A stretch of 64,000 nucleotides of DNA from Diphasiastrum complanatum (taxonomy: Eukaryota > Streptophyta > Lycopodiopsida > Lycopodiales > Lycopodiaceae). The position numbers and the translations under genes are program-made. Of the stretch, positions 1 to 64,000 are shown piece by piece (the stretch's first letter is position 1; every line of letters begins with the position of its first letter). The notes under the pieces were generated by a model. That model had not been told where the DNA came from. It worked only from the letters and a program-made list of their open reading frames with translations, and searched no databases. The stretch is taken from contig CM055103.1 in assembly GCA_029204225.1 (NCBI GenBank), forward strand, positions 43,906,604 to 43,970,603, read 5' to 3'.

Positions 1-640
1 TGTACCTTGCAGACAACACACGCCCTAACATAGCTTATGCAGTGTTCAAGATGAGCCAATTCTGCACGAATCCAAGCTCAACACATTGGAGGATTGCAAA
101 ACGAATTTTGCAATATCTTCAATTAACGAGAGATTATGGCTTGTGTTATTGTCGTGATGCAGGGTTCAAGATGCTTTCCTACAGTGATGCTAGCTGGGCA
201 TCCCTCAAGGACAATTGTAAAAGCGTCTCAAGAGGATGTACCATCGCGTCAGGAGCGGCAGTTCTCTGGGTTAGCAAGAAGCAGACCATTGTAGCTCAAT
301 CATCCTGCGAAGAAAGAGTACGTTGCATCAGCAAAGATGGTCAACTTAATAATTTGGCTCAAGCAATTTTTGGACGAATTGGGTGAAACAAGGAACGAGC
401 CTCTGGTTTTGCAGATGGATAACACATCTGCAATACATTTAACCAAAGATCATGTGTTCCACTCAAGGATGAAACACATCGCGATCAAGTACCACTTGAT
501 TAGGGATCTAATTGAGAAGAAGATGCTGCAGACCACCTTTATTAGAATGAAAGACATGGTTGCTGACATTTTCACGAAAGCCCTAGTCAAAGGTCTTTTC
601 GAGAGACAGAGGAGCAGTCTTGGAGTCGTGCTTTGAGAGG
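1..640 (+). pseudogene. Copia pol 3' end: RT tail and RNase H, frameshifted
   Basis: This is the end of a Ty1/Copia polyprotein. The start reads YLADNTRPNIAYAV, the usual end of the Copia RT region. RNase H follows, with YSDASWAS (first catalytic Asp region), KKQTIVAQSS and MDNTSAIHL. The stretch before about position 312 is in frame 3; KEYVASAKMVNLIIWLKQ after it is in frame 1, so one indel near 309-316 breaks the usual SSTEAEY-type motif. The C-terminal KHIAIKYHLIRDLIEKK and DIFTKAL are typical of Copia RNase H. The 5' part of the element lies outside the window. Family assignment is secure; activity is excluded by the frameshift. Confidence 0.9.
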
Positions 641-654
641 GAGCTGAAGAAACA

Positions 655-1440
655 AAATGTTTCTGTTACCAAAGCTTTGCTAGCTTTCAGCCCTCAATCT
701 GACGAAAATGTTCGTGAACACGAAAGTCAAAAGACACAAAGCGAAAATGTTCGCGAACATCGTGACAAAGAGACACGAACTCAAAAAATTTGCAAAAGAA
801 AATTTTTTGTGGTACAGCGGGAGAAAGTCAAACGACTCGAAGTGACACGAAAATGGTCGTGACACCTTTTCTGCCCTCACGGTCAAGAAGATCATGCAAG
901 TACCAAGAAGTACAGATATTTGATCTGATAGCATGACGTCAGCAGATGCACTCTAAGTCGTGGCTAATCTGCCATTCTTGTAATTAGTGATTAGTTGTAG
1001 ATGTTTAATCACTCTAATCTAGAAGTTACATGACAAGACTATATATATTTCTGGTTAACGTATGATACAGAGAGAGAAGAACAAGAAGTCTAATGCTAGT
1101 AAGCAAGTAGACGAAAATACAGAATACGAGTCCGCCTGCGTGCGAGACGGTTTTTTGATAGAATCCGTAGATCCACAAGTCCGCTAGTAAAACGAGACAC
1201 GAATTCATGAGAGAAGCATATTTCTCTCGCACCAATGCACTACGTGGATTTGCATGTAGTGCTTGACGAATCAGAAAAATCAATAGACAATTTTGTAGCC
1301 GTTGCGCACACATCATTCTTATCTTGTCTGAAATCGAACAAGAATCAGTCTGCTATTATTCGCGTGTTTGTTTCACTTGTTGATTTAATTCCGCAACTTG
1401 GTTTGAATCTTGTTGAATGCTACATTAATATGTTTACGTA
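655..1440 (+). repeat. Probable 3' LTR remnant of the flanking Copia element
   Basis: The region follows directly on the Copia RNase H. Its part around 960-1270 (GCCATTCTTGTAATTAGTGA, the GTCCGCTAGTA region, TTTCTCTCGC and an inverted-looking CACTACGTGG...GTAGTGCTTGACG block) has a counterpart in the same order at 7430-7665. Shared order in two places supports a retrotransposon LTR (R-U5 portion). Exact ends were not resolved by eye, and no coding signal is convincing. Confidence 0.55.
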
Positions 1441-1563
1441 GTACAGTAGTGTCTGTCTACATTCTGGAGGACTGTAGGAATGATGCAGCTGGCAGTGACC
1501 AGCAGTCATATCCAAACTCCATCTGAATCGTTTTGTTTCGCAATTTTCCGCTTCATATTATAT

Positions 1564-1965
1564 TGTTGCAAACAAATTTGGTATTTCAATAGTCCTGTCA
1601 ATAAGAAATGAATCATAAAATGTATGTGCTGAGTTTATGCCCTATATGCTGTCAAAATATGTACTTGTAATTTGTGAATGTTTTTATGAAGCGTTGAAGT
1701 TTCTATTTGAAAAAAAATGAGTTGCCTCCAAACTGTGTCTGTATCAGCTGCCTCTATGCATTTTGTAAAAAGTTCAATAGTAAGACGTGTCATTTGGTTG
1801 TTTTTGGAAAGTATCAAGAAATGCAAACGTTGTAAAGATGTCTTCATTTTTGGAAAGAGCTTCAAGGATTCATAGTTGTTATTTGTGTCAGAATAGATCT
1901 AGTATCCATGTCAAAACATGAGTAACAAGTTTTGTAATAATATTGATTGTTGGTTTACAAGAAAT
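1564..1965. repeat. Unassigned ~400-bp repeat, copy A
   Basis: This segment (starts TGTTGCAAACAAATTTGG, ends TTGGTTTACA) recurs with few changes as copy B, which is split between 2209-2493 and 5779-5897. The two copies lie about 245 bp apart before the split, so they could be terminal repeats of a small element or a segmental duplication. No primer site or coding domain was recognised. Antisense reading gives short open stretches that may be a decayed gene, which I cannot identify. Confidence 0.7.
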
Positions 1966-2208
1966 GTACACATTTTTTAACTTGAAAATATTTGCCACAT
2001 GTTGAGCGGATGAATTTGGGTGTTGTCTTGTTATTATTTCCAGAGCATCTAGAATTTCGGTTCTCCCAATTGCAGGTGTTAGCATATTGTTTTTTGGGTT
2101 TGTGAAATAACACACACTTGAGGTGGATCTCTAAATAGAAGTACTACAATTATGCATAGTTGGTTTTCATCTATGCATATGAAATAATTAGTTTGGAATA
2201 TGTTGATT

Positions 2209-2493
2209 ATATTGTTACAAACAAATTTGGTATTTCAATAGTCTTGTCAATAAAAAATGAATCATAAAATGTATGCTAAGTTTATGCCCTATATGCTGTC
2301 AAAATATATATTTGTAATTTGTGAATGTTTTTATGAAGTTTTGTGAAGTTTCTATTTGAAAAGAATTGAGTTGCCACCAAACTGTGTCTGTATCAGCTGC
2401 CTCTATGCATTTTGTAAAAAGTTCAATAGTAAGACCTGTCATTTGGTTGTTTTTGAAAAGTATCAAAAAATGCAAACGTTGTAAAGATGTCTT
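2209..2493. repeat. Repeat copy B, left part (interrupted by Copia insertion)
   Basis: It matches copy A from ATTGTTACAAACAAATTTGG to GTAAAGATGTCTT. Right after GTCTT (2489-2493) the match stops where the Copia element begins, and it resumes at 5779 with GTCTTCATTTTTGG. The uninterrupted copy A reads GATGTCTTCATTTTTGG, so the empty site is known. Confidence 0.85.
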
Positions 2494-2767
2494 ACTTAGA
2501 ATTTGCTTTGCACAGGAACACAGATCATGCTACACAGTAACACAGACAGAAAACACTCTCCCCAGCAAGCTCACATAGCAACTGTATTTCTCAAAATGAA
2601 ATTACATTGTACATATAGTTGTTCACTCAGGCAACCCATGCATGACCCAGGTTGCTATTGGCGGGACGCGTGTCCCATTGACTTGCCTTGTGGCGAGGCC
2701 AACTAATCCTTATCCACTGATAGGACCCACAGTACAGTAACACAGTGATTCTACTTTAATTCTAACT
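2494..2767 (-). repeat. 3' LTR of the deleted Copia element
   Basis: The segment 2530-2767 matches 5541-5778 almost base for base (shared GGCAACCCATGCATGACCC, GGACGCGTGTCCC, CCTTATCCACTGATAGGACC). The extra 36 bp at 2494-2529 reach the target-site boundary and are absent from the other LTR. Confidence 0.88.
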
Positions 2768-2783
2768 CTCTCCCTTAAAGTAG
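2768..2783 (-). other. Polypurine tract before the 3' LTR
   Basis: The minus strand reads CTACTTTAAGGGAGAG directly before the LTR start, the position and composition of a plus-strand primer for Copia reverse transcription. Confidence 0.6.
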
Positions 2784-2800
2784 AGTCACTTTTTATACAG

Positions 2801-3115
2801 TCATATACATAGCGTAGCATCAAATGACTGTGACTCATCAAGCTTAGAAAGCTTTTTACCTGGTTCAATAGGAGTGTTTACTGGTTTGCAATCCTGCAAC
2901 CTAAACCTGTGCAGCAACTCTTTGACATACTTCACCTGTGTTAAACCCACTTCATGTCCTTTTTGCCACACTTCTACTCCAAGGTAGTAATGCATCAGGC
3001 TGAGATCTGTCATCTCGAATTGTTCCATGAGGTCTTTCTTAATCATGTCTATCATCTCTTGATTATTTCCCGTAATAATGAAGTCATCAACATAAAGAGC
3101 AATCAAAGCAACCAT
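2801..3115 (-). pseudogene. Copia RT fragment (YVDD box onward)
   Basis: About 100 codons carrying LYVDDFIITGNN, the catalytic YVDD loop of Copia reverse transcriptase, followed by DLSLMHYYLGVEVWQKG and QVKYVKELLHRF, then CKPVNTPIEPG. It starts in a different frame from the gag-protease ORF to its right. Integrase and the RT fingers are deleted between them at about 3100-3120. It stops at DATLCI immediately before the polypurine tract, so the rest of RT and RNase H are also deleted. The two deletions make the element defective. Confidence 0.9.
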
Positions 3116-4478
3116 AACCCAATTTTCTCATCAAAATGAGGCTTCCCAAGTGACCAAGCCTCTTATGCCACAACTCAGTTTGCGATGAAATGGACAATAC
3201 AAGTCCATGCTGCCCCTTAATTGTAGCATTCAACCTATACAATTTTGTATTGGGCTCTCTTACTCCATCCGCAATAACTTTGAACTTTTGGTTCGCATCC
3301 TTCACAAAGCAACGATCATGGGCGAATTCTACTTTCAACTTTTGATCAGTAATGACTCCAATAGAAAGTAGATTTTTCTTCAAACCTGGTATGTAAAGTA
3401 CCTCCCTAATGATCCTGCTTTTGCTATCAGGTAGTTGGATTGAAACGGTGCCTATCCCCTTGATCATGCACACCTCACCATTTGCTTGTGAAACAGATGT
3501 TCCATTATCCAACACCTTCAAACTACTGAACCAATTCTTGTTACCTGTCATGTGTCTTGTGGCTCCTGTGTCAATATACCATGCTTGATCATCTTGATTA
3601 GATGACAATGCAGATATGAAGATGCTAGAGTCTTCAATCTCACCCTCATCGACAAGGTTACCTGCTTGTTTTGGTTTTCCCTTGCCTTGTTCCGCCAGGA
3701 ATTTGCGACATTCACTCTTCCAATGGCCCTTTTTACCAAAATGAAAGCACTTGCCTTTCTTCTTAGTTTTACTGGAAGATCCCTCATCCTCCTGAGACTT
3801 GGCAAATTGCTGCTTAGACTTCTTCTTGCCCTTGCCCTTGCCTTGTTTTTGGTGTGTCGCAAGTGCCTGATCGTTAGTATTTTGACGTCTAGCTTTCACC
3901 ATTTCTCACCGTTGCTCTTCCTGCATCAAGATTCCTGTGAGCTCATCAAAGGTTGGCAATCTTTCTCTTGATGCTATTCCACTCACAAACATCTGATAGG
4001 GTTCTGCAATGCCACACAATGCATTGTGCACCAGCTCCACATCACGTATGCACTCACCAATAGAATGCAGTTCATCTCTCATTGTCTTGATTCTGGTCAT
4101 GTACGTCTGAATGTGCTCTCCTTGCTCCATGCGGGCACTATTCAACTTTGACTTCAGAAACATGATTCTTGATGGATTTGACGTCTTGAACTGCTCCGTT
4201 AGCACATCCCATGCTTGTCTGGGTGTAATAGCATCACAAATGTGGGTAATGATGTGATCCTTCACTGACAAGTTAATGAAGGTCAAAGCTTTCCTCATCT
4301 TTTTGTTGAACACTTTGATGTCTGCTTCATTTGGCGGCCTTCTCTCATCACCTGTGACAACTTCTCACACGTCTTTCTCCATCAGTATGTTTTTCATTTT
4401 GAATTTCCACACTGCATAGTTGGAAATCCCGTCCAATTTGCTACTTTCACTCAATATGGACTCTCCCATGTTTGCCAT
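3087..4478 (-). pseudogene. Copia gag-protease-GAG_pre-integrase, two in-frame stops
   Basis: The frame opens at ATG 4478 (MANMGESIL). A gag domain of the UBN2/retrotran_gag type follows (KLDGISNYAVWKFKMKNIL, then RQAWDVLTEQF). A TGA replaces the Trp normally found after MEKDV. A second in-frame TGA at 3906-3908 separates EEQR from EMVKARRQ without a frame change. The zinc knuckle is CFHFGKKGHWKSEC, with Phe in place of the second Cys. The protease shows WYIDTGATRHMTG, with the catalytic DTG intact. The GAG_pre-integrase motif LWHKRLGHLG ends the recognisable part. Family identity is clear and the protein cannot be made whole. Confidence 0.92.
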
Positions 4479-5540
4479 CGCAAAACTGCTTGAAACTTCT
4501 GTCTTAGGCTAAGAACAGTATGCGGAGGCCAACAGTGATGTCAGAAGTTGAAAATAATGACCTGCACTTTTTTCATTACCAGGCCACTCGCCACTTTTCC
4601 ACCAATTTGAAAGCCAAATCGGCGTCGCCTTCCGAAATGCACTCAGTCGTCAACTCCCAACAACGTGCCCAATGGAATGGTGAAATCACTTCTGGCGTAC
4701 TCCAAACACTTTCTCCGTTGCAATCACTCTGTTTTATGTACCGTACTTGCAGGTACAGTTCGGGTGCCCTTCGTTTGGAGGTTATAGCCTTTCGTTTGGG
4801 TCAAAACGGGCAAAGGACCCAAAAATAGGGACTTTTCTAATTTTTGAACTGTTTCTTCACCTTGAAGAAACTTCACTCTTCACTTGTGAAGGGATCCAAC
4901 TCAACTTTCAGTATGAAAATTTTTAACGAAATTGACGGCCAAAATGCACTTCACTTCTTCAGGGCCCTGTTCAAAGCTCATCCAATGGCTGAACCAAATC
5001 TTGTGGTCCAAATTTCTCTTCCATCACAAGTTCTGGACCGTCGATTCATTTGACACCTCATCCAAAGGTCCAAACTGCATCTGGGCATTGAACCATGCTC
5101 CTACAGTTGCTATGGTCTTCGAGACACTACAGTAACCATTGCATTGGGCGTGCGAACAGCCCGCGATCTCCCTGTCTGCGGCCACGCCTCCCCACTCTCA
5201 AAAATGTCAGATCTAACTCGCCTGTGGATCGTTTTGAGCACGATCTGAGGCCTGGAGCAGGGTCGCCCTACTGATTCCAAGACTGTGTCAGGAAATTCCG
5301 TGGAAAAACGGTGATTTTAGCTCAACTTGACAAAGTGGCTTTTTTCACCTTTTTACCGCAAATCTGCTAGGTTAACTGTCTGGAGACAAATCTCTGACAT
5401 AAACCTCAGAATCTCTCCATGGCTGGTTGACAATGTGATTAGCTTCCTTCTTGTCCTTACGGCATCCAAAATGGTGTGCAAACATCAAAGAAATCACCAG
5501 TTATATATAAAAACTGTAACCTCAAGTCCGGTTTCATTTT
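4479..5540 (-). other. Leader region of the deleted Copia element
   Basis: About 1.06 kb between the gag start and the 5' LTR on the minus strand. No domain was recognised. Short open frames on the plus strand here look incidental. The expected TGGTATCAGAGC primer site beside the LTR was not found, consistent with loss of the LTR edge. Confidence 0.5.
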
Positions 5541-5778
5541 CTACACAGTAATACAAACAGAAAACACTCTCCCCAGCAAGCTCACATAACAACTGTATTT
5601 CTCAAAATGAAATTACACTGTATATATAGTTGTTCACTCAGGCAACCCATGCATGACCCAGGTTGCCGTTGGCAGGACGCGTGTCCCGTCGACTTGCCTT
5701 GTGGCGAGGCCAACTGGTCCTTATCCACTGATAGGACCCACAATACAGTAACATAGTGATTCTACTTTAATTCTAACT
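5541..5778 (-). repeat. 5' LTR (edge lost) of the deleted Copia element
   Basis: Near-identical over 238 bp to 2530-2767. It ends at the second GTCTT target copy. The inner 36 bp and adjoining primer site are replaced by unrelated sequence. Confidence 0.85.
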
Positions 5779-5897
5779 GTCTTCATTTTTGGAAAGAGCT
5801 TCAAGGATTTATAGTTGTTATTTGTGTCAGAATAGATCTAGTATCCATGTCAAAACATGAGTAACAAGTTTTGTAATAATATTGATTGTTGGTTTAC
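5779..5897. repeat. Repeat copy B, right part
   Basis: It continues copy B after the Copia insertion: GTCTTCATTTTTGGAAAGAG through ATTGATTGTTGGTTTACA, matching 1842-1959. Confidence 0.85.
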
Positions 5898-6169
5898 ACA
5901 CCTATGTAAAATTTTGGCAGCATCTAGAAAAGCAACATGATTGTTACATTTTAGTTAACAAATAGTGTTTCTATGCAACAAGTATTAATTTGAATTTAAG
6001 AATTAAATTCAAACTTACACTGTATGCGAATTCTTGTGAAATACAAATTTGATACATCCATGAAAATTTAAATTGGGCTTGTACGAATTAAATACGACAT
6101 TGTACTAAAATCGAATTTTGAATTGTTTGCAACGTTGAGCCATGGACATGGTAGCAACAAGCAGCCAAC

Positions 6170-6480
6170 TCGCCAACAACGATCAGACTTAACCAACTTG
6201 AAGTTCCGAAAACCAACATTGAGATCCAACCTGGCGCCATGCCAGATCGGGGGTCCCGATGTGGGTGACTTCCCTCCAAGCAAGCCGCCCGACATACATC
6301 AAACTTAACCAACTCGAAGCTTCGTTTCAAACGAGTAACATCCATTCCAAGCAAGCCGTCTGACTTACATTAGACTTAACCAGCTGAAAGCTTTGTCACG
6401 AGCGCTGGAAGCCAACCTGGCGCCACGCCAGACTGGACAGCCATAAACAGGTAACGTCTACCCAAGCAAGCCATCCAACT
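6170..6480. repeat. Three imperfect copies of a ~110-bp unit
   Basis: Each unit has a CTTAACCA(A/G)CT...AAGC-type block followed by (C)CAAGCAAGCC(G/A)(T/C)C. Two of the units also carry CCAACCTGGCGCCA(T/C)GCCAGA. The surrounding 5.9-6.8 kb has no supported gene. It may be part of a larger retroelement LTR, but I could not delimit one. Confidence 0.55.
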
Positions 6481-6585
6481 CAGCCGACAGGTTAGAGCCC
6501 GTTCCCCAAGAGCTTAACCCATTCACGTTCATGCAAGGAACACTCAGAACCACAAGCCGAGACAGATATGAAAACAACCAGTTCC

Positions 6586-6660
6586 TGGACCAAATGGTCC
6601 CGACAGCATACCGCCGGCGCCACGGACCGAATGGTCCCGACGGCATACCGCTGGCGTCCC
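6586..6660. repeat. Two tandem ~37-bp units
   Basis: Two adjacent copies of GGACC(A/G)AATGGTCCCGAC(A/G)GCATACCGC(C/T)GGCG. No gene was recognised between 6480 and 7430. Confidence 0.65.
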
Positions 6661-7167
6661 GGGATACGACCCTCAGCTATGTGCCAAGTTAAAAATTTGG
6701 AAGCGGCCTTACAACTGGCGCTTTTACCGAACATTGAAACCCAGAAGGTAATCAGAGTCAGTTTGAGGAAAATCCCACTTTATTGATAAATCTGAGAAGG
6801 TTACATCTCAAGTGTGTGACCGACCCTAGTCTCCGGGGCGCTAGCATGCCAAGGCGAGAGCCATGACAACATTCCAGCAAGGGAGGCTGAGACTTGGTTG
6901 AAGCTCGTCCTGAGTCGCAACCCGCACTCCCCTATAGTATTGGTGTGATTCGGCACCCCCCCTCATACCAAGCACTCTACCCAAGCTGGTAAAGCACGTT
7001 TTTCTCTCTCTAGGATTTTCTCTTTCTAGAAAGTCATTTTCTCTCTCTAGATTTTATTGATCCCCAGGCTTCCTTTAATCATGCCTAGATCGTGTGAGGT
7101 GATTGCACATCGATCTGAGCTCTCTGGACTCCGCTAGAACCGATCAAAGATTTTCAGCCATAGGAAC

Positions 7168-7290
7168 TTGGCGCCGACTAGATTCTGGTCACAGTGGCGC
7201 CGAGAGAGGCGCCGGCGTCGTTGGCGCCGGGAGCAGCAGGAGCATTGCTGGCGTCAGGGACATAGCTGGCGCCGATGGCGCCGGAAGTAA
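7168..7290. repeat. Cluster of GGCGCC palindromes
   Basis: Six GGCGCC hexamers, mostly preceded by T or A/G, occur within about 120 bp, plus near-matches such as TGGCGTC. The segment is much more GC-rich than its neighbours. It lies just upstream of an LTR fragment. Confidence 0.6.
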
Positions 7291-7429
7291 AGCTTGTAAA
7301 GGTAGCTTTACAACAACACCCGAAGATCGAAAGACGACGGATCTTCACGCAAGGAGATCAAGCAAATTACCAGGAGGAGTACCACCTCCACGGACAATGC
7401 GGACGGCAAACTGGGTACCGTTAGAATGT

Positions 7430-7665
7430 GCTTAACTAGGCATTCTTGTAATCATTAATTAGACTAAACCATTTCTCTCAATCCATCTATAAACAGGACG
7501 AACATGAGAGAATCGGTTGAACATCAATGTGAGCTAGGCATAGAACTGCTAGCCGATGTCCAAGAGTCCACTAGTAGGCAAGACTGTCTGATATAGTTCG
7601 TGAGAGACATAGTATCTCTTGCGTTGACGTGCTGCGTGGGTTTGTCACACAACGCTCAAGAAAAG
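7430..7665 (+). repeat. LTR fragment related to the one at 655-1440
   Basis: It shares, in order, GGCATTCTTGTAATCATTAATTAG, a GAACATGAGAGAA-like block, GTCCACTAGTA, a GAGAGACATAGTATCTCTTGC block and TGCTGCGTGGGTTTG with the LTR remnant near 960-1270. It is probably a partial or solo LTR of the same Copia family. Confidence 0.5.
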
Positions 7666-7692
7666 ATTATTGATAATATAGTGGTTGTAATG

Positions 7693-8345
7693 TGTGAAAG
7701 ATTCAACTAGTTTCATCACATTTTGCAATATTTCCATATTTGGCATATTGAGGCCAAAACTTGTTTTAGACTTAGAGGTTGACTTTTCAAAGTTCATTAG
7801 TCTAAATTTAATTTGAATAAACACTTTTTTGAAAGTGTGGGAAAGATAGAATGCGAGTTTGAGTAGATTCAATTTAAATAAGTTGGGTACATTGAATCTA
7901 GACCCAAAATTGGTAGGGTTAGCATTTTGGTGGGAAAGCCAAGTGGCCAAATAGGGTTTGGACCTGCTATAAAAGGATGTAACTCGTGGAGAGAGTCATC
8001 TTCTCTCTTCTCTCTCTCATTTCATCATTATACATGGTTCTCTTTGGGTTCTACTACTCATTGGTGCACTATCTTGGTGTTATCTTGCAATCTTGTGTGT
8101 AGAATGATCATTTATTGCTATTTTCGGTTTCACACGTGTGAAATACAGTAGGGTACTGTAATTGTACGGACAACACACATATTTTATGTTTTGGTTCATG
8201 TTTGATCAATATCTCTTAGAGTTTGCATCTCATTTTATATGTAGATGCTGATTTTTTTACATTGGCAGGATTGTTGGTTTGCTCCTTATTGTAACCAAAG
8301 ATTTGGGACTTGGATTGGATCTTGAATGATCTGAAATCCTTCACA
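7693..8345 (+). repeat. 5' LTR of the Copia-derived element
   Basis: It begins TGTGAAAGAT and ends ATCCTTCACA, near-perfect inverted ends with canonical TG/CA termini. The primer site follows without a gap. It contains a TATA box and a CT-rich stretch (TCTCTCTTCTCTCTCTC) shortly downstream. Confidence 0.75.
7968..7974 (+). promoter_or_regulatory. TATA box in the LTR
   Basis: TATAAAA inside CTGCTATAAAAGGATG, about 380 bp before the LTR end. This is where a U3/R promoter would be expected. Confidence 0.6.
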
Positions 8346-8357
8346 TGGTATCAGTGC
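8346..8357 (+). other. Primer-binding site for initiator tRNA-Met
   Basis: TGGTATCAGTGC matches the usual plant Copia primer site TGGTATCAGAGC at 11 of 12 bases. It abuts the LTR end CACA. Confidence 0.8.
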
Positions 8358-8946
8358 TCTTTTGTTTCAGGTTATGAAAGTATCAGCCATCTTTAGCAAG
8401 GATTTGGAGGAGTTACCAATGCTAGAGCATGCTAGATTGATCTCTACTCAAAAATCAGCATTTTTGCATGTGTAGAATTGATCTTTTGTAGGTCAAAACC
8501 CAATATAGGGTTATATACTTGATCAATTCCGATTTCACACTTGGCTTACTGGATTTAGATGATTTTTGGTGCATTAGGAAGGTCTCATTGGAGTCTACAA
8601 GAAGATATACCAAGTTTCTAGAAATTGCATGTAGAATTTGAGATATTCAGTTTTTTGTGATTTTGTCAAAACCCTAATTTTGATTGGATCTCTAGTTTGT
8701 GAGGTTACTGAACTTCATTTGAGTGTGTTTCAATCTTAGAAAGTGGCAAGAATCATTAGATTGAGGATAGATCATAGGTTGATCAAGATTTCACTATTCT
8801 ATGTGTTGAGTTTCTAATTAGAAGTGTTAGAAGAGATTTGAGAGGTTCCATATCTTTGTGATTTCTTCTTGAGTTCATTTGTTGACATTAAAGAGAGTGC
8901 TTTGTGCATTGGAACAGGTTGAAAGAGAAGATCAGGTCACTTCAAC

Positions 8947-11469
8947 ATGGCTACAAGTGGAGGCTTTATGTTGGAGAGCAATGATAGGCTTACCTCAATC
9001 AGCTATTGTACTTGGAAGGTGAGGATGGAGTCCTTATTGGAGATGAATGAGTTGATGGAGATTGTTGCAGGTGTGGAGGAGAGACCTCAAGCACCTCAAG
9101 ATCAAGTGAGGAATGACAAGAGAGCAAAGAAAGCTCTACACATGATTAAAATGAATGTTACCAATGAACTTCTCAAAGAAGTTGGTAAGTGCACATCATC
9201 TTTGGAGGCTTGGGAAGCTTTGAAGAAGCTTTATGAATCCAAGTCTACATCAAGAGTGCTTACTCTTAGGAGGCAAATCTTTCAAAGTTTTCAAAAGAAG
9301 GAAGAGAGTACTCATGCTTTTGTTTTGAGGGTTAAAGCATTCAATGATGAGTTAGCATGTATTGAAGAAAGCATTAAGGAGGTAGAGCTTGTTCAAATTA
9401 TACTTAATGTCTTGTTGGATGATCATGCTAATCTTGTTCAAAATTTTGCTATTCAAAAGACTTTGCCAAGTATCGTGGATTTGCAAGAGATCTTAGTGAA
9501 TGAGGAGTATAGGCTGCAATCAAGAGGAGGTGGATCTACATCGACATCTCATTATGAAGAGGATGCTATGTTCATCAAAGGCAAGTTCAAGGGCAAAGGC
9601 AAAGGCAAGTGGTCTAAAGGGCAAGATCAAGGTGAGACTTCCTCTTTTGGCAAAAAGAAAGATAAGTCTAAGTTGAAATGCTTTTATTGTGGAATCAAAG
9701 GGCATTTTGCAAATGAATGTTTGAAGAAGCAAAGAGATGAAGGTAGCAAGCAAATCAACTTTACTACTAATGATGAGGGTCTAGGTGGTGGTGATTCTCT
9801 TTTAATGTGTTCATCAAGTCCAATATCAAGTGAAGGTGACAAAGATTCATGGTGGATTGATAGTGAAGCTAGCTCACACATGACTAGTCACAAGGAGTTC
9901 TTTACTTCTTTGGTCACTTATGATGGAGCCAGGAAAGCAATTCACATGGCCAATGGTGGTGAGTGTGTGATTGAAGGTATTGGTTCAATTCCTATTTGTC
10001 TCTCTACTAATAGGAAAGCAAGACTTGATGGTGTTCTTTACATTCCTTCACTTTCAAAGAATTTGCTAAGTGTTGGTCAAATGATAAAGAAAGGATACAT
10101 GGTAAAGTTTGGTGGTGATGCTTGTTTCATTACAAAGGAAGAAATCTTGGTTGCTAGGGGCAATAGACAAGGTAGACTTTTCAAGCTTGATGCTTTTGTT
10201 ATGGCTAACAAAAAGGATGGAATGGAAAAGGAGATTGGTCTCAACTTTCCAAAATTACCTTTTAGCATCAATAAGATTGGCGGATCTTATGCAAAGTCTA
10301 ACAAGCTTCCTTATGCTAGATCTAGGTCAAGATCTAATATGCTTCTTGGAGATGTTCATCTTTGTGCTAACTTGGCTAGACTTGAGGATAATGATGGTGT
10401 TTCAATGGTTCTTCATGGCAAGTGCAAGCATGCAAAAGGTAAGGAAAGAGCTAACTTCATCAATGGAGGTGAAGGTTCTTCCTTGGAAAAGATTGTTGTT
10501 AATGATTTCTTTGATCATATGTCAAAAGATGTTGCTAGGTGCATGCATGAAGGAGGTGGTTCTTCTACATTCTTTTGTTATGATTCCAAGAAAGTCATTT
10601 TTTCAGCAAGTGGAGTCACATGTCTTCATAAAGAGAGTAGATCAAATGGTTCTATCAAGAGACTTGGTGAGGGAGATAGTCACAAGTCAAGAAGAAGAGA
10701 AGTATGTGAAGAGTTCAAAGTAGGATGTACTTTGAATGATGTCATTGTGAATGATAGTGAGGAGGAATCATTATCATGTGAGTCATTACCTAAAACATTG
10801 AATAGAAGTTCTTGTTTGAAAAAAGAGAGTACTTCAATCATCCTTATGTTGAAGGTACTAATCATTTTTTTCATGGCTTCTAATGTCTTTGAGGTTTCTA
10901 CTTCTTATGATGCAATCATTAAGAGGGAGTCTTATGAAGGAAAGAGCAATGAAAGATTGGTTCTTGGAAAGATCCAAGACATGGATCTCACATCTCTTCA
11001 TCAACTCAAAGGATTCTATGATTATGAATTGATCACTCATGATCAAGATGGCAAAAGGTTGGTTGGAGAAGACTACATGGAGCAAATCGAGAGGCAATTT
11101 CTTCAAGGCAAGGAAGATCTCATTAGTGGGCTTATTGAGGTTTGTTATGGACTCAAGAGGGCTGGATTTATTAGGTTTGATACTCATCTTCACCTACTCT
11201 ACTTCATGTTGGATGGAAAGTTTGGAATCTATCTTTTGATTTATGATGGTGACATTGGTGACATTGTTTTCACTAACCTTTGTGGAAATTCGAGATCAAG
11301 CATTGATGAGATCTTGTTGGATCTAGATCATATGTTTGAGAGGGAGTATTTTCAGAAGTTCAGGTCTAAAGATATTCATATCTTATCTTTGATGATCAAG
11401 AGAAAGGTAAGCAAGTGGAAGCGACACACTTTGCTTTATTCACATGTTTTGAAGAATTTTCTTGTGTAG
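8947..11469 (+). CDS. 840-aa Copia-derived polyprotein with altered catalytic motifs
   Basis: One uninterrupted frame from ATG 8947. Residues ~1-190 are a UBN2-type gag (YCTWKVRMESLL, SLEAWEALKKLY). A zinc knuckle CFYCGIKGHFANEC lies near 243. A protease-like block near 300 reads WWIDSEASSHMTSH; the catalytic D-T/S-G has become D-S-E. The GAG_pre-integrase and DDE integrase domains are absent; instead about 400 residues of Ser/Lys-rich sequence without recognised domain follow, with a hydrophobic stretch TSIILMLKVLIIFFMASNVF near 635-655. Near 710-800, LQGKEDLISGLIEVCYGLKRA and YLLIYDGDIGDIVF resemble the Copia RT YGLKQA and YVDD regions, but the YVDD box is lost. A frame this long without catalytic residues suggests either recent decay or retention for another role. 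Confidence 0.75.
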   Translation: MATSGGFMLESNDRLTSISYCTWKVRMESLLEMNELMEIVAGVEERPQAPQDQVRNDKRAKKALHMIKMNVTNELLKEVGKCTSSLEAWEALKKLYESKSTSRVLTLRRQIFQSFQKKEESTHAFVLRVKAFNDELACIEESIKEVELVQIILNVLLDDHANLVQNFAIQKTLPSIVDLQEILVNEEYRLQSRGGGSTSTSHYEEDAMFIKGKFKGKGKGKWSKGQDQGETSSFGKKKDKSKLKCFYCGIKGHFANECLKKQRDEGSKQINFTTNDEGLGGGDSLLMCSSSPISSEGDKDSWWIDSEASSHMTSHKEFFTSLVTYDGARKAIHMANGGECVIEGIGSIPICLSTNRKARLDGVLYIPSLSKNLLSVGQMIKKGYMVKFGGDACFITKEEILVARGNRQGRLFKLDAFVMANKKDGMEKEIGLNFPKLPFSINKIGGSYAKSNKLPYARSRSRSNMLLGDVHLCANLARLEDNDGVSMVLHGKCKHAKGKERANFINGGEGSSLEKIVVNDFFDHMSKDVARCMHEGGGSSTFFCYDSKKVIFSASGVTCLHKESRSNGSIKRLGEGDSHKSRRREVCEEFKVGCTLNDVIVNDSEEESLSCESLPKTLNRSSCLKKESTSIILMLKVLIIFFMASNVFEVSTSYDAIIKRESYEGKSNERLVLGKIQDMDLTSLHQLKGFYDYELITHDQDGKRLVGEDYMEQIERQFLQGKEDLISGLIEVCYGLKRAGFIRFDTHLHLLYFMLDGKFGIYLLIYDGDIGDIVFTNLCGNSRSSIDEILLDLDHMFEREYFQKFRSKDIHILSLMIKRKVSKWKRHTLLYSHVLKNFLV

Positions 11470-12164
11470 ATGATGCTATGCAAGTGGATATTGGTTCTCA
11501 TGTTTTTCATAATGGAAAAGCAAGTAATGGATCTGGAAAACAAAGTTTTTTCAATGACTTTGATGATCAAGAGGAAGATCAAGAGGTTGGTCTCAAAGGG
11601 CTTCAACAACACAAAAGGAAAGGTGGCAATTTGGAGCTAGTCAAGAGCATCAAAGGAAGGTTATTTGGCAAAGATGTTATGGATCTGTTTTTGCAGCTTA
11701 TTGAAGACTCAAGTAAGGTCAAAGGAGCAGCAAGGAAGTGTTGTTCAAGTTTACTTTACTTGTTCTATCTCATGTTTGAGCAATTTCATGTGGATGTGTG
11801 CAAATTGTCAAGATATGGTAAAACTAGCTACATTGGTGAGCATTGTTTTGATGTTGGATTTGTACTAGCATTCTTGGCTGATTTTGCTGATGGAAATGAA
11901 AATATTGGAGGTTCATTATGTCACTCATCCATGGCTAAGCTCTCAAGTGTTGAGCTACTTGGTGCCAATACTTGGAGATTGTCAATTTTTGGTGAATTCA
12001 TGGTCATTTTCTTGTGTCAAGTAGATCTTGAAGATGGACTAGTGCAAACTACTTGGTTTATGGAGTCGTGTGGTGCTGGATTGGCATCATTAATGTACTC
12101 ACCTACTCATGGATTTCCAAGGTTTGATGGTCTACTGCAGGCGAGGAGCGAGCTTCCTTTTTAA
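11415..12164 (+). CDS. 249-aa ORF overlapping the Copia-derived ORF, function unknown
   Basis: It overlaps the preceding ORF by 55 bases in another frame and has similar codon use, so it is likely the continuation after a frame change. It has an acidic segment (FDDQEEDQEV) and hydrophobic runs (SSLLYLFYLMFEQF). FLADFADGNENIGGSLC weakly recalls the DADFAGD...STSGY region of Copia RNase H, but I would not assign the domain. The last codons after about 12135 belong to different sequence. I do not recognise a function. Confidence 0.45.
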   Translation: MEATHFALFTCFEEFSCVDDAMQVDIGSHVFHNGKASNGSGKQSFFNDFDDQEEDQEVGLKGLQQHKRKGGNLELVKSIKGRLFGKDVMDLFLQLIEDSSKVKGAARKCCSSLLYLFYLMFEQFHVDVCKLSRYGKTSYIGEHCFDVGFVLAFLADFADGNENIGGSLCHSSMAKLSSVELLGANTWRLSIFGEFMVIFLCQVDLEDGLVQTTWFMESCGAGLASLMYSPTHGFPRFDGLLQARSELPF

Positions 12165-12339
12165 CTGCTTCTTTTTGTCCCCCAAGAAGTATTCGCACAG
12201 GTAGGGGATCAAAAGTTGAGGGAGGAGATGCGTTGAGTCATCCTCAAGCGTGACCCATCTGCAAAAAAACGTGCGCACCAAAGGAAACATTTGATCAGGA
12301 GTATCAGACAGCCTGGCCGTTGCATGTCGAGTGACGGTG

Positions 12340-14629
12340 ATGGCCTCCATTGAGGATTGTATCAACAGAGTGTTTGCTCAAAGGAGTGCAGATTTTCGAA
12401 AAAACTTGGTGAACAAGTTGAAGGAATAGGGAATAGAATATGAGGTTGACTTAAATGTTTTCACTGTTGAGACTCTGAGGGAGGATGCACACATATCCGC
12501 ATTTGTTGCCAGGAAACTGGACGATGAGGAGTTGCTGAAGAAATTGGGTTTAGAGACGATATGGGAACTCTTGAGCGTAGAGCACGGTTCTCAGAACCTT
12601 GGGGGAACCGTGGGTTCTATGTGTGAAACTTTGCCACATGTGCTAAAGTGAATGGCAACCGACTTTGCATTTTTAGAAAAGGTGGACTGCCCAAGCAAGT
12701 CCCTTGTTGACCTCATGGGTGAGAGGTACCATCCTGATACATTGAAGGCTACCCATGTTGTGTTGCCGATAGAGGGAAAGGGTGAGTGGCAAGAGTTTCA
12801 CGAAGGTGCGCATTTTCATTCATTGCTGCTAGGCCCTTGGGAAGACAAAAAGAAAGTTGTCAAGCCGGCCTCCCAACTTCTAATGTACTCGGTAATTGAC
12901 GTTTTGTTTAGATAGTACTAGCTTTAAAGGCCTTGTCATAAAACAAGCTTGGGAGGCTTTTGAATTGATTAAATGCAGTAGTTTCTCATTTTCAAAAGCC
13001 TATTATGAAAGAAGCTTAGTCTCTTATACATCCAACCTTTTCTAAATCTAGGCATGGGTGCAGGTTGTAGAGGGATGCCGCTACTCAGTCCTTATCTCAA
13101 ACCGCCACATGGTTTGTAGTCGTCGCTCACCGGATGCTGCTTGCAAGAGTGTAAACTACAGTGACACCTTCAATATCAACATGAAAAACCCAGAAGCTCG
13201 AAAGGTTTTATTGTACATGCTAGCAATTGCTAATGAGGCGATTGCACTTGACCCACATTCTTGGATAGACACGCCTCCCGCTCGAAAGTGGGTCATCAAT
13301 GCCCGTCGGCCATTGAATATGATATCGGACCAGATGTAGGTGGGGGTGGTAGCGACATTGGTAGTAGTAGCCACCATGGTAGGTACATTTTTATTCAAAG
13401 TAAATACTCTCTCTCTCTCTCTCAAGAACATTTCTAGTATATGTTTGTGTACTTATATGGGATGCTCAATACAGGACTGAGAGCAGCAATGCATCCCACT
13501 CAAGTGGCGACCATAGTAGAAGATTACGACCCTCGAGTAGAGGTAGCAGTGACAACACAACCACGGGGAAGAGGAAGCACTCAACTTTTGGATTGACATC
13601 GACTCTCTTGGATTGGAGCTTGCCTGATTGTCCCTTTGGATCTTTGGACCTTGGAGATGTGGTCTCTCGCTCAGAGAACCACTTGGTATGGCAACTTACC
13701 ATTTGTTTTGGATGGTTAGACTTGATAAAATGTCTCATATTTAACTTGAATGGAGAAAATTGCATGGAGGAATTGGGACGACTTTGAGCTTTCCATCATT
13801 GCCATTCCTTTGCCATGTAATTGATTATTTGCAACTGACTTGTTTCTCATTAATGTTGTAGAATGGCATCTAACACTTTGTTTGGATTCTTGCAGGTGAG
13901 AATGGGAAGATGGGAAGAGCAAACTGCAATCTACAAGATTTGGGATGTGTCCAAATGGCCAGAGGGATACACTGAGTTGTGGCGCGAGTTGCAAGTGTAC
14001 CAACATCTTGCAGCGTTGCAGGTACAAGTTTTGGCATTCTAAGATGCTTATTTTTCATGCAATGTATTCTATCCAAGGAAAGCATAACTTCATGAAGATT
14101 GTGACTGGCAGTGCCAAGAGGTTGTTAGGACTCTAGGTGCAGGTAAACTCTTTGGGGGGATGATGATATTTCTTGCCATGGAAAATGCTGGTTTGCCTCT
14201 ATATTCTTATAGTCCAGACATATTGCCACTAGCTTTAAAGGCAATAAGAAAGGTCCATAGCATGGGCATATTACACCAGGACCTTTCTGTGCGACAACTT
14301 GTGTGCCAAGGTCAGAGAGTTGCACTCTTGGATTTCAGTACGGCAGTATTCTCCCGCAAGGCAGGAAATTTGATGGCCCGGGAGTATCGGCTTCTTGAGA
14401 AGGAGCTCCTTAGCTTGGTATATTCTTTAAGAGAAGTCATTAAGCTCCCCACTTTGCAATGCATGATGCAAATTTAAAAAGCAAGAATCATGGTTGTGTA
14501 GTTCTAAATATAATAGGCTGTGTGATACCTAGAAATCCATTTTTGAGCTAACATGCAATTAGCAATACGCTCTAAGTTGTGCATCTTGTGCAGGGGATGC
14601 CCCCCCAGACGTCGCTTGCTTTACACTGA
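12340..14629 (+). pseudogene. Multi-exon protein-kinase-like gene (FunK1/Crinkler-like pattern) with stops
   Basis: Proposed exons are 12340-12891, 13052-13339, 13482-13685, 13896-14021, 14112-14417 and 14594-14629, with GT-AG borders and compatible phases. Exon 1 starts MASIEDCINRVF and has TAG at 12427 and TGA at 12649; exon 2 ends with TAG just before its donor. All three fit C-to-T change of CAG or CGA. Kinase features are VRMGRWEEQTAIYKIW (beta-3 Lys), ELWRELQVYQHLAALQ (helix C), HSMGILHQDLSVRQLV (catalytic HxD loop) and VALLDFSTAVF (DFS for DFG). The arrangement recalls kinases abundant in fungi and oomycetes and occasionally seen in plants; that subfamily call is tentative. The exon 3 acceptor is uncertain. 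The protein would end GMPPQTSLALH. Confidence 0.65.
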
Positions 14630-17389
14630 CGTGAGCACAAGGGAGGGAGCCAGCAGGAATATTGTGGTCCAATCGAACTACGAAATATAAATCTCCTTTA
14701 TGCATTTTACAGCTCATTCAGGCCTTTTTTGTGCATTCTGTGAAATCACATCTTTCCATCCATGTCATGGTGAGAGTTGCAATTTCATACATCTTTATTT
14801 TTTTCTTGTAGCCTTGAATTTTTTGTTCTATGTTTGTAGCCACAAGGATTGTTCTAATTTGGCTGAATGCCCATACATTTCATGGATACTGTTGTCCATC
14901 TTTTACAATTGAGACCGTTGCTGATCTGTTCGCAATACAAGATTTTAATGTCTGGAGTGTACACAGTACCAAACAGTATGAAGTCTAGCTTTCCCAGCCA
15001 CGAGCATTTGTAAAATACCAGTATCGACCAGCCAGTTGTGAGCTGAGGTTAGAGCTAGCAAGGTCAAATTTTGAAACTCTAGTGAGTATGATTCAATTAT
15101 TAATTTCGAGCCAGTATTCACATCTTTTCTTAGCATCATCCAGACTCACGTAGGAATTGACGGAGTGAATTTTTGCTAGTCGGACGCCTTCCAAATGATT
15201 ATGCATTTGCACGAGCAGGCTTTTATGTACAATGTTCATATGCTTGAGGTCTGTATAGAGTGAACATTATTATATTTGAAAAGGAGCTGACAGGTTCAAA
15301 GGAGTTTTAATTCAATGTGAAGTGAATCTATGAACTTTCTGTGTGTGTACCTGAAATTATATAACAATTCTCTGAAACTATCAGGATTCGATCTCATATC
15401 CAATGTTCAAGTTTTCTTAGAAGAGTTATTTAATTCTATTCTCAATTTATAATTCTGCAAGTTCCATGAGTGACAGCTAACATGAATGCAATCTGCGCTA
15501 TCCTCATTTCTTTTCTACTCATAGCTGAGAAAGATATGTTCAAGCACTTTAGCAATACTTATTTGTAGACAATTCAATACAACTTTTCTTAAAGGACTTT
15601 TTTTTTCTCATTAGTACTTTGAGAGTAAGATGATTAGATTTATTGAATCTTCATGGAAATGAGGACCAATGTTTGTATTAACTTGTAATGGCTAGATGGT
15701 TTGTATACAGAAGGCCAGGGTGTTTAGAGAAAAACATGGTAATTTTCACCTTTTACAAGCTCCTCATTAGCCCAAAATTGTGGAGCAAAGGCATCTAGTC
15801 AAAGAAATCAATGTAATACATTTTGAGTCAATGATGCGTATGTAAAGGCACTCCTTTGTTCATTAGCACTTTATTTGGATTACTTGGCTCATACAATGTA
15901 CTCCTTTGTTGGCTATTTGTCACCTCCTTAAGTTCATTAGCGCTTCGTTTAGATTACTTGGCTCATTCAATGTACTACCTTGATTTACATGCTTGTTTAG
16001 TGTAGTTTGGAACTTGGGTCTTACATAGTCACCCTTTTAAAGTCACATGTCAACAAATTCCCAAATATGAGCACACTTTAAGTAGTAGGAGAGAAATAAG
16101 ATAGCATTGCTCTATTGAAAACAAAATTTGAAATCACCACAAAAAAAACATGCTCCTCATTATGTTGGATATTTCAAAGGATTATATTAGCCTATAATCG
16201 ATGGTAAATTCAATAACTCGAAAACTAGTTTATCTCATCTTTATTGTTTGTTTTGTCATTTGTGCTCTTGAACACTTGAAATTAATTGTGTTAATTGCAT
16301 CTAATATTTCATTCAAGCTTCACACCACCAAGACCCTTGTAAATCATAACAATAGCCCACACACACAAGTTGAAGGTCTTTATCATTTCATAGTTGTTGA
16401 GGGTAGGTGGATGAGGAAATTTTTTTTGCCACTCATGCAAGCTTGAACCCCGCCTACTATGTCATTGGCATGTTGGAGCCTTATGCTCCTTGGCCTAATA
16501 TGTTGTATAGTATGTATCTGTGCAATAAAATGCTTATCTTGTAATCGAGTTGATGCACATGTTCGAGAAATACTCATTCTTGTTGTATCTCTTCAACTTT
16601 TAAGTTACCCTGACCCTAAATGCCTCACACTAGGCTAGTATGCTTCCATTTGATTGCACATAGTTAAAGCATTTGAAAAGCCCTACATGAAGACTGGCTG
16701 GAAATTATTGATGACCTTAGAATCCCTAGCAAAGGGCTTATCCTAACAAACCTAAGACTCAAGAGTTTGAACCTTGAAGTATGATGTACTACTGGTTGAA
16801 CTTACATGCTTGTAAAAATTGCTTTTTGGCATCATAATGATTTTGAGTTATTTAAGCATGAGATCTCTTCAATGTTCATTGATGAACCTGTATCACACTC
16901 TCTAACACTGATCTTCTTTCAAAGACAAATGAAAGTAATTTGCAAGAATGTCATCCCTCAAATTTTTTTGCTAACACAACTTACTACTATGCAAGTCACC
17001 ATTTCTAAGGGGAGTTTGTTAAGTAGTTATTCATCCCACTCTCTCCCAAATAATCTGATGAACTAAAGTAGCCATGTATTCTCGGCAGCTTAGTCCCATT
17101 CATGTGGCACCGACTATGACATTTGTGTGTTGGGATGGAAACCACACTTGCGGGGTGGATGGAGGCCATTCACAAAATCTTTTCACATGACATTTCCAAA
17201 CGTCTTTGGTCGTGCAAGTTTCATTGAGTCTACCAAGGAGGGTGAAATGCAATTGCTTTCATCTTTGCAATAAATTACATGATGATGTTGATATTACATA
17301 GAAAAAAAAATTGATATTTCATGCTTGTTACTGCATGAGTTCGTGATTGCTATCCTGGCATTTATTGATTTGTAAATTGTCTTTTCAAG
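14630..17389. other. Gene-free AT-rich stretch
   Basis: No domain, LTR, RNA gene or convincing exon was recognised in these 2.8 kb. A short internal repeat pair near 15845-15985 shares CTCCTTTGTT, TTCATTAGC(A/G)CTT and GGATTACTTGGCTCAT-type blocks. Short ORFs here look incidental. Confidence 0.5.
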
Positions 17390-17524
17390 CTGAATGAGAT
17401 AGGAGTTGAGTCCACAGAGTTGAAGGACCACCCTTACATCCTGAGAAAGTTGGCCGAGTGCAGTCCTGAATATTTTAAGCAAAAGTTTAGTGAGGCCCAG
17501 CTGGCAGAGATGGAAAATTTTTGA
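17390..17524 (+). CDS. Isolated terminal exon, unknown gene (partial)
   Basis: It is preceded by a pyrimidine-rich acceptor (GTCTTTTCAAG) and reads 44 codons to TGA: LNEIGVESTELKDHPYILRK, then LAECSPEYFKQKF, then AQLAEMENF. The composition is coding-like, helical and charged. It loosely resembles the exon 1 product of the kinase-like gene upstream (ETLREDAHISAFVARKLDDE), so it may be a leftover of a paralogous copy; this is inference. No upstream partner exon was found with confidence. Confidence 0.45.
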   Translation: MNEIGVESTELKDHPYILRKLAECSPEYFKQKFSEAQLAEMENF

Positions 17525-18520
17525 GCCATGCAGTTAAAAAAGGCGAACAAAATGTGGTTCCCACTAGTGTGCCTTAGGCCTTTTCAAATTCATGCCAACA
17601 GCATAGTCAGGTTAAAGCTTTGATAGTTAGGATGGCAATTTGCGATAGCAACTCACATTGCACTGATGTTCTTTATGTTTTACCCACTTGAACCCGGGCA
17701 ACTGGGTCTATACTTTCCAATTCTTCCTGTTTTTTTATCAGTTGGGTACAAACCGTTTCATCATTAATGCAGAGCTCAATTGCAATGATCATCGTGCACA
17801 AACTATCAGCTTAGTAATTGCAGCACGAAATTGCTTCCTGCATTCTCAACTAGCCTAATGATTTTGAGATAAAAAAGCTACCTAATTTTCAAAACTGAGA
17901 TGTCATAGCAATAGTACATTTGAAGTAACAGCACTTGATGAGCTACACGACTTTATCCACAAACCAATCTCGAATTAGTCAGAACAAAATAATCCCAAAA
18001 TGTCTCCGGCAACTCACTTGAAAGGTTGCAGGCAATCAGTAAACAAAACAAATGTGCTGGCATGTGCCACAATGCCTTTACTAGGTTTGCAGAGCTTGAT
18101 CTCTGAAAATTTTAGAGCTTACAAAACAGATATTGCAAGGTGCCTCAATTTCAGAAGTTTCTGAAGGTGCTGGGCTAGCAGAACAGACAAATGTATATTT
18201 ACTCTCAGCCAAGTCTGGAACAACTTTCTCTTTCCTGATGAATCACATTCAGTAAGGGCAAGGTTGACATGCAATTTTGGGCAGCAAGTGGTTTAGGTTT
18301 TCCCTTCCATCAAGAGACTTCTTCCACTGTAACGTTCCATCTCTGCATCCTGGAACTAGCAGACTGAACGACAGACAATACAGGCAGCGCAGCTCGCTGT
18401 GACAGATGGGAGTTGTGGGGCTGTCAATACTTTGTCTCTGGATGCAATCCTGAACAAAAAGCACCTGATGGGGCTACGAAAAAGCACTCCCAGAACGGAA
18501 TAATTGACAGCTCTAAAAGT
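17525..18520. other. Intergenic; likely holds the 3' UTR of the PKA-like gene
   Basis: No coding signal. The right part abuts the stop codon of the minus-strand kinase, so its 3' UTR should lie here, but no polyadenylation signal was assigned. Confidence 0.4.
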
Positions 18521-21500
18521 TCAGAGTTCATTGAACAGCTTCTGCTCTTCTGGAGTCAGAGTGAATTCATGCTGTAGTGGCTCAGTTTTCGAGTAATCCT
18601 CAAAGTTGCTAGTGTCATCAGGTCCCTGTTAGCAAAGAATCTAATTTGAAAACTATCAAAAACTTTAGAGCATACTTGCAGAACTAGCTAGCAAAGTTTT
18701 GACAGAGCGACGGCCATTGCCAATTATTGTACTTATTACCACAAGTGTTTGAAGAGTAGTGGTAGGATAATAGTTGTGAACGTAGATAAGGACTTTGGTG
18801 CATAAGTACCGATACTTTTGGCCTGATAGGTGGCAATTCCTGTTTGAGGATCAGATTGTCCCACTTTATGGTGGAGAACCATGTATGATTTTTAATTTCA
18901 TCAACACCATCTTTTAGACATCCAATCCTTTTCAGGAAAAACCAGTGTCAGTTTCTCTTGTCAGGAGAAATAAAACTATCTATTACTGTCTGTCCAGAAA
19001 CAAACATAAACATGAACAGCAATCTGATTCACCGAAAATGGTTTGAAGCAAGAGTTTAGGGTTTCTAGCAGTAAGACTATCAGATGCATTGTTTTGCATT
19101 TTGACAAGAAAATTCTTTTTAGAGACATGGGGATACTTGAACTGAAATTGCTGTTACTGTTGGAGTCAACAGGTCTGTTAAAGCTGCACTTCATGATAGG
19201 TATGTGTATTGCTCGAAAGAGACCGATTTTGAAAGAGATTATTGAAACAGTCAACTCACCGTAAGTTTTTAGTTCCATTCATTGGTTCACAAATTTTTGG
19301 AGGACACAAGTTTGAAATTTTACCACAACCTTGAAAAGCTCACATGAACATGTAAATGTCCATCTCTAATAGAATTAAGCTACATAACTAAAGTGCCCTA
19401 AAAACATTAGCTAGAATGTGCTCTATATTTATTTCAGCATCCCCATCACTGCATTGAGTGAAGAAATTTCAGATATACCGTTTTGTTAAATCTGCTGTTA
19501 GAAGTCTCCTTAATAGGTCCTTTGCACTGCAGCACTAACAGAAGAAGGTTGATCAAGTGTAAGACTCCAGTGTTGCACTCAGTGACATTTTGCATATAAA
19601 TGGATATTATAGAAAAATGAGTGCAATTTACAATTTTGCATAAGGTCACCTAATTTTCTTAGAGAAATGACATTGAAGTAGTATATAAAGGGACAATCCT
19701 AATTTACCATCAGGAATACCTTCGAGAAAAGTGTCCAGGGAACTGCAGTTTTCCACTTAAGATCTTTTGATAAGTTCCAACAGCATCTGCAGCAACAGGT
19801 TCAACTGAAATGTGTTTCTACATAGGTCTAAGCTGTAGTTACTAGATCTCTTTGATTTTTATACTTCTCATCAGACTCATCTATACATCTGATTAAACTT
19901 ATACAGAGTCAGTAGAGCTTCAGCTTGAAGATCCAACAGAACCAATTCAAGAATAATGCTAACCGTCATCATAAAATGGAGGAAAACCAGCCAACATTTC
20001 GTATATCAATACACCAAAAGCCCACCTGTTGCATGCATCCACATGCTTTAGAGTGGAAATTACTAAACACCATATGCTCTGCAACATGAAGCAATGAAGG
20101 TATCAATGTAGATGTACAAAAGCATAGAGCCTCCATAAATTATTAGCTCACTGGTAGGTCACATGCCAAATCAAATTAGAAAGCATGAGTGTGCAACATA
20201 GTTGCAAGGTGCATTTGTAGATCCAATACTTTGTAGTTTTGAGCATCTCAATTTTCCGCAATGTGCTCTTGACATCACAAACTGATTGTAAGTTAAGAGG
20301 AGAATATAATTTGTGTTTGTGCCGAATAACTGTCTCTTCAAACAATATTGTAACCACAAAATTAACAATTATTGTTTTCAACTTAAGACTTTTCAGCCAA
20401 ATGTGGAGATCAGATAGGAATAGCTACGATTGCAATTGTAATGATGTGCAAGAAGCTGGAAACTGCAAGTTAAGTATTTATTATCTACAGCTGAATACTT
20501 GCTTCTGCCAATGCTTCAAATGAAAAATGGTTAATACTTCAGTATTTTGAAGTTCAATATTTTCAAGCGAGCACATGTATTAAGCTTAGCGACTTTCAAA
20601 TGCAGAAGAGTCCATGATTAGCAGCTGTATATTCTAGTCATTAATATACCTAGTCACCTTTGAAGCACTACACTATTTTTCAAAAAAGCTGATCATACAT
20701 ACAAGAAACAGTTATCCCTAGGAAAAAGTAGCACTCAGCTAGCCATGACTGAGTTAGAATGAAGAAGAGATGAAAACAAAGTCGAGTTTTGTAAGCTCAT
20801 AGCAAGAAATACACAGTGCTAACTGGAACCTTTTAGACAAATGAAAGTACAGATGAATCTCATATCAAATTTTCACTACAAAACAGTCTTGCTAGTTGGA
20901 GCCTCCAAAACAAAACTTTGAAATTCTACTGCAAAAGCAAATGATCAGACATCAACATCTTCATTGACCTTCTCTTGAAACCATAGGTGCACTGCGTTTC
21001 TAGAAACACGGTTAGAAACGCAGTCAGAAACGCGTTTCTGACCACATTTCTAAATTGGGGCAGCATTTCTCAGAACTTTTTTTTCTTTTTTTGGATTTTT
21101 TTGGGCAACATGGATATCAAATTGAAGCATTTATTTCCCTGTTGCATTCCATCGATCCCTAAATGTAGACAACTTTTAAAGTGCTCTTTTGCTTCTGCAC
21201 CTACCAGCAAAGTACAGGTTCAACAAAACCTTGACTGTAGCTAGACCTAGTCAAGTTTAGGTCACCAACTGAAAGCAAACAAAACTAACAAGAAAGATGA
21301 GTCCCCCAAATTTATGGAGTCTACCCAGAGAGTCTCACATCGTCAGTTCCATCTGCAAAGGACGGACAATACAATATGAGATCACTTTTAGGACCATCAA
21401 CAACCCGAGGTAGGTGCACAATACATGCAGAGAGTTGCATCCACATAAATTGTGGAACATTTCAAACAGATACCAATTTGTTATTGTTTTGTGCGGTCCC

Positions 21501-23282
21501 TAGGTTCCCAAACTGACATTGTCAAAGGAAATTTGATGACCCGTGAAGTCAATGCACTAGAAAGCTATAATTCAACACTGATTTCTTACTAAATTGGTTC
21601 CAACTTCCTTCTATGAGTTATCTGTACCAATATGTGCATGTACTGAGTACTTCATAGTCCAATCATTGTGACAACTCTAAAAAGTCAAAATGAAATTATT
21701 TCAGACATGAATGCTGCACTTAGCTAACTACCTTAACACTGGCATGCCAAATAATAGCTATTATAATTGATCATATTTGAGGGGAAAAAGTTTATGTAAA
21801 TAATAATCTATCTAACAAATGGGAGAAACTACCATTAGGTAAAGTATCACTCTCTGCCATATGGATAGTAGTAAGTTCACCAAATGTGAAATGAAGTTGA
21901 AGCTAATAAAAAAGAATCATCAAGCTCATTATGTGCAGTTACAAAGATTTACTCAAAATAAATGACAAATTTCAAAGAGGAATTTATATTTATTCTTTTA
22001 TACAGATGTGACTGCATAAAGCATATGGACACATGAGGTGCTAGCACTAGAGAAGCATTACATACATTAAAATATCATCAACAAGCCTTTAACCGATTAA
22101 CTTAAAACCGTCCCCTTGTGAGATCAAGATCTCTTTTGGGAACAGTTTCCTAGCAATGTTAGTAAGCTGATCAAAATGTAAAAATTATAACACAATTTCT
22201 GCCAGAAACTTTGGCATGCAGACAAGCTTTAGCAGAACCTTGCAAGATGTTTTCAGTATTGTCTTTTAAGGTTATTGGCACAAAAAGATTCATCACTCTA
22301 AACATCTCTTTGGTTTTGACTAAAGACTTTCAAGTCCTCAAGCATGTTGCACCTTGAAAATTTATCCCACAAAGACTAGCCATAAGAGTTCGAGCCAAAA
22401 GTATCCTCCAAAATGTTTGTGGAGATAGGATCCTTTCCAGAGTAAAAAGATGAAAACCAATTTCAACAAGGTAAGCATGAGTGTATAATGTAGAAGCTAT
22501 TTCTAGCTTAATCTATTGATGGTTAATGCTGAACTTCTCTTCAAGCTATCATAACCTTGATTCTAGTTCTTGAATCATTGGAACTGTGGCTGAAAAGTGT
22601 TTTGATATGTCAAAGAAGGTCCATTAACATCACAGCATGCAATGATCATATTCCAACATGGATTATTAAATTATGTTAGCAATGCAATGAGGAGCTTCCA
22701 GTATTAAATGGTTGGTTTTTGACAAGCTTTTACCAATCAACAGGTTTTCCATGACCTTTATTGAGAATGATCTCAGGTGCCAAGTAGTCAGGTGTACCTG
22801 GAGAGTAAGGAATCATGTCACAAACATGGGAATTTGTGCGCCGATAAAGAATATGCCCACATGAGCCTTGTGAAAGCATTATGTTCTAACTCTACATATG
22901 GACTAGAATTATGTGCATATGGGAATGCAATCAACATCTTATTTGCACAGAGAATAGTTTGGAGATTCACCACACAATGTGTACGTTCGGCGGTCAATCT
23001 TTTTGGCAAATCCAAAATCTGCAATTTTGATGTTACCCTTATCGTCCAGCAGCAAATTCTCAGGCTGAAAAAATACTACACTTGTCAATTGATCTTGAAG
23101 TAGAAAGCTGGCCAAGGCTCATCTCCGCTTGTGATTTACTTGAGCAAAGGAATGTGATTAAAACTTTACATACAAAATCATGAAACATGAGCTTGTAGCA
23201 GTGATACCTTGAGGTCCCGATAAATTATGTCCATACTGTGAATATATTCAAACGCAAGTAGAACTTGGGCAGCATAGAAACG
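18521..23282 (-). CDS. cAMP-dependent (PKA-like) protein kinase catalytic subunit, C-terminal eight exons
   Basis: An AGC-family Ser/Thr kinase. Exons on the minus strand are 23282-23208, 23064-22971, 22797-22734, 20025-19964, 19786-19720, 19526-19479, 18927-18816 and 18625-18521, all with GT-AG borders and matching phases, giving 208 codons without a stop. Motifs in order: [29 protein letters not shown] (catalytic loop); IADFGFAKK (DFG); [18 protein letters not shown] (activation loop Thr and APE); [38 protein letters not shown]; and a C-tail [12 protein letters not shown] that closely follows the PKA pattern. It ends FNEL where animal PKA has FxxF. The N-lobe exons (Gly loop, VAIK, helix C) were not found upstream; the sequence there is filled with retroelements, so they lie in a very long intron's far side or are lost. 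The nearest alternative is a cGMP-kinase-like AGC protein. Confidence 0.88.
20985..21240. repeat. Small repeat with GAAACG subterminal motifs, copy 1
   Basis: It lies in the long third intron of the kinase gene. It opens with several GAAACG/CGTTTC motifs (GCGTTTCTAGAAAC, GAAACGCGTTTC) and then TTTCTCA(G/A)AAC...TTTTTTGGGCAACATGG(A)TATCA. The same order occurs at 56525-56640. It may be a MITE of a DNA transposon with short subterminal repeats; no autonomous partner is seen. Confidence 0.55.
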
Positions 23283-23559
23283 CTGTTTAGCATATACAGA
23301 TATTCAAAATTAAATTAACAGGAAGTATGAAGTATTTAGATATAAATGAACTATGCAATAAATCATATCACTTTTGGTGAATATACATTGACTTGAATAT
23401 AAGTATACAGCTGTTTTGGCAATGCTATTATAAACAAAAACGTTGCTTTCAGGAAACTAGTCCAACATCGTTCCTTGTCAAGAACATTTAGTTTCTCTAT
23501 TCAGCTACTCCTCTTCTCCAAGAAGAAACTTGAAGGAAGTCAAGTTGTTCAAATTTTGA

Positions 23560-23838
23560 CAATATTGCTTATTTTTCAAGAAGAAGCATCACAAGAAGCA
23601 TTTCAGGAATGCTAAATCTTTTGCTCCTATCAACAATATACAGCAAAAACCGGATTTTACAGCAAAGCCTACTTCAACTCTAGTCAATCGAAAATAGTTT
23701 TGCAGGTATTGTAAGAAACCTGGCCATGACATTAAAGATTGCAGAATCAAAGCACTCAATGAGAGCAAAAGGGAACGGCAGCATCGAAATGCAGCAACTG
23801 ATCATCAAGGCCCCTCTTCTACATTTGAAGATTAGAAG
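23560..23838 (+). pseudogene. Retrotransposon gag C-terminal fragment with zinc knuckle
   Basis: A Lys/His-rich stretch (KKKHHKKHFRNAKSFAPIN) leads, across an in-frame TAG, into FCRYCKKPGHDIKDCRIKAL, a complete CCHC knuckle (C-x2-C-x4-H-x4-C). The frame ends at TFED followed by TAG. It matches Copia-type gag tails. It interrupts the region upstream of the PKA-like exons. No LTR was recognised around it. Confidence 0.7.
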
Positions 23839-24586
23839 CTACTTTTGGCTGAAGCTTCATCAAAGTCTGATGAAGATTGTTGAAGCCTAACGCGTATGTA
23901 TGGAAATAAATTGATGAATGATCTTTATATATGTAGAGATCCTCTTCCACTTATATCTGTGAGTCATGTATTCTAGGCAAGCATGCAACAAGCAGATTCT
24001 TTAAGAATCAAGCTCACAGAGCTTCCGCCCATCTCCTACTATTTCTAGCGGCCATTTGCACCTACTTTTTGCACCCATTTGCTGCTATTTTTTTTGCGCC
24101 TATCTACTGCTATTTCCAGAGCCCTATTCCCTCCTCATTTTAGCCATTTTGCTGTCCCAAAACCCCGACCTTTTTGCTTCTTTTCCAGCACCCTCTTACC
24201 TCTTCACTTTTGCCCATTTGCTGTCCAAAGTTTAGCCCATTTCCAGCACCCATCTACATCTTCTATTGGTGCCTTTTTCTGGTCATTTTTTTCCAGCCAT
24301 TACCTCTTCTACGTTGGTTAGAGTTTTCAGCATGGCGGGTCTTCTCTTCAGCCATCACTATCGTGCATTACTCACACATTCGGAGGTATTTTCTCAGCAT
24401 TGTTTTTCTCTAGCTTCATTTTTTGCTAGTTCTACACATTCCCAGCCTTTTTCAGCCCTTAATTAGCTGTCCTATTCCATCTTTCCTGGCTGCTTTTGTG
24501 CCATTTCGGTGTACTTTGGAATATAGAATAAGTTGGGGTGACGACGAACGTCCTTTCCCTCAGGTTTTGTCTTTTCCTTATCACCT

Positions 24587-25560
24587 ATGGCAACTTCTTC
24601 AGCGAACGATCCACCACAAAGCTCTTTAGACGATTGTTTTATGCACATTGATGCTCGCATGGATCGTCTGGAGAGTCGTATCGATCGTGTCCTTTCTAGC
24701 CTCGAGACCGTTTTGCCTCAAGGGGATACCACACTGCCAGAGACCCTTCATCGTCCTGGCAAAGCCCCTTTATTCCCCATACTGAGTCCGACTACTACCT
24801 CTCGCTCTTCATCTTCAGAAAGTGCTTTTGGAAGTACGTTTGGTCAGCCTTCATATGGTGGTAGTCTTTTTGGCTCTCCTTATGGGTCTCCTGCACCACC
24901 ACCTGGATTTCCCTCAATACCACCAGGTTTTCCTCCCCTACTTTTCCTAGAAGTCATGAGTCACGTTTTACTCATGATTTTCGTGATCGCATCCAGCTTA
25001 GTACTTAGTCTGGTTCGTCTGATGGGAATATTTTGGAGAACTGGTTCTCTAGATTAGAGACCTATTTTCTTATGTATCCCAAGATTGAAACCCAGAAGGT
25101 CCAGTTGGCTGCATTATATCTAGATGGTCGGAGCTCAGACTTGGTGGCGTGTTTACCGTTCTGAACCTGCTCGCGAGGGGTTGCATATATGGCCTACCTT
25201 GTGTCATGACCTTCGTATGTGACTATGATTGACCCCCAGTGGCTAGTTTGCCAATGTGATCTGTTTCGCAACCTTATCCATACTGGTGAGTTGACTGCTT
25301 ATATTGACCAGTTTATTGAGCTTTCTTAGCTTTTTGGTGATCTCCACCCTACTGAGCTTATTTCACGCTTTATTGTTGGTCGTAAAGGTTCTTTACGATA
25401 TGATGTGTCATCCTTCCGGCCTCCTACTCTCTCTGATGCTATTTCCTTGGTCACTACCTCGCAACATAAGTACCCTAAATTATCCACTTCTGCTCGTTTT
25501 TCCCCCCCTCGCTTAGGGATGCCTAATATTTCAACTGCTTCTCTGCCCTAGCTTCTACTA
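24587..25560 (+). pseudogene. Gypsy gag, frameshifted
   Basis: It starts MATSSANDPPQSSLDDCFMH with a short coiled segment (RMDRLESRIDRVLSSLETV) and a Gly/Pro/Ser-rich stretch (GSPYGSPAPPPGFPSIPPGF). The conserved gag core then appears in pieces: ENWFSRLETYF and PKIETQKVQLAALYLDG. An adjacent frame gives WWRVYRSEPAREGLHIWPTL, so at least two indels are present. Confidence 0.75.
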
Positions 25561-25629
25561 CTACCACTCCTGCTCGCCCTTCTGCACCCCACATCACCTT
25601 TGTTCGCTGTCACTATTCAACCGCAGAGT

Positions 25630-26270
25630 TCGTTGAGATTCAATAGAAGCGTCTGTGTTATTGCTGAAAGAGCCCGGACCACATGGCCCGTGACTGTCGT
25701 TAGACTCCTGGCCCTACTACAACTGTTTTTTATCATGAGGCCATTACTCCTAATGATTCTGACATTTACATCCAGATTCTTGAGACTCCTGACCCACCTC
25801 CTGTTGATGTGTTGGCTGACCAGCTTCTTGCTGATCCTGCTCCTACCGCTTGCCATGCGTAGCTTGCTTATGCTACTTGGGCTGGGCATCTGGTTCTTGC
25901 TCTATTCGGTTACGTGTCCGCATCTTGGGGCGAGAGTATATTGCTTTGGTATATATAGGCAGTACACATTCATTTATTAGCAGTAACATTTCCACCAGGA
26001 TTCGTGCTACACCTATTCTTGCTTCCCAGCCTCTCAGTGTTGAGGTTGCTAGCTCCCATTCTTTTCTCAGTTCTCAGATGTTTCAGGGCTTGGATTATCG
26101 CATTGGTGACTTTTCTGGTCAGGCAGATTCTACATCATTCCTCTAGAGCTCTATGACATTATTTTTGGTGCAGACTGGTTCACTTCACTTGGTATTGTTG
26201 ATGTGGATCTCTCTCAGTAGACACTTTACTTTACTTGCTGGTATTGATTCCCAGGGTGACTACTAGTTGC
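25630..26270 (+). pseudogene. Gypsy zinc knuckle and aspartic protease, damaged
   Basis: A knuckle-like CYC-stop-KSPDHMARDC lies at about 25652-25702, with irregular Cys spacing and an internal TGA. The protease block reads LVYIGSTHSFISS, where the family has a D-S/T-G; the catalytic Asp is replaced. IIFGADWFTSLG follows near 26160, typical of the end of Gypsy protease. Confidence 0.7.
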
Positions 26271-26360
26271 TTATCGGGAGCAGTTTATGCGTAGCCTGCC
26301 AAAGGCTCAGGGTGGATCCTCTTCCTCAGGTGATTTCTCACTTATTGCATAGGTATTCTG

Positions 26361-27326
26361 TTGTCTTTTCAAAACCTATGTCTCTTCCACCATTATGTGA
26401 TGTCAACCACCATATTGATCTTATTCCTGGTGCCACTGCACCTTCTTGTGCACCATATCCTATGTCTAAAGTCGAAACGTGATGAGGTTCAGCTCCAGAT
26501 TGCTTCTCTTTTACGTCAAGGCCTCGTTGTACCTAGCCATAGTCCCTTTGGTGCCCCTGTTCTTCTTGTTGCTAAAAAAGATAGAACCGAACGCCTCTGC
26601 ATTGACTACCGTGCCTTGAACAAGCTTACTATCTGTAATCAGTATCCTATTCCTCATATGGATGACGTTTTTGATCAGCTTGGCACTTCATCTATCTTTT
26701 CCGAGATTGACCTTCGTTCTGGATACTACCAAATCAGGATGCATCCTTATGATGAGCATAAGACTGCGTTTCGTACTCACTTAGGTTTTTATGAGTTTCG
26801 TGTTCTTCCTTTTGGTGTTCAGAATGGTCCACCCACGTTTCAGAATGCTATGAATAATGTTTTACGTCCTCTTCTTGGTGTTTGTGTTTTAGTTTATTTT
26901 GATGACATTCTTGTTCTTAGTACTTATTTGTCTGACCACTTATTTGTCTGACCATACGTCGCATCTCTCGTTTGTGTTTGAGTTGTTAAGCATCATTTGA
27001 TCGCTAAATTGTCAAAATGTTCCTTTGCTGTTGCTGAGATTGAGTTTTTGGGTTTCCTTGTTTGTGACAGTCGTATTCGTCTTGATCCTTGGAAAGTTCA
27101 GGCTATTGAGGATTGGCCTTTTCCAACCGGCGTTCATTCTGTTCGTATGTTTTTAGGTATGGCTACCCATCTTCGTCGTCCTCTTAAGTATTTCACCACC
27201 GTGGCTGCCCCACTTCATTCTTTGTTGAAAAAGTCTTATACATTCGCTTGGACTCTTGAGTGTCAGACTGCTTTTGATGCTTTACGTCATGCCATCGTTT
27301 CTATTGCCACTATGTGTTTGCCATAG
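26361..27326 (+). pseudogene. Gypsy reverse transcriptase, near-complete but split
   Basis: The RT core is readable: QGLVVPSHSPFGAPVLLVAK, RLCIDYRALNKLT, IFSEIDLRSGYYQI, FRVLPFGVQNGPPTFQ and the catalytic VYFDDILVLS. A break near 26950 separates it from SKCSFAVAEIEFLGFLV, with VRMFLGMATHLRR in the same later frame. Substitutions in usually invariant positions (Y for F, GVQNGP for GLTNAP) indicate age. Confidence 0.85.
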
Positions 27327-27690
27327 GTTTATGGTTGAGACTGATGCTAGTTTTGTTGGTATAGGCGCTCTTCTTCGTCAGTCTGAGTGTGTCATTGCTT
27401 ACAAGTCTCATCGTTTGCGCTCTTATGAGCACGTTACTATGTTCATGAGAAAGACCTACTTGCTATTATCCATGCTCTTAAGAAGTGGCGCCATTACTTG
27501 TATCATGTTCCTTTGGATATTATTATTGATCATCAGTCTCTTCGTTATCTCTTTTCTGAACGTGATCTTAGTGATCGTCAGTATTGTTGGTTACAGTTTT
27601 TACAATCTTTCTATTTTGACATTTTGTATCGTCCAGGAAAGTCGAACACGACAGCTAATGCTTTATCTTGTCTTCCTGCTTAGTTACATA
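27327..27690 (+). pseudogene. Gypsy RNase H, frameshifted
   Basis: VETDASFVGIGALLRQ, then in another frame DIIIDHQSLRYLFSERDLSD and RPGKSNTTANALS, the Gypsy-type RNase H (TDASxxGxGAVL, TDHxSLxYL, GKxNxxADALS). At least two frame changes. Confidence 0.8.
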
Positions 27691-27740
27691 GTCTTGTTGC
27701 TTCTATTCCTTCTTGGTTTGACGATTTATCGACTGCATAT

Positions 27741-28942
27741 TTGTTTTGTCCTAACTTTTGTGATGTTTATCGTTCTCGTCCAATGCCTTCATCTCGGAAG
27801 TTCCAGGTTTATACTGTTGTTGATGATCGTTTATATCATTATTGTGCTTTATGTATTCCTAGTTGTCTATCCATTCATTCTCAGTTGTTGTCTGATGCTC
27901 ATGCTTCTCCTATTGGTGGCCATTTTGGGTTTTAGAAGTCTTATGCACATCTTAAGGACCATTTCTACTGGCCATCCATGAAGTCTGAGCTAGCACATCT
28001 TATCCATGACTGTACCTTTTGTGACCGTAATAAAAATTCCCGTGCAAAGTCTGCTGGCCCATTCCTCATTGCTAATGGACAAACATTTCTATGGACTTTA
28101 TCCTTGGCCTTCCTCATACCCGACGTGGTAATGACTCATGTATGGTGGTTGGTAGATCGGTTCTCGAAACAAGCACATTTTATACTAGTCCATAGTACTA
28201 TTACAGTTGAGCAGTGTGCATGCCTTTTTATATTAGAGATTTTTTGGCTGCATGGTTTTCCACTTACTATCCTTTCTGATCGGGATAGTAATTTTACATC
28301 TACCTTTTGGTACTGATGGGCAGACTGAGGTCCTTAATCGAATCCTTGAGGATTATCTTCGGCATTTTGTTTCTCCTTTAGGGAAGGATTGGGATCAGCA
28401 TTTATGTTTGGCAGAGTATAGCTATAATGGATCTGCTAGTACCAACACTGGACCATATTGACTCATGGGTATGCTCCTCTTTTGCCAGGGGTGCCTCTTC
28501 CCCCCGATGATACACCAGTCACCATTGCTTCTTTCTTATCAGGTGCTCGGGAGCCTATTGCTAGGGCTACTACTCATTTATAGCATGTCCAACAGCGCTA
28601 TCAGACTTCTGTTGATCGTCACCGTCGTTATGTTGAGTTTCAGGTTGGTGATATGGTTTATCTCCGGCTACGTTTTGCATGACATCATTTTGTTCAGGGC
28701 CATGCTTGTACTGAGAAGCTTGCACCACATTATTATGGGCATTATCGTATTATGGAGTGCCTCAGTCCTGTTGCATATCATTTACAGTTGTCTGCTTCTA
28801 CATGTGCCTATGATACCTTTCATGTTAGCCTGTTACGTGCTGCCATTAAGGATGATGCTCCTCGCGATCTCACATTTCCTACAGGGCATAAGCTGTTCCC
28901 TTTCTTACCAGCTACCATTCACCAAGTTCACCTTCAACATAG

Positions 28943-28947
<5 letters not shown>
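27741..28947 (+). pseudogene. Gypsy integrase and C-terminal region, broken
   Basis: The zinc-binding part reads SDAHASPIGGHFGF, then (after a TAG) HLKDHFYWPSMKSELAHLIH and CTFCDRNK. The catalytic core follows in fragments: LVDRFSKQAHFILVH, LHGFPLTILSDRDSNFTSTFW, TDGQTEVLNRILEDYLRHFV and AEYSYNGSASTNTGPY. The tail resembles GPY/F-type sequence, KLAPHYYGHYRIMECL, then YDTFHVSLLRAA. It ends where (GA)n starts at 28948. Confidence 0.82.

Positions 28948-29023
<76 letters not shown>
28948..29023. repeat. (GA)n microsatellite, ~76 bp
   Basis: An uninterrupted GA run between the truncated Gypsy element and the 3' end of LINE a. On the LINE sense strand it is (CT)n. Confidence 0.97.
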
Positions 29024-29027
<4 letters not shown>

Positions 29028-30414
29028 AAGAAGATTTCATTAATGTCTTTTCCATGCCCTGAGGCATATATGACAAAAGGAAGTACATGTCAGATGAATT
29101 TCACCAGGACGGACCAAGTTTGTCATTCTAATACTAAAACTAAAACTACTAATTGAAAGCCTATGAGGAGATAAAATAGATCAGGAAATTTATGGTATTA
29201 CGACCATTAACAGATCAACTGAACCTTCCTCATTTCTCTAGCTCTATTTCTACCTCTACTCTCACTATTCCCTTTTTGATTTCCACGAAGTGCATTGTCC
29301 CGTCTTTGTAGATGAGACGTTTGCCCATGTCTTTCGCTCGTTGACGAGCTTTCTTATGTTCTTCCACCTGTACGTAGGTTAGGTCTTCATCCAGGAAAAT
29401 CTGAGTACCCTTTAACGTGGCTCGCTGACGGAGTGCCTCTCGTCTATGTGTTGCTGTTGAGCAGCGGATTACTAGGGTTTCCGTATACTTTTTGGTACGC
29501 CAGGCCTTATCCACAAGTCGGTATCATGATGGTGGAGCGTGTCCGTTAAAAATTTCTTAGCTTCTTTGATAGCGTCTTGCGTGTCCGGACGTCCACGTAC
29601 AAGGACATTTAGGGCTTTTTGTTCCCGTAATCAATTTTCATTGAAAGTAGCTGATATGAGTGAAACGAGGGCTATGTTACCTTTGAGAACATCGGCCCAT
29701 GTTTTCGTGTACTGTTGGGGCTGATCCTGGGTGTCTTCGTCTTCGACATCCTGGATGGATGCAATAGTGGCAGTTTGGATGTCGATTTCCTTTCGAATAC
29801 CTGCCAAAAACTTGTCTATGCTATGGATATGGGGTATCTAGATGGAGTCACGGTATTGAATAATGTTGGTAATTTGCTGCTCCTGTGAAACGATTTTAGC
29901 TTGTAGTTTCGCAATGTGGCCCTCCAGTTGAGCCACTGTTCTTAGAAGAAATTGTATTTCTTGGAAAAAGGTCAAGCCGTTTGCCGTTTTCCCATCTTGG
30001 AATCTCTGGAACAGGTGTCTGGGTTGTTAGAGGTGCGTAAGCATTAGGTTGGGGAGTGAGGGAAAAGGGATCTGTAGACGTAGGACTGACAGGATCTAGT
30101 GCAAATACGGTAGCAGGTGGTGTAGCAGAAGGGAAAACAGCAGGTGTAGCAGAAACAGTATGGTCAGATATGGAGGCAGCAACAGGGCGCGGATCTAGGA
30201 TGGTAGCATGACACGGATCGATGGCAACAGGGCGCGGTTTAGGACCAGGGCGCACTAGAGGATGGGGGGAGCTACCCCCCCCCCCGCTTGCGTGGAGCCA
30301 GCGCGGTACCCAGTGATCCGCTCAGTGATCAAGTGGGAACAGCGCGATGGGATCAGGTGGGAGCAGTAGGCGGATCAGGCAGGATCAACAGTAGCACCCG
30401 CCCAACGCGCCATC

Positions 30415-30416
<2 letters not shown>
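29024..30416 (-). mobile_element. LINE unit a: ORF1 only, no ORF2
   Basis: A minus-strand L1-like unit bounded by (GA)n on both sides. From its 5' side it holds a Pro/Thr/Ala-rich N-terminus (RPVAIDPCHATILDPRPVAA), a coiled-coil stretch near 29900, KTWADVLKGN, an RNA-binding-type block (LNVLVRGR) and a C-terminal domain (29514-29230) with TQIFLDEDLTYVQVEEHKKA and GKRLIYKDGTMHFV. Stops and a frame change interrupt the middle. The 3' UTR follows straight after the ORF1 stop, with no endonuclease or RT sequence. Unit d has the same layout, so this is a half-LINE family rather than a chance deletion. Confidence 0.8.
29054..29067 (-). other. LINE a 3' hairpin
   Basis: ATGCC-CTGA-GGCAT, a perfect 5-bp stem with 4-base loop about 30 bases from the (GA)n tract. 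The same position is a hairpin in four other copies. Confidence 0.7.

Positions 30417-30480
<64 letters not shown>
30417..30480. repeat. (GA)n microsatellite, 64 bp
   Basis: It separates the 5' end of LINE a from the 3' end of LINE b. Confidence 0.97.
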
Positions 30481-30483
<3 letters not shown>

Positions 30484-30515
30484 AGAATTAGAATTATTAT
30501 TATTAACGTCTTTTG

Positions 30516-30529
30516 GTGCCCAGGGGCAC
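30516..30529 (-). other. LINE b 3' hairpin
   Basis: GTGCC-CAGG-GGCAC stem-loop about 35 bases from (GA)n; it has a G-C pair where LINEs a and d have A-T. Confidence 0.7.
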
Positions 30530-30717
30530 ATAAGACAAAAGAGAGTACAAAATGTGAGAAGCATTGTCCGCATAAGGACTTATTTACCAATGAAAAGACA
30601 GTAAAACTAAAACTAAAATATCGATCTCTCTGTCTCTAAGAGAAAAAGTATCCAAGCTTGACCACCAGCTGGTGAGGGTACAAAGCAAGAGCTTAACCAC
30701 CTGCTCCGCGGAGGAAA

Positions 30718-32455
30718 CTAGCTACGAGCAAGCTGAAAGTAATGAGTGATGGTAGTAGTGGGTCGTGATGTAGGCTGGTGGGAGGCGTATGAAGATCTAG
30801 TAGCACTGGATCGAGCCGAAACTCTCTGTGTCTTCGATCTTCGGACGGGGACGTCAAAATCCGCAACCGAAATATCCACTCTGTCTCGCTTCTGGAAGAA
30901 CTGAGTAATGTGAGCCTGACTGGAATCCATATCTGAGAGCGTAGGTAGAAGTGAAGCTCGTAAAATATACATCTCTCTCAAAAGAAGACCCACACATCTA
31001 GCATCTGGATACTCGAGGAAGGAGCTCAACGTGAGGGGAATATCTCGGTATAAACAATGGTATCGTCCTCTAATCTCATAGTATACTGGGCAGCGAAAGA
31101 TGAAATGAAACTCATCTTCCACCTCCTGAAGAGAACAAAGCTGACATATCCGCTGCAATCTGGGAGTGTCTGTGTATCTACCTGTCTCGATAGCAAGCTG
31201 ATGAGAAGAGACTCGAAGCTGTCCTATACGATATCTCAGACCAAAAGATAGCGTCTGTGTAAGATAAACTGGAAGAATAGGCAAGCCCGAAACGTCCAGC
31301 CGTAAAAGATGTGTGCCATAATAATGTAGCTTGACCCTATCTGGATCAGGATGTGACCATATAGTGCGTATGTAGCTCCGGTAAATCTGCTGTCTGATAT
31401 AAGCATGGGTTCCATTCGGAAGATCAAGTGCGGATAAACCCCAAGTCTGAAGAAGGGCTGAGACACTGCGATACCAAGAGTGCTTGGCTCCCTGATCTGC
31501 AAGGGTACAAGATGAAGTGAGAGCAGCAACAATGTATCTTGAGGTATCTAGATCTGATACCCTGTGAAGAAAGGTGATGATCTGAAACATAGCACCAACA
31601 ACTAATGGAGGAGAAGCAAACTCGGTTAGTATGATATCATGTGGTACTGAGGGCTTAGCCCGAATTATCCTACTGAGCATGAGAATCTGGATACGAGTAA
31701 GATCTCTCCATGTATCGCGTGATAAATCAGGGCACCAAGTCTCAGCCGAATATAGCACAACTGGGGAGACAGTAGCAGAAAATAGTAGGCATCTGGTAGC
31801 AGGATCCTGCACAAAATAAGTAGAGCAAAATCTCTCCATATGCACAAGAGCGGTATGCCCCTTGCGGAGCCTGGCGGTGGCTGCTGGTCGAAAAGTGAGT
31901 AGCGGACCAGAGAAAAGAACTCCCAAATAGGTGTAGGAGGTCACGATCTCAATCGGTAGCCCGTCATAATAGAAAATCACATCTCTCATATGCTGTCTGT
32001 CGGTGTTAAACACCATAATCTTAGTCTTCTTAAGGTTAACCGTCAATCCCCAACGCTGGCAAAAGTGATGTAAAGCAGAAAGGTGACTCTGTAAACCAGC
32101 TGCAGAGGATGAGAGGAGAACCACATCATCGCGTACAAGAGAATGGGGATAATAATGTCTGCTAGGGGACAGCCCTCTCCACCTTCCTCGCGAATAATCC
32201 GCTCGAGGTCATCTATATATAGTGCAAAAAGAGTGGGTGATAAGGGGCAACCCTGCTTCACCCCAATGGTAGAATGTATCTGTGAGGACCAGCCACTACC
32301 ATCTCTGAAACGTGCCAAGACTCGCTCATATAAAGTAATGATCGCAGCAATAGTATCCTCTGAAAAGCCAAGTGAAGACAGTCTCTGGAAAAGAAGATGT
32401 CGTGGAACAGAGTCAAAAGCTTTGCGAAAATCCACAAAGCAACAGTAAATTCTCT
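30718..32455 (-). pseudogene. LINE b ORF2: RT palm to C-terminal zinc finger, one frameshift
   Basis: Reading from the 5' side: FVDFRKAFDSVPRHLL, STIGVKQGCPLSPTLFALYI (RT motifs), then the catalytic YADD box, where a one-base loss shifts YADDVVLLSSS to YAMMWF at about 32125. The next frame runs 468 codons from LLSSSAAGLQSHLSALHHFC through MVFNTDRQ, YTYLGVLFSGP, thumb-like sequence and a CCHC finger CQLCSLQEVEDEFHFIFRCP, ending HYFQLARS. This C-terminal finger is usual in plant L1-like ORF2. The frameshift in the active site makes it non-functional. Confidence 0.9.
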
Positions 32456-32468
32456 GTTTCCTCGATGT

Positions 32469-32469
<1 letters not shown>

Positions 32470-32545
<76 letters not shown>
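32470..32545. repeat. (GA)n microsatellite, 76 bp
   Basis: It separates the 5' end of LINE b from the 3' end of LINE c. Confidence 0.97.
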
Positions 32546-32549
<4 letters not shown>

Positions 32550-32563
32550 ATTAATGTCCTTGA

Positions 32564-32577
32564 ATACCCTAAGGTAC
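32564..32577 (-). other. LINE c 3' hairpin
   Basis: ATACC-CTAA-GGTAC on the plus strand; on the sense RNA this is a 5-bp stem with one G-U pair. An inner pair is A-U where the other copies have G-C. Confidence 0.6.
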
Positions 32578-32704
32578 ATAGGACTAAGAAAAGGTACATG
32601 TCAAGTGTGCACATAGGAGCTTAAAGCTCAATCATTTATAAAACAATAACTGCAAATACAATGCATAAAGACAGCTGGCCTAGTCAGGATCCAATAGCCT
32701 GGAA

Positions 32705-35390
32705 TCATATATCATGATGCCCATCAGCATGGAAGAAATGGTGGATGGTATGCTGTGAAGGTGTCATTAGATGTGCCCTGGACCTCTGTCGTCGGATAGG
32801 CTGTCGGTGTCGTCTCTGCTGTCGTGGCGCTCTGGGCTGTGGTCTAATAGCTGGCTGTCTCTCTGGCCATCGACATGGTCTCTGATGCCGATGTACGAAG
32901 GAATCGGGAATCTCGGCCTCTCCATTTGAATCGTTGTTTATGGGTACCTCGGATCTCTGTCTCTGACGGGATATGCACTCATCAATGCTCAGCTGTGTCA
33001 GGGAATGTGTATCATCTAGTCTCCTCCTCCTCCTCAGGTCTGACATCTCTCGGATCATCAGTGCGACACATCTAGGGTCCTCATAAGATATCAAGGTAGA
33101 AAGTGTAACTAGGTGTTCTCTGAACAAGCAGTAGTACCGCCCCCAAATCTCATAGTAGGCTGGACATCTGAAGAGGAAATGTGACTCGTCCTCAATCTCA
33201 TGCATAACACACATGCTACAAAGCCGGCCCTCTCGTGGGGTGCCACTGTATCTGCCGATACATAGCTGAGGGCACAACCATAGTGTCAAAGAGCCGACAC
33301 TTACTAGTCGCATCTCTGATGTGTGAGCTGAAACATAGTCTCTCCAAATCTACCAGTGAGGCATAGCCCTTCCGTACCCGGGAAATAGCTCTGTGTCTCA
33401 TGCTGAACGTAGGCCCCGAGAATAGTACTCCTAGATATGTATAGGAATCAACAACCTCTAGTGGATGACCATCCCATAGAAGCTCCTTCCGCATCATGAA
33501 AGACCTAGAGGTGTTGAACACCATAACCTTAGTCTTGGCCACATTCACCAACAAACCCCACCGTGTGCAGAAAGAAAGAAGAGCATCTAAGTGTCGCTGC
33601 AAACCCTCTCTCGTCCGTGAAAGCAAAACCACATCATCAGCATAAAGGAGAATAGCAATAATGAGGTCGCCCAATGTACAACCCTCCCCTCCATCACTCC
33701 GTATAGCATGCTCTAGCTCGTCAATGTAAATACCAAAAAGTGTAGGAGAGAGTGGACATCCCTGTTTGACCCCAATAGTACTGACCACCTTCGGTGAAAT
33801 AACTCCTGATAGTCGGACCCTGCCAATAACTCGCCTATACAATGCTACTACCGCCTGTATAGTATCATCCTGAAAGCCCCGATCACGAAGTCTCTGTATC
33901 AATAGATGCCTAGGCACAGAATCAAAGGCCTTGCGGAAATCCACAAAGCAGCAGTATACACGCTCCCTCTTGGCCTTAGCCTCCTCAATGATGGACCTCA
34001 TAAGTAAAGATATGATCCGATGTAGTATATCCCGGTCTGAAACCCGCCTGTCCAATGGCATGGAGTGATCTGGCATCCATCTCTGTACTGATCTCTGACT
34101 GTGGGATAGAACCATATACTTTGGCGAAGAGGTGACTAATCATAATGGTGCGGTAGTTGTCAGCTTTCAGGGGGTCCCCGCCTTTATGGATAGGGTGAAT
34201 GAGGTTTGTGGACCATGGAGAGGGAAAATCAGAGGTGACAGCTCGGTTGAATAGGATGGAGAGAAAGGGTGAGAGGATGTCGGGAGCATACTTTAGAAGT
34301 TCAGCCTCTAGCTCATCAATGTCTTTGGCTTTATGGGAATGGAGTCGTGTGATGGCCTTCTCTATAAGTTTGTTAGTGAATATGGCAGAAGTATCCGTGA
34401 GACAAGAGGTGGGAAGAGGAGGGGTATCTGGGATGGTGTACAATGATGTGGCATATGCGACCCAAGTGCTGAGGTCTGTGATCCGTGGTGGGGGTGACCG
34501 TGGAAGGAACCTCTTCCAGAATGAACCTGAGGAAGAACTAAAGAGGAGATCCATCAGTTTCTTACCCTGACCAATCTCGTATGCGATTTTCTTTTTTTTT
34601 GTGGTTCTACGGTAGACACGAGATATGGTTTTGGTCATATGAGGAAGATGGGAGCGAGCACATATGAGGTTCTGATGTAGCTGGATGCATTCCTGATCAT
34701 ACCAGGGGTTATAGGGTCTATGATGTTGCTGGTCTTTGGGCCGTGGGGATGGAAAGGCAATGGAAGCTGCAGTATGAATGGTTTGGACAAGAAAGAGGGA
34801 CTGCTCCTCTAAAGTATACTCACGTGGGAAATAGGTAAGGAGATCGGAGAGGGCTTCTCTGTACAGTGGTGTGTGATGTGAAGTGTAGCGGTAGGTGGGT
34901 TTAACTGTAGGGGTCGAAGAGAAAATAGGTGTGATGGGGAGATGATTGACAGAGAGTGAGAGATATGAATGATCAGAAAGAGTGGTACAGAGAAGGATGA
35001 AATGAAGTGAAGGAGAAACGGTGAACCCATTCTGGAGGGAAATAACAAATAGCCAAGAATATGTCACGATCTAACTCCATCAACCTGTGGTCCAACCTGA
35101 TCCAGATATAGCGAGCCTACACGTCAGTGTATAGTAGCTCGACCCATGGCTAGAGAGAGTCTCGAAATAAGCAAGCAACACCACCTGAACCGCGACTAGT
35201 CAGTGCCCTCGTCTTCCCTCTGCAAGTAGAAAGCCAGCAAAATCCCTCAATGCAAGGAAGTCCTCTCTCAGGACTCTCATGTGTCTCAGTAAGTATAAGG
35301 ATATCCCCTGTAGTACAAAAATCTCTAAAGTCTCCTGCTGTAGCTGAAGAATGGATACCATTGCAGTTCCATAAACTCAACCGCAATGCT
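32705..35390 (-). pseudogene. LINE c ORF2: endonuclease remnant, RT, C-terminal finger
   Basis: It starts near 35386 with LSLWNCNGIHSS and DILILTETHESP (APE-type endonuclease N-terminus). After stops it reads RDIFLAICYFPPEW, then the endonuclease middle is lost and it resumes at TTLSDHSYLSLSV. A long linker leads to RT: DELEAELLKYAP, FVDFRKAFDSVPRHLLIQRL, STIGVKQGCPLSPTLFGIYI and an intact LLYADDVVLLS. Frame changes lie near 34080 and 33250. About 170 residues of the thumb present in LINE b are missing at the second point, where SAMYRQI meets RYSGTPREGRLCSMC. The finger CSMCVMHEIEDESHFLFRCP follows. Not functional as it stands. Confidence 0.88.
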
Positions 35391-35437
35391 TTTGTGAGGG
35401 CCCCCGAATCGCTCCTAAGTCCGGGGGGCCCAAATCC

Positions 35438-36586
35438 CTATGCCTCAGATTTTTGGGGGTCAATGTTTCGGGCCTTACTATCCCGATAGATCACCCTTTT
35501 TCCCAATGCTTTGGCTTCGCTAAAAACCTTCCTCCTTTCGGCAACTTGCATAGGTGTGAGATCATCGTCCATGAAGACAAGGGTACCTCTCAGCCTAGCT
35601 CGTAGCCTAAGGACAGCTTGCCGCTCCTCTATTCCCGTGAACCGTATGATGAGTGTAGTTGGATCTCTTTTAGTTCTCCACGCTCTTTCCATTCCGTTGT
35701 GATGGTGGGAAAGTGTATCCGTGAGGAAACTGGTTGCTTCGGTAATTGGAGCCTTAGTATCTTCAATTCCTCGCACCCGCACATTCAGAGATTTATACTT
35801 CCGCATTTCTTCTTCGGATATGGTGGCTGAGATGACGCTATTGAAAGTGTGGGTACCTTCTTTACCGTCTTCTTTGAATAGAGAGGCCCATGTTTTGGTT
35901 TCCGCCTTATGTTGCTCAAACCGTTCCTCCAATTCTTGGATCTTTGTGGTGCTGGCTGGTTCTTCTTTTCTGCTCAAGGTCTCTTCCAAAGATATGATCC
36001 GGGCCATCATAGTTTGCTTCTCGATTGCCATAGCTTGTATTGTGGTTTTCATTTGACCCATTTCAATCCTTAGGTAGCTAGATTCCAGTGTAATCTGCTC
36101 CATGCAAGAGAGAAGGTATTGTTCAAATGCTTTCGTAGGAGAGTAGACTTCTTTAGGGAATGAGAGAGGATAATGGGAGGGGGCAGGAGAACCATGGAGA
36201 AAGGAGAGGGCCAAGGAAGAGGGGGGAGGGCTGAGTGCCTGCTGGGCAGCCAGCGTTGCCTCAGCAGGCAGAAAAGAGGGAATGGAAGCCAATGACGGGG
36301 TGGGAAGGGCCAGTGAAGGGGTGGGAGGGGTAGGATTAGTCTGAGCAGGCAGCGAGGGGGTGGGAGAGGTAGAAGGCAGCGAGGGGGTGAGTGAAGGCAG
36401 CGAGGGGGTGGGAGAGGTAGAAGGCAGCGAGGGGGTGAGTGAAGGCAGCGAGGAAGCAACAAACGAGGGAGTAGGCAGTGAGGGGGTGGGAAGGGCCAGC
36501 GAGGGGGTGGAATCAGGCAGCGAAGGAGAGGGAGAGGGCAGCGAAGGGGAGGGAGGGGAGCGAGGGCTCCCCTTTTTCTTGGCCAT
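35438..36586 (-). CDS. LINE c ORF1: nucleic-acid-binding chaperone-like protein
   Basis: An open frame from ATG 36586 (MAKKKGSPRSP) to 35438, 382 codons. The first ~170 residues are Pro/Ser/Thr/Leu-rich with repeats of SLPSTSPTPSLP, at DNA level a run of near-identical units. Residues ~175-260 form a coiled coil (IISLEETLSRKEEPASTTK, IQELEERFEQHKAETK). KTWASLFKEDGKEG follows, then an RRM-like block (YKSLNVRVRGIEDTK) and a C-terminal domain (LVFMDDDLTPMQVAERRKVF, GKRVIYRDSKARN). This order is that of L1-type ORF1, which binds the element RNA. A longer reading would extend into (CT)n as Ser-Leu repeats; the first ATG after the repeat is the better start. Confidence 0.85.
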   Translation of the reverse strand: MAKKKGSPRSPPSPSLPSPSPSLPDSTPSLALPTPSLPTPSFVASSLPSLTPSLPSTSPTPSLPSLTPSLPSTSPTPSLPAQTNPTPPTPSLALPTPSLASIPSFLPAEATLAAQQALSPPPSSLALSFLHGSPAPSHYPLSFPKEVYSPTKAFEQYLLSCMEQITLESSYLRIEMGQMKTTIQAMAIEKQTMMARIISLEETLSRKEEPASTTKIQELEERFEQHKAETKTWASLFKEDGKEGTHTFNSVISATISEEEMRKYKSLNVRVRGIEDTKAPITEATSFLTDTLSHHHNGMERAWRTKRDPTTLIIRFTGIEERQAVLRLRARLRGTLVFMDDDLTPMQVAERRKVFSEAKALGKRVIYRDSKARNIDPQKSEA

Positions 36587-36601
36587 GGAGAGGGTGGAGG
36601 C

Positions 36602-36604
<3 letters not shown>

Positions 36605-36663
<59 letters not shown>

Positions 36664-36684
36664 AGAAGAAGAAGAAGAAGAAGA
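36605..36684. repeat. (GA)n followed by (GAA)n microsatellite
   Basis: (GA)n from 36605 to 36660 passes into AGA/GAA trinucleotides to about 36684. It lies between the 5' end of LINE c and the 3' end of LINE d. Confidence 0.95.
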
Positions 36685-37615
36685 AAAAGATTTTCATTAA
36701 CGTCTTTTCCATGCCCTAAGGCATATAAGACAAAGGGAGTACATGTCAAATGAATTTCACTAGGACTGATCAAGTCCGTCATTCTCATACTAAAAAAAAC
36801 TAAAACTATTGATTAAAAACCTATGAGGAGATAAAACCCTCCTCATTTCTCTAACTCTACTTCTACCTCTACTCTCTCTATTCCCTTTTTGATTTCCACA
36901 AAGTGCATTGTCCCGTCTTTGTAGATGAGAGATTTGCCCATGTCTTTCGCTCGTTGACGAACTTTCTTCCGTTCTTCCACCTGTATGTAGGTTAGGTCTT
37001 CATCCAAGAAAATCTGAGTACCCTTTAATGTGGCTCGCTGACAGAGTGCCTCTCGCCTATGTGTTGCTGATGAGAAGCGGATTACTAGGGTTTCCGCATC
37101 CTTTTTGGTATGCCAGGCCTTGTCCAAGCCGATATCATGATGGTGGAGTGTGTCTGTTAAAAATTTCTGAGCTTCGTTGATAGCGTCTTGCGTGTCCGGA
37201 AGTCCTCGTACATGAACATTTAGGGCTTTTGTTCCCGTAATCGAGTTTCGTTGAAAGTAGCTGATATGAGTGAAATGGGAGCTATGTTACCTTTGAGAAC
37301 ATCGGCCCATGTTTTCATGTGCTGTTGGGGCTGATCCTGGGTGTCCTCTTTGACAGCCTGGATGGATGCAATGGTGGCAATTTGGATGTCGATTTCCTTT
37401 CGAATATTTGCCAAAACTTGTCTATGCTCCGGATATGGGGTACCTCGGAGGAGTCACGGTATCGAATAATGTTGGTGATCTGTTGCTCATGTGTAACTAT
37501 TTTCGCTTGTAGTTTCGCAATGTGTTCCTCAAGTCGAGCCACTGTTCTTAGAAGAAATTGTATTTCTTGGAAAAATGTCAAGCCGTTTTCCCATCATGGA
37601 GTCCCTGGAACGGGT

Positions 37616-37619
<4 letters not shown>
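36685..37619 (-). mobile_element. LINE unit d: second ORF1-only copy, 5'-truncated
   Basis: It matches LINE a from the coiled-coil stretch onward: LLRTVARLEEHIAKLQAKIV, KTWADVLKGNIAPIS, then (37127-36843) TQIFLDEDLTYIQVEERKKV and GKSLIYKDGTMHFV, ending VEVEVELEK. The 3' UTR follows at once and contains no ORF2. Its 5' end, at GGGTGCACA, abuts (GA)n. A frameshift near 37230 breaks the ORF. Differences from LINE a along its length indicate an independent insertion, not a recent tandem copy. Confidence 0.82.
36711..36724 (-). other. LINE d 3' hairpin
   Basis: ATGCC-CTAA-GGCAT, the same stem as in LINE a with a different loop base. Confidence 0.7.

Positions 37620-37688
<69 letters not shown>
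37620..37688. repeat. (GA)n microsatellite, 69 bp
   Basis: It abuts the 5' end of LINE d. The sequence to its right (37689-37940) shows no recognised feature. Confidence 0.97.
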
Positions 37689-37690
<2 letters not shown>

Positions 37691-37944
37691 ATAAACAAAT
37701 GAAGTAGAGTGAAGAGAACAACCTCTTCTCATATGTATATTACAAAAAATTTCAAATCCTCAAGAATGTAAACACCCCACTTCATATTTGTGTCATGATT
37801 CACAACTACAATATAGTTCTCACTTTTGCTCTCTCACAGTTTTAGAGTAAATATCACTCACATTCCTCAAAGTTGGATACACTTGTCATCAATGTACAAT
37901 CCAAAAGTGTCTGCGAGAGGAAACAACCCTACTTCACCCCTATG

Positions 37945-38400
37945 GTGCTCCTGGAGGCTCCACCAAGTCCCACGTGTCATGCTTGGCAAGAATCAATCTC
38001 TTCTTGCATGGCTTTGATCCAAATTTCCTGATCCTTAGCTTTTTCAAAAGTTGAAGTTTCTTTGCTTTGGATTCTACTTGAAAAAAGAGCATAATTTGCT
38101 TCATACCTATCTGGTTGCGACTTCTCTCTTGTCGATGGAATGGGTGTACCTCTTTGGGGCTTGAAGGGTCCTGTATACCCATCTACAATCAATGGGCTTT
38201 TTATCCCCTGGAGGCTCCACCAAGTCCCACGTGTCATGCTTGGCAATTGAATCAATCTCTTCTTGCATGGCTTTGATCCAAATGTCCTGATCCTTAGCTT
38301 TTTCAAAAGTTGAAGTTTCTTTGCTTTGGATTCTACTTAAAAAAAAGCATAATTTGCTTCATACCTATCTGGTTGCGACTTCTCTCTTGTCGATCTTCAC
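37945..38400 (-). pseudogene. Copia pol linker fragment in two tandem copies
   Basis: Two copies, about 37949-38138 and 38205-38395, encode on the minus strand SQPDRYEANYALFSSRIQSK, AKDQEIWIKAMQEEIDS and KHDTWDLVEPPG, the segment just before the RT domain in Copia pol. They differ by small indels (AAGAATC versus AATTGAATC). Between them lies VDGYTGPFKPQRGTPIPST. A ~256-bp tandem duplication of a retroelement fragment; the rest of the element is missing. Confidence 0.8.
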
Positions 38401-38571
38401 AGCTCTCCCTGGATAGTAGATGATTCAGGAAAGTCAGCAATATCGTGGCTCTCCATCAATCTTTCATACCATTTTATGAGACCAGCGATGGAGATGCTGC
38501 GCTGGAGCGCTCATCAGAGCAGGCAGGCAGATTGGGGCTCCCACAAGGGCTCAGAAAGAACCGCCATGGCA

Positions 38572-38573
<2 letters not shown>

Positions 38574-38635
<62 letters not shown>
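38574..38635. repeat. (GA)n microsatellite, 62 bp, no LINE attached
   Basis: A long GA tract without recognisable LINE sequence on either side; a possible empty target of the kind occupied at 29-37 kb. Confidence 0.95.
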
Positions 38636-38636
<1 letters not shown>

Positions 38637-40090
38637 ATGGCATGGGAGAGACCCCCACAAAAACAAAAAAAAAATCCTCAACTGAAAACTTGAAAGTCAT
38701 GGGTACCTAGGTCCTAGAGAGGTAATTATAAATTATGAACTATTTCATTATATTTTTCAGTTTTCTTTAGTTTAAAATTTATTGGCAATAAGGTGTGAAT
38801 CTAATAGCCACTAGCTTAGAAACATTGTATAGAAAAAAGTTAATGATAGCTGTGCATCATCACTCGGCTTCAATTGCTTAAAAATGAGATTCAAAGGTTG
38901 TAATTCGACAATAGGTTTGTATCCACTTAAGGTAAGTACAAAGTGGCCTTGAGATGTGTAAAAAACTATTGGGGCAAATTTGCACCAGTCTTTGGGTTAG
39001 CTTACATATCGACTGTCCTTTTGGGCCTTTTAAGCTAAACTAATGGAATTGGCATACTGCATTCACACAAGCCTTGCGATTTGACATACATCATGAAAGT
39101 CATGCACATTAGAAGGTCTGCAAAAATAATAATATGGTCGTCTTTTCTTTCATACTGATGCCAGTTTTGTCACCTCTTAAATGAAAATCCTGACTTACAG
39201 ATGTTTCCTCATCAAACCGCCCTTTATGTCTGAGATGAGTAAAGAACTCTCCCCTGAGTCCACAAGAACATTAAGTTTCAACAATCAGGGACTCAATCCT
39301 CAAGTACCCTCAAAAGGAGCAAAATCCATGATAAATGCATATAAACAAATTTTCTTTTCTAGATTAACTCTTTAAAAAATTGATTAATAGAGCTTTATTT
39401 TATTGTTAACTTCTTAGCCTTGGGGAAGAAAAACATTAGTAGAGTAACTTAGATAACAAGTAAACTCATGGATAAACTTGAGGCACGCGTCAAGCTTGTA
39501 GCAAAGATTTGTAGGTGAAGAACACAATTGAAAAGGTGCGCAAGCAGGGAACAGCTGGAAATCGACCACCAAGCATCTGTGCACTGCAACCGATTCGAGA
39601 CCCAAAATTATGACTAAGCTGAGAAGACAGTTGAGCAGAATCAGGAATTTGCAACATTATGTGGAAGGCAGTGATGGAGCTGAACTTGTATACATTCACT
39701 TGCGACCAGCCCAAAGATGTGGAGATGAAGGTAGAAGCAAAAACGACAATGGACGACTCTGCAGAAATGTAGCATTAGATCAGTGTGCAAATTGTGCAGT
39801 AGCTTCAGTGCCTTGCTTTAGATATAAAGCTGCCAAAGAAGAGGGCAACAAGGATGAAACCATGTAATGCAGGGCAAAATTTGAAGTAGATGGCTATCAA
39901 GCCAAAAGCCGCTTTGTGGTATGTAGGGCTCAATCAGAAGAGCTGCAGATGTTTTGGACTTGGGAGAATCATGTTATATTTTGTATGTGGCAGCCATACT
40001 TTATGATTACGTTACTAATGACAGCCTGTGTAGCAATGTTTGTTGAGAAAAAGCACTACAACTGGGCTGCCTATATCACTCAAATTATTA
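38636..40090. other. No supported gene
   Basis: AT-rich sequence with short incidental ORFs. I recognise no exon, LTR or RNA gene. Confidence 0.4.
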
Positions 40091-40099
40091 CGGAAGAAG

Positions 40100-41560
40100 T
40101 TAGCCAGGCAGACAAGAAGCAGGTGAAGCAGAAAGAATATTGAAAGGAGGAAGAGCAAAACAAGAAAAACAAAAGATCGTTAAGACAGTTGGAGACCCCC
40201 CATCATGGGGCTGCTGAGGAAAGGATGGAAGTTCCAGAGGTGGTGGCCAAGATGGAGGCACCAGAGAAAGAAGATGACACTGTGATAGTTGCCTAGCAAG
40301 GGAAGAACTAGAATCTGTTATCCCCCCTATTTGTCCGGACACAATAGATAGCAAGAAGACACATAGCAAAAGCAAGGATAGGGAAGAGACAAGTAGAGAG
40401 AAAGCTGAAGGCAAAGAGCAAATGGGCTTGAACCATCCTGCCCATCCTAGGGAAAAAGATTCAGAGGATGCTGACAAAGAACAGCAAACAAAGGTGAGTT
40501 CCCATATTTGTTGTGACAAGAAAGAGGAGGAAGAAAAAGAAAAATAGGTGCAAAAGGGTTTCCTCTCTATCCCGCCAGGACAAATAAGGAGCAAGCTGAG
40601 AAAAAAGACAATGAAGCAACCAAGATACGGCAGGAAAAAGTCTCAGAGTAGCAGGAATCTGGTATTGAGGAAACAAGCACTCAAGTTATATTCTCGGCCG
40701 GAGATGACTTGGAGAAGCTACCAGCATGTTTTGTAAAAGAGTTAGTAAGATGTCTCCCAGAAGCAATGTTGGCCATGGAACAATCAAGAAGACGGAGAAC
40801 GGCCCTAGGAAATATTGCCTGGTGGGAAGGCAGAATCACCATACTAGACGAAGAAGAGGACTGGATGGACTGGGATGAACCCACACACATTGTCTTGACA
40901 CCAAGAGCCAAATCTGCACAAGTTTAAAAAGGGGTAAATAACATCATGGATGAAAAAGGGGCACCCATAGCGCACCCTATCTACCTACTTCTGGAGAGGT
41001 GTATAGGTTATACAAAATCGTGAATGCATTACAGGAGCGTGTTGCCCAGTTGACCCCATTCAAGACAAAAATGCCAGACTAAAAGCTGAGATCACATAAG
41101 CTGAAAGAATTATTGAGGGTAATGGAGGGCCAACTGAAGGACTATGGTGAGAAGATTCATCAAAGGCATATTAAAATCAGCCAACTCACTGCCGACAGGA
41201 GTTCAGCTAACAAAATAAAACTGGGGCTGAATCCCTTAGATTTAAAAATCTTGGGAGGAAACCATAGTCAAACTAAAGAAGCAACTGAGGAGGCCCACAA
41301 GGGCCTTGACAAAGCCTGGAGAAGGGGCTCGCAATTGCCAGAACACTAGGAGGACATAGGACAGCCTGCAGAGTCGCTGCCTAGGGCTTGGAGAATGAAG
41401 GCAGCTGCAAGTAATTAAGGGGCCACATCTGGTGGCAAGAGTAGCTGCGTGGGACAGGGCTAGTGCAGATCCCATCATGTTTTGGAGCATCCCGGGTTCT
41501 CAAGAAGAAGCTGAAAATGGATAGGGAGTAGGATGGGGAGAATGGTGTTAAGAATTTGTG
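40100..41560 (+). pseudogene. Broken charged coding region, family not recognised
   Basis: Several plus-strand frames show coding-like, Glu/Lys-rich sequence broken by stops: KEQAEKKDNEATKIRQEKVS, then (after TAG) GIEETSTQVIFSAGDDLEKL and ACFVKELVRCLPEAMLAMEQ, then GNIAWWEGRITILDEEEDWM and THIVLTPRAK. Further on, RVMEGQLKDYGEKIHQRHIK looks like a coiled coil. The clearest open piece is 40709-40927. I do not recognise the family; a retroelement gag-like or host gene remnant are both possible. The many stops speak against a working gene. Confidence 0.4.
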
Positions 41561-42344
41561 AGAGATATAAGAATTTGAAAGTCAACATAGTATGATAGAG
41601 ACTTGTTTCGCTGGAATGTTCTATGAACAACCCAGTTAGATGACTAGTTTCGTAGAAACTGAGAGGTTGGGGAAATAATAGTTATGAAGACAGATAGCTC
41701 TTAGGAGAGAATGATAGAGAGCAAACTAGCAACACATCAAGATATTAATAAACCGACCATGAGTAAGTGGAAGTTCATTTCCATGCTGACACTAGAAGTC
41801 AGGGAAGATAAGGCCTAAACTATTTGTTGCACGCTACTAAATAGATAGTGCAAGGTAGATAGTGCATGACAAATAGTGTGATACCTACCCCAAGAGCCTA
41901 TATGAGATTCCCACTACGTTACACTTACGATACGAGAGATGTTCCTATTGTGATGAGATTTATGCCAGAAAGCTCAGCAGAGCCATCTTACTTCTCAGCC
42001 TCAAATGACCTCTTTCTTCTATAGGAGAAGACCACAATCGAACCCAAAGTTTGATGATGATAATGACGATGCACCTATTCATGAAGATCAAAGACAACGC
42101 ACCACTCTAGTCATGTTGCAACTCAAGCTATTCAACCTATCATGAGGAGACACAACCCTCATCCTTCTAGACGATGTCAGCAGCTACTAGAGTTATCTCA
42201 TGTTGCGGTTCGCATGCTAGCATACTTCTGCAACATCAACAGGACATGATGATAGTACTATGCCTATTTTTGACATTTAGTAGCACTTATACCCCTACAT
42301 ATCTCATTAGTTGATTCATAGTATATACCAGACATGAGGGTCCG

Positions 42345-42520
42345 GGGTGGACGCGGCAATCCGCGTCCGTGTCCGGTGTCCGGACCTGGACGCGTCCCTG
42401 ACCCTTGGACGCGAGGTCGGACGCGTCCATTTTTTTTTATTTTTTTTTAAGCATAAATAACATTAAATTTTTTTTTTTTGAAAAAATGTGGACGCGGACG
42501 TGCGTTTGGACACACCATCC
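42345..42520. repeat. GC-rich block of GGACGCG/CGCGTCC motifs
   Basis: Within an AT-rich background there are repeated GTGGACGCGG, GGACGCGTCC, GTCCGGTGTCCGG and GGACGCG motifs in both orientations. A poly-T/A stretch follows, then GTGGACGCGGACGTGCG. The two GC-rich edges around a T-rich core suggest a small inverted-repeat element. Confidence 0.5.
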
Positions 42521-42909
42521 GCTTCCTTAGGTATATACATATGTTGTTTTTTTCGTTATTGTTTTGGAGACATTTCATACTCCCACTGATACCACACACT
42601 TGACATATACATTTACTAGTCTTATAAGTGCTTTCGCATGGAATTTTTGAAGGGTAAAAAGAAATGAAGTTTGGAAGGTTTTTCAAACATAATCTTGGAT
42701 AAGAGAGTACTCCAATTGGATGTCCATGACACATTGTATATTGATGGCAAAGCTCTTACCAAGTTTATGCAAAAGTCTCATTGTAATGATGCAAACATCG
42801 TGAACATACCATATCGTTGGGAGAGTAATAGTCTTTTAGTAAAAACATATGGGATTCACCCTAAAACGTATGTTTAAATAAAATATCTTTAAGTGGGAAA
42901 AAACAATTG

Positions 42910-43168
42910 TGTATCTAAATGTTGTCCAGAAATTAACAAACTATTAGTGAACATAAATTCATCAAAATTGCTCCAAATAGAGCCCCACGAGCAATGAATG
43001 TTGTCCAACAGTATGGCAGAAATTAACAAGCTATTGATGAAGAAATAGCCACCAAAACATCCTCCAGATAGGGTGCCAAGTAGCAATAAATGTTGTCCAA
43101 TACTGTGGTAGAAATCGGCAAGGTAATAATGAAATAGTCACAAAAGCCTCCTCCAAAATGGGCACATG
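42910..43168. repeat. Three imperfect tandem units of ~85-90 bp
   Basis: Units share AATGTTGTCCA(A)...GGCAGAAATTAACAA(G/A)CTATT...CCTCCA(G/A)AT...GGTGCCAAG or equivalents. They start near 42915, 42999 and 43089. No coding function was recognised. A short ORF just upstream (42671-42877) looks incidental. Confidence 0.6.
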
Positions 43169-45944
43169 TTATGTCCATGACCAGTACATAGGATTCAGTA
43201 TACTCCTAGTCTTGGATCCAGAACACACTAAATGGAGTTAGTACAAGGTTTGGGACTATATGTGCATGCCTTGCCTGACTAAGTGCAGAGGTGGTTCTAG
43301 GCTCCATATAAGGAGGCCAAACTCGCCCTACTACCTCACATTTGTGGTTGATTCATTGCCAGGCTCTCACTCTACTTTCATGCTTCCTAATCCTTGGCTT
43401 GGGGGTGAAGCTTCTAGAGTTTGATTGGTTGCTTCTACTTGGTTAGGTGGTTTGTCCATAGTGTGTTTTCCATTGTGTTTGTCTTGTAAGCAAGATCTTG
43501 AGGAGCTTTCCCTTATAGCACAGACTATCAAGAGGTTCTACCCACAAAGCGCAAGTCCTAGAAAAGGTATATTTCCAATTGTTAAATCCACAAATAGGGT
43601 GCTAGTAATGATGAAGCTTGAACCACGAGGCACCAAGGTCCCCTCCAAAAAAGGTGGGTGTCACCTAGAAATAGGGTGAGAAAACTGGGTGCCAAGTTCC
43701 TCCAAGCAAAGTGACAATGGATCTTCCTAAAAAAGTGCTTTGATACCAGATTACAAACACAATGGCAAATATTGATATCGATGAAGCATAAAGGACCATA
43801 AATGAGACAACAAAAATTTACTCTGAAGATGATTGAAGTACATCGTATCTGATTAATAGCTAAACCCCTTTGAGGAATTGCATCAGTCTCCTAGAAAGAT
43901 CTCCAACAGTAGACAATGCCAAATGATACCTCAATAGTACATGGAGCACATGTTTTAAGCAAATGCCCTAAAATGCAAGCTTCTAGACACCCCTTAGTCA
44001 AATAGTCAAATGGAGGGAAACTAGTGTGCCCTCCATTGGGCCCTCACTCCAGTTACTTAACTGGTAATAGTTGAAAGCGTTTGGCAAACATAAAATGAAA
44101 AAGACTACAAAAGGTCTATACATGAATAAAAAGGGCTCGCCGACATACAAAGAAAAGAGCACCAATATGCATAGAGTTTTGGACTCATCCTCCTCCCCTA
44201 ACTCTAATTACCAGTTGCACTAATTAGCATACCCCAAGGCATATCCTTATGGGACCCAAGTACCTGAATTGCACTAATCTTTAGAAGGTTCCACTAAGGA
44301 ACGCTACATAGTATTGTATTGCTTCTTAGCTAACCTTCATTGATATTAATAAATCTGATTGAGCGCATAATAGATAGGATCTCCATAACACTACATTAGC
44401 ATGGAGATCTATTCTTGTTCCTTTGGATCTACTATGACAAGGAGCATTGTATGTCCTAGCTTTCTTCATTGACAATACTGGAAATGGCACACTTCTTAAG
44501 GCCACCAGCTCAGGGACAATTTTCATAAGCAATGAAATCCTTTCCTGTGCCACTCAAACTTCACAATTTGGGCTCTTACATCCATTCATCTAACAAATGC
44601 ATTGATTTTGTATGCTAAAAGCTTATTTGCAACATAGATCATTTCTTGTTGGCAAGACAAAGATGCACTATTATCAGCCTATTCTTGTATACATAATTAT
44701 TTTGTATAACTATCGGATCTGACGTTGGAAGTTCTTTCACTGTTATGACAGACGAGCTTATTGAGTAGTAACCAAATTAAATTGAATAAGGATAAGCCTG
44801 CTAGCCGAAAACAAAAACCAGATGTTTAGAAAGAAATGCAGAAACATGTTTCACTAAGAGAAATAAAATATCATACTCCAGTATTAAACAAATTATGTTT
44901 TTTCTCTTGTTTTTTTCTCTTCTATGTCCTCATTGTGTGGCTGAATGGAATCAAACTCAAAACCTGAAGTAGAGGAAACGAGGCCTTCACCAACATGCCA
45001 CTTATTGGACTACAAAGATTATGCTAAGATGCTTAAAGTACACGAATGTTCCAATTTGTTAAGTACCATAATACTTACAAAGCTTGTGTATAATAGAGAC
45101 ATAAGTACCTCCAGCAAATTTTAGTACTTTCTATCAATGGAATACGGACATCTGATTCCTATCAAATATAGATGCTCAATTTGATGTTTAGTACTATTGA
45201 TATACGATAGGGTGTGAGGGCCAAAAGCTTCCATACCATAGTGAACGATACTACACATAAAAACCCATTGTTACCTCCTTGTTACTTTAGTAGCTCCCCC
45301 AAGAACTAAGTTCACACACTTGGTATGAGTTGCTTTACAAGAGAATTAAGAAGGATATAGACCAAGCAGTGCTCACCCACACACGTACTCCATGATCAAA
45401 TGCACACATTTGTCATCTTGACAATAGCCAAATAAATTTACAATGAAAGGGAAATCGATTTTTTGTAAAATACTTTTCTCTGCCAACACATGTGCTACCT
45501 GCAGAGCTCAGAGTTAATTATAGTGCCCCATACTGTATGCAAGATTTGAATACTTGCAATAAGTGAGGATGATACAAAATATAATAATGTAAGCTACAAT
45601 ATGAAAATCAGTGTCAAGTCATAGGTACTGCAAAAAGAAAAAGAATGCAGGAGTGCCAAGCAGATCAAAACTAGTTAAAGCTATTTGTCAATTAAACATT
45701 TTCCTTCATAAGTTCTGATCTTATCAGCATTCAATACACTTTGTACTTAGACAAGTTTATATGCAGTGAAAACATATTGCCAGAGAATCAACACTAAAAA
45801 CATTTTACTTACATAGGAACCCAACTAGAGATTGGTATTGTAACCTGAAGACAACAAACCTAACTCCTAAAGAACATCATTGAAAATGTATTCAGGTATG
45901 ATCAGAGAATACTCCAATGAGCATGATAAGCCCTGGTAGGACAA

Positions 45945-45947
<3 letters not shown>
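43169..45947. other. No supported gene
   Basis: About 2.8 kb of AT-rich sequence without recognised exon, retroelement domain or RNA gene. Confidence 0.4.
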
Positions 45948-45988
<41 letters not shown>

Positions 45989-46225
45989 AAGTTTTATTCC
46001 TCCGCGTAGCTGGTGGTTAAGCTACTGCCTTTTTACCCTCACCATAGCTGGAGGTTAAGCTTTCATTTTATTTCTAGTTTATTTCTGTGTTATTCTATGT
46101 TTTAGCTGATAGAAATAAGTCCAACATGGACAATGCTCCTTTCTGATGTACTTTTTCTTTGTCTCATGTGCCCAAGGGCACTCTGTAGACATTAATACAT
46201 TCTATTCTATTCTATTCTCATGGAT
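45948..46225 (+). mobile_element. LINE fragment f: 3' UTR only, (CT)n at its 5' end, (ATTCT)n tail
   Basis: (CT)n from 45948 to 45985 is followed at once by sequence matching the 3' UTR of LINE b: TTCCTCCGCG, GCTGGTGGTTAAGCT, TACCCTCACCA, GGAGGTTAAGCTT, AAGTCCAACATGGACAATGC and CTCATGTGCCC. It ends GACATTAATACATTCTATTC with a short ATTCT repeat. It has no ORF. It is either a severely 5'-truncated LINE or a SINE that shares the LINE tail; no RNA polymerase III boxes were recognised. Confidence 0.75.
46168..46181 (+). other. LINE f 3' hairpin
   Basis: GTGCC-CAAG-GGCAC, the same stem as in LINE b with other loop bases. Confidence 0.7.
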
Positions 46226-46963
46226 GGTACTTCATTTATTCTTGCCTTACTACGCCTTGCTAAGCACTTTTTACAGTACACAAAAACCTTGAGTTGACAT
46301 GTGGGCGTCTATACAATGTTAAACTTGAAAATTACCCCTATTTGAACAATTTTCCTGATCAACGGTGGAGATTCATATGCCCTAAATCTATTGGACAAGA
46401 TACTTGGCCTCCATATAAAAACCAGCAAGACTACCACCTTTGTACTCTTCCAGCGACCTCTTCAACTTGGCGCCCATTCATCTTTCGGCAGTGATTTGTC
46501 ATCACCAAATCGTTGCACATTATATGTTACTAAATCACAGTTGCTGATCTCTCAGCCACAAATCACGTTTTTTGAGTTGACTTTTCACATAGCTTGAGCG
46601 CTGGGTTTCCAGCCTTAGATTGTGCTATTGATAGTCGATTTTCTCACATAAAATGGATGCATATATTTATTGTAGATCACATGTAGATTGCTTGCATATA
46701 CACTACATATTCTGGTTGTGAATCGCATTTACAATGCTTGTGTAATCAGCAATCATCATGATCACATCACTAGCTGTATGTACAATGATGGAACTACCAT
46801 GTATATACAAAATTGGTCGTTATTTGTAGAAAATTAGGTCTCTCAGCTTGAAACCTCATGAGACACATGGATTTGTGCAAGAGTGTTGATATCCAAATGG
46901 ATTAGTATGGCATGGATTGGCCCTAATACCGACATGGATATCCCTACTCTTACAAACTAGCCG

Positions 46964-47200
46964 ACAAGTAGTCAGGGTGACCAAGAGGGTCATAGGTCTT
47001 TGGTGGGGCACGAGGGTGGTACCCTATTCACAAGTCACAGGGGCCAGGCATGCCAAGTGGACTGAATACCCACAGGTGGATGCCATGTGCCAGTTGACGG
47101 GAATAGGACTCAAGGAGGGGGTGTGTATGGTTGGGAGGTTCATTCTACACACCGGCCTTCTAGGATTCACGAGCTTGGAGAGACTTGCTTGTGACAATTG
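46964..47200 (-). repeat. Gypsy LTR fragment, inverted relative to the LTR at 51836
   Basis: Read on the minus strand it starts TGTCACAAGCAAGTCT and matches 51846-52110 (shared AGCTCGTGAATCCTAGAAGG, CACATGGCATCCACCTGTGG, GGCATGCCTGGCC). The match stops near 46964. On the plus strand it is joined directly to a primer-site-like TTGGTATCTGAGCC. No gene is seen in 46226-46963. Confidence 0.75.
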
Positions 47201-48015
47201 GTATCTGAGCCTCGTTCTAGAGAGAGAAAACGTTCGTTCTAGAGAGAGTGTGTAGAAATTGTCAAATTTTGCTTGTTTTTGAAGGATCTGGAGGGGAGAA
47301 AACGTGGGAGACAGATTTCAGAGGTGTTTGTGGACCTGCAGCTCTGCTGTTCCAGCCTATTGGGAGCCCACAACAATCCGATTTGAAGCAGAAAATTTGG
47401 ATTAAATTCTCTTGAAGGTCCATCGTTCTCCTGCAGCCTATCTTTAGCACAGGTGGAAGTGGGAAAACGTGACAATTTGTCAGATTTCAGTGATCAAAGG
47501 GGTCCTTGATTCCTCTTCTAGTGGTGAATCATCTCAGATTGCTGATTGGCAGATCCAAATTACAATTGGAGGCAAATCATCAGCGATTGAAGGCTGTTTT
47601 TGGCTGTTTGGGAAACGGAAAAATGGCCACAACTTTCTCTACTCTTATCGGATTGCTATGAGATTTCGGCAGGTGCTTGGGGGTGCTGAATCACTGCAAG
47701 GGAGGCTGCAAATCTGAGAAAAAATTCTGAAATCACTGATTTTGCTCAAAAAAACAGATTTTGGACGTTTTTTTAGAGCTTTTGGAGTTGAAACGTCATA
47801 ACTTCTCCGTCCTATGTCCGTTTGACCTAAGATTTGGCACGGAGCATCCTCACAAGAGGGTGACCTACTACAATAGGACCTTCAGCTTGCTTGCAGACCT
47901 GAGCATGCATAAGTTCGCATCGATTTGATGCTGTTTTTTCACCTATTTTCACAAAAAGTCGACAAAACTTCAAATTTTTCTGGCAACTTCTTCCTCGGTC
48001 ATCCATACTACGTCT
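47201..48015 (+). other. Primer-site-like sequence and retroelement leader
   Basis: TTGGTATCTGAGCC at about 47202-47215 differs by one base from the usual TTGGTATCAGAGCC site. About 800 bp of leader-like sequence without gene follow, including AACGTCATAACTTCTCCGTC. The leader runs into the end of the minus-strand gag-RT block. Confidence 0.6.
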
Positions 48016-50895
48016 TTGGGAATCAGGGTTTCTGGGTATCCACAATCTTGAGAACTCGAGCCGTGGCCACCGACTCCTTCAAGTTCTCAATACGTTGCTG
48101 AGCTTCAGCATCCCATCGAACCACAGTGTTGTTTTTCCTTAACTGGTCCGTAGAGGAGCAACTATCCATGAATAATTCCTAACAAACCACCGGTAGAACT
48201 TACAAAAGCCTAAGAAAGATTGTAATTGGCACATATTGGCAGGCCTCAGCCACTTCTTAACCACAACCACCTTGGCTAGGTCAACCGAAATACCCTCAGC
48301 TGTCACTACGTGACCCAAATACTCGACACGAGTTTTACACAACTCTGTCTTCTGAGCATTGGCATACAAGACAGAAGCTTGTAACTTGCCAAATATAGTC
48401 TTGAGATGAAACTCGTGCTCCTCGACTGCTTTACTAGTAACCAATATATCGTCAATAAAATTGATGACAAACTTGCCCATATAGTCTCGCAAGACATCAT
48501 TCATGAGCATCATGAACGTGGCTGGGGCATTGGTTACCCCAAATGGCATAACCAAAAGCTCATAATGACCGAAACGGGTCGGAAGGCCGTCTTCTGGATG
48601 TCTTCATCTCGAATCCGTATTTGATGGTGTCCACTTTTGAGATCTATCTTACTGAAAATGGTTGCACCTTGCAACGCATCTAGTAGATCATCAATCATGG
48701 GCATCGGATACCTATGCTTTATAGTGATCTTATTCAATCCCCTGTAATCTACACATATCAGGAAACTACCATCCTTTTTCTTAAAAGTAAAATAGGAGAG
48801 GCAAAAGGTGAATAACTTGGACGGATGTACCCCAACTTGAGATACTCCTCCAACATCTTTTTGACTTCCTCTTCCTCTTTTAGGCTCATCCTATAAGGAG
48901 GCCTACATACCGGACTTGCCCCTAGAACGAGCTCAATACGATGATCAACGTTCCGACGAGGCGGCAACCCCTCTAGCATATTACTAATAAGCACGTGTTT
49001 AAACTGAGTGCGGATGGACTTCTCCAACTCACTTGTTGGGTCACATCTAGGCTATAATGAAAATGCATGTGCACTAGGGGATGCAAAAGTAGATGAAGCT
49101 TCTTGTGATTTATTAGTGAGTGTGCTTATCTGATTATTATCAACATAAGAATCAAAACTGGAATCAACGTTCACATAACACAACCACAAATATTGAATCT
49201 CCATTCTCTTTATTTGCATACAGGTAACAAGAGGACCCTAAACAGATGGTCTCTCTCCCTTTAAGACATGAGACATACCCTCATGCCCAAACTTATACAC
49301 ATGTGACTTAAAATCTATAGAGGGCTGCTTACTTGCATGCCACCGCTTACCAAGTACAATATCAAACTTAGCTAGTTTAGTAAATTCAAAATCTAACTTC
49401 TCGGTATACGTCTGAATAGACAAAGACGCCCGTGAGATTCTTTCATCCCAAACCTCTGTTCTCTTACTCAAAGTTGTCACATGTGGACACTTGTTTGAAT
49501 CCAAATGAACCTCATGCAACCTTTTAGAGCAATTGTGGCTCCACAATATATCGGTAATTAGATGGAACAATAGCTAAGCGAAACTTCCTCACCACGCGAG
49601 AATTGATAATATTATGCGAGGAACCAGTGTCAAACAAGACGAGCACGTCATGACCTTCCAGCTTTCCCCTCATGCGTATCAGTGCACTATCAGGAAACTG
49701 ATAAGCTTCACGCGCCTTGGTGGACAAATAACATACTGGTGCCCCTGGAACAAGATTCCGCACAGAAATAGTCATGACACGACGAGTGTCCTCATCATCA
49801 CTTACCAACAAGTCATCCAAAATTTCATCATCCTTGCCCTCATCTTGACGTTGCATAGTATGGAGCTTCTTGCCCATACGTCGAGGACAATCTTTGAAAA
49901 GATGCTTGCCAAGACAAAAAAAGCATAATCCGTCTTTCTTGGCCTCATATTTTTGCTCAGGACTAAGGGGAGACTTGTCGTAAGCACGACGAGCCATAGG
50001 AGATCTCGCCTTGCACTTCAAATTCTGCTGCATTTGGATAGGATCCTTCTGCGAAAAGCCTTTCTGACCAACGTGGCCAGACTTTCGCGAACCCTTCTTC
50101 TGAGGCCAGCTTGGCGCTCCAGATTCAGCCTTGGTGCGCACATTACCTTCAAAGTTGAGAGCTGTAGCAACTGCCTCTTCTAAGGTTTTGCATCCTTCAT
50201 TTAGCACTAAAGGCCTCAACTCTTCACGAAGGCCAAATATGAACTTGAAAACTACCAGCCACTCGGGAATCTCTTCCGGAATCTTGATAAGCGTCTCACG
50301 ATACCTATCAGCATATTCTTGCACCATGTATTGCCTCTGACGATGCAAAAGCCAAGCATCCGTCGCACGCACATGCTCATGTGGAGTAATAAACTGAGCT
50401 CTGAAAGCTTGCTTAAACTCAAGCCAGATGGATAGAGCCTGATTAGACTTCAACAACTTGCGCCACCACTTGTCAACAAAATTAGTGAAATGGTAAATAG
50501 CTTTGCGGACCCGCCAACCCTCATCAGTTGGGGACCACTTCAAATCAAAATATTCCTCCCACTTATGCAACCACTGATCTACTATATCAGTAGTGCATTG
50601 GGTAGTGCTTCCTGCGAAATGGGTAGGCTTAATGTCCTTTTAGATAGGGTGGAGGTAACATAGGATGAACAACAGAAGATGGAAATGGATAAGGATAAGG
50701 GGGAGCATGCTGTGAGGATGCATAAGCACTAGCTACCATCATCGCTCGCATCTCTGCGATGGTCTAAGGGGAAGCACAGGTGAACTGGTAGCCACTGTAG
50801 ACGGATTACATTTAAGGCTAAGCATAGGGCTAGGAGGTGGTGATTGGAGAGCAACAGGAGGGCTGAGAGGTATATCGACACGGTCGTCTTCCATA
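48016..50895 (-). pseudogene. Gypsy gag-protease-RT block on the minus strand
   Basis: Gag starts near 50895 (MEDDRVDIPLSPPVALQS). It continues after stops as KWEEYFDLKWSPTDEGWRV, then FKQAFRAQFITPHEHVRATD. A knuckle CFFCLGKHLFKDC has one residue fewer than usual between the second Cys and the His. The protease VLVLFDTGSSHNIIN retains DTG. RT fragments in later frames: [51 protein letters not shown] and NFIDDILVTS (F for Y in the YxDD box). It ends in the RNase H connection (VEYLGHVVTAEGISV, SFLGFCKFYRWFV). Frame changes occur near 48560, 48750 and 49240-49540. The neighbouring integrase part is on the opposite strand. Confidence 0.9.
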
Positions 50896-51018
50896 ACGAA
50901 CAAAAAGCACAGAAAAAACAAAGTCTCTTTCTGAATGTACACAAAAAACAAAAAAAATGATTTTTCTTGTGAAAAAAAAAAACAGAAAGTAAAATAAATC
51001 AGCGAAGATTACACTAAG

Positions 51019-51808
51019 TATGGGGTCATCAGATCATCCTGAATCGGATGGTCAGACAAAGAGGATGAACCAGTCTATAGAAGACATGCTTCGGGCATAT
51101 GTTTCCAGAAGATAGTCGGATTGGGAAAGGTACCTACCAATGATTGAGTTTGCGTATAACAGCGCAAAGCACTCAGTTATGAATTTTAGTCCATTTTCTC
51201 TTATGTATGGTTTCCAGCCTAGGGCTCCCATTTTAGTGGGCCTCAAAGGCCTAAAGGTTAAAACAACATTAGATTTCCTGCATGATATGCAAGAAATGTT
51301 GCTAGTGGCTCGCGATAACGTAAAATCGGCTCAGAATAGAGCCGAGTTTTACACCAATCAAAAGCGACAACCTAGGGTCTATGAGAAGGGGGCTTGCGTT
51401 TATCTTAGAATCCCAAAAGACTCTAAGGTGTTAAAGGCTGGGAAATGTCCTGAGTTATCACCTCGTTATGTAAGGCCATTCTGTATAGTAAAGAAACTCC
51501 ATTGGAATGCATACCAGCTGGAACTTCCTCAAGGCGTTAAGGTTCATCCAGTTTTTCACATTAGTCATTTAAAGGAACGACTTGGTGAGAAGGATGACTT
51601 GATACTCTAGGAGGATCTAGTTTAGCTAGAGGACTTGACATCCTTTGTACCTACGGAACCACAGGCCATTGTTGATGTACGTCAACGTGGGCTCAAAAAC
51701 CGGCAGGTAACTAAGTACTTGGTTTGTTGGAAAGGAAGTTCCGAGGATGATGATACTTGGGAAAAGGAACATGACCTTAGACTGAGGTTCCCTGTTTTTC
51801 TTCCTTAG
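51019..51808 (+). pseudogene. Gypsy integrase C-terminus and chromodomain (chromovirus)
   Basis: It begins in the integrase core (HPESDGQTKRMNQSIEDMLR), with a TAG after SRR. It continues ERYLPMIEFAYNSAKHSVMN, SPFSLMYGFQPRAPI, a GPY/F-type region (SPRYVRPFCIVKKL) and HPVFHISHLKERLG. After two TAGs comes a chromodomain: QAIVDVRQRGLKNRQVTKYL and VCWKGSSEDDDTWEKEHDL. The chromodomain normally binds modified histone tails and guides integration. A purine-rich tract (AAAGAACGGGAAA) and the 3' LTR follow. The 5' part of this pol on the plus strand is missing. Confidence 0.9.
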
Positions 51809-51835
51809 ATAAGGAATTTTTTAAAGAACGGGAAA

Positions 51836-52326
51836 TGTTAGGGACCTGTCACAAGCAAGTCTTCCCAAGCTCGTGAATCCTAGAAGGCCGGTGTGTAGAA
51901 TGAACCTCCCAACCATAGGCACCCCCTCCTTGAGTCCTTCTACCTACTATTCCCGTCAACTGGCACATGGCATCCACCTGTGGTTGATCAGTCCACTTGG
52001 CATGCCTGGCCTCTGTGACCTGTGAATACTGAGTGACTCATAGGGTACCATCCCCGTGCCCCGCCAAAGACCTGTGACCCTCTTGGTCACCCCTACTACT
52101 TGCCGGCTAGCATCTCGTCATTGACGGCTAGGGTCCCGACGGTCAAGACACACTGCATCTCTGACATCTTGTCAGGCGGCCATACCGGATAACTGCTTGT
52201 GACGCACCGGTCCCTACTTGGAACAGATGTCCTCGTCGGTCACCGACCCTTGCCAACACTAGGCCTCAGGCCCTTTGGTAACCGGCCGTGCCGAAGTCGT
52301 GATAGAATTGTAACTAGACTCTAACA
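51836..52326 (+). repeat. 3' LTR of the chromovirus
   Basis: It starts TGTTAGGGAC and ends GACTCTAACA (inverted ends TGTTAG/CTAACA) directly after the purine tract. Near 52188-52210 it holds TGCTTGTGAC...CCGGTCCCTAC, an inverted likeness of its own first 25 bases. Confidence 0.8.
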
Positions 52327-53744
52327 ATCCTTCTCTCCTCTGGCAAGTCATCGGTCCTCGATGACAAAATTCTCAAAGACCGCCTGCCAGAATTTGCCAA
52401 TGAACTTTGGATCTCGATCACTAAATGTCATTCAACAAACCAAACAACTTGAACAACTTTTCTACGAAAACTTGAGCAAGTTTAGAAGCTTTGACAATTT
52501 GCTTGGTTGGTATGAATCGCGCCATTTTAGTTAACTTGTCAACTATTACCCAAATGGCATCATTTTGCTTCGCCGTCCGAGGTAGCCCAACCACAAAGTC
52601 CATGGAAATACTTTTCCACTTTCTTTCGGGAATTTCCAAGGGCATTAGTAAACCAGCTGCCTTAAGTCTTTCGGCTTTATTAACCTGACATTGTCCACAC
52701 TTGCGAACATATGCCTCCACTTGACTTTCTAAGTTTGGCCAACAAAAGTTCCTTTTTACTAAGTCAAGCGTCCTTTATGAGCCAGGGTGCCCTGCACACG
52801 GGCTGTCATGACATTCATGCAAGATTTGGGCCCTAATGTCATCATTTTCTGGCACAGAAACCTTTCCATTCCGGAAAAGTAACCCATTCCTTATGGAATA
52901 GTCCCTTTGTATCTTGTCCTGAGGAGAAATCTTGGAATCCTGCATTCCAAGCTCATCACTAGATCTAGAAGAACCTGCCAGAGGAGCTCAAATCAATTTT
53001 GGTGAACTACTTTGCACCATGCCATCGATCAATCAGCTCATTTATTCGCGACAAAGGATAATGGTTTTTAATCATTAACTTATTCAACTTTTTAAACTCC
53101 ACACAAAGACGAGTACCTCGGTCTTTTTTATCAACAAGGAGCACAGGTGCCCCCCAAGGAGATTTACTAGGCCTTACATGGCCCATCTTAAGGTAATTTT
53201 GCAATTGCCTATAAACTTCATCCTCTTCAGTAGTACTCATCCTATATGGATACAATGATATAGGAGAACTACCAGGAATCAGTTTAATACCATGGTCAAC
53301 ACCCCTAGATAGGGAAAGACCCTCAGGAAGCTGCTCAGGAAACACATCGTTAAATTCTTGCCTTAGTTTCCTAAAGCTTACCCCCAACATCTTGCCACCA
53401 CGCAAGTACATGACAACTAGATTGATCTTGTTATCATCGAATGAATCATGCATGGAGAAGTGCGAATTCCATCGATCCAACCACTGCAAGACCGCTTTCG
53501 GGGTTCTATCCTTCTTTTCCCCAGCAAAAACTTCAGGGGTGAACAAGGGTTGATGCACTAATTGCCTTAACTGCGTCAACTCCTTCAATTCCTACTGATC
53601 CCGAATGTGTTTGGATTGCATATCAATGATCTGTTGCTATAGATTATTGATTGCAAGTAACATAGCATCAAGATCTAAGGTAGAGGTAGGTGTAGTAACC
53701 TCCTTAGCAGGGGACATAGGCTGTGTGGTAGGATTAGGATCCAT
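52327..53744 (-). pseudogene. Gypsy gag-RT fusion and integrase, minus strand, deleted
   Basis: Gag starts at 53744 (MDPNPTTQPMSP) with two CAG-to-TAG-type stops before [20 protein letters not shown]. After RGGKM it passes directly into the RT N-terminus ([47 protein letters not shown]), so gag C-terminus and protease are deleted. RT stops at [13 protein letters not shown] and the YxDD part and RNase H are missing. The integrase zinc-binding part (QILHECHDSPCAGHPG, YVRKCGQCQ) and core (SISMDFVVGLPRTAKQNDAI, DRDPKFIGKFW) follow. The element is interrupted at 52327 by the end of the plus-strand LTR. Confidence 0.88.
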
Positions 53745-54607
53745 TTTACAAGAGGAACAGAGGTGAATTAAGATTCAAGAAAGAGAAGGTTGCAAAAGAT
53801 CAAAGGCAACTCAAGGAAGGTAGTTACAAAGCTACTCTTGCTGTCTGTTCACAAACCAAATGGTATTGTCCATGGCTGCCAAGAGGAATAAGAGAGAGCA
53901 AGAAGAAGGATGCACCACCACCTCCACCTCTTGTTCCCAAGAAAACTCATGATAGGAGAGGTATGTCTCCCTCTCCATGCAATCCTACAGCCTGCTAAGT
54001 GGCCTTGCTTTGCCACCTTGCCCTCCACATAAGCTATTGTTGCCACCAACCAGCTTTCTTGCCAGTTGGCTGCCAGATCACACCCCTCCTTTGCTTTTCT
54101 TTCTTCCCTGGCTTTTGACAGCTTTCCTTCGCTGCAAACCAACGGGACAGGGACAAAAACTAAACTTTGAAGTGCTGGGGTCCGTGGAACTGGTGCCTAC
54201 AGTACCCTGCCACCTGTCCACCTCTGGACAGTGCCATGTGGTGGAGTATTTAATGGCCCAACGTTCAAAAAAGTCCATCGTTGAAGAGAAACCTATACTG
54301 GACAGACAGGGAAAAAAGTTCTTTTTTAGCGCTGGGGGTGCCCACGAAATACAGATCCGATGCTTTGGAACTGAGCGGAACTGAAATCCGCTATAAGCTG
54401 CCACCTGTCCGCTCCCGGGCAGTGCCACGTGGCAGCATAAACTGGGGGTCCAAACTGCTTTTTTTGTTTCAAAACTCAAAAAACAGCAAGAAGAATGAGA
54501 CTTAGAATGTGCGGAAAAAACACATTTCTAGCCCGATTTGAATTCCGTAAAAGGCATCGTAAATAACAAGCAATCTACGGATCAACGGACCTGCTTTCAG
54601 CATGCAG
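53745..54607 (-). other. Leader of the minus-strand Gypsy element
   Basis: It lies between gag and the primer site. No coding domain was recognised. It holds two similar blocks with TGCCACCTGTCC and GGCAGTGCCA(C/T)GTGG-type sequence near 54205-54240 and 54398-54435. Confidence 0.55.
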
Positions 54608-54620
54608 TGGCTCTGATACC
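54608..54620 (-). other. Primer-binding site (initiator tRNA-Met)
   Basis: The plus strand reads GGCTCTGATACCA, so the minus strand is TGGTATCAGAGCC, an exact match to the common plant site. It sets the orientation of the element at 52.3-54.6 kb. Confidence 0.85.
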
Positions 54621-54622
54621 AT

Positions 54623-55100
54623 ATGTTACAAACTACTACTACTACTACTTACTACCAGGTGCCGGTTAACCACAAGAGACCGAACGATTTCACGTTCCAC
54701 CCCGCCGTAGGACCTAATCTGGGTCCACCCACCGTGCACTGGCCTGTGACCGTATCAAGCGGGATCCGACCTCCATCCTAGACAGTGTCCCATACCACTA
54801 CCTAGGCTCTCAACCATCTCCTGCCTCAAGCTAGCATACATCCTGGCCGTCAACACGCTCTCCATCCACGACCTCCTAGGTAGACAAAATAAGTGGCAAA
54901 TGAGTCCTCCTCCCCTTGCATACCTCCAAGGAGAGAGACTCCAAGCCATGTGCACACCTAGATCATGACACGTGGCAACCATGCAGGTTCACGAGTCACC
55001 GGTCAAGTCTACAGGCCCAATCATTGTCCAGTCTCATAAGGCTTGGAATGGCATGAATTTTCCCCGAGACCTACCTATAAGTCCATGTCATACCTATTAC
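54623..55100 (-). repeat. Probable 5' LTR (partial) of the minus-strand Gypsy element
   Basis: It lies just outside the primer site and begins, on the plus strand, TGTTACAAAC followed by an ACT repeat. The far end was not resolved. A second copy was not found, as expected if the 3' part was lost to the neighbouring insertion. No gene is seen from 55100 to 55660. Confidence 0.45.
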
Positions 55101-55665
55101 TATGCATGTAATGATTACGATTAACTTAGCATACCTTTGATTGTTTTATTATGCTTGATATGGACCTATACCCTGGGACACTGATCAGTATGGCATCTGG
55201 CCTGATATAGTAAAATCAGGAGTTGGCCTATTGCTAGTACTTATACTTGAATGGGAAGATTGGACTATATTTCACAAATGTTATGTATGGTTGTGAGAGT
55301 TGTTTTTGACATGGATAACAACTGACACTCAGCTTTGACACCTATCTTCCTCGTTGTGCTAACTTGCGTGGTTTTGTGTGGTGGGATGGTGACAGGTACT
55401 AGCTAGATGTGTTAAAATAAGTTTTGCTTTACGATGCTTTTTAGTACTGTGAGAACTTCTGAGCTTTTACTTGACCTAGTTGGAATATGAATAAAGGCTT
55501 CAAAGCGTTTAGTCTTGCTTTGTCAAGAGGAACTATGTGTTGTTCTATTATCTCTCTTTCCATTCTTGGGATGTAAATCCAACTATTCCTTAGCTGGGAT
55601 AGTACTAAACCCTTACCTTTTATCCGATTCATAAGCTAACATAGGTCTATTTTTTATTGGTTTAG

Positions 55666-57539
55666 TCTTGGGGATGGTTTCAGGATGTTGTTAATCTGGG
55701 TTATGGGGAGCCCCTTCCTCCGCCAAATCTCTTTATTCAAACATTGATATGTTGTATGAAAAAGGCCGTAAATGTGCATGAATTCATTCCTAATGTTGAT
55801 ATGGCTACGTGTTCTGCTGCTGGACCTGAGGATAAAGTACTTTATTTGACTGATCTACTGGAGACCCTATTGGGTTAGAACCTATTTAGAATTTGTTAAA
55901 AAGAAGGATCCTTTGAGTACGGTTGAAAATCTACATAGTAATCTGGTTGATTTGGCTGAAAAGTTTGAGGAAGACGAAGATTCTGCAACTTACACATAAG
56001 AAAAGTCTTTTTTTGCCTTGAAAAAGAAACTGGTGTTGTACTCATTGAACCTACTTCTCATACCCCTGATACACCATCCTCCCCACATCCACTTGTTTTT
56101 GTGTTGATGACCTGGACAAAGAAAATTTGTCATAGATAGAAACCTTTTCCCAAGACATTTGTGATGCAAGTGATCAATCCACTTTTGAATATCTATTAGG
56201 CCAAAAGTTGTCAAGTTCTGATGGTACAGAACCGTATCACATAATTCAAATCCTCATGTACCTCTTTTAAGCTATGGAGCCTTCCCTTTGTCAATTTCCT
56301 TGCTCCATTACCTGTCGACTTTCGGATTATGCTTGCACACCTTACTAGAAAGGAAGTCCAGACCTGTAAACTTGTTGTTATTCATAAAAATCCTGCTCTT
56401 GAGAGTCGAGACTCCCATAGCTTTTGACATTGTTACACGCACGAACATGTTTGAACCATCTCGTTGCCCTTTCTTAGTAGACTTGGGCCGGAGTTAGGGG
56501 ACATTTTGAGACTGGGTTTAATAGGATGAACCAACCCCATTTCAGAAACGTGGTCAGAAATGCATTCCAAAACCGTGTTTCTGAAAAGGGGGAGCGTTTC
56601 TCAAAAACGTTTTTTGATTTTTTTAATTTTTGTGGGCAATATGGGTATCAGATTAAAGCTCTAATCAAGAGAATTGCATTTTTATGGGTTTCCAAGTGTT
56701 TTGGTTACACTTGGAAAAACCTATAAAAATGCAATTTTAGGGCTAGTTTAGGGCAATTTTAGGGCCAAAAATATATACAATATGTTTTATTTTTTTGGCA
56801 CGATTCTGCTCCAGAAACGCATTTTTGGGAACGTATGGAATTGGAAGAGACCATTCTTCAAATGTAGATGCAGAGACAAGTGCAGAAATAATTCTTCCAT
56901 CATTTGGTTTGAGCATGCAGTATGATTCATGATGAATCATTTGAGTAAGTTCTTCCTTGAAGCCTCGTTGCAGAATCAGGTAAACACGCTCTTTATGTGG
57001 TTATACAAGCCGGCTAGAGATGTTGTAAAAGCACACTTGACGTTTCCATTTATCAGACAATATATGATCGATGCCTCTATCGAACTTGCTGGAGATCCAT
57101 CTGCAAATATTTTAGCAAATCTAGGCGATGTGGACAACATCTGAGAGATTGAACGATTATTGAAAAGGCCTAGTTTTTCTACTATTCAAGATAAACTTTT
57201 TCAAAATTTAGGTAGAAAATGGGCACTTTCAATCTTAAAAATCCTAGTTCAGTCATTTCTATGTCTGGTGCTGGTAAGAAAAGGAAGTCCACTAGCTACA
57301 AGGGAAAGGAAGAGCAAGGCAGTAACACAAAGAATGACCTAGCTGTAGAGAAATTAAACTTTACCACTGAAATCATGCGCTTATGCTCCCAACAGTCCAT
57401 ACAACCTGGACATATTGATTTACAATCAATTATCTATGAGAAAGGGTTGCAAATAGAAGCCATTGAAAGACTAACTAGCCCAAACTTTACTCTGTTTCCT
57501 GATAATTCAAACGATTCTATTGAGTATTCATTACAGTAA
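55666..57539 (+). pseudogene. Broken gene of unrecognised family, split by a small repeat
   Basis: Five coding-like blocks in order on one strand: 55666-55878 (GWFQDVVNLGYGEPLPPPNL, VNVHEFIPNVDMATCSAAGP), 55890-55999 (KKKDPLSTVENLHSNLVDLA), ~56283-56430 (NFLAPLPVDFRIMLAHLTRK), 56929-57220 (HLTFPFIRQYMIDASIELAG, then TGA in place of a likely CGA, EIERLLKRPSFSTIQDKLF) and 57219-57539 (KKRKSTSYKGKEEQGS, LQSIIYEKGLQIEAIERL, ending EYSLQ). Frame changes and stops separate them, and a GAAACG-type repeat lies at 56525-56835. The pieces read like one protein of at least 400 residues. I do not recognise it. Some frame changes could be introns, but no clear GT-AG pairs were verified. Confidence 0.5.
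56525..56835. repeat. Small repeat with GAAACG motifs, copy 2
   Basis: It starts CCCCATTTCAGAAACGTGG and shares with 20985-21120 the order GAAACG motifs, TTTCTGA/TTTCTCA, T-rich run, GGGCAA(C/T)ATGG(A/G)TATCA. The other edge has GAAACGCATTTTTGGGAACG. It interrupts the unrecognised gene. Confidence 0.55.
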
Positions 57540-57698
57540 GCCATAAACAAGATCAAAAATCTTTTATCGAAAGAATTCATGTGTAGTGAAACACTACCTT
57601 ATTTACTTTGCACATATCAGTCCCATAAAGAATCATTTAGATGAATAACTAATGCTCAAGTTTGCAGTTTTACCAGACTCGCTGTGTTCCTAATGGGG

Positions 57699-57703
<5 letters not shown>

Positions 57704-57757
<54 letters not shown>
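57704..57757. repeat. (CT)n microsatellite, 54 bp
   Basis: It lies immediately upstream of LINE e, with CT on the LINE sense strand. Confidence 0.97.
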
Positions 57758-57761
<4 letters not shown>

Positions 57762-58207
57762 ATCTTCTCACTGCTTCCATCTCCATGCAACTCTCACTTC
57801 TTTACCTTTCTTTGTGGCTAGATCTACCTTTTTTGTGCATGACACTTTCTTGCATCTTTTTAGCTACTCTAAGCTTGTTTCTCAAGATTTCATTGCTGCT
57901 ATCCTTTTGCAATAGATCCTCAACAGTTTGAGTTTTGGAATTTTGATTTTTCTTGATCTTAAAATTTTCGCAGTCTGTTAAATCCTTGCAGTCCGTACGG
58001 ATCCGTACCGTACTGCAAGTACAGTCAGACGACTGCATAGTGCTCTGTCTTACCTTCGATATGAATCAATTTTCGGGTCAATCGGACTTCGTATGACCAA
58101 GTTACGCTCATTTCCGTAGAACTACTTGATTAGGGTTTTGCTTCCTCTCTCATCTATCTCCTGCAAATCATCCTACGGCTTCGCTTCGCCTTCCTCTAGG
58201 CTTTGTC

Positions 58208-59200
58208 TTGCGCACAAAGCGTGCTAAGAAGTTTTTGTCTACAGGCTCTCGCAAACGTCTTCGTACTTTGGAAATTGCATCCACCATGCCTACTGATTCT
58301 GTCAACGCTCCATCGCCACAGGTTGCTACTTCGTCCTCAGCTGCTATGGGAGACACATGCCACACCTACACACGGCACACCACTCCCGAGAACATCTCCT
58401 CGCTGAATGAGTACATTTCTAAGCAATTTGCCGCTTTTCTTTCACAACTCAATGAACTTCGTGCGGATTTGCTTACTAAGACTGCCACGATTGATGCTCA
58501 ACAAACTGAAATTGCTTCTCTTCGTGCTGCGCTCAGTGCTATGCAGAGGGACATCATCCCTAATATCTCTCGTGCAATTGAGGATACTAAGGCATCCATG
58601 AGTAAGCTTCCCCTACTTGAGCGCCAAATACATGACACTGTTGAGTGCACTGCCCGGATTCCTGTTCTTGAACAGTGACTTCATGAGACAGTGGAACATG
58701 TAAATAAGGTACCTACTCTCGAGCAAGAAGTACGTGAGACCAAATCATGGGCTTCTATCCTGAGATCATCTGCCACCTCTTCGTCTTCTGTAGCACCCTC
58801 CTTGGACACCACGGTGCAAGGCGTCTTGGCAGAACAACACCGTCGGGATGACAAAAAGCTCAACTTAAGATTCCGGGGTCTTCCTACTGAGGGCACAACA
58901 CTGGACCAGGTTACCTCTTTGTTTACTTCATGCATGGGGCTCTCAGTTCCAGGTATCCAGTATGCTTGGCGCCTCCAGCATGATTCAAAGGTATTATTTG
59001 TCAAATTCAAAACTATGGACGACCGGCAGATAGTTCTTCGTGCGCGTCGTACTCTCCGAGGTTCTCAGATTTACATAGATGATGACCTTACTCACTGCCA
59101 ATGGTTACAACATAAAACTATTATTCAGGAGGCAAGGGAAAAACAACAGCGGGTGATATTTACAAATGGCAACCCTCGCTTTTTCTCCAAGCGTCAATAG
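58208..59200 (+). pseudogene. LINE e ORF1, one in-frame stop
   Basis: The frame runs from a basic N-terminus (RTKRAKKFLSTGSRKRLRTL) through a coiled coil (ISKQFAAFLSQLNELRADLL, IDAQQTEIASLRAALSAMQR) to VLEQ-TGA at 58676-58678. After a change of frame it continues as KVPTLEQEVRETKSWASILR, an RRM-like block (KLNLRFRGLPTEGTTLDQVT) and a C-terminal domain (GSQIYIDDDLTHCQWLQHKT, QRVIFTNGNPRFFSKRQ). The domain order equals that of LINE c ORF1, but the Pro-rich N-terminal repeats are replaced by a basic segment. An ATG at 58288 (MPTDSVNAPSP) is an alternative start. Confidence 0.82.
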
Positions 59201-59216
59201 GAAGTTGGGGTACTCG

Positions 59217-61098
59217 GGCATGGGAGCAGCCCGATAACTCCGGCTAGCGTCACATTCGGTTTTTGGAATTGCCGCGCTCCATCTCTTCTACAGCGGCTGA
59301 TCTTGACACCTATCTGTGTTCGGCTGATTTTCTTTCTTCATAAGCCCCTATCCATTGCACCCATCCCTCTTCAATCCTGGGTCGACTATGCAACCAACCT
59401 ATATACAACTGCTCACCCTTCCATCTCTCTTTCTTCTCGTCCTACCCATTGTGACCTCTTTTCTCTTGACATGGTTGAAGCCACCATCTGCAAACTCAAG
59501 AACAATCGTACGTCTGACATTGACCTCCTTTCAGCCGAGCTCCTCAAACCCATTGCCAAACTCGCCTCCCCTTTCTTGGCCCGCTGTTTCAACCGCTCTG
59601 TCGTTGATGGTTTTCCCATACCTTGGGCCACCAATCTCCTTCACCCCATTCTTAAAGCAGGCGATGCCATGAATGTCCACAACTATCGCACTATTATGAT
59701 TGGTCATACCATGGCCAAGTTGTACGCCACTATTCTCCAGAACTTCGTTACGGCAGAGGTTGACTCTCGACTATTGTATGCGACTGGCCAGGCTGGCTTC
59801 CGCCGGGGTTATAGCCCTCTTGATCATGTCCTCACTCTACATACTATCATTGAGGAGGCAAAGCATATGGGCAAGAAGGTATTTGCTTGTTTCGTTGATC
59901 TCTCTAAGGCCTTTGATATTGTTCCCCGTCATCTTTTGATCAGCAGATTATGTCAGCTTGGCTTTTCCGACTCTATTCTCGCGGCAGTGGTTGCTCTTTA
60001 TGAGATTGTTCTAGCACGTATTCAGCTGGATACTGATTTGTCTTCTCCCATCTGTAGCACTGTTGGCGTCAAGCAAGGTTGTCCACTGTACCCTCCATTG
60101 TTTGCACTTTATATTGATGATCTTGAGCGCCTCATTCGTGACAAAGGTGGAGATGGTTGCCCGTTGGCTCATTTGCTCATCCCCATTCTCCTTTATGCTG
60201 ATGACATTGTTCTGCTTTCTCCCTCACCAAAAGGGTTGTAGTGTCACTTACAGGTCTTACATCAGTTTTGTGTTGCTTGGGGTCTCTTTGTTAACTTAAA
60301 AAAGACGAAGATCATGATTTTCAACACCAATCGACAAAGCCTTCACAATTATCAATTCTTCTATGACGGCCAGGAAGTTGACATTGTTGCCTCTTATACT
60401 TACTTGGGAGTCCTGTTTACTGCGCCCCTTCTTGGTTTCCACCAAGCTGCATTTGCTCACATTTCCTTTCGGTCTTTCAGCATTGGTCCAGTTCGAGCGT
60501 GGTTGTACAATGCATCTTTTTGACCCTGCTACTAGATGCCAGTTGTTTCACACACGGGTGGTTCCAGCAGTGATGTATGCCTCCGAGATTTGGTTGCCAG
60601 GACTTTCTCTTCGGGACTAGGCAGGCATTTCTCGCATTCAGGCCACTATGTTGGGTCGCATGATACGTGTCAAGACTACCACCCCTCATGATATCCTATG
60701 TGCTGAGTTTGCTACTCCTCCGATCATCCTTGAGGGCTTTTTCCGCCTAATTCTTTTTCTTCAGCGGATTCAAGAGATTCGTGCATCTCACCCGGATAGA
60801 TACATAGTTGCTGCGGTTACTTCTTCATGTGTCCTAGCTGATTCCCATGCCAAGCTATCCTGGTACCGGCAGGCGTCTGATCTCTTACGACATCTGGGCA
60901 TCTCTATCATGGATCTTCCTCGTGGTATGCATTCATATATCCGAGGCTATTTATTCCGTTGATATATGCAGCAGACTTGGAGCTCCCTCCCACCTTCCTG
61001 CATTCGACTGAGCTATTACCAGACACACTTCCACTCTCTGGATCCTTCTGGTTTGCCATTGTTGTCGCTTGCTATTGAGGCCGGTCGTGCATGGGATA
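59217..61098 (+). pseudogene. LINE e ORF2: endonuclease deleted, RT with stops
   Basis: VTFGFWNCRAPSLLQRL is the endonuclease start. The remaining ~200 residues are missing, and the frame proceeds to SWVDYATNLYTTAHPSISLS and the RT: TGQAGFRRGYSPLDHVLTLH, FACFVDLSKAFDIVPRHLLI, STVGVKQGCPLYPPLFALYI and the intact LLYADDIVLLS. TAG follows SPSPKGL at 60239, then VNLKKTKIMIFNTNRQ, YTYLGVLFTAP and, after a frame change, thumb sequence (HDILCAEFATPPIIL, YIVAAVTSSCVLADSHAKLS). The C-terminal finger is absent. An RT with intact YADD but no endonuclease could not nick its own target. Confidence 0.88.
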
Positions 61099-61110
61099 TC
61101 TCTCTCTCTC
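61099..61110. repeat. Short (TC)6 at the LINE e 3' junction
   Basis: Twelve bases of TC where LINE e ends and Gypsy-related sequence begins. Confidence 0.8.
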
Positions 61111-61745
61111 TCTTTAGCCTCTTATCCAAAAATCACCCAATTCCATAATCGTTTGCTATTCCAAATTGCCAAAATCCTACAGCCTGTTCATCACTGCCCC
61201 AGCCCTTCCGACTTGTCACTTTCGCCTATTATTTTATCCGTTTCCAGCCATCTTTCACAGTTTATCAAAAGGCTCTCCAGCGCTCATCCTCAACCACATT
61301 TCACAGAATTCCGACTCCGTTTGATATTCCAATTTGACATTTCCATCCTGGCTGTCCAGCGCATTTTTACAGCCTTCATTCACTTTTTCCATTTGTTGAT
61401 TGATGCTACTTGTGTTCTTGAGCACCATGCTATAGATGTTGTCGCCTATGCTCCTTATTTCGATATTATTCATGGGTCTACGGTTTCAAATGCCTTGGCT
61501 ACTCCAGTAGATCTCCATATGGCATACAACTAGTTCTCTTCACTTGGTACTGTTGCTGTGGATCTCTCTCAACAGACACTTTCCTTTACTCATGCTGGTC
61601 AACATCATTCACTTGCTGGTATTGATTCCCAGGATGACTATCAGTTGGTTTTTGAGAAGCAGATTATGCGTAGCCTGCCAAAGGCTCAAATGCAGCTCTT
61701 CTTTCCATTTAGAGTACATCAGTTGCTGCTTCACTTTCACCATCC

Positions 61746-62450
61746 GTGGGTCCTCTTCCTCAGGTTGATGCTGCTCCGGATTTACAGGTTGTTGTTGTGT
61801 GCCTTGTGCCTATATGCCTTGATTCACAGATATTGTATTCAGTGGTCATTCCTGGTTTCATTGATATTCAGGCCGTATACCTTGTTGGTATTTCTACTAT
61901 TGCTTTTGCGCATACCTCAAATAGCCCTCCTGGTTCGATGGTTGGTGCAGTATCTTCTCCATTGGTCTCTATATCTCCATCTCTTGAGTCCGTTATGGCC
62001 GATGTTCCTGCTGATTTCTATGGGGTTCTTCACAGGTCCATGTTTGATGGTTCCCTCGCTATTGGTGATCAGGTTGTATCTTCTTTCGCTTTACTCCATG
62101 GATCTCCGCTTGAGGTTTGTGAACCGCCTCATGATATTTCTACAGTTCCTTACATGATTCATGCGCCTTTGGCCCTTACCGTTACACATTTTCCATCCGA
62201 GGATATGCGCCAGATGGTCACTATTACTTATTTAGGGTATTTATATGCTGGGATCTTTCTAGATGAGTATACGGGCATCCTTCAGACTCCTTGTGTTTCT
62301 ACATATAGGTTTGTTGCAGTCCATGCCGATGCTATGGATATATGGCATTCCTGGTTATTACGTATAGCTTGGTTTCCATTTGGACATGTTGATTGGTGCT
62401 GGTTTTTCCATATTACTGATCGCCTATGGTGCGGATATCCATCTCTATGA
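61746..62450 (+). CDS. 234-aa ORF in the Gypsy derivative, no known domain
   Basis: An open frame with Val/Ser/Ile-rich sequence (LQVVVVCLVPICLDSQILYS, AVSSPLVSISPSLESVMADV) and late repeats of the W-containing pattern HSWLLRIAWFPFG. No zinc knuckle, protease, RT or integrase motif. It occupies the place of gag-pol and overlaps the next ORF in another frame. I do not recognise a function, and it may be an incidental frame in a low-stop sequence. Confidence 0.4.
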   Translation: MGPLPQVDAAPDLQVVVVCLVPICLDSQILYSVVIPGFIDIQAVYLVGISTIAFAHTSNSPPGSMVGAVSSPLVSISPSLESVMADVPADFYGVLHRSMFDGSLAIGDQVVSSFALLHGSPLEVCEPPHDISTVPYMIHAPLALTVTHFPSEDMRQMVTITYLGYLYAGIFLDEYTGILQTPCVSTYRFVAVHADAMDIWHSWLLRIAWFPFGHVDWCWFFHITDRLWCGYPSL

Positions 62451-63924
62451 TTATGCATGTGGCTCTCTATCTGTTCCTTGGATTGTTGCTCATTGTCAGG
62501 CTTGGCATATCCTGATGCCTTGGGTTATTGCCTCCTTTCCAGCTACTGTTTGTCCAGGTGATCTTCAAATTCCCCGTCATTTCAGGTTGCTCCATAATGC
62601 TTGGTCTCTGATGCTGAGTTGCCACTTTGTTCTGGTTTTCCGAGACCATCAGAGTACCTTGAGAGAGTTCCTTCTCCTCTCTTGGATAGTTTTCGTGGAT
62701 GTTGCCACCATATACTTCAGTATTGCTCATATGTGCTTTGATACTCATCCCCAGCTACATGTGGATATTGATCCGATGCTTGCTACTGATGTTGGGGATC
62801 ATGTTCCTCGTTCCAGTGCATTTCTTCTATTCCTCACTTGTGCGCCTGGTGTGTACTTTGGGATTACACTTGCAGCCAGTTCCAATGGGTCATCCGATTC
62901 TCCATCCGTTTTTGGTGTATCCTATGATCGATTGGTATGTCCATATGAGGTCTTTCTGGATGAGTTTTTCGGCTACAGTTTTTCAGTTGAGGCCTCTACT
63001 GTTTCTAGATTTGTTGCTATTGTTTTTATGCATCATGTTTTTTTAGATGATGCATTGATTTCTTGGAGCTTCTGGAGCTTTTGGCATGCTGCTCTTCTCG
63101 TGATAGGGACCTTGAAGGTACCGTGTGCCATTGCTACTTCTCATTCATGGGCCTTATGGATACCTTGGGCTTTTGACCATGCTGGTGCACATTTCTCCAT
63201 TTTAGCTATCCTTTGTTGGGATGATCTCTTTATGATCCATGTTTCCTGGCATATCGCTTGCTTTTCCATGCTATTACAGCGTGCCTATCATCCTGCTTAT
63301 GTTCCTACTCCTTGGTGCTGGTCTTCCGATGCTGCTATCTTTTCTTGGGGCACCTATATCACTGAGTTTGCACATATGGTTGATGGTTACGTGTATGATG
63401 CGGCTATTCATGATGAGTGTCCATCTCTTTTCCAGTTTCCTTATTGGCTTCCCGTTGCTGATGCAGTTCTACCTTCTCGGGCTTTTTGGATACCTTGGTA
63501 TGATGTCCCTATCTTTTGGGCTGATCCTCTACTATCTTGGGCATTACGGATACCTTGGCATTCCTGGTTGCTGCTTGATCTTCTTCTGGTTCCTTGGCAT
63601 TCCTGGTTGTTCCATATTGCTTGGTTTCAGATGACGCGGCCGAGATGTTCCCTTCATCGCCATGATGTTGATCATGAGTTGTTCCCTTTCTTACCAGCTG
63701 CCATTCACCAGGTTCGCCTTCACCATAGTCGATGCTACCGACAAATTCAGATTTTGGTCCAGTTGGATGGTCGTCTTGTTGAGGAGGCCACATGGGAGCC
63801 TATTGATGTCTTTTATCATACACCATCACTTGCGGATCAGGATCGTGCCCTTGCTGCACTTGTTGATTCCTCTACATCAGATGTTGCTCTAGTTGTTGAT
63901 GCACCAGGGCTTGCTGCTGTTTGA
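62380..63924 (+). CDS. ~512-aa Trp-rich ORF fused to a Gypsy chromodomain-like tail
   Basis: The first ATG is at 62386. About 430 residues are hydrophobic and Trp-rich, with recurring IPW/VPW motifs (WALWIPWAF, RAFWIPWYDV, WALRIPWHSWLL, LVPWHSWLFHIAWF) and DNA-level repeats of GGATACCTTGG and TGGCATTCCTGGTTG. The last ~90 residues continue in frame into ELFPFLPAAIHQVRLHHS and QILVQLDGRLVEEATWEPID, the chromodomain-type end of Gypsy integrase. The frame is free of stops for 1.5 kb. Whether a protein is made is unknown; the repeat structure could have grown by slippage from a short seed. Confidence 0.5.
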   Translation: MDMLIGAGFSILLIAYGADIHLYDYACGSLSVPWIVAHCQAWHILMPWVIASFPATVCPGDLQIPRHFRLLHNAWSLMLSCHFVLVFRDHQSTLREFLLLSWIVFVDVATIYFSIAHMCFDTHPQLHVDIDPMLATDVGDHVPRSSAFLLFLTCAPGVYFGITLAASSNGSSDSPSVFGVSYDRLVCPYEVFLDEFFGYSFSVEASTVSRFVAIVFMHHVFLDDALISWSFWSFWHAALLVIGTLKVPCAIATSHSWALWIPWAFDHAGAHFSILAILCWDDLFMIHVSWHIACFSMLLQRAYHPAYVPTPWCWSSDAAIFSWGTYITEFAHMVDGYVYDAAIHDECPSLFQFPYWLPVADAVLPSRAFWIPWYDVPIFWADPLLSWALRIPWHSWLLLDLLLVPWHSWLFHIAWFQMTRPRCSLHRHDVDHELFPFLPAAIHQVRLHHSRCYRQIQILVQLDGRLVEEATWEPIDVFYHTPSLADQDRALAALVDSSTSDVALVVDAPGLAAV

Positions 63925-64000
63925 TCCAGTTTCTTTTCGGCAGTTGGGTCTTTTTTTTGTGTCGGGGAGAGTTATGTACTTGGCTCATTACATTCGCTCG

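Follow-up and report, generated by a model that had tools for sequence, protein, structure and literature searches.

Related LINE families of Diphasiastrum complanatum lie beside (CT)n microsatellites in one orientation and probably insert there preferentially

Introduction

In a stretch of 64,000 nucleotides from Diphasiastrum complanatum (contig CM055103.1, positions 43,906,604 to 43,970,603; hereafter the window), LINEs and long (CT)n microsatellites alternate, and the locus raises the question of whether the LINEs entered existing tracts, brought the tracts with them, or came to lie beside them later. Microsatellite homing of LINEs is known in animals. A limited literature search found no plant case of a microsatellite-homing LINE.

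Results

CT tracts and LINE units of the window

All five (GA)n tracts listed in the initial annotation are perfect repeats, and a sixth had been overlooked. Tracts are given below with their repeat number in LINE sense.

T1, 28948..29023, minus strand: (CT)38 between the 3' tail of LINE a and a truncated Gypsy element
T2, 30417..30480, minus strand: (CT)32, perfect run
T3, 32470..32545, minus strand: (CT)38, perfect run
T4, 36605..36660, minus strand: (CT)28, after the (CTT)n tail of LINE d
T5, 37620..37688, minus strand: (CT)34, perfect run
T6, 38574..38635, minus strand: (CT)30, the overlooked tract
T7, 45948..45985, plus strand: (CT)18-19, 5' of LINE e
T8, 57700..57757, plus strand: (CT)26-29, 5' of LINE f

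Within T7 and T8 the (CT)n repeat itself spans 45949-45984 and 57705-57756. The other CT runs are two short ones: (CT)8 at 13407-13422 lies away from the LINEs identified, whereas LINE f ends at (CT)7 (61100-61113). Runs of (CA)6+, (TG)6+ or (TA)6+ are absent across the 64 kb. The units between and beside the tracts are as follows.

LINE a, 30416..29024, minus strand: ORF1, without ORF2; tail (CTT)n
LINE b, 32469..30481, minus strand: 5'-truncated within the reverse transcriptase (RT); tail (AATTCT)n
LINE c, 36604..32546, minus strand: complete 5' end, ORF1, partial endonuclease (EN), RT
LINE d, 37619..36661, minus strand: ORF1, without ORF2; 5'-truncated relative to a; tail (CTT)n
Unit x, 37689..38573, minus strand: duplicated Copia-like pol fragment (identified by eye) and a scrap of LINE RT, with a CT tract on each side
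LINE e, 45985..46218, plus strand: 3' UTR only; tail (ATTCT)n
LINE f, 57758..~61095, plus strand: ORF1 and RT, no EN; cut off at ~61095, ahead of (CT)7 and a Gypsy-like fragment

Four minus-strand LINEs do alternate with the GA tracts as first described; a and d, however, carry ORF1 without ORF2. Unit x was rejected as a LINE and is a composite of Copia and LINE scrap. The sense strand reads CT in each of the six copies, as had been claimed. LINE c has ORF1 at 36592..35438, an RT matching RVT_1 (E=1.1e-27), EN motifs recognised by eye and, compared with other copies, internal deletions close to c1574 and c3347. Its 5' end, initially described as complete, looks real because an independent genomic copy (L050) begins at c position 3, 2 bp past a CT tract.

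LINEs a and d are 85% identical; the other units are 66-70% alike or align in short stretches only. Judged by these alignments the window LINEs are several divergent families, so that tandem duplication is excluded as the source of the cluster.

The cluster recurs in another contig, 99% identical, with the order a/CT/c/CT/d/CT/x kept and b absent. This recurrence, and the presence of CT beside LINE 3' ends of three families across many contigs (below), make it extremely improbable that contigs were wrongly joined at CT tracts, even though the assembly comprises 5176 contigs and joins through (CT)n would be orientation-consistent by construction.

5' junctions

In the window (CT)n is flush with the LINE 5' end in 6/6 copies, including both plus-strand copies, e and f, as first noted. 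The truncation point differs between copy b (inside RT), copy d (shortened relative to a) and copy e (reduced to its 3' UTR), yet all three are flush with CT; the tract is therefore not the element's own 5' end, and this candidate was ruled out. The initial alternative, a tract copied as part of the element's ends, thus fails on the 5' side, while on the 3' side the element may contribute some of the CT.

Across the genome, 5'-truncated ends are flush with CT in L054, L056 and L062 as well. Among 17 independent junctions CT is flush in 6 clear cases and 1 presumed one, and 1 further junction is CT-rich; it is missing in L046, L047, L053, L055, L170 and L171, and three junctions are LINE-LINE fusions (L048, L049/61, L060).

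3' ends across the genome

First-look searches gave 552 candidates for the LINE a family 3' end, 2248 for the RT stretch and 1399 for the 3' end of LINE c, and 1415 for the LINE e family. The 3'-end census covered 70 best-scoring, not random, genomic copies of three families (30 c, 20 a, 20 e; some duplicates), 85-100% alike to the query. At least 8 sense CT units follow the 3' end in 55/70 of these best-scoring copies, duplicates included (c 23/30, a 17/20, e 15/20), and 3-7 units in 11 more; with one row per flank, at least 8 units are found in 41/56 (two rows mis-anchored). Most of the copies examined thus have adjacent CT; a lack of it in most copies had been named as contrary to targeting. 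(GA)3+ within 75 bp of the 3' end occurs in 0/70 copies. Chance is excluded as the cause of the association because (CT) of at least 8 units lies in sense within 75 bp of only 163/20000 random window sites (0.8%, cluster included).

The tails preceding (CT)n are family-specific, (TCTT)n, (CTT)n or (ATTCT)n, while (CT)n is common to the three families and therefore points to the target. In L079 and L080 (one site twice) and in L092 the LINE tail runs into a compound (CT)n(CA)n tract, and a LINE-free tract, L121, is likewise compound. LINE e of the window is followed, after its ATTCT tail, by ATGG and lacks a 3' CT tract.

Chaining is frequent and directional: a sense LINE lies within 1.4 kb downstream in 17/30 c-family copies, an antisense one in 1 (17/1/12; L025/28 and L029/30 have a common flank, and L014/L015 are one locus).

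That CT-flanked junctions piled up by CT-CT recombination shuffling the ends of broadly inserted LINEs is very unlikely. In its favour, L045 and L051 have the same 5' flank and different 3' flanks, pieces of Gypsy, Copia-like elements and LINEs meet at CT tracts in the window, and L049/L061 join two LINEs at a common TATTCAA (by eye); such recombination cannot, however, put 3' tails beside CT in 55 of the 70 census copies, nor explain why the family tail comes before CT every time.

The initial proposal of a microsatellite-targeted LINE family accordingly stands as to the CT preference; the property belongs to a whole group of families, not to one, and flush 5' CT is seen at only 6-7/17 junctions.

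Empty sites and LINE-free tracts

Uninterrupted (CT)n, which the initial annotation had looked for at empty sites, is found at some and not at others. Contig C303 has (GA)61 and no LINE b where the window has (GA)32-LINE b-(GA)38, with flanks 99.0-99.3% identical; it is an allele-like empty site by its sequence, and CT-CT recombination that removed LINE b could also have produced it. L119 shares its 5' flank with the filled L045/L051 (94.9% to L045 across 98 bp) and has (CT)32 and no LINE. By contrast, three paralogs of the L064 site (two identical) have only (CT)4-5, CT is absent in 4/4 fetched paralogs of the L093 site, and the GA tract of T1 is absent in 16/16 Gypsy paralogs fetched; the remainder of the T1 Gypsy was not found beyond the cluster. 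At L038 a native (CT)8-10 lies ~17 bp away from the insertion. A strict CT-only rule is contradicted by the T1 Gypsy and L093 paralogs, which lack CT, and by others with short CT.

Two further sites were set aside. L077/L108 was withdrawn as a clean empty site: a (CT)54 paralog exists for the 3' flank of L077, but there is no match between the two 5' flanks, and L170 is without 5' CT. L051 is uninformative as an empty-site test, its 3' flank being the start of a Gypsy LTR.

The genome is very rich in CT microsatellites. Among sampled CT stretches 20/24 are without a LINE; tracts therefore exist without LINEs.

These sites bear on the possibility that the 3' (CT)n is mainly element-borne, by read-through into donor CT or tail expansion, the target having to supply no more than a short pyrimidine match. 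The tractless paralogs at T1 and L093, the short CT at L064 and the tails, themselves pyrimidine microsatellites, agree with it. It does not explain why 5'-truncated copies (b, d, e; L054, L056, L062) abut CT, and the common CT behind differing family tails, the compound (CT)(CA) flanks and the long LINE-free CT of C303 and L119 also speak against it; we regard it as unlikely.

3' hairpin

A conserved hairpin region lies before the family tail.

Conserved 3' hairpin region: a 29034..29110, b 30497-30573, c 32545-32622 and d 36691-36766, minus strand; e 46124-46201, plus strand

It is conserved in five window LINEs, the same five that served as training rows of the model. Changes on both sides of a pair occur in 4/10 pairs, equalled in 1/500 shuffles, while additional pair types do no better than shuffles (326/500) and a +2 slide comes near (3 pairs). 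Rfam gave no match at gathering score, and no tRNA was detected.

Proteins and relatives

Against solved structures the RT scored 81.9 bits with R2 and 57.2 with L1, and that of L001 93.2 and 68.7; R2 and L1 were the only LINE proteins among the hits. The label L1-like was not borne out, RT scoring R2 above L1 in a comparison of solved structures without labelled Tx1 or R1 members. In place of the poly(A) tail of nearly all flowering-plant L1 elements, the tails here are (TCTT)n, (CTT)n and (ATTCT)n. The EN part of L001 matched Exo_endo_phos at E=0.037, below the Pfam cut-off; RNase H was absent from the Pfam listing at E<=0.5 for L001 and L002 ORF2; ORF1 had no solved relative at E<=1. An RT tree of 8 short sequences is weak (63 and 50; L001 with L002, 92).

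Relatives occur at five loci in genome_contigs, the nearest on two contigs of a Trichormus MAG, without CT tracts; these contigs are taken to be DNA of the Azolla fern that hosts Trichormus. No relatives were confirmed in viral_contigs. Three weak RT matches were seen in unannotated phage records.

Discussion

We consider it likely that related plant-type LINE families insert preferentially, in one orientation, into (CT)n and other pyrimidine stretches. The preference for CT tracts is strong and orientation-specific, and probably acts through pairing of the RNA tail with a GA primer. Position, strand bias, 3' hairpin, pyrimidine tails of each family and frequent chaining are observed; the nicking and priming steps are inferred. 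The endonuclease would nick the purine (GA) strand; the free 3' end of the nicked strand would pair with the element's UC-rich RNA tail; and reverse transcription would begin at the paired end (target-primed reverse transcription), giving a new copy with CT on its sense strand, the sequence after the tail being the CT of the target. Later insertions may enter CT left beside earlier copies, producing LINE-(CT)n-LINE chains, and some 3' CT may stem from read-through tail copying or post-insertion expansion.

More tentatively, and with rather less than even confidence, these LINEs may be a group of a non-flowering land plant, outside Tx1/R1, in which the UC-rich RNA tail pairs with nicked (GA)n and each insertion keeps or seeds the next target, so that self-seeding head-to-tail chains spread through tens of thousands of CT tracts. 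In a genome so rich in CT microsatellites, the LINEs would act both as their source and as their sink. What determines the target, tail pairing or the endonuclease, is an open question for LINEs, and differing tails, one target and thousands of first-look candidates would allow RNA-tail/primer pairing to be tested against the endonuclease.

Comparison with known systems

The R1-clade elements Waldo and Mino are APE-type LINEs with microsatellite or rDNA targets, the microsatellite targets being AC-type, and RNase H is often present in that clade. They are likewise microsatellite-targeted, but AC-type and animal, whereas the present LINEs are associated with CT and found in a plant. Kojima and Fujiwara in 2004 reportedly described the Kibi elements of zebrafish (Tx1 clade) as having a TC-repeat target. 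The site-specific Tx1-clade LINEs, Kibi included, are APE-type animal elements that would share with the present LINEs a microsatellite target, said to be TC for Kibi. Zepp/ZeppL LINEs of green algae occur nested, in a telomeric or centromeric setting; they stack beside each other as here, but in that setting and not at CT.

KIBIDR elements are named, with no target given, in the passages cited from PMC2684134. Togen of fish, related to the NeSL clade, is microsatellite-specific like the present LINEs, but has a (TG)n target and belongs to the restriction-like endonuclease group (excerpt of PMC4640811). According to the excerpt of Ohshima 2013 (PMC3747384), poly(A) terminates almost all L1 of flowering plants, and (TTG)n or (TTGATG)n their RTE, while in one plant L1 lineage a 3' stem-loop is conserved and shows compensatory changes; the present LINEs likewise have a conserved 3' hairpin, but their tails are pyrimidine. 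For Bov-B/RTE (target Tn-TA) the microsatellite-like 3' tail has been suggested to sway the choice of nick, an idea like the one proposed here, although Bov-B copies are rarely flanked by tail-like target (passages of PMC13295347). Target-specific APE-type LINEs are, in the same passages (PMC13295347), confined to two clades, Tx1 and R1; the present LINEs, with their putative EN, would extend target-specific LINEs with an apurinic-type endonuclease to a plant lineage.

Tracts and LINE units in the window

Eight GA/CT tracts, each of 36–76 bp, are present in the window: the five GA tracts of the initial annotation, a sixth at 38574–38635, and two plus-strand CT tracts at 45.9 and 57.7 kb. Other GA/CT runs of at least six units are limited to (CT)8 at 13407 and (CT)7 at 61100; CA, TG, and TA runs of at least six units are absent from the 64 kb. 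As annotated, the first five tracts alternate with four minus-strand LINE units (a–d), and each of the plus-strand units e and f is preceded by a CT tract.

30416..29024, minus strand, LINE a, solely ORF1 and 3' UTR
32469..30481, minus strand, LINE b
36604..32546, minus strand, LINE c, ORF1, partial endonuclease, and RT (RVT_1, E=1.1e-27)
37619..36661, minus strand, LINE d, solely ORF1 and 3' UTR
37689..38573, unit x, made up of a scrap of LINE RT and a Copia-like pol fragment that is duplicated (by eye; 97% repeat)
45985..46218, plus strand, LINE e
57758..~61095, plus strand, LINE f, without endonuclease

None of the six LINEs has an intact ORF2. The tract is flush with the LINE 5' end, with CT on the sense strand, in all six, as first described. 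It had been proposed alternatively that the tract belongs to the element's own ends; b, d, and e are cut at differing points and all are still flush, which rules out the CT tract as the LINE's own 5' end. In self-comparison, a and d form one family (85% alike), and b, c, e, and f are separate families (66–70% alike in aligned parts). Since the units are mostly distinct families, the cluster is made up of independent LINE insertions.

Unit x is bounded by a CT tract at either end; C303 (L152), a second contig with an allele-like version of the cluster, also carries the far end of x and the sixth tract. A GA/CT tract marks the cut in each of two Gypsy pieces: the tract at 28948 for the piece at 24542–28947, and the (CT)7 at 61100 for that at 61113–63921.

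Genome-wide flanks of LINE 3' ends

The assembly (1.745 Gb, 5176 contigs) gave first-look candidates for the RT stretch of c (2248) and for the 3' ends of c (1399), a (552), and e (1415); the best 40 of each list were scored, and among these 30 c, 20 a, and 20 e rows had their 3' ends examined. The flank tabulation bore out the predicted association: at least eight sense CT units come next in 23/30 (c), 17/20 (a), and 15/20 (e), three to seven units in 6, 2, and 3, and fewer in 1, 1, and 2. (GA)3 or longer begins within 75 bp past the 3' end in 0/70. Random window sites had at least eight sense CT units within 75 bp in 163/20000, about a hundredfold below LINE 3' ends. The c rows include the window itself and C303, and dropping both leaves 53/68 with at least eight units; some sites are represented by more than one row, and scripted counting of one row per flank gave 16/25 (c), 15/18 (a), and 10/13 (e), with L015 and L019 mis-anchored.

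5' junctions and chaining

Twenty 6.4 kb c loci plus L170 and L171 yielded 17 independent 5' junctions, judged by eye; L044, the window's own locus on C303, was left out, and L172 stops short of the 5' end. CT is flush (within 5 bp) in six (L045/51, L050, L054/57, L056, L058/59, with (CT)7 only, and L062); L063 is presumed flush, its homology to c beginning ~200 bp past the tract; L052 has degenerate CT-rich sequence; six are not CT (L046, L047, L053, L055, L170, L171); three are LINE–LINE fusions (L048, L049/61, L060). The sequence TATTCAA occurs at the L049/L061 junction (by eye), where one 3' UTR shares it with an internal site, a pattern resembling template switching or microhomology joining.

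A sense LINE protein match lies within 1.4 kb past the 3' end in 17/30 c copies; the nearest is antisense in one, and 12 have none. In L014 and L024, the tract and the start of the following sense LINE are no more than 10 bp apart; in most others the LINE begins further out, past a 5' leader or other sequence. The order LINE 3' end, CT, LINE is seen in L056, L063, and L050.

Empty sites

The expectation of an uninterrupted CT tract at empty sites held in part. C303 matches the window at 99.0–99.3% identity over 7.28 kb; between a and c it has (GA)61 vs the window's (GA)32–LINE b–(GA)38. The simple reading is that LINE b inserted in the window; the same picture would arise if recombination between its flanking tracts had deleted it from C303. 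In L119, the 5' flank known from L045/L051 (identity to L045, 94.9% over 98 bp) runs into (CT)32 without a LINE, the 3' flanks differing; the corresponding figure for L124 is 90.8% over 76 bp. L108, an 85% paralog of the L077 3' flank, has (CT)54 and no LINE, the 5' flanks being unmatched. The expectation failed elsewhere: three fetched paralogs of L064 (two identical) have only (CT)4–5, CT is absent in all four fetched paralogs of L093, and no GA tract was found at the position of the first tract (28948..29023) in any of the 16 Gypsy copies fetched from a list of 38 that leaves out the window and C303. In L038, the LINE sits ~17 bp upstream of the (CT)8–10 that is native to a Copia-type LTR; three copies are empty. 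Given these mixed sites, the LINE preference for CT is strong, not strict, and some 3' CT was probably carried in or grown after insertion.

L045 and L051 share the same LINE and 5' flank repeat, with 216 and 133 CT units and unlike 3' flanks, an apparent exchange within CT.

LINE-free CT tracts

(CT)20 matches numbered 1,298,753 forward and 1,286,120 reverse (overlapping matches counted). V(CT)16C, with one match per tract start of that form, gave 46,018 vs 77,000 for the backward pattern C(TC)16V; CT tracts often have a T before them, which would be the pattern if LINE tails precede many of them. Among 24 stretches sampled on contig C1 (four from (CT)20 matches and 20 from V(CT)16C, the latter biased against tracts after a T-ending tail), a LINE adjoins CT in four: BLAST places one at L114, L118 (past a (CA)19), and L122, and inspection by eye adds L124. 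The other 20 showed no LINE sequence next to CT, also with a wider library from 16 loci, a call that holds for the families in the libraries used and may miss others.

3' hairpin, tails, and proposed mechanism

RNAalifold on the alignment of the 3' ends of a–e and L002 gave one two-stem hairpin with both-side changes in 4/10 pairs, a count equalled in 1/500 shuffles; the covariation score was as high in 2/500, further pair types showed no excess (326/500), and a +2 slide control comes near (3 pairs, 0.280 vs 0.300). The covariance model was trained on the 3' ends of a–e and L002, so that a–e are recovered by construction; the next window match (42583–42670, E=0.14) is weak, with no tail and no CT. 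Downstream of the hairpin comes GACRTTAAT, for which L002 has GGAGTTAAT, and then the pyrimidine tail, which reads (TCTT)n for c, (CTT)n for a, and (ATTCT)n for e.

As the best reading, we infer that a nick would be made on the purine strand, its GA end would pair with the UC-rich RNA tail, and target-primed reverse transcription would follow; orientation, tail type, and chaining would thus be explained together.

Relatives and known systems

The nearest outside relatives found, L001 and L002 (56% and 53% RT identity), are contigs of an uncultured Trichormus sp. MAG. Both carry eukaryotic LINE and Gypsy-like sequence within a bacterial MAG and are probably host contamination, that is, fern DNA. 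L002 has the 3' hairpin in common with the window LINEs and a TTTC-rich tail. Neither contains a CT run of at least five units; the CT habit is therefore not seen in two relatives outside this genome. No plant LINE with microsatellite targeting was recognised in the titles and abstract openings that searches of one open-access library brought up.

The type represented by a (29024–30416) and d (36661–37619), with ORF1 and without ORF2, and with its 552 first-look 3'-end candidates, is perhaps a non-autonomous half-LINE family of the kind that HAL1 represents in mammals.
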